40,068 bases of DNA from Desulfuromusa sp. (lineage in GTDB: Bacteria > Desulfobacterota > Desulfuromonadia > Desulfuromonadales > Geopsychrobacteraceae), in the NCBI GenBank assembly GCA_027858895.1, contig JAQIBX010000034.1, positions 1 to 40,068 of the forward strand. The letters are read 5' to 3'. A program made the position numbers and the translations under genes. The notes under the pieces are model-generated. The model did no database searches. It had not been told where the DNA came from and was given only the letters and a program-made list of their open reading frames with translations. Positions 1 through 40,068 of this stretch are shown here, piece by piece (positions within the stretch are counted from its first letter, which is position 1; the number at the start of each line of letters is the position of its first letter).

Positions 1-24
1 TATTGTAAAATTACGGTTTTGCAT
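1..24 (-). CDS. ptsH: Probable HPr phosphocarrier, first 8 codons only
   Basis: Only eight codons lie in the window: ATG at 22-24 on the minus strand, reading MQNRNFTI. An AGGGG ribosome binding site sits at 35-39, ten bases upstream, and the PTS IID stop is 15 nt upstream. HPr proteins commonly begin with a short strand of this kind before the N-x-LGLHAR active-site segment, which would lie outside the window. The position directly after mannose-family PTS genes and HPr kinase supports HPr. The call rests on context and eight residues. Confidence 0.5.
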
Positions 25-39
25 GATTTATTGTACCCC

Positions 40-813
40 TCATGAAGCGATCAAATGAACCATGTCAGCCCAGAACACTCCGATTAAAAAAATACTGGCA
101 ACGGATATAAAAACCAGCAGCAACGTTGATACGCCTTTACGCGCCACCAGGCTGAGTATGACCATCGGTATTAAAATCCACAGCCCCAGCCAACTGGGCA
201 ATTGTTGCTGGGTTAACTGGGAAAAGACCATAAATGCACTCAACCCACCAAGGACCACAACAGTGGTCTCCTTGGTATGAATAGCCCAGTCTGGCAATCT
301 ATGACTTTGTATAAACTCAACTGATTTCATCCCCTGGCGATAGCCGCGGACAAAGAATACTGTCCTGAACCAGGTCGGCACGAGATTATAGAGCAGTATA
401 AAAACTAGCGGCGCCCAGAGAATTCCCTTAACCGCGAAAAATAGAGCCACTCCCGCTGCTAAGGGGCGCAAACCACCCCAGAAAAGAGCATCACCTATTG
501 CAGCATAGGGGGCAGCAACCATCTCCTTAAAATCATCTATTTCAAGCGTCGGATCTGCAATTCCGGAAGCCTGTTCTTCCTCCAATTTCAAAACCGCACC
601 AGCAACCATCGGAGCTAGATAAACATTAGTATTAAAATATCCGACATACTTGCGGCTGACCGACAGCAATTCTTCATTGCTATATAGTTTTTTTAATCCG
701 GGCAACAGAGAATAGAAAAAACCGAGTCCCTGCAACCTTTCAAAGTTCCAGCTTGCCTGCAACAGCAGCAATCTAAACCAGATATATAAGCGGGTCTTCC
801 GTGGAATCGCCAT
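40..813 (-). CDS. PTS mannose-family IID component
   Basis: This is the integral membrane IID subunit of a mannose/fructose/sorbose-family phosphotransferase system, which works with IIC to move the sugar across the inner membrane. The protein (257 aa) has the family's N-terminal pattern (RLLLLQASWNFERLQGLGF) followed by hydrophobic segments in the C-terminal half. The start at 813 was chosen because the IIC stop lies at 816-818, two bases upstream, and the longer frame would overlap IIC by 45 nt. It is the last of four PTS genes in the order IIA-IIB-IIC-IID. The substrate cannot be read from sequence; in related bacteria such systems may be mainly regulatory. Confidence 0.88.
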   Translation of the reverse strand: MAIPRKTRLYIWFRLLLLQASWNFERLQGLGFFYSLLPGLKKLYSNEELLSVSRKYVGYFNTNVYLAPMVAGAVLKLEEEQASGIADPTLEIDDFKEMVAAPYAAIGDALFWGGLRPLAAGVALFFAVKGILWAPLVFILLYNLVPTWFRTVFFVRGYRQGMKSVEFIQSHRLPDWAIHTKETTVVVLGGLSAFMVFSQLTQQQLPSWLGLWILIPMVILSLVARKGVSTLLLVFISVASIFLIGVFWADMVHLIAS

Positions 814-815
814 CC

Positions 816-1505
816 CTACACCAGCCACATCAATAGAAAGGACATACAAAACGACGCACAAAACAGCGTAATTGCCCTGCTGACGTTAATCGTCCCCAGA
901 ATGACGGCAATGCCGACCAGCGGCAGAGCCAATTGAACCCAGGCAGATGAATAGCTCATCGGTTGCTGCAGTAGTGGCCAAAGCAAAGGAACAATTAATA
1001 ACCCACCAAGTAAAATAATGGCGTAGGTGCCTATTGCAGCTAGAGAAAAACTGGTCAAACCGCGCATATGCTGCAATTCTGCCACCAACAAAGATCCCCG
1101 ATCGAGAGCTGAATCAACCTGCTTTATCAGCCGTATATTATATTGCCTGGCATAATGATCCAAGTACTGCCCAACCTTACCGAGAGGAATAGCAATCAGA
1201 AGACAAAGCAGCAGCAACTCTATTCCTGAAGCATTCAATGTACGACCCAGGATGATCCCCAGAACAGTACTGGCAATAGCTACCTGAGTATCATCGGGTG
1301 GAACCGCCGCACCTACTGGCAACCTGGCAAGCCATAGCAACTCGACCATCACCCCGATTTGCAATCCAATGAGAGGCTCACCAAGAACAAAAGCTGTCAG
1401 CGGGGCTGCCACAATCGGCCTTGAAATCATAATCTGCAGAATTGCAACACGATCTAACCCACAGATTAAGGAGATCAGAGCTCCAAAGGCCAGGCTACTC
1501 GCCAT
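816..1505 (-). CDS. PTS mannose-family IIC component
   Basis: A hydrophobic 229-aa protein with about six or seven membrane segments, matching the IIC permease subunit of mannose-family PTS. It carries a family-like stretch around GLQIGVMVELLWL followed by VGAAVPPDDTQVAI. The start at 1505 is preferred: ATG overlaps the IIB stop by one base (TGATG), and an AGGGAGAG ribosome binding site lies just upstream. Translation is therefore probably coupled to IIB. An in-frame start 39 nt further upstream would lie inside IIB and lacks such a site. Confidence 0.88.
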   Translation of the reverse strand: MASSLAFGALISLICGLDRVAILQIMISRPIVAAPLTAFVLGEPLIGLQIGVMVELLWLARLPVGAAVPPDDTQVAIASTVLGIILGRTLNASGIELLLLCLLIAIPLGKVGQYLDHYARQYNIRLIKQVDSALDRGSLLVAELQHMRGLTSFSLAAIGTYAIILLGGLLIVPLLWPLLQQPMSYSSAWVQLALPLVGIAVILGTINVSRAITLFCASFCMSFLLMWLV

Positions 1506-1999
1506 CACACTCTCCCTGTAAGGGCTGGTATCAATTTTCGCCAAGGGCGTTCACTATCTGTCGGTATACAGCGGGAGGTAATTTTGACACCAGCTTGATC
1601 AAGCAATTCCAGATCATCCATGTCAGCGGGATTTAAAAACAGGGTACAACTGAGTCTGGCCTTGCCCTTATCTGCGTGTAAGTTGCCAAGATTCAGATGT
1701 TCGTATGCCAGGCCACCACAATATGCGCGTACTGCGTCGGAAGTTGTGCCAAACAGCAAAATGACTCTACTACGCCTGAGCTGAGCCGAATTCAACAAAG
1801 CAATAGATTCTACAACAGTACCAATTTCAACCCGCATTCGGCTGGGAACCGAAGCTTGCATCATCATTTTTTTCAACGGTTTCCCGGCGATATCATCATT
1901 GGCAACAACAATGCAGTCCGCATGGACAAAAGGAACCCAAGCCTCCAAAACCTGGCCATGAATTAAACGGTTATCGATACGAGTCAGAACAAGGTTCAT
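1505..1999 (-). CDS. PTS mannose-family IIB component
   Basis: This cytoplasmic phosphotransfer subunit (164 aa) takes phosphate from IIA and passes it to the sugar. The N-terminus reads RIDNRLIHGQV, with His14 the expected phosphorylated residue of mannose-type IIB domains. ATG at 1999 is preferred over a TTG one codon upstream because GGAG lies five bases before it. The gene lies 20 nt after IIA and overlaps IIC by one base. IIA and IIB are separate proteins here, unlike the fused IIAB of E. coli ManX. Confidence 0.92.
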   Translation of the reverse strand: MNLVLTRIDNRLIHGQVLEAWVPFVHADCIVVANDDIAGKPLKKMMMQASVPSRMRVEIGTVVESIALLNSAQLRRSRVILLFGTTSDAVRAYCGGLAYEHLNLGNLHADKGKARLSCTLFLNPADMDDLELLDQAGVKITSRCIPTDSERPWRKLIPALTGRV

Positions 2000-2019
2000 C
2001 AATTCTCCAAAGAGTCGAT

Positions 2020-2427
2020 TTATCGAACCGAGCGTAGCAGTTCAGAAGGGCGCATAATTGCGTTTTGAGCATAATCTTTGAGCAGCTCAGCCAGCCCGTC
2101 CAGGTCGTGATTAACGCGGGCACCGACGCCTTTGATCAACATCGGCAAATTAACCCCGGTAAGGATTTCAACTACCCCTTCCTGGAGAAATTCAGCGCTG
2201 ATATTGGTCGGTGTTCCACCAAACAGATCGGTTAAAATCATCGTTCCGTCACCATCTTTTCCAGCCAAAATCAGAGCTGCCTGCAATTCCTCTGTGGCAA
2301 CTTCAACTGACATATCATGGTCGATGCTAACGGCCGCAACGACCTTAAGCGGACCAAGTATCAGCTCCGCTGCGTGTAGGAATTCATGAGCCAAACCAGC
2401 ATGGGTTACAACCACGATACCGATCAT
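2020..2427 (-). CDS. PTS mannose-family IIA component
   Basis: A 135-aa IIA subunit that accepts phosphate from HPr. The start MIGIVVVTHAGLA has His9 at the position of the phosphorylated histidine in mannose-type IIA, and DLFGGTPTN near residue 67 is a family motif. ATG at 2427 lies three bases after the rapZ stop with AAGGG seven bases upstream, so it is translated from the same transcript as rapZ and hprK. This links the PTS directly to the HPr kinase circuit. Confidence 0.93.
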   Translation of the reverse strand: MIGIVVVTHAGLAHEFLHAAELILGPLKVVAAVSIDHDMSVEVATEELQAALILAGKDGDGTMILTDLFGGTPTNISAEFLQEGVVEILTGVNLPMLIKGVGARVNHDLDGLAELLKDYAQNAIMRPSELLRSVR

Positions 2428-2430
2428 CCG

Positions 2431-3291
2431 CTAACCCTTATCAATATCACGATGGTTAATCCGCAGGATAACATCCGGCTCAGGAAAGCTACTATAAAGG
2501 TCCTCAACAATCGAAACACTTCGGTGTCTGCCACCGGTACAACCGATTGCGACCGTCAAATAACTTTTCCCTTCAGCACAATAATGGGGCAGTAAAAAAC
2601 CAAGCAAATGATCAAGGTGATAACGAAAATCACGGCAGGCCTGCTGCGAAAGAACATACTCGCGCAACCTTGGATCCAAACCGGTCAGTGGCCGTAATTC
2701 ATCAATATAATGGGGATTAGGCAAAAAACGCACATCGAATACCAGATCTGCGGCCGGAGGTAATCCATAGCGATAACCAAAAGATTCCAAATTAACAATC
2801 AGCAAAGATTCGTGCTCTTCACCAAGGAAATCGAGCATCAAATCCCGCATTTGACGGGTATTCAGGTTACTGCTATCAATTATCTTTGTCGCGGTATCCC
2901 GCAACATCCACAGTTGCTGGCGTTCCCGATCTATTCCATCCTGAACGGTCTCGGTAGCCGCCAGCGGGTGCGAACGGCGTGTCTCTGAATAGCGTCGCCG
3001 CAAGGCAGCATCTTCTGCTTCAAAAAACAGGATATCCAGCTTATATCCATCCTGTTTTAACTGGTCAAAGGTCTTTTTATAGTCGGTTAAAAAACCACGA
3101 TTACGGACATCAATAACGACTGCTACGCCTGAGTTTGGATTCAGCCCCTCTTCAGCACGCTGCATAAAATCGGGTAACATCACCAAAGGCAGGTTATCAA
3201 CCACAAAAAACCCCTGATCTTCAAGAACCCTGGCCGCAGTACTTTTCCCAGAACCAGACAAGCCCGTAATAATCAGTAAGCGTCGATTCAT
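2431..3291 (-). CDS. rapZ: RNase adapter / nucleotide-binding protein RapZ (YvcJ family)
   Basis: A 286-aa P-loop protein of the RapZ/YvcJ family. Walker A is GLSGSGKS at residues 9-16 and the C-terminal part holds GCTGGRHRSV, the conserved pocket-forming motif of the family. In E. coli RapZ directs RNase E to the GlmZ RNA and so controls glucosamine-6-phosphate synthesis; in Firmicutes the orthologue has other roles. The start ATG overlaps the hprK stop by four bases (ATGA). Placement between hprK and the PTS is a recurring arrangement and suggests a role in PTS or cell-envelope precursor signalling here; the RNA target cannot be inferred. Confidence 0.93.
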   Translation of the reverse strand: MNRRLLIITGLSGSGKSTAARVLEDQGFFVVDNLPLVMLPDFMQRAEEGLNPNSGVAVVIDVRNRGFLTDYKKTFDQLKQDGYKLDILFFEAEDAALRRRYSETRRSHPLAATETVQDGIDRERQQLWMLRDTATKIIDSSNLNTRQMRDLMLDFLGEEHESLLIVNLESFGYRYGLPPAADLVFDVRFLPNPHYIDELRPLTGLDPRLREYVLSQQACRDFRYHLDHLLGFLLPHYCAEGKSYLTVAIGCTGGRHRSVSIVEDLYSSFPEPDVILRINHRDIDKG

Positions 3292-4262
3292 TCCAGATCA
3301 TCCCCGATGATAGTATGGGAATGACGGTGCGCTGCTGCAGCCATACGCTTTTCCAGAAGATCCTGAAACTCACGAGCACTGTGATAGCCCATCTCTTTTA
3401 AGAGCTGATTCCGTGCTGCAACTTCAACAATAGTACCGATATTTCTCCCTGGAGCCACTGGTATCCGGACAATCGGCAAGTCAACCCCGTGGATATTTAA
3501 AGTTTTTTCCTCTAACCCCAGACGGTCATATTCTTTATCATCTTCCCATTGCACCAACTCAACAACCAGATCAATTTTTTTGCGTTCCCGAATTGCAGCC
3601 ACACCAAACAGATGCTTGATGTTGAGGATGCCCAAACCACGAATTTCCATATGGTAGTGGAGCAGATCCATTCCTTCGCCAAAAACAACTGAAGGGAGCT
3701 TAAAACGCACCTTGATGATATCATCAGCAACTAGACTATAACCACGCAGAATAAGCTCAAGGGCACACTCACTTTTGCCAACTCCACTCTTCCCCTGGAT
3801 CAAAACCCCGATGCCAAGAACATCCATCAACACCCCATGCAGGGTTGAAGTCGGCAATAAACGTTCTTCCAAAAAGCGAGTCAACAGGGCAATAAAGTTA
3901 GAACTGAGATGTTTGGTTCGTAGCAGTGGAGTGTTCTCAGCCTCAGCATGTTCAAGCAGATAATCGGGGGCTTCCTGATTTTTAGTAATGATCAGACAGG
4001 CGAGTTTTCTGCTGCAAAAACCATCCAATATTTCAATTGCTTTGTCCCGCGACATGGTCTGCAAGAAGTTCAATTCTGTGGCGCCAATGATCTGCACCCG
4101 ATCCGAATGTAAACTGTCGGTATAACCTGCCAGCGCAAGTCCAGGCTTCTGAATTCTTGGAACCGAAACAGTATTGGACAATCCACCCGCACCAGACAAC
4201 AGATCAAGGTCGAGACCTGCTTCCTTTTCGTCGAGAATTTCTTGAATGGTCAGTTTTGGCAT
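3288..4262 (-). CDS. hprK: HPr(Ser) kinase/phosphorylase
   Basis: The protein (324 aa from the chosen ATG) phosphorylates and dephosphorylates HPr on a serine, linking metabolic state to PTS activity. The N-terminal domain is followed by Walker A GKSGVGKS at residues 157-164, preceded by LHGVLMDVLGIGVLI, and by EIRGLGILNI, the HprK signature region. The start at 4262 (MPKLTIQEIL) gives a normal family length; a 36-residue longer reading overlaps ptsN and has no family-like sequence. There are 49 nt between ptsN and this start, with CAGGG upstream. HprK in a Gram-negative with sigma-54 and PtsN usually signals a regulatory rather than transport-centred PTS. Confidence 0.93.
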   Translation of the reverse strand: MPKLTIQEILDEKEAGLDLDLLSGAGGLSNTVSVPRIQKPGLALAGYTDSLHSDRVQIIGATELNFLQTMSRDKAIEILDGFCSRKLACLIITKNQEAPDYLLEHAEAENTPLLRTKHLSSNFIALLTRFLEERLLPTSTLHGVLMDVLGIGVLIQGKSGVGKSECALELILRGYSLVADDIIKVRFKLPSVVFGEGMDLLHYHMEIRGLGILNIKHLFGVAAIRERKKIDLVVELVQWEDDKEYDRLGLEEKTLNIHGVDLPIVRIPVAPGRNIGTIVEVAARNQLLKEMGYHSAREFQDLLEKRMAAAAHRHSHTIIGDDLE

Positions 4263-4311
4263 AGTGTCAGAACCCTGATGGACCACTGAACCTCTTAGAG
4301 ATTCAGTAGAA

Positions 4312-4773
4312 TCAGGCTGGCCCCTCTTCATCAAGAATGATCTGGTAAATAGCTTTTTGGTCAGGAGCATCCATCAGTTTCTTTCTGACGGAAGCATCTT
4401 TCAATAGCTTGGAGATTCTAGCCAGAGTTTTCAAATGGACCCCCACCGATTCCTCTGGGGCAATCAGCAAGAAAAACAGGTAAGCGGGTTGTCCGTCCAT
4501 CGAGTCAAAATCAACCCCGGAACGGCTCCGACCGAAAACCAGTTTCAGCTCGGGGATTCCCGCTAATTTTCCGTGGGGGATTGCTACACCATAACCAATC
4601 CCGGTACTGCCAAGCCTTTCCCGCTCTTCAAGAACGGCAATGACATCAGCTCGGTTCAAGGAGGGTTCACAGAAAATCAACGCATCGGCCAACTCTACAA
4701 GAGCTTTAGCCTTATCTTTAGCTTGCAGATCGGCGACAATAGCACGTGGGTCCAATAGTTCAGATATTTTCAT
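4312..4773 (-). CDS. ptsN: PTS IIA-like nitrogen regulatory protein PtsN
   Basis: This 153-aa protein is an EIIA of the fructose/nitrogen type. His67 in GVAIPHGKL is the expected phosphorylated residue, and the later stretch FLLIAPEESVGVHLKTLARIS is characteristic of the family. In other bacteria PtsN receives phosphate through a PTS phosphorelay and regulates sigma-54-linked and potassium functions. It lies between hpf and hprK in the rpoN neighbourhood, the classic location. ATG at 4773 begins MKISELL; a GTG two codons upstream is possible. A perfect hairpin separates it from hpf, so it may be partly uncoupled from rpoN-hpf transcription. Confidence 0.93.
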   Translation of the reverse strand: MKISELLDPRAIVADLQAKDKAKALVELADALIFCEPSLNRADVIAVLEERERLGSTGIGYGVAIPHGKLAGIPELKLVFGRSRSGVDFDSMDGQPAYLFFLLIAPEESVGVHLKTLARISKLLKDASVRKKLMDAPDQKAIYQIILDEEGPA

Positions 4774-4805
4774 AATCACAATCTATAGTTGGTCAGAAAT
4801 AAAAT

Positions 4806-4842
4806 ATACGGGTCTTTTTCATAGCAAGAAAAAGACCCGTAT
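4806..4842 (-). terminator. Perfect 15-bp hairpin between hpf and ptsN
   Basis: Positions 4806-4820 and 4828-4842 are exact inverted copies (ATACGGGTCTTTTTC and its complement) around a 7-nt loop. On the minus strand the stem begins ten bases after the hpf stop and is followed by ATTTTATTTC, an interrupted U tract. It could be a leaky intrinsic terminator or a processing/stability stem that sets hpf apart from ptsN-hprK. Confidence 0.6.
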
Positions 4843-4851
4843 CACAAATTG

Positions 4852-5400
4852 TTAAGCCCCTTGGGGGACAATTAAACCATAGTTGCCATCTTTGCGGCGA
4901 TAGACAACATGCATTTCTTCAGAGTTATCATCGGTGAAAGCAAGGAAATCCTTATCCAAAAGATCCATCTGCATAACCGCCTCTTCCACCGACATCGGTT
5001 TAACAAAGGATGAGTGGCTGCGAATAATTTCAGGACTGTCGGCTCCTTCATCAACACCCGGTGCTGCAGAAACCGTCTTTTCCAACAGTTGCTGGGTTCC
5101 ACTGTCCCCTTTGTGTTCCTTTAATTTATCTTTATAACGCTTCAGCTGCCGTTCGATTTTATCAACCATCAAATCGATGGCGGCATACATGTCTTCCTTG
5201 GTTTCGGTACTCTTCATGGTCAGCCCTTTAGCGACCATGGTAACCCCAGCTCGATGGTTGATTTTTTTCTGCACGGATAAAACCACTTGGGCATCAATTG
5301 GCTCATCGATGTATTTTTTAACCCGAGTCAGCTTATCTTCCACATAGCTGCGAATGGCATCACTGCTTTCCATGTGACGGAAGGTAACGGCAATTTGCAT
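4852..5400 (-). CDS. hpf: Ribosome hibernation promoting factor, long form
   Basis: A 182-aa HPF/YfiA-family protein. The N-terminal domain starts MQIAVTFRHMESS, and a separate C-terminal domain (about residues 125-182, KPMSVEEAVMQMDLL ... VVYRRKDGNYGLI) marks it as long HPF, which in other bacteria dimerises 70S ribosomes into inactive 100S particles. The start at 5400 is fixed by AGGAGG upstream (revcomp of 5407-5412); a seven-codon longer reading has no such site. It lies downstream of rpoN, separated by 251 nt that hold a palindromic repeat. Confidence 0.95.
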   Translation of the reverse strand: MQIAVTFRHMESSDAIRSYVEDKLTRVKKYIDEPIDAQVVLSVQKKINHRAGVTMVAKGLTMKSTETKEDMYAAIDLMVDKIERQLKRYKDKLKEHKGDSGTQQLLEKTVSAAPGVDEGADSPEIIRSHSSFVKPMSVEEAVMQMDLLDKDFLAFTDDNSEEMHVVYRRKDGNYGLIVPQGA

Positions 5401-5534
5401 AGGGCAACCTCCTTGCTTCAACAGGCTCCGGTATGGAGTCTGGATTAGTTTAACTATAACGCAGAATCATCCACGATGTATCTCTTTACCATGGAAAAAT
5501 CAAAATGGATGATCTTAAAAAACACAGTGGCTAA

Positions 5535-5644
5535 GCAAAAATTCCGGCCTACAAGGCGTAGTAGTTTTTCGGGGAGTGAAGGCATACACATGGTATGTCA
5601 AGATCCTGAAAAACTGCTGTAACACAGGAGGACGGACTTTTTGC
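5535..5644. repeat. 110-bp nested palindromic intergenic element
   Basis: The ends are near-perfect inverted repeats: GCAAAAATTCCG at 5535-5546 against CGGACTTTTTGC at 5633-5644, with one mismatch. Inside lie AGTAGTTTTTC (5560-5570) against GAAAAACTGCT (5608-5618) and a central CATAC/GTATG stem (5583-5597). No open frame fits. It resembles REP or MITE-type intergenic elements, but only one copy is in the window, so the repeat nature is inferred from structure. It fills most of the rpoN-hpf spacer and would fold in the transcript. Confidence 0.55.
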
Positions 5645-5651
5645 AACGCCA

Positions 5652-7106
5652 TCAAAATAACCTTTTCCGTTCAGTTGATGAGCCAATCCCTAGCATTTCC
5701 CGATACTTGGTCACAGTACGGCGAGCGATATTAATATCCTGTTCCGCCAAAAGAACAACCATTTTCTGATCAGAATAAGGCTTTTTGGGATTTTCTTCGG
5801 CAATAATCTCTTTAATGCGACTCTTCACACTCTCCGAGGCGATTGCATCTCCATCAGCTGTATTGATCCCGCTGTTAAAAAAATATTTCAGCTCAAACAG
5901 GCCTTGTGGAGTTTGCACATATTTGTTCGTTGTCACACGACTGACCGTTGATTCGTGCATCTCAATATCATCAGCAACATCGCGAAGGACCAAAGGCTTC
6001 AAGTATTCAATTCCATGGTCGAAAAAGTTCCGCTGGAATTTAACAATGCTTTTGGTAACTTTATAAATAGTGCGCTGCCGCTGATGGATACTCTTGATCA
6101 ACCAGACCGCACTGCGCATTTTATCCTGAATGTACTCCCCGGCTTTCTTATCAACGGATTTTGAATCGGTTAATGCATTACGGTAAAATGAATTGATCCG
6201 CAAATTTGGCAAACCATCATCGTTCTGCGTCACAACATATTCATCACCGACCTTATGGACAAAAATGTCGGGAGAAATATAATGAACATCCTCTTCGTTA
6301 TATGCTCTTCCAGGTCGAGGATCCAGGCCAGAGATCACTTTTGCAGCATGCAACACATCATCCAGGGAAACTTTTAGTGCTTTTGCAATGACAGGGTACT
6401 TGCGTCCTTCCAGTTCGGCAATAAAATCACGCAAGATGGTCGCAGGCAGAGAATCAGACAATCCCATCCGGTCCAATTGCAGCAGTAGACACTCCTGAAG
6501 GTTTCGACAAGCGACCCCGGCCGGATCAAACTGTTGTACCCGTCTGAAGCCCGACTCAAATACTTGCAGATCCAGTCCTGAAGTTTGTGCCATCTCTTCA
6601 AGGCTGGCATGCAAGTAGCCAACATCATCCAGATTGCCAATAATTTCAGCAGCTGCAAGCCGCTCAGACTCTGCAAAGGTAGAAAGGCTGAGCTGCCACA
6701 TCAGGTGATCATTCAGAGTTTCCTGCCGGGTCAGCAAACTCTCATAAGAAGGTCGATCTTCGTGATCCTCATAGCTGTTGCGGGTATCACTGCTGTTGAG
6801 ACTGTAGCCCTCAAGATAGGTCTGCCAGTCGATGTCGTTCATCCCCTCCGAGTCAGCCTTAACTTCCTGCTCAGGAGCAGCTTCAGCAAAATCTACGGCC
6901 TCTCCCTCAAGATTGGCAGTTCCTTCATCATGCTCCTCTTTCGTCTCGGCCCCTTCTTCCAGAAGTGGGTTCTCAGCCAGCTCTTCTGTCACAACATCAA
7001 CCAGCTCCATCCGCGACAGCTGCAATAATTTAATTGCCTGCTGTAGCTGAGGAGTCATCACCAGTTGCTGACTGAGTTTAACCTGTAGTCGAAGATCAAT
7101 AGCCAT
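5652..7106 (-). CDS. rpoN: RNA polymerase sigma-54 factor
   Basis: Sigma-54 (484 aa from the chosen start) recognises -24/-12 promoters and needs AAA+ activators. Region I begins LRLQVKLSQQLVMTPQLQQA, the activator-interacting segment; an acidic Region II (about residues 60-110) follows; the C-terminus contains the DNA-binding RpoN box ARRTVTKYREMLGI. The start at 7106 (MAIDLRL) matches the usual start of the family; the 19-residue longer reading (MKLLMFFGR...) looks like leader sequence. It follows lptB by 91 nt, the classic lptB-rpoN-hpf-ptsN order. Confidence 0.96.
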   Translation of the reverse strand: MAIDLRLQVKLSQQLVMTPQLQQAIKLLQLSRMELVDVVTEELAENPLLEEGAETKEEHDEGTANLEGEAVDFAEAAPEQEVKADSEGMNDIDWQTYLEGYSLNSSDTRNSYEDHEDRPSYESLLTRQETLNDHLMWQLSLSTFAESERLAAAEIIGNLDDVGYLHASLEEMAQTSGLDLQVFESGFRRVQQFDPAGVACRNLQECLLLQLDRMGLSDSLPATILRDFIAELEGRKYPVIAKALKVSLDDVLHAAKVISGLDPRPGRAYNEEDVHYISPDIFVHKVGDEYVVTQNDDGLPNLRINSFYRNALTDSKSVDKKAGEYIQDKMRSAVWLIKSIHQRQRTIYKVTKSIVKFQRNFFDHGIEYLKPLVLRDVADDIEMHESTVSRVTTNKYVQTPQGLFELKYFFNSGINTADGDAIASESVKSRIKEIIAEENPKKPYSDQKMVVLLAEQDINIARRTVTKYREMLGIGSSTERKRLF

Positions 7107-7197
7107 AAAGTTCTTTAATTCCAAAGGCAGGCGCTGCCTACCAAAAAACATTAATAATTTCAAAAACTATGATGCCAATACCCACCCAGGTGCGGGA

Positions 7198-7923
7198 TTA
7201 TAGTCTGAATTTTTTTCCCAAATAAATTTCCCGTGCGAGAGGGCTTGCGGCTATTTCCTCAGGAGTTCCAAATTCAAGCAACTTACCCTGATTCAAAATA
7301 TAGGCCCGATCGCAAACACCAAGTGTTTCACGAACATTATGATCTGAAATTAAAACACCAATTCCCCGCTCTTTGAGTTGGAAAATAATATTCTGAATAT
7401 CGACCACTGCAATCGGATCAATTCCGGCAAAAGGTTCATCCAACAGCAAAAAAGCTGGTTCAAGCACAAGTGACCTGGCAATTTCAACCCGGCGCCGTTC
7501 GCCCCCAGAAAGGGCATATCCTTTTGAATCACGGATGTGGGCAATATTCAAATCATCCAGCAACCCTTCCAGACGCTGTTGTTGTTCCCCGCTGGTGAGC
7601 TTCAGAGTTTCAATAATTGCCAACAGATTTTCCGCCACTGTCAACTTACGAAAAACTGAAGCCTCTTGCGGCAAATAAGATATCCCGGAACGCGCACGCC
7701 GATACATCGGCAGATCAGTAAGATCCTGGTCATCCAGAAAAATTTTCCCCTGATCCGGCTTAGCCAGCCCGACAACCATATAAAAACTGGTTGTTTTCCC
7801 TGCGCCATTCGGGCCCAGAAGGCCAATAACCTGCCCGGAGTGAACTTCCAGATTGACTCCGGAAACAACCTCCCGACCCGCATAAGATTTATGCAGTCCA
7901 GTTGCCTTCAGAACTCTGCTCAC
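7198..7923 (-). CDS. lptB: LPS export ABC transporter ATPase LptB
   Basis: The cytoplasmic ATPase (241 aa) of the LptB2FGC complex that extracts LPS from the inner membrane. Walker A is GPNGAGKT, the signature is [13 protein letters not shown] and Walker B is [12 protein letters not shown]. The start is GTG at 7923, forming a GTGA overlap with the lptA stop. LptF and LptG are not in the window. Confidence 0.95.
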
Positions 7924-8414
7924 TGCTGTTCCTGTTTCTTTTCCGGAACGATGATCGCTTTAACCCGACTTTTTTCAGAGCTTTTAATCAGAGTTCTATT
8001 TTCTTTAAGATAAAGAGTAATTTCATCTCCTGAGATTTTATTCTTTCCCTGCGTAACCTCAGCATTTCCAGTTAAAACCAGGATTTCTTCCAGTTGATGA
8101 AAAACCGCTTTCTCTGCGGTAGCAATCCGGTCAAGCTGTAGCACTCGTACTTCGCCAATCGCGTCCAGACGTTCAACTTGATCTTGATCCTTTTGAAAAA
8201 CGACAATCAGGTTTTCTGCATAGAGGGTCATTTCACCTTGCTTGGCAACAACATTCCCGGTAAAAATTGATTGCCGCTGTTGTTGCAACACTTCCAGCTG
8301 CTGTGCAGTGATTTCAATGGGTTGATTTCGATCCAGTTCAGGTGTTGCTTCAGCCGCAAAAGCAGCCGGTACACAGATAGCAAGCGATATCAACAGAAGT
8401 CCTCTGCCCATCAT
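7920..8414 (-). CDS. lptA: LPS transport periplasmic protein LptA
   Basis: A 164-aa periplasmic protein with an N-terminal signal peptide ([20 protein letters not shown], cleavage after AFA). The OstA/LptA beta-jellyroll follows, with [11 protein letters not shown] and [19 protein letters not shown]. LptA forms the bridge that carries LPS across the periplasm. The ATG directly follows the lptC stop (TAAATG) with GGGAG upstream. A second ATG immediately follows the first and could be used. The C-terminal tail is Lys/Gln-rich. Confidence 0.92.
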
Positions 8415-8984
8415 TTATTTTTTCTCCCTGCCGCCTGGATACAAGACCATCCAGACATTGTCTTTCACCAGCATACGCCCCTGATCGATATCTATCTGTA
8501 GACCGGTGCCCGTCAACTCTGATTCAGGGGAAAAAAACCGGATTGGATCTTCGGTGCTCAACTGACGAAGCTGATCATCATAGTGCAGCCGCTCGGTAAG
8601 AAGCTGATCACCTCGCTCGGTTTTCAATATGACATGACCCCAGACATCAACCTGGCGCGTATCCTGCGCCAACTGTCCATAATCGGCCTGTAAATTAATG
8701 TCGCCAAACTGTCCAGTCCCGTAGAAAAGCAACTTGACCACTTCAAGTTTTGCCAGGCTACTATCGCGTTGGTATTCAGCCGTATCGGCATCCAGAGTCC
8801 AACGCCGCTGCCCATCTTCATTCTGGGTATAATGGAGATCTTCCAGGGCAAGATCAATGTTTTCTGGCAACATATTGAGGATTTCTTCCGGGCCCTGCTG
8901 TTGCAGATGACGATAAATAACTATCGTCAACGCGATGATAGAAATCAGGATGAGAAGAGCCAGCAAGCGCCGAAAATTAAACAT
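8415..8984 (-). CDS. lptC: LPS export protein LptC
   Basis: A 189-aa membrane-anchored periplasmic protein. One N-terminal transmembrane helix (about residues 8-24, LLALLILISIIALTIVI) precedes an OstA-like fold with WTLDADTAEYQ and VWGHVILKTERGDQLLTERLHYD. LptC docks LptA to the inner-membrane complex. Its ATG overlaps the kdsC stop by one base (TGATG), and its stop abuts lptA, so the three Lpt genes are translated in sequence after the Kdo genes. Confidence 0.9.
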   Translation of the reverse strand: MFNFRRLLALLILISIIALTIVIYRHLQQQGPEEILNMLPENIDLALEDLHYTQNEDGQRRWTLDADTAEYQRDSSLAKLEVVKLLFYGTGQFGDINLQADYGQLAQDTRQVDVWGHVILKTERGDQLLTERLHYDDQLRQLSTEDPIRFFSPESELTGTGLQIDIDQGRMLVKDNVWMVLYPGGREKK

Positions 8985-9517
8985 CAGTCCATTACAAATG
9001 CAGGGTCAAAATATTTCTTTGTCAATTCATCCCACTGGCCCGAGGCTCGCAACAACAGATCACTGATTTCCCTGACAGCACCTCGACCACCAGGACGAGA
9101 AGTCACATAATCGACGAAGGGAAAAACATCCGGAACAGCATCGGCAACAGTTGCGCTGAATCCTACCCGGCGCAAAATTGGCAGATCGACAACATCATCA
9201 CCAGCATAGGCAACCTGCTCATCAGTCAATCCCTGTGCGGAAAGAATTTCCAGATAGGGGCCCAGCTTGTTCAAAGCCCCCTGGTAGAGGATCTCAATGC
9301 CCAACTCCCGAGCGCGTCGACTGACAACATCGGATGACCGTCCAGTGATAATACCAACTTTAAATCCCGCACGTTGAAGCATCTTCAATCCGTGGCCATC
9401 TTTAACATCAAACGCCTTTAACTCGTTCCCCTGATTATCATAGATAATCAGGCCATCGGTCAGAACGCCATCAACATCGAGCAACAGCAGTTTGATTTTA
9501 GCCAGTTTATCCTGCAT
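8984..9517 (-). CDS. kdsC: KDO-8-phosphate phosphatase
   Basis: A HAD-family phosphatase (177 aa) that releases Kdo from Kdo-8-phosphate. The catalytic motif is LLDVDGVLTDG with Asp14 and Asp16; IITGRSS is motif II and YAGDDVVDLP is motif IV. No cap domain is present, as in tetrameric KdsC enzymes. ATG at 9517 is preferred over TTG one codon upstream: it overlaps the kdsD stop by one base and has AGGGG upstream. Confidence 0.95.
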   Translation of the reverse strand: MQDKLAKIKLLLLDVDGVLTDGLIIYDNQGNELKAFDVKDGHGLKMLQRAGFKVGIITGRSSDVVSRRARELGIEILYQGALNKLGPYLEILSAQGLTDEQVAYAGDDVVDLPILRRVGFSATVADAVPDVFPFVDYVTSRPGGRGAVREISDLLLRASGQWDELTKKYFDPAFVMD

Positions 9518-10479
9518 CAAACCACCCCTGACTTAAGCAGATCATGCAGATGGACAATACCCACCGGTTCCTTCCCTTGTTCATCAGCAAAAACAAACAA
9601 CGATGTAATCGAATGAGCTTCCATGAATTGCAATGCCTTCGCTGCCAGATTACGGCGTAGAATCCGCTTGGGTGAAGTCGACATCACTTGATGGATCGGT
9701 TGCTGTAAACTCTCCAGACCCAATTCCATAATCCGGCGCAAATCACCGTCAGTAAAAACCCCGACTAAAACGCCCTGAGTATCAATAACACCTGTTACGC
9801 CCAATTTTTTATCGGTTATTTCGAACAAAGCCTCACGCAATAAAGTTTCTGGCGCAACCAGTGGGATTGCATCACCAACGTGCATCAGGTCTTCAACGCG
9901 CAGAAGCAGCTTTTTCCCAAGGGCACCCCCGGGGTGGACAAGGGCAAAATCTTCCGCTCTAAATCCACGTTCATTCAGCAAAGCAACCGCCAGGGCATCA
10001 CCCATAGCCAGCGTTGCGGTGGTGCTTGCAGTCGGAGCCAATCCTAGCGGACAAGCCTCTTCAGCAACACTGATGTCGAGATGAACATCTCCAGCTATTC
10101 CCAAAGTACTTTGTGGTTTTCCTGAAATCGCAATCAGCGGCAACCCCATCCGTTTAATCACAGGTAGAATCCGGCTGACCTCTTCGGTTTCACCTGAGTA
10201 GGAAACAGCGATAATGACATCCCCTTTGGACAACATTCCAAGGTCGCCGTGGAGACCTTCAGCGGGATGCAGAAAAAAAGTCGGAGTCCCGGTTGAAGCC
10301 ATGGTTGCTGCAATTTTCTGGCAAATCAATCCAGACTTTCCCATTCCAGTAACGACAACCTTCCCCTGACAATCTAAAATCATCTTCACCGCTTGTGAAA
10401 AATCACCATCAATTCGGGACTGTAATGCCAAAATAGCGTCTGCCTCGATCTGCAAAACCCGCTTTGCTGTTTCAATCAT
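9517..10479 (-). CDS. kdsD: Arabinose-5-phosphate isomerase
   Basis: This 320-aa enzyme converts ribulose-5-phosphate to arabinose-5-phosphate, the first step of Kdo synthesis. A SIS domain (about residues 35-175, with VVVTGMGKSGLI and SYSGETEEVSRI) is followed by a pair of CBS domains (about 200-320). The SIS plus double CBS layout and full length match KdsD/KpsF. Start ATG overlaps the kdsA stop by one base. Confidence 0.95.
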   Translation of the reverse strand: MIETAKRVLQIEADAILALQSRIDGDFSQAVKMILDCQGKVVVTGMGKSGLICQKIAATMASTGTPTFFLHPAEGLHGDLGMLSKGDVIIAVSYSGETEEVSRILPVIKRMGLPLIAISGKPQSTLGIAGDVHLDISVAEEACPLGLAPTASTTATLAMGDALAVALLNERGFRAEDFALVHPGGALGKKLLLRVEDLMHVGDAIPLVAPETLLREALFEITDKKLGVTGVIDTQGVLVGVFTDGDLRRIMELGLESLQQPIHQVMSTSPKRILRRNLAAKALQFMEAHSITSLFVFADEQGKEPVGIVHLHDLLKSGVV

Positions 10480-11318
10480 CAGTCTTCATTTCCCGTGTCA
10501 GTCTGTTTAAAAGTCGCATCAAATTCCAAAATCTGCTCTAGCAGCGCCTTGACCTGCGCCAACGGCAGGGAGTTTGCACCATCACAGAGTGCCTGGTCGG
10601 GATTTTCGTGAACTTCCCAGAACAGACCATCAATACCAGTCGCTGCTGCCGCTCGTGACAAAGCACCGACATACTGCCGCTGTCCCGAAGATGAACCGCC
10701 AGCACCACCCGGCAACTGAACTGAATGGGTGGCATCAAAAACGACCGGATAACCCATCTCACGCATAATCACCAGTGAGCGCATATCGACAACCAGGTTA
10801 TTGTAACCGAAAGAGACACCCCGCTCGGTCAACAGAATTTTTTCATTTCCGGTTGACGCAATTTTATTGACCCCGTGCTCAATGTCCCAGGGTGCCAGAA
10901 ATTGACCCTTTTTCAAATTGATCGGTTTCCCGGTTTTACCAGCAGCGACCAACAAATCGGTCTGACGACTTAAAAAAGCAGGGATTTGCAGCACGTCCAG
11001 GACATCTGCAGCTGCGGCAACCTGACTGACATCGTGGACATCGGAAACAATTGGCAGCTCCAGCTCTTTATTAACCCGCTCCAGAACCCGTAAGCCCCGC
11101 TCCACCCCGAGCCCACGAAAAGAGGTGACAGAGGTTCGGTTAGCTTTATCGTAGGAAGCTTTGAATATCAACTCACACCCAAGGGCCTGAGTAATTTCCT
11201 TGAGCCCTTCAGCTATCCGCAAAGTCAGGTTTTCATCTTCGATAGCACAGGGTCCGGCAATCAGAACTAATTGTTTGGAACCACCAAAGGAGACAGGTCC
11301 AACACTGATTTGTCTCAT
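10479..11318 (-). CDS. kdsA: KDO-8-phosphate synthase
   Basis: A 279-aa aldolase-type enzyme condensing phosphoenolpyruvate with arabinose-5-phosphate. Conserved family segments include LIAGPCAIE near the N-terminus, [23 protein letters not shown] and [14 protein letters not shown]. The length is typical. It abuts pyrG (TAAATG) with GAGGAG upstream, so it is translated right after pyrG. Confidence 0.96.
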
Positions 11319-12923
<1,605 letters not shown>

Positions 12924-13095
12924 TTACTTCATTCCGTTCTTCATCAAAAATGGCTGTTTTTGCGACAGCATTGACAACAATCAAAAACTTCTACACCTGT
13001 GAAAAATTGATACTACAATGAAACTGAGGCGAAAGAAACCCTGTTCATGCAAAAAACCTTCCATATTTTTAAAAGAGAATAAGAGCCCGTTTTAA

Positions 13096-13854
13096 TTATT
13101 GATTTTCTGCAGACATAAGATTGGAAACACGTTCAAGATCTGCCGGCGTATCAACTCCGTGGCAACTGAACTCGGTCTCCGCCACATACAACTCGACTCC
13201 TCGTTCAAGAGCACGCAATTGCTCCAGATTCTCAATATTCTCCAGTGGTGTTGTCGGCCAGGAAGGATACTCAAGCAAAAGCTCCCTCCGGTAGACATAG
13301 AGGCCAATATGCCGTAAAAAACCCAACTGCGGCAAGGCTACCGCAAGCTGGTCAGGGTTCAAATCACGTGGACAGGGGATCGGAGCACGAGAAAAGTAGA
13401 GTGCCAACCCTGATTGACTCTTAACCACTTTGACCACATTGGGGTTGTAAAAGTCCTCAAGCTGATCGATCTTACTGGCAAGTGTTCCCATCTGAATTTG
13501 TCGATTCACGACCAACGGAGCTATCGCCTGATCAATCATCCTCGGGTCGATAAGTGGTTCATCCCCCTGGACATTGACGATCAACTCAGAATCAATGCTT
13601 GCAGCAACCTCAGCCAAACGATCCGTACCAGTCGGATGATCAGCCCTGGTCAACACCACCTCACCACCAAAACCTTCAACCACTGAAACGATACGCACAT
13701 CATCAGTTGCAACGATAACCCGGCTGACCATTTTGGCCTTAGCAACCCGCTGATAAACATGTTGAATCATCGGCAGGCCATTGATTAATGCCAGGGGTTT
13801 CCCAGGAAAACGGGTCGATCCGTAACGGGCAGGGATAATTGCTGTCGCCTTCAT
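13096..13854 (-). CDS. kdsB: 3-deoxy-manno-octulosonate cytidylyltransferase
   Basis: This 252-aa enzyme activates Kdo with CTP to CMP-Kdo for lipid A glycosylation. The N-terminal nucleotide motif is IIPARYGSTRFPGKPL, followed by VNVQGDEPLI. The start at 13854 is preferred: MKATAIIPAR is the family start and AAAGG lies upstream. A longer reading would run into lnt. The gene is separated from pyrG by 172 nt without a recognisable gene; this spacer could hold a pyrG promoter but none is clear. Confidence 0.96.
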   Translation of the reverse strand: MKATAIIPARYGSTRFPGKPLALINGLPMIQHVYQRVAKAKMVSRVIVATDDVRIVSVVEGFGGEVVLTRADHPTGTDRLAEVAASIDSELIVNVQGDEPLIDPRMIDQAIAPLVVNRQIQMGTLASKIDQLEDFYNPNVVKVVKSQSGLALYFSRAPIPCPRDLNPDQLAVALPQLGFLRHIGLYVYRRELLLEYPSWPTTPLENIENLEQLRALERGVELYVAETEFSCHGVDTPADLERVSNLMSAENQ

Positions 13855-13864
13855 GGTAAACCTT

Positions 13865-15397
13865 TCAAAATTTGGAAAAGAATGATCTGCGTTTCTGCAT
13901 CCACAGCAGGACAATGAGAAATACGCCACTTATCCCTATGCATACATAAGCAAATATATCGCCGAATCTGGTATAAAAAGTTTCTTTGGCTCCTAACCCG
14001 ACCAAACCACCCAATTGCAGCGACTCAAAAATAGGCCCCGCTAAGGTGATATTGCCGGCGGGAGAAATCAGCGCAGAAATTCCAGTGTTAGCCGCCCGGG
14101 CTATCCAGATACGGTTTTCAATCGCCCGGAAACGGGTCATTGCCAAGTGCTGATAAGGAGCTGATGAGTGACCAAACCAGGCATCATTGGTCAAATTGAT
14201 CAGCAAATCGCTCCCCTGCCGTACATATTCGCGTGCCAACTGCGGGAAGATAGCTTCGTAACAGATCAGTACGCCAAGATGATGGCCATTCAACGGCAAA
14301 GGACGCACCTCCCCCGGCGAGAAATCGCCGACCCCGACAACTAACTTATCGATAAAAGCCAACAGCTTCCCCAATGGTACATACTCACCAAAAGGGACCA
14401 GATGTTTTTTATCAGAACGACCTAACTCCTCCCCCGCCGGAGACAGAAGAAAAGCACTGTTGTAATATTTATACTCACCAGAAGACGATTGTTGATAAGC
14501 CGGGCTGCCGACCAGCAAGAAGGCATTTAACTGCTTGGGCAATTGCTTGACCTGCAACGTAAGCTCAGAATGATCCTGCAGAAAAAATGGTGTAGCCGCC
14601 TCAGGCCAAACAACTAAATCGGGTTGATTTGCCAGCGCCTGAACTGACAAGTTTTGATAGCGATCAATACTGGCTTGCCGATTATCGGGAGCCCATTTCT
14701 GCGCCTGATCAATATTCCCTTGAATCAGAGCAACCCGCAAGTGTTCCGTTCGCTGCTCAAGAGGCTGTGCCTCCCTCCAGAAACCATAACCAAAATGGCT
14801 GATCGAGATCGCGATAGTTAAAGACACCCCCAACCATGCCAAACGGCTCTTTGGCCCGGCAACAACTCCGGCGATGGCACAATTCACTGCTACCAGCATC
14901 AAACTGACACCATAAACCCCGGTGACATCAGAGCTCTGAATCGCCAGAGAAAAATTCTGTTGCGAATAGCCGAGGATGGCCCAGGGAAAACCAGTGAACA
15001 GCCAGCCACGAAGAAATTCCAGAGCGACCCATAGAGGAGGCAAAGTAAACAGAAATGGGATTTTAAGGACAGCTTCAAGCCGGCAAGCGACCCAAGTTGC
15101 CAGACCAAAGTAAACTGCCAGATAGCTAATCAAAAAGAGGTAAGCAAGGAGAGAAAAAACCGGCGGCAGACCACCATAAGTAGTCATAACAAAATTCAGC
15201 CAATACAAAACTGTGGCAAAAAAAACGCTCCCTGCAGTAAATCCGGCCGCGAAAGGACGGTGGCGCATAACCAGAAGCAGAGGAACCAATGCAACCCAGG
15301 CAAGTGGGAATAGATCGGGGCGGGGGAATGCTCCCGCCAGCAACAATCCAGAAACGGCAGCGGTTACAAGGGTTCGATCAGGTTTTGCCAAGCGCAT
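13865..15397 (-). CDS. lnt: Apolipoprotein N-acyltransferase
   Basis: An inner-membrane enzyme (510 aa) that adds the third acyl chain to lipoproteins. About six N-terminal membrane segments precede a nitrilase domain (about residues 220-475) with the catalytic triad: Glu266 in WPEAATPF, Lys331 in SDKKHLVPFGEYVP and Cys379 in LICYEAIFP. One more membrane helix ends the protein. Start ATG overlaps the upstream CBS-protein stop by one base (TAATG). Confidence 0.95.
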   Translation of the reverse strand: MRLAKPDRTLVTAAVSGLLLAGAFPRPDLFPLAWVALVPLLLVMRHRPFAAGFTAGSVFFATVLYWLNFVMTTYGGLPPVFSLLAYLFLISYLAVYFGLATWVACRLEAVLKIPFLFTLPPLWVALEFLRGWLFTGFPWAILGYSQQNFSLAIQSSDVTGVYGVSLMLVAVNCAIAGVVAGPKSRLAWLGVSLTIAISISHFGYGFWREAQPLEQRTEHLRVALIQGNIDQAQKWAPDNRQASIDRYQNLSVQALANQPDLVVWPEAATPFFLQDHSELTLQVKQLPKQLNAFLLVGSPAYQQSSSGEYKYYNSAFLLSPAGEELGRSDKKHLVPFGEYVPLGKLLAFIDKLVVGVGDFSPGEVRPLPLNGHHLGVLICYEAIFPQLAREYVRQGSDLLINLTNDAWFGHSSAPYQHLAMTRFRAIENRIWIARAANTGISALISPAGNITLAGPIFESLQLGGLVGLGAKETFYTRFGDIFAYVCIGISGVFLIVLLWMQKRRSFFSKF

Positions 15398-16257
15398 TAA
15401 TGCTCACCATTTGGTGCATTCGCTTCCGCAAGCGGGACAACCCGAATCTGACGAATCGCACGCTGATCACCCCGCTCAATCAGCATATCAAAAAGTCCAA
15501 TTCTGACCCGCTCACCGACAGCTGGAACCCTGCCGTAATGCTCTACAACATAACCGCCGATGGTATCAAATTTTTCCCGAGCGACTTCAACATCGAAATG
15601 CTCTTCAAACTCTTCAATACTCAGGCGGCCATCAACCAGTAAAGTTCCATCTGGCTGTTCCAGCAACCATTCACCTTCACGATCATATTCATCCTGAATG
15701 TCGCCAACTATTTCCTCGATCAGATCTTCCATTGTGACCAAACCTGATGTTCCGCCATATTCATCAATAACGATGGCAATATGAACATAAGTCTTCTGAA
15801 ATTCTTTGAGCAAAACACTGACCTGTTTTGACTCTGGAACCAGAAAGGGAGGGCGCATAATTTCATCAAGAACAATAGCATCGAGGGGACGCCCCCAATA
15901 GCGGAGTAGGTCTTTGGCATAGACCAGACCGATAATATTATCGATATTGTTTCTGTAGATAGGGATGCGAGTATGACCTGAACTGAGGATGGCATTGAGA
16001 ACATTGCTAAACGGAGCTTCAGCATCAACACATACCATATCTGTCCGCGGAACCATAATTTCACGCAGAATAGTTTCATCCAACTCCAGAATAGACTGGA
16101 GCATATCACCCTCACCCTCGTCTATAATCCCCTGTTGTTCAGAGGCATCAATCAATTCCTGCAGTTCTTCTTCACTACTTGCCTGAGGCCGATGGCTCAA
16201 CCTGCGTGCCAGCCGCTGCAGCCAGCCAGCAGGTTCCCGTGCATGATCATTGTCCAC
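15397..16257 (-). CDS. corC: CorC/YbeX-like CBS-domain protein
   Basis: A soluble CorC/HlyC-family protein (286 aa from the chosen start). After a basic N-terminus it has the conserved segment DMLQSILELDETILREIMVPRTDMVCVD, two CBS domains (about residues 65-190, including HTRIPIYRNNIDNIIGLVYAKDLL) and a C-terminal transporter-associated domain. It lacks the DUF21 membrane domain. The ybeY-ybeX-lnt order is conserved in many Proteobacteria and points to envelope or ribosome-linked roles. A TTG at 16281 gives a longer frame, but GTG at 16257 has AAGGAG 12 bases upstream, so I prefer it; the start is uncertain. No single run of this motif is unusual for the family. Confidence 0.88.
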   Translation of the reverse strand: MDNDHAREPAGWLQRLARRLSHRPQASSEEELQELIDASEQQGIIDEGEGDMLQSILELDETILREIMVPRTDMVCVDAEAPFSNVLNAILSSGHTRIPIYRNNIDNIIGLVYAKDLLRYWGRPLDAIVLDEIMRPPFLVPESKQVSVLLKEFQKTYVHIAIVIDEYGGTSGLVTMEDLIEEIVGDIQDEYDREGEWLLEQPDGTLLVDGRLSIEEFEEHFDVEVAREKFDTIGGYVVEHYGRVPAVGERVRIGLFDMLIERGDQRAIRQIRVVPLAEANAPNGEH

Positions 16258-16291
16258 TTCTTTTTTGTTCTCCTTGTACAATTAACAATCG

Positions 16292-16744
16292 TTATAATGA
16301 AAATTCTCGAACCAGAAGGTCAAATATCTCAGACTCTCTAGCTTCCATCTGCTCAGCTTCTTCCACGGTTCCACGTTCGTGATCATAACCGAGCAAATGC
16401 AGAACACCATGAATCAAAAGAAACCAAAGCTCGTGTTCAAATGGAACGTTGGCCTCAGCAGCATCTGTGGCAGCTCGCTCTGCAGAAATAACCACATCGC
16501 CCAGCATCAGGGGTGACAAGCCAGACCCTTCACCTTCCTGCATGGCAAAAGAAATAACATTTGTCGGGCGGTCACGTTGCAGGTATTCACGATTAATCTC
16601 CTGAATCCCGGCATTATCGAGAATAAGAATCGACAGTTCCGCCTCAGAATATCCCGAGACGCTTAAGATCCTTTGAGCTATCTTCCGCAGTGGCCGCTTC
16701 AGGATCTTGTGTCGGCGCTGGCAATTTTCTATCTGGATTCGCAC
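16292..16744 (-). CDS. ybeY: Endoribonuclease YbeY
   Basis: A single-strand-specific, zinc-dependent endoribonuclease (150 aa) for rRNA maturation and quality control. The zinc motif is HGVLHLLGYDHE, preceded by RPTNVISFAM and LGDVVIS. The family N-terminus VRIQIENCQRR begins at a GTG at 16744; no ATG is close, and the 45 residues encoded further upstream from a TTG are basic and unlike YbeY. This start places about 100 nt of ybeY inside the 3' end of pgpH in another frame, which is unusually long for this operon. AAAAGG lies 12 bases upstream. Confidence 0.9.
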   Translation of the reverse strand: MRIQIENCQRRHKILKRPLRKIAQRILSVSGYSEAELSILILDNAGIQEINREYLQRDRPTNVISFAMQEGEGSGLSPLMLGDVVISAERAATDAAEANVPFEHELWFLLIHGVLHLLGYDHERGTVEEAEQMEARESEIFDLLVREFSL

Positions 16745-19055
16745 TTTTGATTTTGGCCTTTTCTTTGACTGAAGCCTTTTCGTCGTTAGCAATCTTTTCC
16801 CGCACAATATGCACCGGTTCCGGATAATCAACCCGATGGTGAAATGATCCGGATAAAATACGATTGAAGCTCTTGGCAATGAAGTTCAAATCTTTCAGGG
16901 TCAAATCACATTCATTCAACTGCCCGTCAATAAAAATGTTTTTGATCAGTTTCTGCACCATCCCCTGAATCCGCGCCCGGGTTGGGTCGGTCAGCGTACG
17001 ACTGGCTGCCTCAACAGCGTCTGCCAGCATAATCAGGGCGGCTTCACGGGTCTGCGGCTTGGGACCATGATAACGATAATCGCGCTCATCGACCTGTTGT
17101 ACTCCTGGGTCTGCCTGACTTTTTGCCCGATCGTAGAAAAACTTGATCAGAGCGGTGCCGTGATGTTGTTGGATAATATCAATCAATTCCGATCCAAGCT
17201 TGTGCTCACGAGCCAGGTCAACCCCATCCTTAACATGAGAAGTGAGAATCAGAGCGCTCATCGATGGGGCCAAAGTATCATGTTTATTCCGCTGCCCCCC
17301 TGAATTTTCAATAAAATAGAGGGGTTTTTTGATTTTACCAATATCGTGATAATAGGCCGCCACCCGGGTTAATAATGGATTTGCATTGATCGCCTCAGCG
17401 GCAGCTTCCGCCAGATTTCCGACCAGGATAGAATGGTGATACGTTCCAGGCGCCTCAATCATTAATTGCCGTAAAATCGGCGCATTCATATTGGCCAGTT
17501 CCAGTAATTTGATATCGGTTGTGTATTTAAAAAATGATTCCACCAGTGGTACCGTTCCATTAACAAAAACAGCACTGGCCAACCCGCCAAAAAAACCAAA
17601 GCCAAGTTTCCAGAGGAGCTGCAGTTCAAAACTGCGTCCGGTCAAAAAATGGATCCCGATGAGCAAAGCCATGTTGGTCAATCCGATCCACAACCCGGCA
17701 CGATAAAGAGTCGTCCGTTGCTGACAATGGCGAACCCCATGTGCACCAACAAGGCTGCCGATGAGGACATAAAGAGTCATCAGCAAACTGTTACCAAACA
17801 ATATTCCGACCAGAACCGAACAACAGACTGCGAACAAAAATGCCGTTTCGGAGTTAAGGACAATTCGTACCAACATAGCCCCAAGAGCAAAGGGAATCGC
17901 GTAAAAATAGACCGAAGAATCAATGTAGGCGAAGGCATTTCCCATGCCAGCTGCAATAAAAATGGAAATTTTCAGCATCAAAAACATGGCAAGAAATACA
18001 CTGGAAAGGAACAATAAATCTCGGGCATCGGGTCGAAATTTACTGATATTTCTTTGACTGAAATAAAAAACAACGTAGATCAACAGCAGTGAACAGATCA
18101 ACACTCCTGCCGCCATCTGTAGACCACTATTATCGAGCCCTGACTTCCGAATTGCCTGCAGCTTGAGGATCTGATCGGCGGTCACCCGCTCCCCTTCTCG
18201 AACGACCATTTCTCCTTTTTTCACCTGAAATAACACCGGCGCAATCTGCCCTCGCGCTGCCAGCTGCCGTTGTTCAGTTTCCTGCTGATTGAATACTAAG
18301 CTGGGACGCAATTGCTGCTGCACCAGCTTCAATAAAGTCTGTTGCTGAATCGATGTTATTTCAGGGATTAGTGCTAACTCGCTTTTCGCCTGCAACAAAG
18401 CCTCATTCAAACCAATAGTGCGTTCAAACAATCGCGGATCTATTTCGTCTCCTCCGCTTCGCTCAATCGCTAAAATACCCCGACTTCGATCCGCCTCAAA
18501 CGCTTGCAAATTAGCAACAATCGGTCGTTCAAAGATTGGTGTCAGCAGATCTCCAGTCAAAACAGCAATATTTTGATCAAGAGCCAAGTTAAGTAGCGGT
18601 TTAAATTCCTCAACCGTGAGCGGAACCCCGAAATCAGCCTCTAGTTGCCGTAAAAAATCCTCCGGGTTTAAACTCTCAACATCCTTTTTCCGCTCCAACA
18701 ACAATCCAAGCCCCAGACGGATTCTTTCAATGGCTTGAGTCCCAGCAGTTGTGTCCAGATCGTAAACCATGGGGGTATTATTGGTCGCCTCATCACGTTT
18801 TGACTGAGTGAGGAGAGCATCTCCTACCAACAGATCGCGGGGTGACTTAATATCCCGGGTAGCAATATCTCCCGGAGTATAATAATCAGGGATCAGGCCT
18901 CCCTTCGGCACAATAATCAGAGTCAATAGAGCTGCAACCAGCAACAGCAACCACCCTCCCAGATGGGGTTGTCGCCGATGGCGAAGACCCTGAACTCCAC
19001 CACTAAAAATAGCGGTACGACCCAGCAGTGATTTATTATTTTCTTCTTTAAGCAT
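16644..19055 (-). CDS. pgpH: 7TM-HD phosphohydrolase PgpH (cyclic-di-AMP phosphodiesterase family)
   Basis: An 803-aa membrane protein. One N-terminal helix (about 34-50) is followed by a large extracytoplasmic 7TMR-HDED domain (about 55-300), seven or so membrane segments (about 315-500) and a cytoplasmic HD domain with His570-Asp571 in AAYYHDIGKIKKP. Gram-positive PgpH degrades cyclic di-AMP; whether this organism makes c-di-AMP cannot be seen here. The last about 60 residues are charged and disordered-looking, and their DNA also encodes the start of ybeY. ATG has GAGG upstream and follows phoH by 21 nt. Confidence 0.92.
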   Translation of the reverse strand: MLKEENNKSLLGRTAIFSGGVQGLRHRRQPHLGGWLLLLVAALLTLIIVPKGGLIPDYYTPGDIATRDIKSPRDLLVGDALLTQSKRDEATNNTPMVYDLDTTAGTQAIERIRLGLGLLLERKKDVESLNPEDFLRQLEADFGVPLTVEEFKPLLNLALDQNIAVLTGDLLTPIFERPIVANLQAFEADRSRGILAIERSGGDEIDPRLFERTIGLNEALLQAKSELALIPEITSIQQQTLLKLVQQQLRPSLVFNQQETEQRQLAARGQIAPVLFQVKKGEMVVREGERVTADQILKLQAIRKSGLDNSGLQMAAGVLICSLLLIYVVFYFSQRNISKFRPDARDLLFLSSVFLAMFLMLKISIFIAAGMGNAFAYIDSSVYFYAIPFALGAMLVRIVLNSETAFLFAVCCSVLVGILFGNSLLMTLYVLIGSLVGAHGVRHCQQRTTLYRAGLWIGLTNMALLIGIHFLTGRSFELQLLWKLGFGFFGGLASAVFVNGTVPLVESFFKYTTDIKLLELANMNAPILRQLMIEAPGTYHHSILVGNLAEAAAEAINANPLLTRVAAYYHDIGKIKKPLYFIENSGGQRNKHDTLAPSMSALILTSHVKDGVDLAREHKLGSELIDIIQQHHGTALIKFFYDRAKSQADPGVQQVDERDYRYHGPKPQTREAALIMLADAVEAASRTLTDPTRARIQGMVQKLIKNIFIDGQLNECDLTLKDLNFIAKSFNRILSGSFHHRVDYPEPVHIVREKIANDEKASVKEKAKIKSANPDRKLPAPTQDPEAATAEDSSKDLKRLGIF

Positions 19056-19076
19056 ATGTCCTCTATGGCGCCAAAT

Positions 19077-20060
19077 TTACCTGGGGGAGCGATTCAGATC
19101 TGTATTCTGCCGATCCGCCTGCTGATAAGCCCGCACAATTGCCTGTACGATGGGGTGGCGTACAACATCTACGTCGCTGAAATGGGTAAATGCAATCCCA
19201 GGAACACTATTCAGCACTTCTATCGCATGCAGCAGGCCGGATTGTCTATCACGCGGCAGGTCGATCTGGGTAACATCGCCGGTAATAACTGCCCGGCTGC
19301 CAAACCCTAAACGAGTTAGAAACATCTTCATCTGTTCAGCAGTGGTATTTTGTGCTTCATCCAAAATGACAAAAGCATCATTCAACGTTCGGCCACGCAT
19401 AAAAGCCAGTGGCGCCACTTCGACAATACCCGTTTCCAGCAGCGTCTGAACTTTTTCCAGATCGAGCATATCGTAGAGAGCATCATAGAGCGGTCGCAGA
19501 TACGGATTCACCTTTTCTGCTAAGTCTCCAGGGAGAAAGCCAAGCTTCTCACCGGCCTCAACCGCCGGACGCACCAACATGATCCGACTGACCTCTTTGC
19601 GCATTAAAGCCGCAACCCCCATAGCCATAGCCAGGTAAGTCTTCCCGGTTCCCGCTGGGCCGATACCGAAAACGACATGATTGTCTCGAATGTTATCAAT
19701 ATAACTTTTTTGTGCCAGACTTTTGGGGGAAATCAACCTATTGCGAGCCGAGATAAAAACCGTATCGCCAAAGATATCTTTCAGGGAAGTGGTTGAATCA
19801 GAAGAAAGAATCCGGATTGCATAATCAATATCGGTGGGATAAAGCGGCATATTTTCCCGCAATAAGAGACAAAGCTCTTCCAGCAGGCGATAGCCAACAT
19901 GAACCTGAGCTGGCTCACCAGACAAGTGAATCGCAGTTCCCTGGCTACCAAGGCGGATGCCAAGTTTTTTCTCTATCAGTTTGAGATGCTTATTCTGCTG
20001 ACCGAACAATTGAGCGGCCAGAGCCGCATCAGCAACATCAAAATGTTTGCTGGAGCTCAT
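19077..20060 (-). CDS. phoH: PhoH-like ATPase
   Basis: A 327-aa PhoH-family ATPase. Walker A is GPAGTGKTYLA around Lys140, Walker B is VILDEAQN, and an N-terminal KH-like region (about 30-65) fits the PhoL/YbeZ type. YbeZ works with YbeY in rRNA maturation in other bacteria, and the genes are together here with pgpH between. It is the first gene of the long minus-strand train and diverges from the plus-strand HEAT-like gene. Confidence 0.93.
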   Translation of the reverse strand: MSSSKHFDVADAALAAQLFGQQNKHLKLIEKKLGIRLGSQGTAIHLSGEPAQVHVGYRLLEELCLLLRENMPLYPTDIDYAIRILSSDSTTSLKDIFGDTVFISARNRLISPKSLAQKSYIDNIRDNHVVFGIGPAGTGKTYLAMAMGVAALMRKEVSRIMLVRPAVEAGEKLGFLPGDLAEKVNPYLRPLYDALYDMLDLEKVQTLLETGIVEVAPLAFMRGRTLNDAFVILDEAQNTTAEQMKMFLTRLGFGSRAVITGDVTQIDLPRDRQSGLLHAIEVLNSVPGIAFTHFSDVDVVRHPIVQAIVRAYQQADRQNTDLNRSPR

Positions 20061-20185
20061 ACGCAGATATTCGCTGTAATATGATTATTTTCACGTTGCG
20101 GAATCTAACACCAAAACTGAACAAATGCAACAAAGAGCTCCCGGTCCCATCCGTTCTCAGTCACCAAAAAATAATCAAAACCTGC

Positions 20186-20191
20186 TATACT
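20186..20191 (+). promoter_or_regulatory. Extended -10 promoter for the HEAT/HD-GYP operon
   Basis: TGCTATACT ends at 20191: a TG-extended -10 hexamer TATACT at 20186-20191 with no clear -35. A transcript would begin near 20198, 35 nt before the GTG at 20233, supporting that start over an in-frame one at 20125 that lies upstream of this promoter. Confidence 0.45.
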
Positions 20192-20232
20192 CAGCGAGTA
20201 TTTTAAGTTTCTTGAGAACTTACGGGGGAGAT

Positions 20233-22413
20233 GTGAACCAGAAAGTTACAGACAACCCGACGGTAGATTTGGATAAGCCGCTACTTACGGCATTTCTGCA
20301 TCAATTGAACATATCCCGGCGCCAGTTGTCACTGTACCCACCGGAGCATCCGCAAATTGTGGCCAGTGTCACTAGTACCCTGGACATACTAACTGACCTG
20401 TTCCACTCCGATCCAGTCATCACCCTGGGTATTTCTCCGGACGCCCTCTATTTTGAACAGCTCTGGCTTGACAAAGACGATTCAAACCATCGGCAATTTG
20501 CTAAATTTTTCTACACCCTTGGAGTTGCATCGATCAGTTTTCGGAGTGGGTTGAAAGGGCCGGAGCTGGTCCGTTTTAACCAGTTGCTCCGTTCCGACCG
20601 AAACACCATAGAATCTTTCGGCGGTTTAGATAAATTATTTGAGCAACAGCAGATTGAACATATTTCAGTGGTTCCGATCGACTATGATGCTTTTCAGGCT
20701 AATCAGGATTTTTCTGGGAAGAAACCAGCGGAAGAGGATCAGTTGTGGGAAAATTTTCTTCATGGCCTACATAACGGCAACCTCGATTTTGGAAAATTAG
20801 AATCGGCCTTTGATCTGAGTGTTGTTGCCGCCATTTTCAACCAAAAACTTATTGGAAACCAGGCCGAACGCGAACAATCATCCCACTCCGTAGGCCTGTT
20901 CATTGAAAACAGTATCCAACTGAAGAGGGGGCTACAAACACAAACGGATAACGACAAAAAGCTCGTTTCCCTGCTGGAGCAGTTATCTCCTGATGCCCAA
21001 CTGGAATTTCTCAATAGCGCCTTCCATACGCTCGATCGACATCGAGATGCCGCGCCAGATATCCTGCAAAAAATCCCAACGCATCTTCTGCAGAACGCGG
21101 TTGCCGGAAAAAATCGACAGGATTTGAATCTATCTTCACGGCTGTTTGGCCTGATCAACAACTTGGCAAACTCCCAAACCCAGGCATTTCATCACAATAT
21201 CAAAACAAAAACGGCACCTCTATCAGAAGATATGGTTCGTGCCCGACTCGATGTGCTGTTCAGTGAGGAACGGCAAGATTTGTATATGCCCGATAACTAC
21301 CAGGCGGCGCTGCACAATATCCTCAGTGACAATGCTATCGGGAGCATTCCTGATGAAGAAAAACAAAAGTTAAAAGCCTTGATCGAAAACCAATCGGTCG
21401 AACAAAATTGTGCAGCCATCATTTTTGAAATGCTGCACTCCCAATGTGATGCTGAGCAGGAAGAATCAATTCAGCAAAACCTGCTTGATCTTTCCCGATA
21501 CTTTCTGGACATCGGTGACTTTACCAACTTGCGTAAAATTCACAACAACTGGTCTAAATACTTGTACAGTGGCAATTCGTCCGCTAGCATCTTCACAGAA
21601 AAAGTGCTGTCAAATCACGCTCAACTCACTTTTATGTCTGAGGTTCTGGATGGTATTGATCTTTGGGGAGAGGAAAAGCATCAGGAAATAGCCGACTATG
21701 TCGTCGCTGTCGGGGAGCCCTACAGTGAACTGGTTATCGATTATTTGGGTCTAGCTCCAAAATGGTCTGAGCGACAACTTTGGATGCAGATTCTGGAAGG
21801 GATCGGCGGAGACGCTCAACGAATCATTGTGCGATCCCTCAATGATGAGCGTTGGTATCTGGTGCGGAACCTGTTGATTATTCTGGGAAAAGATTTGGAT
21901 CCTCACAGCATAAAAGTGATCCATCAACTTGTCGGGCATCCTCACCCGAAGGTACGACTTGAAGTGATGCGGAACCTGTTTTCCTGTAATCCAGCTACGG
22001 CCAATCGGCAACTGCTGAAAGAGTTACAAAGTGAAGACGCCGAAGCCCGACTTTCAGCTATCCAGATAGCCGATCTCAGTCGGGATCCAAGCGTTCTCTC
22101 CATTCTGCATAAAAACCTTAATAGTATCCCGGAGAGTGAGACAGAGCTGGAAATAAAAATACAGATCGTCCGGACACTGACCCGGATTGGCAACAAAGAC
22201 AGTCTACCGTTTTTGCGGCGGATACTACAGAAACAAGGTTTACTGGTCTCGCGCCGGATAAAACAACTGCAGACAGAAATCCTTCAGAACCTGGCGCTAT
22301 TTCCCGGCGCCTCAGCAGAAAAATTACTCAATGAACTTACAAATGGCAAACACAAACAACTGGCCAAGCTGGCAATAAAACAACGACAAGAATTCTCAAG
22401 GAGGGGCAAATGA
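20233..22413 (+). CDS. HEAT-repeat-like protein with N-terminal domain shared with its HD-GYP neighbour
   Basis: A 726-aa soluble protein without a signal peptide. The N-terminal ~130 residues (LYPPEHPQI ... VITLGISPDALYFEQ ... FARF-like helices ... GPELVRFNQLL) resemble the N-terminus of the next gene's product. A long helical middle follows. The C-terminal ~170 residues have alpha-helical repeats typical of HEAT/PBS-lyase families (HPHPKVRLEVMRNLF, EDAEARLSAIQIADL). GTG at 20233 is chosen: GGGGGAG lies immediately upstream and an extended -10 sits between it and the in-frame start at 20125. The stop overlaps the HD-GYP gene by four bases, so the two probably act together, plausibly as a scaffold with a signalling enzyme. 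No named function is known to me. Confidence 0.75.
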   Translation: MNQKVTDNPTVDLDKPLLTAFLHQLNISRRQLSLYPPEHPQIVASVTSTLDILTDLFHSDPVITLGISPDALYFEQLWLDKDDSNHRQFAKFFYTLGVASISFRSGLKGPELVRFNQLLRSDRNTIESFGGLDKLFEQQQIEHISVVPIDYDAFQANQDFSGKKPAEEDQLWENFLHGLHNGNLDFGKLESAFDLSVVAAIFNQKLIGNQAEREQSSHSVGLFIENSIQLKRGLQTQTDNDKKLVSLLEQLSPDAQLEFLNSAFHTLDRHRDAAPDILQKIPTHLLQNAVAGKNRQDLNLSSRLFGLINNLANSQTQAFHHNIKTKTAPLSEDMVRARLDVLFSEERQDLYMPDNYQAALHNILSDNAIGSIPDEEKQKLKALIENQSVEQNCAAIIFEMLHSQCDAEQEESIQQNLLDLSRYFLDIGDFTNLRKIHNNWSKYLYSGNSSASIFTEKVLSNHAQLTFMSEVLDGIDLWGEEKHQEIADYVVAVGEPYSELVIDYLGLAPKWSERQLWMQILEGIGGDAQRIIVRSLNDERWYLVRNLLIILGKDLDPHSIKVIHQLVGHPHPKVRLEVMRNLFSCNPATANRQLLKELQSEDAEARLSAIQIADLSRDPSVLSILHKNLNSIPESETELEIKIQIVRTLTRIGNKDSLPFLRRILQKQGLLVSRRIKQLQTEILQNLALFPGASAEKLLNELTNGKHKQLAKLAIKQRQEFSRRGK

Positions 22414-23564
22414 TCAGTGCTCAAGACGACCATCTCCAAAAACTGATCAGATTAATGACAACCGCTGCTGCTAATGCGGCCCTCTACCACACTGAACATC
22501 GTCAGGTTCTGCGCCTGAGCAAACAAGCGTTGAATGAACTTCACCAGCTGTTCAACGTCCACAGCAATATCACCCTAAAAGTCATTGATGAACAACTGAT
22601 TTTCACCAACAAGCCAGTCGCTAAAAATCTGGCGGTTGACCGGCTCCTTGAAGCCCTGACCAGAAATGGTATCAGTCATTTACAGATAGAACCGGGAGTC
22701 TATACAGAAGAGTTACTCGGTTTCATTAATCTTCTCAGCAAATCCCCGGACAAACAGATTGACATCAAAAGCAGCGAAAACATCCATTTTGGTCAGGTGG
22801 AAGTCCGCTACAAAAACTCCGGTTCTCAACAGCTTGCCGAACTGAATCTGGCAGAAATTGCCGATTATGAAGCTGATCGTTTTATGGATATCTACCAGAC
22901 CGTGCGGAACAAACAAAAACTGGAAATGGCGGGGATTAATGAAATTGTCAACGGCTTTGTCAGTGAATTCAACAGCCAAAGTGATGCTTTTATGGCAATC
23001 GCCCCGTTGCGATCAATGGATGAATATACCTATACCCATTCGACCAATATCTGCATGCTCAACCTGGCTCAAGCAAAAGTCCTTGGGATTGAAGGACAAT
23101 TACTCAACGATATTGGTATTGCTGCCATGCTGCACGATGTCGGAAAGATGTTTATCTCACCTGACATTCTGAGCAAATCGGGTCAACTGAATGAGGAAGA
23201 ATGGCAGATTATGCAACAGCATCCGCGTTTAGGCGCCGAGTACCTGCTCAACACACCAGGAGTTCCGCGGTTGGCCGTTGTGACTGCATTTGAGCACCAT
23301 ATGCGCTACGACAATGCCGGCTACCCAAAAACAGCCCACCCCTGGCAACAACACATCTGTTCCCACATGACTGCAATTTCAGATACATACGATGCTATGC
23401 GAACCCACCGAGCTTATGAAGAATCGTTAGATATAGATCAAATCATCTCAATCATGCTGGATCTTGCCGGGAACAAGCTCCATCCCCAATTAACCTACAG
23501 CTTCCTTCAAGTTCTCAGTGAGTTAGATAAAAGCAGCGAGCCCAGCAACTATAGCGCCCGATAA
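22410..23564 (+). CDS. HD-GYP domain protein (cyclic-di-GMP phosphodiesterase family)
   Basis: A 384-aa protein. The N-terminal domain (residues 1-120) is the relative of the HEAT-like protein's N-terminus; the HD-GYP domain spans about 180-375. Visible metal-site residues are His210 (YTHSTNI), His242-Asp243 (LHDVGK), His271 and His296-His297. The GYP motif reads HHMRYDNAGYP, where canonical enzymes have HHE/R..DG.GYP, so the Gly after Asp301 is Asn while Gly304-Tyr305-Pro306 is intact. Activity on c-di-GMP is possible but not assured. GGAGGGG precedes the ATG, which overlaps the upstream gene's stop. Confidence 0.85.
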   Translation: MISAQDDHLQKLIRLMTTAAANAALYHTEHRQVLRLSKQALNELHQLFNVHSNITLKVIDEQLIFTNKPVAKNLAVDRLLEALTRNGISHLQIEPGVYTEELLGFINLLSKSPDKQIDIKSSENIHFGQVEVRYKNSGSQQLAELNLAEIADYEADRFMDIYQTVRNKQKLEMAGINEIVNGFVSEFNSQSDAFMAIAPLRSMDEYTYTHSTNICMLNLAQAKVLGIEGQLLNDIGIAAMLHDVGKMFISPDILSKSGQLNEEEWQIMQQHPRLGAEYLLNTPGVPRLAVVTAFEHHMRYDNAGYPKTAHPWQQHICSHMTAISDTYDAMRTHRAYEESLDIDQIISIMLDLAGNKLHPQLTYSFLQVLSELDKSSEPSNYSAR

Positions 23565-23632
23565 ACGACCTCCCCCGCAAAAAGAGTAAATCTGTGAGAG
23601 TTCTGGATAGAGAAATCAATCCGGGGAAGCTC

Positions 23633-23662
23633 TTGCGGCAATCATGAACCTAATGCTATACA
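23633..23662 (+). promoter_or_regulatory. Probable sigma-70 promoter of the ABC-F gene
   Basis: TTGCGG at 23633-23638 and TATACA at 23657-23662 (preceded by TGC) are separated by 18 bases. A start near 23669 would give an 80-nt leader that contains the hairpin at 23695-23723. Confidence 0.4.
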
Positions 23663-23694
23663 ATCGCAATTCTTCTAAAACTACTAACTTCTTG

Positions 23695-23723
23695 CTGCGG
23701 ACAAAATTTACTTTTGTCCGCAG
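23695..23723 (+). other. Perfect 12-bp leader hairpin before the ABC-F gene
   Basis: CTGCGGACAAAA (23695-23706) and its exact complement (23712-23723) flank a 5-nt loop. The stem ends about ten bases before the AAAAAGGG ribosome binding site of the gene starting at 23748. After the stem comes GGTTTATTC, a poor U tract, so a structural or regulatory leader is at least as likely as a terminator for the upstream operon. Confidence 0.5.
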
Positions 23724-23747
23724 GGTTTATTCAAAAAGGGACAACCA

Positions 23748-25424
23748 ATGAGTGAAGATACAAAAAAAATCATCTATTCGATGATGCGTGTCAGTAAAAA
23801 CTATAACAAGCAACCAATCATCAAAGATATTTCTCTTTCTTACTATTACGGCGCCAAAATCGGTGTTCTCGGTCTCAATGGTTCGGGGAAATCGACCCTG
23901 TTGCGGATTATGGCAGGCGTCGATAAAGAGTTTAACGGCGAAGCCGTGCTCTCAGAAGGCTACAGTGTCGGCTATCTGGAGCAGGAACCGCAACTGGACG
24001 ACAACAAAACCGTCCGCGAAGTGGTCAAAGAGGGGGTCCAGGAAGTGGTCGATCTGCTCGCCGAGTTCGAAGAGATCAACAACGCCTTCGCTGACCCCGA
24101 TTGCGACATGGACAAGCTGCTTGATCGCCAGGCCAAGGTACAGGATGCCCTCGACGCTGCCGATGCCTGGAACCTTGAGTCACGGCTGGAATTGGCCGAA
24201 GAGGCGTTGCGCTGCCCGGCCCCCGATACCCAGATCAAGGTACTCTCCGGTGGCGAAAAACGCCGCGTCGCCCTCTGCCGCCTGCTGCTGAACAAACCCG
24301 ACATCCTGCTGCTGGATGAGCCAACCAACCATCTCGACGCCGAAACCGTCGCCTGGCTGGAACAGCATCTGCAGCGCTATCCCGGCACGGTTATCGCCGT
24401 GACTCACGATCGTTACTTTCTGGATAACGTGGCTGGCTGGATTCTCGAACTGGATCGTGGCGAAGGGATTCCCTGGAAAGGCAACTATTCCAGTTGGCTG
24501 GAGCAGAAGCAAGAGCGGCTACGCAAACAGGAAAAAACCGAGAGTAAACGCCAGCAGACCCTGCAACGCGAACTAGAATGGATCCGCATGTCTCCCAAAG
24601 GGCGACACGCCAAATCCCAGGCACGGATCAGTTCTTACGAGAAGCTACTCGGCAACGAGGGGCTGCAGAAAGAACAGACCCTCGAACTGTATATTCCGCC
24701 CGGACCTCGGCTTGGTGGCGTCGTCGTCGAAACCAAAGGGATCAGCAAAGCTTTCGGCGAACGCTTATTAATCGACAACCTCAGCTTCAACCTCCCCCCA
24801 GGTGGGATCGTCGGCGTTATCGGCCCTAACGGTGCGGGAAAATCGACCCTGTTCAAAATGATCACCGGTCAGGAAACGGCCGATTCGGGAAGTTTCAAAG
24901 TCGGCGATACAGTTAAGCTCGGCTATGTCGATCAAGATCGGACCCTGAACGCTGATAAGACCATTTTTGAAGAGGTCACCGGCGGCCATGACATGTTCCA
25001 ACTTGGCGGACAAACGGTCAATTCTCGCGCCTATGTCGCTCGCTTTAACTTCTCCGGTAGCGATCAGCAGAAAAAAGTTGGCGTACTCTCCGGCGGCGAA
25101 CGGAACCGAGTGCATCTGGCCAAGATGATGCGCGAAGAAGCCAACGTATTACTGCTCGATGAGCCGACCAACGATCTCGACATCAACACCCTCCGGGCAC
25201 TGGAAGAAGGGCTGGAAAACTTCGGAGGTTGTGCGGTGGTCATCAGTCACGACCGTTGGTTTCTTGACCGGATCGCCACCCACATTCTAGCCTTTGAAGG
25301 CGACTCGCAGGCAGTCTGGTTTGAGGGAAACTATTCGGAGTATGAAGCGGATCGCAAACGGCGCCTCGGCAAAGATGCCGACCAGCCCCATCGGATCAGG
25401 TATCGTTCCCTGACTCGACAATAA
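23748..25424 (+). CDS. ettA: Energy-dependent translational throttle protein EttA (ABC-F)
   Basis: A 558-aa ABC-F protein with two ATPase cassettes and no membrane domain. The first cassette has Walker A GLNGSGKST, LSGGEKRRVAL and LLLDEPTNHLD; the second has GPNGAGKST, LSGGERNRVHLAK and LLLDEPTNDLD. The interdomain linker (WIRMSPKGRHAKSQARI) and length match EttA, which binds the ribosomal E site and gates translation according to ATP level. The gene body is visibly richer in G/C-ending codons than the HD-GYP gene beside it, which could reflect high expression. AAAAAGGG precedes the ATG. Confidence 0.93.
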   Translation: MSEDTKKIIYSMMRVSKNYNKQPIIKDISLSYYYGAKIGVLGLNGSGKSTLLRIMAGVDKEFNGEAVLSEGYSVGYLEQEPQLDDNKTVREVVKEGVQEVVDLLAEFEEINNAFADPDCDMDKLLDRQAKVQDALDAADAWNLESRLELAEEALRCPAPDTQIKVLSGGEKRRVALCRLLLNKPDILLLDEPTNHLDAETVAWLEQHLQRYPGTVIAVTHDRYFLDNVAGWILELDRGEGIPWKGNYSSWLEQKQERLRKQEKTESKRQQTLQRELEWIRMSPKGRHAKSQARISSYEKLLGNEGLQKEQTLELYIPPGPRLGGVVVETKGISKAFGERLLIDNLSFNLPPGGIVGVIGPNGAGKSTLFKMITGQETADSGSFKVGDTVKLGYVDQDRTLNADKTIFEEVTGGHDMFQLGGQTVNSRAYVARFNFSGSDQQKKVGVLSGGERNRVHLAKMMREEANVLLLDEPTNDLDINTLRALEEGLENFGGCAVVISHDRWFLDRIATHILAFEGDSQAVWFEGNYSEYEADRKRRLGKDADQPHRIRYRSLTRQ

Positions 25425-25486
25425 TTAACTGCATATTATGCCCCAATGCGGCCACCCAGAGTGATCTCAACCAGCCACCGGCTATG

Positions 25487-25524
25487 AAACAAAACCGCCA
25501 CCCTTTAGTTGTCCTGGGTGGCGG
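25487..25524 (-). terminator. Intrinsic terminator, minus strand
   Basis: A perfect 9-bp stem (25495-25503 with 25516-25524, CCGCCACCC/GGGTGGCGG) is followed on the minus strand by TTTTGTTTC. It would end minus-strand transcripts arriving from the small frameshifted gene. Without a U tract on the plus strand it is a weaker terminator for ettA, though it lies about 70 nt after its stop. Confidence 0.6.
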
Positions 25525-25743
25525 CTACCGCCAAAACTTACTATTTTTGATAATCGGTCGATCTGGCCTGAGATTCCTTTGCATAAGTGATTTGGCGATT
25601 TTTGAGAATGATTAAATGACTCATTGATGGTCTTGGCTCTCCATAAAGATGAGATGGCCTGCCAAAAACAATGCCTAGGGGTGCCTTTTTTGGGGAAGAA
25701 TTTTCTTGCAAGAACCGTCAATATAAAATACCACAAAACCACT
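25525..25743. other. Gene-poor stretch after ettA
   Basis: Between ettA and the small frameshifted gene (25425-25743) I see the terminator described above and otherwise nothing supportable. A minus-strand frame of 86 codons crosses it (25482-25742), but it runs through the terminator stem and its start is not preceded by a ribosome binding site. It could be remnant DNA. Confidence 0.3.
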
Positions 25744-26120
25744 TTATCCTTTTAGATTGATTATCTTCATCATATTATAGTGATTAATTGATGACTGAAG
25801 ATCTTCCATCATCAAATAGTTGAATATTAATTTTGAAGATAAAACATCCTCAAGCTCTAAAGAAAATCTTTTTATCGTGTCTTGGCGCATATCAGATAGC
25901 AAGAATAAATCATCTATTATTTTTAAAGCTTGCTTTTCTGATATTGAATTTAAGTTTTCAATATAGAATGAAATATTTTTTTTACGATTTATTTCAATGT
26001 CTATAATTTGTTCTTGATATTCATCATATATTGGCCAGAATATCTTAGATTGGTGGCGGATAAGTAAAGCAAAAAAGTTATTGTTAGGACAAAATATTTA
26101 TCGATTGAGCTTCTTTTCAT
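25744..26120 (-). pseudogene. Small membrane-anchored hypothetical protein, frameshifted in a T6 run
   Basis: ATG at 26118-26120, with AAGGAG nine bases upstream, starts MKRSSIDKYFVLTITF. The frame closes after 39 codons, but a one-base shift in the T6 run (plus-strand A6 at 26071-26076) continues as ALLIRHQSKIFWPIYDEYQ through to TAA at 25744-25746. With one extra T the gene is exactly 126 codons. The 125-aa product would have one N-terminal hydrophobic segment (about residues 9-21) and a helical, charged C-terminal part (ISEKQALKIIDDLFLLSDM). The sequence is very AT-rich, unlike its neighbours, suggesting acquisition. I recognise no family. The zero-frame codons ACT TTT TTG fit a -1 slippery site, so programmed slippage, mutation and sequencing error all remain open. 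Confidence 0.6.
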
Positions 26121-26303
26121 TGGTTTAACTCCTTGGAAATATTTGACTAAGACAACTGGCTTGGATGATGTTTCAGTTGGCTACAAAGAAAGTTTTATCA
26201 AGGAGATCTGTAGGCAAAGGTTACTTGTTTTTTTGTCGACCAGTGGAGCCTGACAGACGCACTCTATAAATCTGGTTAAACTGTCTTTGTGTTGTGGATC
26301 GTC

Positions 26304-26350
26304 AAAAAAAAGCAGCCGGGCAATCAAAAGGGGCGAACTTACCCGGCCGC
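26304..26350 (-). terminator. Intrinsic terminator of the redox operon
   Basis: On the minus strand GCGGCCGGG (26342-26350) pairs with CCCGGCTGC (26312-26320, one G-T pair), followed by a run of T residues (26304-26311). It lies about 50 nt after the flavoprotein stop and ends that operon. The rest of 26121-26398 holds no gene I can support. Confidence 0.75.
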
Positions 26351-26398
26351 TTCGGATAGCACGAGAATAACCTTTTATCCACATTTGATTGATTATTT

Positions 26399-28183
26399 TC
26401 ACGAGGGCCAACTGCTAAAGGGCTGTTTCTCGAATTTCATTTCACCATTATTTCCCTTGTAGATATTGATCCAGGCATTCCAGTTTTTGCTGTCCACGTC
26501 GGGATAGTCTAGCCGATAATGGCTGCAGCGGCTCTCTTTTCTCAGCAGCGATGCCTTGAGTTTCATCTCAGCATTAACAATCATATTGGCGGTTTCGTGG
26601 GCCAACCGTAGCTCGTGCAGGTCAGCTGCTCGAAGCATCGGCAGGTGATGATCGCGCAACTCCTCGATATACGCCAGGGCCGCCTTCAGCATGCTCTCTT
26701 TCTTGATATAGAGCACGAAGTTCGGGATCATGATTCCCTGCAGGGTCTGGGTGACCCAGGCGGGGCTGTAGCCTTTTTCCCGTTTTAACGGGGCTAGAAT
26801 CTCCTCCTCGATGGCCTTGATTTTGTTCTTGGAGATTGTGGGCAACTTCATCCCCTTACAATATTCTGCGGCCGCTTCGGAGACGATCGCGCCCTGCACG
26901 GCTGAGCCGGCGAGGGAAGAGCCGACCTGGGTGTAGATAGCGCCGGCCATATAAGACCCCAGAGCATCTCCGGCGGCGTAAAGCCCAGGAATATTGGATG
27001 CGCCCTGGTCGTTGATCGGCACCAGCCCTTCCGATTTATGGATCGACATTCCGGCAGAAGTGCCGCAGACCGAGCTGCCGCCCATCATGCCCGGAGGCGG
27101 GGCGCCGCCGGAATCGGGACCACCGCCGGGAGGTGGACCGCCCCCCTCTTTCCCCTTACCACCAGGAGGCGGACTGGGACGCCGGCCATTCTCGGCAAAT
27201 TCAGCCGGACGGACGGGGCCGCCTGTGACCTGCTTTCCGCCGCTCTGTCCGGGAGGGCCTCCGGCAAGGGGGCCACCGCCCATATAGGCCTGATAGCACT
27301 GTTCCACGCCGAGGTCATGGTGGACTTCAACCCCAGTCAGCCCCGGCTTGCGGTCAAACATTCCATGCCAACCGTCATAACAAGCCGCCGCGTTGGTTGG
27401 TTGCCCCGAGTGGCCGTCGTTCCATTCCTTACCGGTCACCTTGGCACCGATGCTATAGGCCATGACCGTGCCGTCGTGGGTGAGGTCGCAGATGGGAAAT
27501 CCATTTGGTTTGAAGCCGCCGGCACCGGAACACAAGACGACGCTCTTCGCCTTGAAGATATACACCTTGGCTTCATCGAAACTGAAACCGGCGGCACCGG
27601 CAATTTTACCATTTTCTTTGATCAGATGGGTGATCATGACCCGTTCGACAACTGGAATGTTGCGTTCTTCGAGCGGCTTGCTGAAGGAGTTGAAGTAGAG
27701 CGGCGAATCGAAGAAGCCCCACTCTTTCAGATCCTTGACCCGGGCCAGGGAGTGCTCGGCCATCTGCCGGGTAAAAACCGGATTGTTGGTGCCCATCGCC
27801 GAGCGGGAGACCGTGGCGACAAACTCATCCAGACTCAGCTTTTCTTTATCTGGGTCGTAAGCAAAGATCCCTTTGGCAAAAGGGGTCTGCCCCGAGGAAC
27901 CGAGGCGCCCCTTGGAGACCATCAGTACTTTGGCCCCAGCATCATGCCCCTTCACCGCGGCAAACAGTCCGGCGATGCCGCTGCCGATCACGAGGAGGTC
28001 GGTTTCCATCTCCTCGCGGGTCATGGTATCGATATCGATATCGATCTCAGGGATATTCCCCTTGAGCTCTGGGTCTCCGGCAAAAACTCCCATTGACGCC
28101 ATGGCCGCAAGACCAGCCGCGCTTCCGGCAATCGCCATGAAGTTGCGGCGGGAGACCTCTTTCTTACGTTTTAATTCTGTCAC
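26399..28183 (-). CDS. Tat-exported FAD-dependent oxidoreductase (fumarate reductase/AprA-like flavoprotein) with Gly/Pro-rich insert
   Basis: A 594-aa flavoprotein. A twin-arginine signal (SRRNFMAIAG, residues 11-20) is followed by the FAD dinucleotide motif VIGSGIAGLFAA (about 65-76) and the second FAD contact LYAAGDALGSYMAGA (about 401-415). The C-terminal segment (about 530-590, ESRCSHYRLDYPD ... NWNAWI) resembles the C-terminal region of adenylylsulfate-reductase-type and related flavoproteins. Residues 301-369 are a low-complexity Gly/Pro/Ser insert (GGGPPPGGGPDSGGAPPPG) between the substrate and second FAD regions. The start is GTG at 28183, directly after the cytochrome b stop (TAAGTG). 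With the ferredoxin and cytochrome b genes it should form a membrane-linked redox complex; the substrate is not evident. Confidence 0.82.
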   Translation of the reverse strand: MTELKRKKEVSRRNFMAIAGSAAGLAAMASMGVFAGDPELKGNIPEIDIDIDTMTREEMETDLLVIGSGIAGLFAAVKGHDAGAKVLMVSKGRLGSSGQTPFAKGIFAYDPDKEKLSLDEFVATVSRSAMGTNNPVFTRQMAEHSLARVKDLKEWGFFDSPLYFNSFSKPLEERNIPVVERVMITHLIKENGKIAGAAGFSFDEAKVYIFKAKSVVLCSGAGGFKPNGFPICDLTHDGTVMAYSIGAKVTGKEWNDGHSGQPTNAAACYDGWHGMFDRKPGLTGVEVHHDLGVEQCYQAYMGGGPLAGGPPGQSGGKQVTGGPVRPAEFAENGRRPSPPPGGKGKEGGGPPPGGGPDSGGAPPPGMMGGSSVCGTSAGMSIHKSEGLVPINDQGASNIPGLYAAGDALGSYMAGAIYTQVGSSLAGSAVQGAIVSEAAAEYCKGMKLPTISKNKIKAIEEEILAPLKREKGYSPAWVTQTLQGIMIPNFVLYIKKESMLKAALAYIEELRDHHLPMLRAADLHELRLAHETANMIVNAEMKLKASLLRKESRCSHYRLDYPDVDSKNWNAWINIYKGNNGEMKFEKQPFSSWPS

Positions 28184-28822
28184 TTAGTTTACCCCGACTT
28201 TCTCTGTTTTTGGTCTGTAGGCGCTCAGCTGCAGCAGGACTCCGCCTGCCGTCAGGACGGCGATAAAGACCGACATGGCCAGGTTTGCATGGCGGCCAAG
28301 ATCGATCATGTGCCAGGCACCACTGAACACAAAGAGAATGGAGAGAATGCCGTGCACCAGCCGCCAGGTCGTATATTTCATCGGCAACTGGTTACGCATA
28401 AAAGACATTATTCCGAGGGTCAGCATCAGGAACCAGGCGATGATACCCAGCACCACGCCCTGGCTGGTAAAGGTCGTAATGATGGTGATAAATGCTTCAT
28501 CGGGCGAAACGCCGGCCTCGAAAAATCTGGGGAAGACCTGCAGAAACGGATGAATAAGCAATATGGTGACCGCCGTATAGCCGATGACCTTATGCAGACT
28601 GATCAGCCTGCTCATCTTCACTTCTTGAACCGCGGATCCATTCGATCGAGAGAGAAAGAACTGCCCGACCACCAGGAAGAAGGCCAAAATGGTCAGTAGC
28701 GAGATTGTCTCCTTCAACCAGGAACGCTCCGGAAAGCTGCTCAGAGCCAAGATGAGGAGAGGTATGCCGACAAAAATCAGCACCAATTGCACAAAAAAAC
28801 TACTTTTCAGATACGTGTTCAT
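28184..28822 (-). CDS. Ferric-reductase-like transmembrane cytochrome b
   Basis: A 212-aa integral membrane protein with about six helices (near 9-28, 40-58, 76-95, 121-141, 155-171 and 181-199). Histidines lie where a ferric-reductase-like b-type cytochrome would bind heme: His77 (ISLHKVIGY), His91 (LLIHPFLQ), His157 (RLVHGIL) and His171/His178 (GAWHMIDLGRH). The start at 28822 (MNTYLKSSFF) is chosen because it follows the ferredoxin stop by two bases and GGGG lies upstream. It probably links the flavoprotein or ferredoxin to the quinone pool. Confidence 0.82.
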   Translation of the reverse strand: MNTYLKSSFFVQLVLIFVGIPLLILALSSFPERSWLKETISLLTILAFFLVVGQFFLSRSNGSAVQEVKMSRLISLHKVIGYTAVTILLIHPFLQVFPRFFEAGVSPDEAFITIITTFTSQGVVLGIIAWFLMLTLGIMSFMRNQLPMKYTTWRLVHGILSILFVFSGAWHMIDLGRHANLAMSVFIAVLTAGGVLLQLSAYRPKTEKVGVN

Positions 28823-28824
28823 TT

Positions 28825-29040
28825 TTATCCCCAGGAAACGACAACCGGAATCGTCTTGTCCGGCGTAATGGTGATGGCATCCACCGGGCAATACATTCTG
28901 CACAGGTGACAGATTTGACAATCGGCCGGATACTTGATAAATGCTTTGTTGGTTTTTTCGTCCGGGCGGATAACGTCCGTGGGGCAGGTCTTGATGCAGA
29001 CCCCACAGCCGATGCAGCCTTTAATCTGATTAATGGCCAT
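28825..29040 (-). CDS. 2x[4Fe-4S] ferredoxin, AprB-like small subunit
   Basis: A 71-aa protein with two cluster motifs: Cys9-x2-Cys12-x2-Cys15-x3-Cys19-Pro and Cys41-x2-Cys44-x2-Cys47-x3-Cys51-Pro. The segment TDVIRPDEKTNKAFIKYP between them is like ferredoxin partners of AprA-type flavoproteins. No signal peptide is present, although its presumed flavoprotein partner carries a Tat signal; it may ride along folded or act on the cytoplasmic side. ATG at 29040 has AGGAA upstream and overlaps the receiver gene's end by 11 nt. Confidence 0.88.
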   Translation of the reverse strand: MAINQIKGCIGCGVCIKTCPTDVIRPDEKTNKAFIKYPADCQICHLCRMYCPVDAITITPDKTIPVVVSWG

Positions 29041-29485
29041 GTTCAAATTCCTGTAACTGGTGGAGAAGTTTGTGTTTGTTGCTGTTTAAATTGCTGGAGG
29101 CTGGCGGAATCTTTTGCAGAACATACTGGAGTGAGTTCACGAGCCCCTCTAACTCATACGGTTTGCTGAGCACTAGATCAAAATCTGGACCTGCAAGATA
29201 TGGTGAGGCAGTCACAGCTATGACTGGGATTTCCTTACTGAAAGCATGGACGAACTGGGCCAGAATGTTGCCGTTTATTCCCGGTCTGCAAATATTAGTC
29301 AACACCAGGTCAAATAGATCTTTTTGAAATATTCCGATTGCTTCATAACCATCATGGACAGCAACCACTGAAAACCCGCTTTCGTTTAACCAGGTTTCCA
29401 TCAGTTGCAGATGGGCATTGTTGTCATCGACAACGAGAATTTTATAGTTCGTGCTCCCTCTCTTTTCATTTGAGTACACTGGCAT
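29030..29485 (-). CDS. Receiver-only protein with Asn at the phospho-acceptor position
   Basis: A 151-aa stand-alone receiver domain (about residues 14-130) without an output domain. The acidic pair Asp20-Asp21 (VVDDNN), Thr92 (AVTAS) and Lys108 (SKPY) are present. The residue normally phosphorylated is Asn64: the text reads DLVLTNICRPG where active receivers have a D before the I/xMPG segment, and the codon is AAT. It is therefore unlikely to be phosphorylated and may bind a partner constitutively. It is the first gene of the ferredoxin-cytochrome b-flavoprotein operon. ATG at 29485 with AAAGGG eight bases upstream is preferred over a GTG at 29494. Confidence 0.85.
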   Translation of the reverse strand: MPVYSNEKRGSTNYKILVVDDNNAHLQLMETWLNESGFSVVAVHDGYEAIGIFQKDLFDLVLTNICRPGINGNILAQFVHAFSKEIPVIAVTASPYLAGPDFDLVLSKPYELEGLVNSLQYVLQKIPPASSNLNSNKHKLLHQLQEFEHGH

Positions 29486-29501
29486 TGTTTTCACCCTTTC
29501 T

Positions 29502-29530
29502 TAAAAATCAGGGATGTCTGAGCATCCCTG
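29502..29530 (-). terminator. Terminator or attenuator between the small secreted protein and the redox operon
   Basis: CAGGGATG (29509-29516) and CATCCCTG (29523-29530) pair perfectly around a 6-nt loop, and on the minus strand the stem is followed by ATTTTTAA. It lies 17 nt after the small protein's stop and directly before the receiver gene. No separate promoter for the redox operon is evident, so partial read-through would control it. Confidence 0.7.
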
Positions 29531-29547
29531 TTAATGTATCGAGATCC

Positions 29548-29814
29548 CTAACGAGGGGCACCACCTTCGGGCATGTTGTCAGGAACTGCAGCCAGTTGAC
29601 CATCTTTCTCCTGACAAGTAGCTTCGACAGATTCCCCTTGACGCCCTTTGAAAGTGACAGCATCACCAACACTCTTGCCTTCGCAGGCCGCGATCGCTTC
29701 AGGTGGCGGACCTTGTGGACGGCCTTTTCCACCGCCGAAGGCATAAACGGTAACTGGGGACAGAATGGCGAGGGTTAAAAGTAAGATGGTGGTATTCTGT
29801 AGTTGTTTTTTCAT
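29548..29814 (-). CDS. Small secreted protein, Gly/Pro-rich with two cysteines
   Basis: An 88-aa protein with a Sec signal peptide (KKQLQNTTILLLTLAIL, cleavage likely after VTVYA). The mature part begins FGGGKGRPQGPPPEAIAACEGK and contains two cysteines (ACEGK, ATCQEK) that could form a disulphide, ending PDNMPEGGAPR. I recognise the look of small periplasmic proteins found near efflux and stress systems but cannot name a family. ATG at 29814 with AAGGAG upstream is chosen over a TTG at 29820. It is driven by one of four matching promoters. Confidence 0.8.
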   Translation of the reverse strand: MKKQLQNTTILLLTLAILSPVTVYAFGGGKGRPQGPPPEAIAACEGKSVGDAVTFKGRQGESVEATCQEKDGQLAAVPDNMPEGGAPR

Positions 29815-29857
29815 CTTCAAACTCCTTTGTGTTTTTGAGCGTTATTGATTTGTCGTA

Positions 29858-29892
29858 ACAATAGCGCCGGAATAAGGAGCGAATAGGGAAGA
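29858..29892 (-). promoter_or_regulatory. Tandem 11-bp activator box plus -10 (copy 1, small secreted protein)
   Basis: Given on the plus strand: AATAAGGAGCG (29871-29881) and AATAGGGAAGA (29882-29892), two 11-bp units in tandem. Seven bases away is ACAATA (29858-29863), which on the minus strand is the -10 TATTGT. The transcript would start near 29851, 37 nt before the ATG at 29814. The 11-bp tandem layout without a good -35 is typical of OmpR/PhoB-family activators. Confidence 0.7.
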
Positions 29893-29997
29893 AATGTGAA
29901 AGTATCGAGTCTGGAAAAATTGCACCATAAAAATGACGCTAAAGTAAAAAAACCGAATTCGAACCCAAAGCAGAGTCCAAGCACAGTGGTTTAATAG

Positions 29998-31215
29998 TCA
30001 TTCATAGCGCAAGGCATCGATAGGATTGAGATTGGCGGCCTTACGCGCCGGATAAAAGCCAAAGAATACCCCAACGGCTCCGGTAAAAAGAACGGTTGTC
30101 AGAACAACTGTGGGGTTTACCACCGCGCTAACCCCCAGCAATTTGCCAACTCCCCAGGCTGCACTTAAGCCGGAAAAAATACCGATCAATCCTCCAAGCA
30201 GGCTGAGGATAGCGGCTTCGATAAGAAATTGCGCTAAAACATCAAGAGGGCGGGCGCCAACGGCGAGACGAAGGCCAATCTCGCGGGTGCGTTCGGTGAC
30301 GGAGACCAGCATGATATTCATGATGCCGATCCCTCCCACAAGCAGGGAAACCCCAGCGATGGAACTGAGCAGCAGGGTCAGGGTGCCGGTGACCCGGGTG
30401 GCGATTTCGACAATCTCGGTCTGATCGCGGATGATGAAATCATCCTCAGCAGCGGTGGCGAGCCGGTGCTCAGAACGCAGCAGGGTTGTCAGCTCCTCTT
30501 TGGCTGATTCCATCGCGTCGGAGCTGATGGCGCTTGCCGATATATCGTGAATTGTCTTGCCGTTACTCAGGCGATACAGCACAGTGTTGTCGGGAGCGAA
30601 GATGATATCGTCCTGATCGTTTCCCATGGACGATTGTCCCTTTTCGGCCATCACGCCGATCACTTTAAAGGGCACATTGCGGATGCGCAGACGCGCCCCG
30701 ACGGGGTCCTGGTCCGGGAAGAGTTCGTCGGCAACCGTCTTACCGAGCACCGCGACCTTGGCCCGCGTTTTACTATCCCGAGCAGTAAAGAAGGACCCTC
30801 TTTCCATCTCATAATTGCGGATCGACAGGTAGCTGGGGGCAACACCGGTGATCGTCGTGCTCCAGTTGTTGCTTCCGGCGATCACCTGTCCAGTGGCGCG
30901 AACCTCGGCGGAGACCCAGCGCAACTGCGTCGCATATTTCTCCAACCGGGCGACATCATCCATTGTCAGGCTCGGCCGCGACCCGGCGCCGCCACTCACA
31001 CCACCTGAGTCCACGCTACCCGGCCTGACCATCAGCAGGTTGGTTCCCAAGGAGGCGACTTCCCCTTCGATATCTGCCTGAGATCCCTCCCCCAGGGCGA
31101 CCATGGTGATCACCGAGGCGACGCCGATGATAATGCCGAGCATGGTCAGCAGGCTGCGCATCTTGTTACGGGCGATGCTCTTCAGGGCGACCAGGATCAA
31201 CTTATGCCAGCGCAT
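29998..31215 (-). CDS. MacB-type ABC transporter permease
   Basis: A 405-aa FtsX/MacB-type permease. One N-terminal helix (about 20-40), a large periplasmic domain (MacB_PCD, about 42-250) and three C-terminal helices (about 285-395) give the family layout, with the motif VSVTERTREIGLRLAVGA. In E. coli MacB the permease is fused to its ATPase; here they are separate genes overlapping by 14 nt. With MacA and TolC homologues upstream it forms a tripartite efflux pump for an unknown substrate. Confidence 0.92.
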   Translation of the reverse strand: MRWHKLILVALKSIARNKMRSLLTMLGIIIGVASVITMVALGEGSQADIEGEVASLGTNLLMVRPGSVDSGGVSGGAGSRPSLTMDDVARLEKYATQLRWVSAEVRATGQVIAGSNNWSTTITGVAPSYLSIRNYEMERGSFFTARDSKTRAKVAVLGKTVADELFPDQDPVGARLRIRNVPFKVIGVMAEKGQSSMGNDQDDIIFAPDNTVLYRLSNGKTIHDISASAISSDAMESAKEELTTLLRSEHRLATAAEDDFIIRDQTEIVEIATRVTGTLTLLLSSIAGVSLLVGGIGIMNIMLVSVTERTREIGLRLAVGARPLDVLAQFLIEAAILSLLGGLIGIFSGLSAAWGVGKLLGVSAVVNPTVVLTTVLFTGAVGVFFGFYPARKAANLNPIDALRYE

Positions 31216-31957
31216 CAGACATCTCCCCGGACAGCGTTACCAGGTCGGCCTGCGCATTGCGTGGCTGAGCGTTTATTTCATCGCGCAACAGCATCCCGTC
31301 ACGCAGTTCGATCAGACGCTTGGCATATTTGGCTACCTCTACTTCATGGGTTACTACCACTAGAGTTAAGCCTTCACTGTTCAACTCTTGAAACAAGGCC
31401 ATAACCTCCAGGGTCGTGCGACTGTCGAGATTACCCGTCGGTTCATCGGCAAGGATAATCGGCGGGTCAGTGACCAGCGCACGGGCAATAGCGACGCGCT
31501 GTTGCTGCCCGCCGGAGAGCTGGTTCGGCTCATGGTCGAGGCGATCGCCCAGACCGACACGCTGCAACGCTTCGATGGAGCGTGCTTGAGGATCGGCGAC
31601 CGCACGGTGACGATCGTAGAGCAGCGGCAATTCGACATTTTCCAGCGCCGTGGTGCGTGGCAGCAGGTTGAAGCCCTGAAAAACAAAACCGATCTTAGTA
31701 TTGCGCAGGTCAGCTAGCTGCTTCCGATTCAGGGTCTCAACCGATATGCCATCGAAGCGATAGCTGCCGCTGGTCGGGGTGTCGAGACAACCGAGGATAT
31801 TCATCATCGTCGATTTGCCGCTGCCCGAGCTGCCCATGATGGCGACAAACTCGCCCCGGCCAATCTCCAGCGAGAGGTCATCCAGTGCCCTGACCTCAAC
31901 CTCCCCCAAGGAAAAAACCTTGCAAATATGACTGAGACTGATCTGTGCTGTGCTCAT
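31202..31957 (-). CDS. MacB-type ABC transporter ATPase
   Basis: A 251-aa ATP-binding subunit of the MacB/LolD class. Walker A is GSSGSGKST, the Q-loop is [10 protein letters not shown], the signature is [14 protein letters not shown], and Walker B is [12 protein letters not shown] followed by [13 protein letters not shown]. Start ATG overlaps the macA stop by four bases. The C-terminal ~35 residues after LIELRDG are a variable tail. Confidence 0.93.
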
Positions 31958-33189
31958 GGACGCGCCCCTCCCCCGGATCCTTGCCCCGGGCCATCTCCTG
32001 GCCCGCCTCCGCCCCCCGATGGTCCTCCCTGGCCCTGGTTCATAAAATCGAACAGAGAGAAACCCTCTTCTTCAGCATCTTCCCCCGCCTGTTTCATGCC
32101 GATGGCAACCTGTATCCCGGCAGTCAGTTCGCCCTCGGCGATCTCGGTCAACAGTCCGTCGCTCTCTCCCACCGTGATCTGGATCGGCTGCAAGTGGCCA
32201 TCGGCCTGCCGGCTGAAAACCTGACTGCCGTCGTTACTATCGCGATTCGAATCGAGTGTGAAATTGAGCGCGGCGACCGGAACCAGCAGGGCGTTTTCAG
32301 ACTGGTGGACAACAAAGTCGACGGTTGCCGTCATACCCGGCATCAGCTGCCCTGATTCGTTATTCGCGTCGACGATCACCGTGTAGGTCACGACGTTGTC
32401 CACTGTTTCCGGTTGCAACCTGATTTGGCGCACGCTGCCGGTAAAGTCCTGGTCAAAATAGCTTTGCACCGTAAATCGTACCGATTGCCCCTGGCGAATC
32501 TGACCGATGTCGGTTTCGTCGACCTGGGTCTCGATCTGCATGCGCGACAAATCCTCGGCGATCAAAAACAGGGTCGGGGTACTTAGACTGGCCGCAACCG
32601 TTTGCCCGGCATCGACGCTGCGGTCGATAACTGTGCCGTCGATAGGCGAACGAATCACTGTATGCTCCAGGTTTATCTGGGCTTGCTCCAGGCTGGCTGC
32701 GGCTGATTGCAGGGAGGCTTTTGTCGTATCGACTGCCGTTCTGATGGGGAGAAATTCCTGCTCTGAGATGTAGCCCTTTTCTTGCAGCGGAGCGTTCCGA
32801 CGGAACTCGTCCTCTGCTTGTTTTAATTCTGCCTGAGCTTTAAGTACATCTGCTTTGGCTTTATTGACCGAGGCGTTGAACGATGACTGATCCAGTAAAG
32901 CCAGCACCTGATCTTTTTTGACCTGGTCATTATAATCGACCAGCAGTTGCTCAATTGTCCCCGAAGCCTGAGTGCCTATTTCCACCGTTTCCACGGCAGC
33001 CAGGGTACCAGTGCTGGTTACGAGGACCTCAAGCTTTCCCCGGCTTACCTGTGCGAACTTGAATGATGGTTTTATCCTTGATGACTCCTGGTGCGTCCAG
33101 GCCCACCAGGCAAGAATCGTCAGGGATAAAACCCCGATTAGCACGATAGCTGATTTGATAATTCTTGAGGTTTTTCGTTTCGCAATCAT
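31954..33189 (-). CDS. MacA-like periplasmic adaptor (membrane fusion protein)
   Basis: A 411-aa adaptor subunit. One N-terminal membrane anchor (about residues 11-28, IKSAIVLIGVLSLTILAWW) is followed by a lipoyl/biotinyl half (GTLAAVETVEIGTQASGTI ... VLALLD), a helical hairpin (about 95-165), the second lipoyl half (VIRSPIDGTVIDRSVDAGQTV) and beta-barrel domains. The tail is very Gly-rich (GGPSGGGGGPGDG) and has no counterpart in E. coli MacA. The start at 33189 follows the tolC stop by one base with GGAG upstream. It should connect the MacB pump to the TolC channel. Confidence 0.92.
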   Translation of the reverse strand: MIAKRKTSRIIKSAIVLIGVLSLTILAWWAWTHQESSRIKPSFKFAQVSRGKLEVLVTSTGTLAAVETVEIGTQASGTIEQLLVDYNDQVKKDQVLALLDQSSFNASVNKAKADVLKAQAELKQAEDEFRRNAPLQEKGYISEQEFLPIRTAVDTTKASLQSAAASLEQAQINLEHTVIRSPIDGTVIDRSVDAGQTVAASLSTPTLFLIAEDLSRMQIETQVDETDIGQIRQGQSVRFTVQSYFDQDFTGSVRQIRLQPETVDNVVTYTVIVDANNESGQLMPGMTATVDFVVHQSENALLVPVAALNFTLDSNRDSNDGSQVFSRQADGHLQPIQITVGESDGLLTEIAEGELTAGIQVAIGMKQAGEDAEEEGFSLFDFMNQGQGGPSGGGGGPGDGPGQGSGGGARP

Positions 33190-33190
33190 T

Positions 33191-34612
33191 CTAACTTTTC
33201 TCCAATTCCAGAGCAGCGAACAGCGACTCCAAGTTCCCCAGATAGTAGGAAACCGCAATTCCCTGGGTCACCAAATCGTATCCGGCCTGTATCTGATCAA
33301 ACGCTGCTGACACGTACTGAGTTCGTGACTGCGTAAGTTCCACCAGGGTCGAGGCCCCCACCCGGTAGCGCTCTTCGTAGGACTGAAGAGATTGTCGGGC
33401 AGCGGTCAGCTTGCTTTCGACCACCTCGACCTGTTTCTGGGTTGTTCGATATTCCTGGATGGCCTGTGATATTTCGAGGCCGAGCTGCAACTGTGTTTGC
33501 TTGAGGGTTAATTGTTCATTACGCTGCACAATTTTGGCCTGCGCAATATTGTTGCGGGTCAGGTAACGATCGAACAGAGGGAGAGAAAAAGAGACACCGA
33601 CGGTGGCGTTGAGGTTGTCTTCCATAAACTGGTCTGAAAAATAGTCCCCATCACCGAGACTGCTGTAACCGGAAGCCAGGCTGGCAAAAAGATCCACTTT
33701 AGGTAAGAGACCGGACTGGCTTTGGCGTATCTGTTGCCCAGCCGCTTCAACCTGCCGCTGCTGAGCTTTGACATCAGAGCGGTTCGCCAGCGCAAGAAGA
33801 GACAGTTGGTCGAGTTCTTCATCCGCTAACGGCAGGGACAGCTTCTCGAGATCTGGTGTGGTGACCTGGTAACGGACCGTTGGGGCCAACCCCATGGTTT
33901 GCATAAGGAGCAATTTGCTGACGTTGAGGGTCCGCTGTGCATCCAGCAGATCCAGCTCTGCCTGCTTGGTTTCCGCCTGTTGCTGATACAGATCGCTAAT
34001 CGCAAGTCGGCCCGCCTGATAGAAGGCCTCGATGCTCTCCAAAAGCTTGCGGTTCTCTTTCAGGTTTTCCTCTTCGACTTGGATCAATGCCCGATCCGTG
34101 AGCACCTGAATAAAATTGGAGATCGTCGCGAAAACCAGGGTCTGTTCTGCACGGGAAAGGGTTTCCTGCACGGCCCCCAATTCAAGCTCGGCACTTTTGA
34201 TCGCGGCGATGTCGGCAAATCCGTTGAACAGGTTAATCGATGAGGACAGCTCGGTACTGATTGACGTAAAACTTCGACTTTCTGTCTGACTGTTGGTTTG
34301 GTCGGACGCCTGGTCGAAGCGCTTCGATCCGGTGGCTGCTATGGCAAGATCCGGGTAGAGATCCGTCTGTTGCTGAGAAAGAGAAATATCTGCACTCTCC
34401 ACCGCATTCACTTGCTGAGCTAAGTCTGGACTCTTCTTCAATGCGATGCGCACAGCCTGTTCAAGAGAAAGAACCTGCTCAGCATGAATCTCGCTGTGTC
34501 CTTGGCTCGGAAGTGCCAAAATGATTAATGTTAAAAGCGCTGCAGGCAAAGTTCGAAGACACTTTGGCAAAGACCTGTATTTGTTATGCATGAGTGCAGG
34601 CAAAGGGACCAT
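33191..34612 (-). CDS. TolC-family outer membrane efflux protein
   Basis: A TolC-family channel (473 aa from the chosen ATG). A signal peptide (LRTLPAALLTLIILALPSQGHS) precedes two OEP repeats: LSLEQAVRIALKKSPDLAQQVN starts the first, and the second begins near RSDVKAQQRQVEAA. The start is uncertain: ATG at 34612 abuts GAAAGG, a TTG at 34603 has better spacing, and ATG at 34591 is also possible. Starts further upstream would lie before the predicted transcript start at about 34634. It is the first gene of the tolC-macA-macB(ATPase)-macB(permease) operon. Confidence 0.88.
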   Translation of the reverse strand: MVPLPALMHNKYRSLPKCLRTLPAALLTLIILALPSQGHSEIHAEQVLSLEQAVRIALKKSPDLAQQVNAVESADISLSQQQTDLYPDLAIAATGSKRFDQASDQTNSQTESRSFTSISTELSSSINLFNGFADIAAIKSAELELGAVQETLSRAEQTLVFATISNFIQVLTDRALIQVEEENLKENRKLLESIEAFYQAGRLAISDLYQQQAETKQAELDLLDAQRTLNVSKLLLMQTMGLAPTVRYQVTTPDLEKLSLPLADEELDQLSLLALANRSDVKAQQRQVEAAGQQIRQSQSGLLPKVDLFASLASGYSSLGDGDYFSDQFMEDNLNATVGVSFSLPLFDRYLTRNNIAQAKIVQRNEQLTLKQTQLQLGLEISQAIQEYRTTQKQVEVVESKLTAARQSLQSYEERYRVGASTLVELTQSRTQYVSAAFDQIQAGYDLVTQGIAVSYYLGNLESLFAALELEKS

Positions 34613-34640
34613 CCTTTCGGTTAACTGTTGAGAAGGAAAA

Positions 34641-34675
34641 AGGATAGCGGCTGAATAAGGAGCAAATAGGGAAGA
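34641..34675 (-). promoter_or_regulatory. Tandem 11-bp activator box plus -10 (copy 2, tolC-macAB)
   Basis: On the plus strand AATAAGGAGCA (34654-34664) and AATAGGGAAGA (34665-34675), with AGGATA at 34641-34646 (minus-strand -10 TATCCT) seven bases away. The similarity to copy 1 extends over about 41 bp (34644-34684 against 29861-29901), including ATAGCG and ATGTGAAA at the ends. The predicted transcript start is near 34634. Confidence 0.72.
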
Positions 34676-34693
34676 AATGTGAAAAGACCATGC

Positions 34694-34773
34694 TGACGAA
34701 GAAACTTTCGTCAAAACGTATAAAACCTGAATCCGCTCACCAGAAATAAATTCCAGGGTTACGGATTCAGGTT
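34694..34773 (-). terminator. Two inverted repeats after the EF-hand gene
   Basis: TGACGAA (34694-34700) pairs with TTCGTCA (34707-34713), and AACCTGAATCCG (34724-34735) pairs perfectly with CGGATTCAGGTT (34762-34773). Both lie between the EF-hand stop and the tolC promoter. Neither has a strong U tract, so end-of-transcript function for the EF-hand gene is only a suggestion; the longer stem could also be an operator-like site. Confidence 0.4.
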
Positions 34774-34833
34774 GAGGAAGATCGCCTGACAGTTGAATTC
34801 GTCAGGTTTGAATGTGAGAAAAGACCTTTTATT

Positions 34834-35295
34834 TTAAGCGGTCATTGATAATGAAGCATATTCTTCGCTATCTGAGCTTCCTGTTAACAATTCGATCAGT
34901 TGACTGATGGTGTCTTCACCACTATTTGACTCATAGGCCGAGGCTACTTCTGATGGTGGCGGAGGTGGCCTCATGATGGACTCGCCATCTTCACTGTTGA
35001 CCATTCCAGTAGGGTTAAACCCTTGACTGGCCATCAAGCCCTGCAATTCCTCGTTACTTACAATCCCGTCCTCATTAACATCTAAGAGGTCAAAGACCTC
35101 TTCAATATCACTAGAGGTGCCGGTAGCTCCCTGGACCCCTGTCGCTGAGGTTTTAAGCTCGGCCGAGGAAACCGATCCGCCACTGCCTGAATCTTCCACT
35201 TCAAAAGCATTCTTGTCCACTGGTGGCGGTTGTCGTTGCATGGCACGACTCGCCATCATCGACATGCTGCTGTTCGTACCTACACTGTTGATCAT
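34834..35295 (-). CDS. EF-hand calcium-binding protein
   Basis: A 153-aa acidic protein. One canonical EF-hand loop, DVNEDGIVSNEE (about residues 72-83), has all ligand positions. A second, degenerate loop, DSGSGGSVSSAE (about 35-46), lacks acidic side chains at positions 3 and 5. A RPPPPPSEV stretch lies near residue 110. There is no signal peptide, so it is cytoplasmic or exported by an unrecognised route. Two adjacent ATGs follow AGGAGG; the second (35295) has the better spacing. It sits between the RstA-like regulator and the efflux operon, with a separate regulatory-looking repeat upstream. Confidence 0.82.
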   Translation of the reverse strand: MINSVGTNSSMSMMASRAMQRQPPPVDKNAFEVEDSGSGGSVSSAELKTSATGVQGATGTSSDIEEVFDLLDVNEDGIVSNEELQGLMASQGFNPTGMVNSEDGESIMRPPPPPSEVASAYESNSGEDTISQLIELLTGSSDSEEYASLSMTA

Positions 35296-35396
35296 CATGA
35301 CCTCCTAACAATAGATTTTTAGCTGATTTTTCTAAAGAAACGATCTTCCTGTGCTCCTCCTATCGACCATCTTTCAGCAGTTATTTATGATAACTG

Positions 35397-35423
35397 TGTC
35401 ACCAACGTGTAACAGTTTGTAAC
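35397..35423 (-). promoter_or_regulatory. Triple TGT(A/C)AC repeat upstream of the EF-hand gene
   Basis: On the plus strand TGTCAC (35397-35402), TGTAAC (35408-35413) and TGTAAC (35418-35423) are spaced 11 and 10 bp apart, reading GTTACA on the minus strand. E. coli RstA boxes contain a GTTACA core, and the regulator encoded next door is RstA-like. The site lies about 100 nt before the EF-hand ATG. Confidence 0.45.
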
Positions 35424-35445
35424 TATGCAGCTGGAACTTTGTTGC

Positions 35446-36135
35446 TTAATCAGTTGCGGCAACAAACTGATAGCCAGCCCCGCGAACGGTTTTCAGGTAA
35501 CGGGGCGTTATCGGATCGTCACCAATTTTTTGCCGGATGCGGGAAATATAGATATCAATACCTCGGTCGTAGCCGTTGTAGGGGGAGTTGTAAAGATCCC
35601 GGTGAATATCACTGCGACTGACGACACAACCGGCTTTTTTCACCAGAGACCAGAATAGGTTGAACTCGACGGTGGAGAGCTGGGCCGCCTGATCAGCAAC
35701 AAATACATCTCGCTTGTTGGCATCTATGGTTAATCTGCCAAAGGTCTGAACTGCTGGTGGTTCAGAGGAAGCAAAACGGCGTAACAGGGCTTTTATTTGA
35801 GCGGTAATAAGCTGTAACCCTGAATCACACGGCAAAGAAGAATCGACCCCCATGCTCAAGGCAAGAGTGTGCAAGTTTTCGTCGGCATCACCGAAAAGCA
35901 ACATCAGCAGCCCCTGATAGCTGGTGCGAATTTCACGACAGGCTGTTAACCCTGCTACCACCGGACCGGGACTGTCGAGGAGTATAAGCTGCGGTTGCTC
36001 AGACACAATAAATGTTTGAGCCTGCTCCCAACGACCAACCGGACAGGTTCGAATATTATCCTGCTCCAATAGTTGTTTTATATCAGTATTGATTTCTGCT
36101 CTTTTAGAGATCAAAAGAACTGTCGTTTGATTCAT
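35446..36135 (-). CDS. RstA-like OmpR-family response regulator with degraded receiver
   Basis: A 229-aa protein with an N-terminal receiver (about residues 1-120) and a C-terminal winged helix (about 130-227; STVEFNLFWSLV, GIDIYISRIRQKIG, VRGAGYQFV). The phospho-acceptor Asp is present in LILLDSPGP, but the usual acidic pair is replaced by SKRAEI and the conserved Lys-Pro by LPCDSG, so phosphorylation by the normal chemistry is doubtful. The receiver text (ACREIRTSYQGLLML, LALSMGVD) resembles RstA. No kinase is paired on its strand; it diverges from a BaeSR-like operon. Its promoter carries the shared tandem box. Confidence 0.85.
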   Translation of the reverse strand: MNQTTVLLISKRAEINTDIKQLLEQDNIRTCPVGRWEQAQTFIVSEQPQLILLDSPGPVVAGLTACREIRTSYQGLLMLLFGDADENLHTLALSMGVDSSLPCDSGLQLITAQIKALLRRFASSEPPAVQTFGRLTIDANKRDVFVADQAAQLSTVEFNLFWSLVKKAGCVVSRSDIHRDLYNSPYNGYDRGIDIYISRIRQKIGDDPITPRYLKTVRGAGYQFVAATD

Positions 36136-36199
36136 CTTGCCGCCTGTTGTTAAAGTTTTTAGATCTAACCTCGAAAAAAATATCTATTAAATCTCTGAC

Positions 36200-36234
36200 A
36201 GAATAAAATCAGAATGAGGAGCAAATAAGGAAGA
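36200..36234 (-). promoter_or_regulatory. Tandem 11-bp activator box plus -10 (copy 3, RstA-like regulator)
   Basis: On the plus strand AATGAGGAGCA (36213-36223) and AATAAGGAAGA (36224-36234), with AGAATA at 36200-36205 (minus-strand -10 TATTCT) again seven bases away. The transcript would start near 36193 and read into the gene beginning at 36135. Confidence 0.68.
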
Positions 36235-36313
36235 AAAGAGGATATTTTTAAAAAATGGAGGATTATTTTCTACCGAAACAGGCAAGGTGAGGGGAAAGTA
36301 TGAATTCTATTGG

Positions 36314-36348
36314 ATCTGCATATTTCTTCCACATTCGGCAGCTATCCT
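36314..36348 (+). promoter_or_regulatory. Tandem 11-bp activator box plus -10 (copy 4, baeSR)
   Basis: In the reading direction of the kinase: ATCTGCATATT (36314-36324) and TCTTCCACATT (36325-36335), the complement form of the other copies, then seven bases and TATCCT (36343-36348). The predicted start is near 36355, about 85 nt before the GTG at 36440. The first unit is the most diverged of all eight. Confidence 0.58.
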
Positions 36349-36439
36349 GACTTCAGTGCAACAGATGAAAAGAGAAAAGGTTGGCCATTTCCAGTCGGCT
36401 ATTGTTATTAAAGAGAATAAAACAGTACAGAGGTTTTCG

Positions 36440-37837
36440 GTGACTATACAGATTAAACACAAACTCTTCTTCACCCTGTTGCTGACCAGCATTGTGGTCT
36501 CATCCGGGATGTTTCTGTTCATGCAGTGGAGTTTCGACCGTGGTTTTCTCAACTACGTCAATAATCAGCAAATGCAGGAGCTGGATCAACTGTCTGAACG
36601 TCTCGTGGCAAACTATGCCAGAGAGGGGAGCTGGTATTTCTTAAAGGGGAACTCTCTCCTCTGGGAACAATTACTGCGTACTGCTGAAAAAGACACTGAA
36701 CAACCGGAATCAAGATCAGAACAGAGGGGCAGTCAACTATCCGGGCCTCCACCAGGAAGGGGCCCAAGGGTTGCCCTTTATGACGCGAATAAACAAGGCA
36801 TATTTGCCCCTCCGATAGAGCAGCAACTTCAGCTTAAGCCACTACGCTACCAGGAGAGCGTCGTCGGCTACTTGGCTATCGTCCCGCCGAAAGAACTTTC
36901 CGAGGCCGGAGATCTGCAGTTTGTAAAGCAGCAGACAGAAACCTTCGCCCTTGTCGCGCTGGCCATGGCCGTGCTTTCATTGCTGCTTTCATTCCCTTTA
37001 ACAATCCATCTGTTACGGCCGATCAAAGCGCTGGCCGGAGGAACCCGCAAACTGATTGCCGGTCACTTCAAAACCCGTATTCCAGTGACCACCAAGGATG
37101 AACTGGGGCAGCTCTCTACAGACTTCAACAGTTTGGCAATAACGCTGGAGAAGAACGAGCAAGCCCGACAGCAGTGGGTGGCAGATATCTCTCACGAACT
37201 GCGCACCCCACTGGCAGTATTACGTGGTGACATCGAAGCCTTGCAGGATGGCATCCGCCAGCCGGGACCAAAAACCTTCGAAGCTTTGCATTCGGAAGTC
37301 ATGCACCTGGGACGGCTGGTCAATGATCTCTATGAACTTTCTATGTCCGATATTGGAGCACTCACCTATAAAAAAGTTATCGTTGATCCAATCGGAATTT
37401 TAAATGGAAGCATCGAACAGTTTGAGCAACGTTTTGCCGAGAAGAAAATGCACCTCAGTGCTGAGCTACCAATAGATTCCTCTTTTCAGCTGCTCGCAGA
37501 TCCCGACAGACTGCAACAGCTGTTCACCAACCTGCTGGAAAACAGTCTGCGCTACACCGATACACCGGGGAAGCTGAATATCCACATGAAGACTGAGAAA
37601 AATGTACTCTTTATCTATTTTGAGGATTCAGCTCCAGGGGTAACAGCAGAGCAGTTGGAAAAACTTTTCGATCGTCTTTATCGGGTCGAAATATCTCGCA
37701 ATCGTGCCCGGGGCGGAGCAGGACTGGGGCTAGCGATCTGCAGAAATATCATTGAGGCGCATCAGGGAATAATCGAGGCTGAATCTTCAGTTCTTGGTGG
37801 CCTCAATATCACAATCAAGTTCCCATTGCAGGGCTGA
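36440..37837 (+). CDS. baeS: BaeS-like sensor histidine kinase
   Basis: A 465-aa membrane kinase. Transmembrane helices lie near 9-29 and 169-192, flanking a periplasmic sensor domain (FDRGFLNYVN ... SWYFLKGN ... GPPPGRGPRVALYD). A HAMP domain follows, then the H-box ISHELRTPLAVLRGD with His252, and an ATPase domain with LLENSLRY, DSAPGV and GGAGLGLAI. The sequence follows E. coli BaeS closely along its length. GTG at 36440 is chosen: AGAGG lies six bases upstream, the length matches BaeS, and it lies downstream of the predicted promoter; longer frames start before it. It is co-transcribed with the BaeR-like gene. Confidence 0.9.
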   Translation: MTIQIKHKLFFTLLLTSIVVSSGMFLFMQWSFDRGFLNYVNNQQMQELDQLSERLVANYAREGSWYFLKGNSLLWEQLLRTAEKDTEQPESRSEQRGSQLSGPPPGRGPRVALYDANKQGIFAPPIEQQLQLKPLRYQESVVGYLAIVPPKELSEAGDLQFVKQQTETFALVALAMAVLSLLLSFPLTIHLLRPIKALAGGTRKLIAGHFKTRIPVTTKDELGQLSTDFNSLAITLEKNEQARQQWVADISHELRTPLAVLRGDIEALQDGIRQPGPKTFEALHSEVMHLGRLVNDLYELSMSDIGALTYKKVIVDPIGILNGSIEQFEQRFAEKKMHLSAELPIDSSFQLLADPDRLQQLFTNLLENSLRYTDTPGKLNIHMKTEKNVLFIYFEDSAPGVTAEQLEKLFDRLYRVEISRNRARGGAGLGLAICRNIIEAHQGIIEAESSVLGGLNITIKFPLQG

Positions 37838-37847
37838 GGACATGCAC

Positions 37848-38522
37848 ATGAAAGAAAAAATTCTGATTGTCGAGGACGAAAAACGGCTGGCCGAACTGCA
37901 CCGCGACTACCTGCAACAATCGGGTTATACAACTGAATGGTTGGAGGACGGTCTGAAGGTGATCCCCTGGGTGAAAGAACATGCCCCGGTCCTGATCCTG
38001 CTCGATTTAATGCTCCCCGGAAAAGACGGACTGGAAATCTGCAAGGAGATCCGTAGCTTTTCCAATGTGCCGATCATTATGGTCACTGCCCGGGTCGAAG
38101 AGATCGATCGACTGCTCGGGTTGGAGTTGGGGGCGGACGACTATATCTGCAAACCGTTCAGCCCTCGCGAAGTGGTGGCGAGGGTCAAAACCGTTTTGCG
38201 GCGTAGCTCACCACAAACACAAGATGAATCACAACAGCTTTTGACCCTTGACGAGGATAGTTATCAAGCGATTTTGCAGGGGCTTAAACTCGACTTAACC
38301 GCAGTCGAATTTAAGCTGCTAAGCATTTTGGCTCAGAAACCGGGGCGGATTTATTCCCGTGATCAGTTAATGGATCGACTTTACAGTGATCAGCGGATTG
38401 TTTGTGATCGAACCATCGACAGCCATATAAAAAAACTACGCAAAAAGATCGCCATAGCTGCCCCGGAATTTGAGGTGATCCATTCCATTTACGGAGTTGG
38501 TTATAAATACGAAAGACTCTAA
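37848..38522 (+). CDS. baeR: BaeR-like response regulator
   Basis: A 224-aa OmpR-family regulator. The receiver is intact: Glu9-Asp10 (IVEDE), Asp53 (LLDLMLPG), Thr80 (MVTAR) and Lys102 (CKPFSPREVVARVKT). The winged helix at about 130-222 contains DRTIDSHIKKLRKKI and VYGVGYK-like IYGVGYKYE. The text EEIDRLLGLELGADDYICKP nearly matches E. coli BaeR. ATG at 37848 has GAGGA seven bases upstream; an ATG two codons earlier is too close. It is the best candidate activator for the four shared promoters, including its own. Confidence 0.92.
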   Translation: MKEKILIVEDEKRLAELHRDYLQQSGYTTEWLEDGLKVIPWVKEHAPVLILLDLMLPGKDGLEICKEIRSFSNVPIIMVTARVEEIDRLLGLELGADDYICKPFSPREVVARVKTVLRRSSPQTQDESQQLLTLDEDSYQAILQGLKLDLTAVEFKLLSILAQKPGRIYSRDQLMDRLYSDQRIVCDRTIDSHIKKLRKKIAIAAPEFEVIHSIYGVGYKYERL

Positions 38523-38721
38523 ACAGTAATATCAGCAAGGGGCAGGGGGCACAGTGAAACATATTATCGGTAATTCTCAAAACTTAGCATTTGTGATTGT
38601 TTTCAGCTTTGCCGACAAACACCTATGATCCGTTCATCAAATGTCCTGTCAAAATACGCTTTAATTATGTCCATAGGAGTTATAGTAAATGCGAGTGGAG
38701 GGTTTCACATCATTTGCCCAG

Positions 38722-38890
38722 CTAGGAGCCTGTCGGACTATCCATGAGCCGACTGCAAATCCGGTTGTTTGGCCCATATTTCGACTCCTTTTTGCCCCAT
38801 AGCTACGGCTATGAGCCTGCAAATGTGTCAAAATCTGTTCTCAAACCTCCGAATTTTCGCTTCGCCCCGCACAGCCCGACAGACTCCTAG
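38722..38890. mobile_element. MITE-like 169-bp element
   Basis: The ends are 15-bp inverted repeats with one mismatch: CTAGGAGCCTGTCGG (38722-38736) and CCGACAGACTCCTAG (38876-38890). Internal symmetry includes CATAGC-TACG-GCTATG near 38799-38814. There is no transposase frame. The right end provides the stop codon of the EAL gene. The copy number elsewhere cannot be judged here. Confidence 0.6.
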
Positions 38891-40068
38891 TTATTTTGGG
38901 ATCGATATAATTCGACAAGCTTATCTGCGGGGATCGCTGGGCTAAAAATAAATCCTTGGAATTGTTCACACTTCTGCTGCTGTAAAAATATTAATTCTTC
39001 TTTCTTTTCAATACCTTCAGCAACGGTCACCAGCTTGAGACTTTTAGCAAGAAAAATGATCGATGCAATAATAGCTTGGCTTTCTGCATGGGTGGTTATT
39101 TCCGAAATAAATGAACGATCGATTTTCAATTCATCAACTGGAAGCCGGCGTAGGTAGCTAAAGGAAGAGTAACCGGTGCCAAAGTCATCAATCGATAATT
39201 TTAATCCCCATGCTTTCAGACTATGCAGAAGACCAATTTTATGGTCGACGTCATCAATCAATAAACTTTCTGTCACTTCAATAGTCAGAAACTGTGTATT
39301 AATGCCACTGGCGAAAATAATCTTTTTGAACTTATGCAGAAACTGCGGGTCAGTCATCTGTGATACTGACAAGTTATAGGACAAGGTGATCGGGATTTTT
39401 TCAACCTGATGCCATTGTTTTAACTGTCGACAGGCCTCCGTTAAAATCCACTCACCAAGAGGAATCATCAAACCGGTCTCTTCGGCTAAAGGGATAAACT
39501 CTGCCGGCGAGATGGTGCCTTCCGGGGTAATCCAGCGGATCAAGGCTTCAACACCCAAAATTGCACCGGTCAACACATCGACTTTAGGTTGGTAATAGAG
39601 GGAAAACTGCTCTTCTTTAAGCGCCTGGCGAAGTTTGGTCTCAAGCCTAAAACGTTTCCCATACATTTCACTAATGGCTTTTGAAGAAAAGAGGAAACGA
39701 TCTCCCCCTTGCTTTTTAGCATAGTCTTTGGCACTGGAAGCTAGGCGTAATAAGTCCAGCGCATCATCACTTTCTACCGGGTAGGTTGACAGTCCGATAC
39801 TGGCCGTCAGAATAAGTTCTCTGTCCTCAACCTGCATTGGCGCTTTGACTTTCCGCAAAATTCTTGCGGCAACGATAGCAGCCCGTTCCGCCCCCTTGAT
39901 CCGAGAAAGAAGTAAAGAAAAAACCCCCCGATCTGAGTGAAACAATTTTAGTTCAATACTCTCATCGCCCGCCGTATGACCTAATAAGTCAGTCCCACGC
40001 ACAATCACCTCCAGGCGTTGTGCTACTTGACGCAATATTTCGTCACCGGCCTTGATGCCTATTGTATC
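38887..40068 (-). CDS. GGDEF-EAL protein with degenerate GGDEF (5' end outside the window)
   Basis: The C-terminal part of a cyclic-di-GMP signalling protein, open to the window edge. The visible GGDEF remnant begins AGDEILRQVAQRL, but the motif itself reads HSDRGVF in place of GGDEF, so cyclase activity is unlikely. The EAL domain (about the last 250 residues) keeps its catalytic set: EALIRW, NLSVSQ, EVTESLL, DDFGTGYSS, KIDRSFI and VAEGIE, so phosphodiesterase activity is likely. The stop codon TAG (38887-38889) lies within the terminal repeat of the adjacent MITE-like element, ending the protein RSQNN. Confidence 0.9.
   Translation of the reverse strand, partial: DTIGIKAGDEILRQVAQRLEVIVRGTDLLGHTAGDESIELKLFHSDRGVFSLLLSRIKGAERAAIVAARILRKVKAPMQVEDRELILTASIGLSTYPVESDDALDLLRLASSAKDYAKKQGGDRFLFSSKAISEMYGKRFRLETKLRQALKEEQFSLYYQPKVDVLTGAILGVEALIRWITPEGTISPAEFIPLAEETGLMIPLGEWILTEACRQLKQWHQVEKIPITLSYNLSVSQMTDPQFLHKFKKIIFASGINTQFLTIEVTESLLIDDVDHKIGLLHSLKAWGLKLSIDDFGTGYSSFSYLRRLPVDELKIDRSFISEITTHAESQAIIASIIFLAKSLKLVTVAEGIEKKEELIFLQQQKCEQFQGFIFSPAIPADKLVELYRSQNN

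What the first reader, a model, noticed from the sequence alone, without database searches (positions are those of the whole stretch)
29858..36348. Four promoters share one architecture and define a candidate envelope-stress regulon
At 29858-29892, 34641-34675, 36200-36234 and (opposite strand) 36314-36348 the sequence has two tandem 11-bp units related to AATAAGGAGCA/AATAGGGAAGA, exactly 7 bp, then a TATNNT hexamer. They sit before the small secreted protein, tolC-macA-macB, the RstA-like regulator and the baeSR-like operon. Tandem 11-bp sites beside the -10 are typical of OmpR-family activators, and the complement (TTTCTTCC..ATT) is reminiscent of the E. coli BaeR box. I infer that the BaeR-like protein activates all four, including itself. 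Linking a MacAB-TolC pump, a secreted small protein, a second degraded regulator and possibly a redox operon to a BaeSR-type system looks new.
Basis: partly seen in the sequence, partly recalled or inferred. Interest (0 to 1): 0.75.

Follow-up and report, generated by a model that had tools for sequence, protein, structure and literature searches.

The report
Conserved BaeR operators controlling envelope genes
Four promoters in this bacterium carry the same DNA landing site for a BaeR-type stress regulator; the site is found beside the same regulator in many related bacteria and in known E. coli target promoters, so this is a real but mostly known kind of envelope-stress circuit with some new gene content.

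Summary
The motif is not at random density: pattern and profile searches of the 2.78-Mb genome find these four sites and nothing else above noise. Unsupervised motif finding upstream of baeS in 25 loci outside the family rediscovers the motif, usually pointing away from baeS. That model scores the window sites 43, 38, 36 and 19 bits, and in E. coli stretches ranks first the two ChIP-confirmed BaeR promoters, mdtA and spy, each with 7 bp and TACACT. Motif presence follows the BaeR ortholog. The BaeR attribution is well supported, though no binding or transcript data exist. The novelty claim is only partly right: BaeSR control of MacAB-TolC is published for Acinetobacter, and Spy-like proteins are standard BaeR targets. 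Apparently new: the three-unit reading of the operator, its reach beyond Proteobacteria, and some targets (an orphan two-cysteine secreted protein with a flavoprotein/ferric-reductase-like operon; a degenerate RstA-like regulator with an EF-hand protein).

The parts
29858..29903 (-). BaeR-type operator 1: three 11-bp units (29871-29903), 7-bp spacer, TATTGT; drives smallSec and probably RR154-FRlike-Flavo
   Evidence: 35.9 bits, model trained outside the family; E 4.2e-9
34641..34686 (-). BaeR-type operator 2: three units, 7 bp, TATCCT; drives tolC-macA-macB(ABC)-macB(permease)
   Evidence: 43.2 bits; E 1.3e-9
36200..36245 (-). BaeR-type operator 3: three units, 7 bp, TATTCT; drives the RstA-like regulator and probably the EF-hand gene
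   Evidence: 37.8 bits; E 4.8e-7
36314..36348 (+). BaeR-type operator 4: two units, 7 bp, TATCCT; faces baeSR (autoregulation inferred)
   Evidence: 18.9 bits; E 1.2e-3, not in the profile's training set; leave-one-out 41.2 bits; found in 6 of 30 baeS upstream regions
29548..29814 (-). small secreted protein with two Cys invariant in its family; no Pfam or NCBIfam model
29030..29494 (-). RR154: stand-alone receiver domain, phospho-acceptor Asp replaced by Asn (Asp kept in the three relatives aligned)
28184..28921 (-). ferric-reductase-like membrane protein (PF01794)
26399..28183 (-). fumarate-reductase-like FAD protein; N-terminus looks like a twin-arginine signal (by eye)
33191..34591 (-). 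TolC-family outer membrane protein
31954..33189 (-). MacA-like adaptor
31202..31957 (-). MacB-like ABC ATPase (separate polypeptide)
29998..31215 (-). MacB-like permease (PF12704 + PF02687)
34834..35298 (-). EF-hand protein
35446..36135 (-). RstA-like OmpR-family regulator with degenerate receiver
36440..37837 (+). BaeS ortholog, sensor kinase
37842..38522 (+). BaeR ortholog, response regulator

Best explanation
The four sites are operators of the BaeR ortholog encoded at 37842-38522. BaeS senses envelope stress and phosphorylates BaeR. BaeR binds head-to-tail to three (sites 1-3) or two (site 4) 11-bp half-sites. With the -10 hexamer taken as -12 to -7, the last unit covers about -30 to -20 and the one before it about -41 to -31, so BaeR sits where the -35 element would be and recruits sigma-70 polymerase, as PhoB does (recalled analogy). 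It thereby switches on an exporter (TolC-MacA-MacB), a secreted two-Cys protein with a redox operon, the RstA-like and EF-hand genes, and its own baeSR operon. Shown: the motif, its geometry, its restriction to this locus, its conservation with BaeR, and its presence in E. coli BaeR promoters. Inferred: binding, activation, operon extents and the stimulus.
For: Unsupervised EM on 320-bp baeS upstream regions of 25 loci outside the family: log-likelihood 518 against 107-115 in three dinucleotide shuffles and 128-165 in three sets of random regions from the same loci. That model scores the window sites 43.2, 37.8, 35.9, 18.9 bits, and four held-out same-family loci 28.0-38.4 upstream of baeS; 0 of 954,286 reversed positions reach 16. 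Of 41 three-unit sites, 29 have TANNNT exactly 7 bp downstream; over spacings 0-19 the only others are 2 at 12 and 1 at 15 (the hexamer was not in the model that picked the sites). Own genome: four sites at E 1.3e-9 to 1.2e-3, next E 2.1 (three of the four were in its training set, and 150 of 1293 first-look candidates were scored); the pattern searches agree. Over 98 genomes, 31 of 32 with a BaeR ortholog and 7 of 66 without have the motif; by genus 24 of 24 against 3 of 22. E. coli: mdtA 26.4 and spy 19.2 bits are the top two of 97,566 positions, next 9.7; maximum 4.5 in a 50-kb control stretch (earlier model 25.5 and 19.5). Published ChIP-exo finds BaeR at mdtA and spy and not at acrD (PMC7657598, passages); acrD scores 9.6. 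BaeR and BaeS are the best hits of E. coli BaeR (57% identity, 269.8 bits, next 201.1) and BaeS (380.8, next 197.9). The recognition-helix segment DRTIDSHIKKLRKK aligns with DRTIDSHIKNLRRK of E. coli BaeR (helix assignment recalled).
Against: No binding, transcript or expression data. The profile R1 used for the 98-genome count was trained on sites from most of the BaeR-bearing genomes, so '31 of 32' is partly by construction; the low rate without BaeR and the E. coli result are not. Genomes are not independent. Site 4 is the weakest and lacks a third unit. The published E. coli consensus strings are not matched letter for letter. BaeR and BaeS score below NCBIfam's strict equivalog cut-offs. 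12 of 41 three-unit sites lack TANNNT at 7 bp. Two of 30 baeS upstream regions (L065, L087) lack a strong site pointing away. tnaA and intF, ChIP-exo targets in E. coli, lack the site. In A. baumannii, BaeR did not bind the macA promoter in vitro (PMC4498774).
Confidence: 0.88

Rival explanations
1. The RstA-like regulator (35446-36135), not BaeR, is the protein that binds these sites.
For: It is an OmpR-family protein encoded in the middle of the cluster, and one site lies before its own gene.
Against: In 24 of the 30 baeSR loci no RstA-like gene was found in the fetched stretch (several stretches are short contigs). Its recognition-helix segment (YDRGIDIYISRIRQKI) differs from BaeR's. The E. 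coli promoters with the motif are BaeR targets by ChIP-exo (PMC7657598).
Confidence: 0.06
2. The motif is a BaeR operator, but some of the fixed hexamers (site 4 above all) are not working promoters; BaeR represses, or acts from other start sites.
For: No transcript data. 12 of 41 three-unit sites lack a strict TANNNT at 7 bp.
Against: The 7-bp spacing stands out among spacings 0-19 (29 of 41 against at most 2) and is shared with E. coli mdtA and spy. Site 4 with its spacing and hexamer is found in 6 of 30 loci.
Confidence: 0.1
3. Chance resemblance or recent duplication of one promoter segment.
For: Sites 1 and 2 are nearly identical over about 30 bp.
Against: The same motif lies beside baeSR in 28 of 30 loci examined, and the reversed control is empty at 16 bits.
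Confidence: 0.01

Closest known systems
E. coli BaeSR regulon (mdtABCD-baeSR, spy, acrD)
   Same: Orthologous kinase and regulator; same three-unit geometry with 7 bp and a TACACT hexamer at mdtA and spy; efflux pump and secreted protein as targets; a site that can serve autoregulation.
   Different: In E. coli baeSR follows the pump genes; here it is divergent from the RstA-like gene. The pump is MacAB-like, not RND. The window regulon has no LTXXQ (Spy) gene; the genome's two LTXXQ genes lie on other contigs where no site was reported.
Acinetobacter baumannii BaeSR and MacAB-TolC
   Same: baeR deletion lowers macA, macB and tolC expression (PMC4498774, abstract and passages); a BaeS mutant raises macAB-tolC (PMC10469669, passages).
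   Different: In PMC4498774 direct binding at macA was tested and not seen; here a strong operator lies before tolC-macA-macB.
PhoB / OmpR tandem operators (recalled)
   Same: 11-bp direct repeats in place of the -35 element.
   Different: Sequence of the unit; three units with a fixed 7-bp gap to the -10.

Membership tests
BaeSR two-component system | Reciprocal best match of BaeR to E. coli BaeR | tested here: met
   E. coli BaeR finds the window BaeR first (57%, 269.8 bits; next 201.1). The window BaeR's best PDB and NCBIfam matches are BaeR; all E. coli regulators were not searched one by one.
BaeSR two-component system | Best match of BaeS | tested here: met
   E. coli BaeS finds the window BaeS first (380.8 bits; next 197.9); best NCBIfam model is BaeS.
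BaeSR two-component system | NCBIfam strict equivalog score (a naming threshold, not a functional definition) | tested here: not met
   BaeR 331 against 380; BaeS 481 against 603 and 472 against 500. Hence 'BaeSR ortholog', not a named equivalog.
BaeR operator | Same operator profile as BaeR promoters shown by ChIP (mdtA, spy) | tested here: met
   Model trained only on relatives outside the family ranks them first and second of 97,566 E. coli positions in seven stretches.
BaeR operator | Letter-for-letter published consensus (TTTTTCTCCATDATTGGC; TCTNCANAA) | tested here: not met
   The window units read TCTTCCCTATT / TGCTCCTTATT; consensus strings as quoted in PMC3799227 and PMC3915751.
BaeR operator | Direct binding of phosphorylated BaeR | not testable with these tools
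   Needs purified protein.
BaeSR two-component system | Response to known BaeS inducers (ethanol, tungstate, indole) | not testable with these tools
   Needs expression data.
MacAB-TolC | MacB periplasmic core and FtsX domains, HlyD-type adaptor, TolC-type channel | tested here: met
   PF12704, PF02687, PF16576, PF02321 over cut-off.
MacAB-TolC | NCBIfam MacA/MacB equivalog; MacB ATPase fused to permease | tested here: not met
   MacB 265.9 against 966, MacA 165 against 342; ATPase and permease are separate genes. Hence 'MacAB-like'.
Spy/CpxP (LTXXQ) | LTXXQ domain in the window's small secreted protein | tested here: not met
   No Pfam match for any of the 13 family members scanned.

The most novel reading that the evidence does not exclude
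BaeR has one ancestral operator, three head-to-tail 11-bp units locked 7 bp from the -10, kept from E. coli to Desulfobacterota and probably Nitrospirota and Planctomycetota. In the window's lineage its Spy slot has been taken over by an undescribed two-cysteine secreted protein family coupled to a flavoprotein/ferric-reductase-like pair, turning an envelope-stress regulon into one that also repairs or senses periplasmic redox damage.
Probability: 0.35. Interest if true: 0.65.

Novelty: new variant of a known kind. Interest (0 to 1): 0.5.

Why it matters
It gives a concrete, testable operator model for BaeR (three units, 7-bp lock) where the papers I saw quote a single box. It lets BaeR regulons be called by sequence in bacteria without genetics. 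It also points to a secreted protein family with no Pfam or NCBIfam model as a likely envelope-stress effector.

Tried and rejected
Rejected: chance (controls); RstA-like as the binder; the small secreted protein as a Spy homolog (no LTXXQ match); the claim that the MacAB link is new.

Mended on re-checking: the first motif run (27 loci) and its scores left out the window, L025 and L073 (and L037, whose contig begins inside baeS) but still held two same-family loci (L084, L086), and its control was a plain base shuffle with half the restarts. The run was repeated with all family loci left out (25 loci), dinucleotide shuffles, random regions and equal restarts; the motif and ranking stayed. In one search the spacing test for 8-10 bp ran past the stored sequence and so said nothing; redid it for 0-19 bp. 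These repairs did not change my odds.

Led nowhere or incomplete: a script ended in an error after printing its main table (redone). tnaA and intF, called BaeR targets in E. coli by ChIP-exo plus expression in PMC7657598, have no site (-9.1 upstream of tnaC and -5.9), and sspA, which that paper discusses as matching the consensus, scores 7.4 (a site in the same stretch 9.1). acrD fits 7 bp plus a TA-type hexamer in two registers; it scores 7.5 with the 33-column model, 14.0 with the 46-column model that includes spacer and hexamer, 9.6. Of the 24 GTDB pattern loci, 10 have a BaeR of at least 60% identity in the held stretch and 5 more have a strong site without one there; five (L155, L157, L160, L162, L165) have no hit of 20 bits or more with the 46-column model and four (L161, L171, L174, L175) are weak, 25-34 bits; these nine are probably chance. 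Paper searches for BaeR with direct repeats, BaeSR with Geobacter or LTXXQ, and BaeR in Desulfuromonas or Desulfovibrio listed nothing on point by title and abstract; that is not proof of absence.
Full report
THE OBSERVATION. The four stretches were read directly. In gene orientation each is 11 bp + 11 bp + 7 bp + TATNNT, as stated. Sites 1-3 lie on the minus strand before the small secreted protein, tolC-macA-macB and the RstA-like gene; site 4 lies on the plus strand before baeSR. From the hexamer to the likely start codons (29814, 34591, 36135, 36440; my choice from the sequence) there are about 43 to 91 bp.

IS IT MORE THAN CHANCE? The window is one whole contig (C51) of a 2.78-Mb draft genome (98.7% complete). 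A strict pattern hits three places, all in the window; a relaxed two-unit pattern with one mismatch allowed hits the four sites and two register shifts of them. The reversed-pattern controls are 0. A 46-column profile of 38 sites finds the four at E 1.3e-9, 4.2e-9, 4.8e-7 and 1.2e-3, then nothing better than E 2.1 (150 of 1293 first-look candidates scored). Sites 1-3 are in that profile, site 4 is not.

PHYLOGENETIC FOOTPRINT. The BaeR protein was searched in 98 related genomes. Thirty-two have an ortholog at 62% identity or more; apart from two fragments (G068, G072) the next matches are at 49% or less. I fetched the surroundings. A motif finder of my own (expectation-maximisation, no seed from the window) was run on 320 bp upstream of baeS in 25 loci, all outside the window's family. 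It returned TTTCCtCATT TCTTCCAcATT TgcTcCAtAtT, log-likelihood 518 against 107-115 for three dinucleotide-shuffled sets and 128-165 for three sets of random regions of the same loci. With that model the window sites score 43.2, 37.8, 35.9 and 18.9 bits; four held-out loci of the family score 28.0-38.4 upstream of baeS; reversed loci have 0 of 954,286 positions at 16 or more. (A first run had left two same-family loci in the training set; the result was the same.) In 28 of 30 baeS upstream regions a site of 25 bits or more points away from baeS; L065 and L087 are the exceptions (25 of the 30 are the training set). Of 41 three-unit sites, 29 have TANNNT exactly 7 bp downstream; at the other spacings from 0 to 19 there are 2 (at 12) and 1 (at 15). 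The hexamer was not part of the model that picked these sites. With YANNNT the count at 7 bp is 33.

SITE 4. The site facing baeS is a different, two-unit type. I picked five examples from the scans; a leave-one-out model gives these five 31.2-44.1 bits and one more locus, L025, 24.6, while the other 24 have 1.6 or less. Autoregulation from this site thus looks like a trait of one subgroup (window, L025, L029, L032, L065, L073). In the remaining loci only the divergent site is seen.

WHICH PROTEIN BINDS? Over the same 98 genomes the profile reports E <= 0.01 in 38: 31 of the 32 with BaeR, and 7 of 66 without (stricter filters that lose some weak matches; Fisher 1e-17). The one miss, G036, has a contig that starts inside baeS. 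Of the seven, G068 has a BaeR cut by the contig end, G072 one with a stop, G064 an internally deleted remnant, and G077 a baeS running to the contig end; G002, G054 and G095 are unexplained. By genus it is 24 of 24 against 3 of 22. Most BaeR-bearing genomes gave training sites to this profile, so the first number is partly by construction; the second is not. The RstA-like gene was found at 6 of the 30 BaeR loci, and its recognition-helix segment differs.

CROSS-PHYLUM TEST. The outside-family model was applied to E. coli K-12 stretches. Published ChIP-exo has BaeR peaks at spy and mdtA and none at acrD (PMC7657598, passages read). That paper's further targets tnaA and intF, and its suggested sspA, do not carry a comparable site (-9.1, -5.9, 7.4). 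E. coli BaeR and BaeS retrieve the window's proteins first by wide margins, and the recognition-helix segment is nearly the same as in E. coli BaeR. The published single box TTTTTCTCCATDATTGGC (quoted in PMC3799227 and PMC3915751, passages read) covers the end of the first unit, the middle unit and the start of the third at spy.

THE REGULON. In the window: TolC, MacA-like, separate MacB-like ATPase and permease; an EF-hand protein; an RstA-like regulator whose receiver lacks the acidic pair and the conserved Thr and Lys, as do its three closest relatives, with the Asp itself kept in three of the four; the small secreted protein; a stand-alone receiver; a ferric-reductase-like membrane protein (PF01794); and a fumarate-reductase-like flavoprotein. 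The order smallSec-receiver-FRlike-Flavo recurs in G001 and G040; in G062, G087 and G044 smallSec, FRlike and Flavo follow each other without the receiver between. In other genera I scanned 20 proteins encoded downstream of sites. Ten were picked because they were 163-197-aa secreted-looking proteins: all ten exceed the LTXXQ (Spy/CpxP) cut-off. Of ten others, 8 had a Pfam match (DUF3300 twice, Lcl_C twice, CotH, OmpA, SH3/DUF6515, LEA_2) and 2 had none. So the shared theme is envelope proteins and exporters, as in E. coli.

THE ORPHAN SECRETED PROTEIN. Thirteen members align with two invariant cysteines and a core near PPPEAIxACxGKxxGDxVxF. None matches Pfam or NCBIfam, and the profile has no PDB match. 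A profile finds 16 copies in 12 of 98 genomes. Two are cut by contig ends. Of the other 14, nine have a strong site within 300 bp upstream on the same strand, one has a weak site about 415 bp upstream, one follows an RstA-like gene that has a site, and three have none. In a pattern scan of GTDB genomes 24 loci were found; 10 have BaeR at 60% or more in the held stretch, including MAGs labelled Nitrospira and Planctomycetota, and 8 encode this protein. MAG labels may be wrong.

WHAT IS KNOWN. BaeSR control of MacAB-TolC is published for A. baumannii, without demonstrated binding at macA (PMC4498774, abstract and passages; PMC10469669, passages). Spy as BaeR target is standard (PMC7657598). I did not find a three-unit description of the operator in the passages read or in the listings of searches; most subscription papers are not in this library.

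VERDICT. Observation confirmed and sharpened. Binding, activation and stimulus remain inferred.

Noticed in passing
window 38720-38895: A 176-bp interspersed element: 7 copies or pieces in the own genome at 78-100% identity, this one included, about 200 bp beyond the baeR 3' end.
   Followed up: partly
window 29030-29494: Stand-alone receiver RR154 has Asn at the phospho-acceptor position; the three relatives aligned keep Asp.
   Followed up: partly
L179 (G064) 6889-7413: An intact three-unit site beside an internally deleted baeR remnant, which suggests recent loss of the regulator.
   Followed up: partly
L191, L194: DUF3300 proteins of about 480 aa directly downstream of strong BaeR-type sites: a candidate BaeR target of unknown function.
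   Followed up: no
G000:C53 and G000:C175: The own genome's two LTXXQ (Spy-like) genes, one divergent from another OmpR-family regulator (36% identical to E. coli BaeR), lie on contigs with no reported BaeR-type site.
   Followed up: partly
window 26399-38522: Proline/glycine-rich stretches (PPPGGG-like) recur in the flavoprotein, MacA, BaeS sensor region, EF-hand and small secreted proteins (by eye).
   Followed up: no
L164 (Desulfopila aestuarii) 2640-7498: RstA-like, EF-hand, smallSec, FRlike and flavoprotein genes with two sites in a more distant bacterium, without baeSR in the held 8 kb.
   Followed up: no
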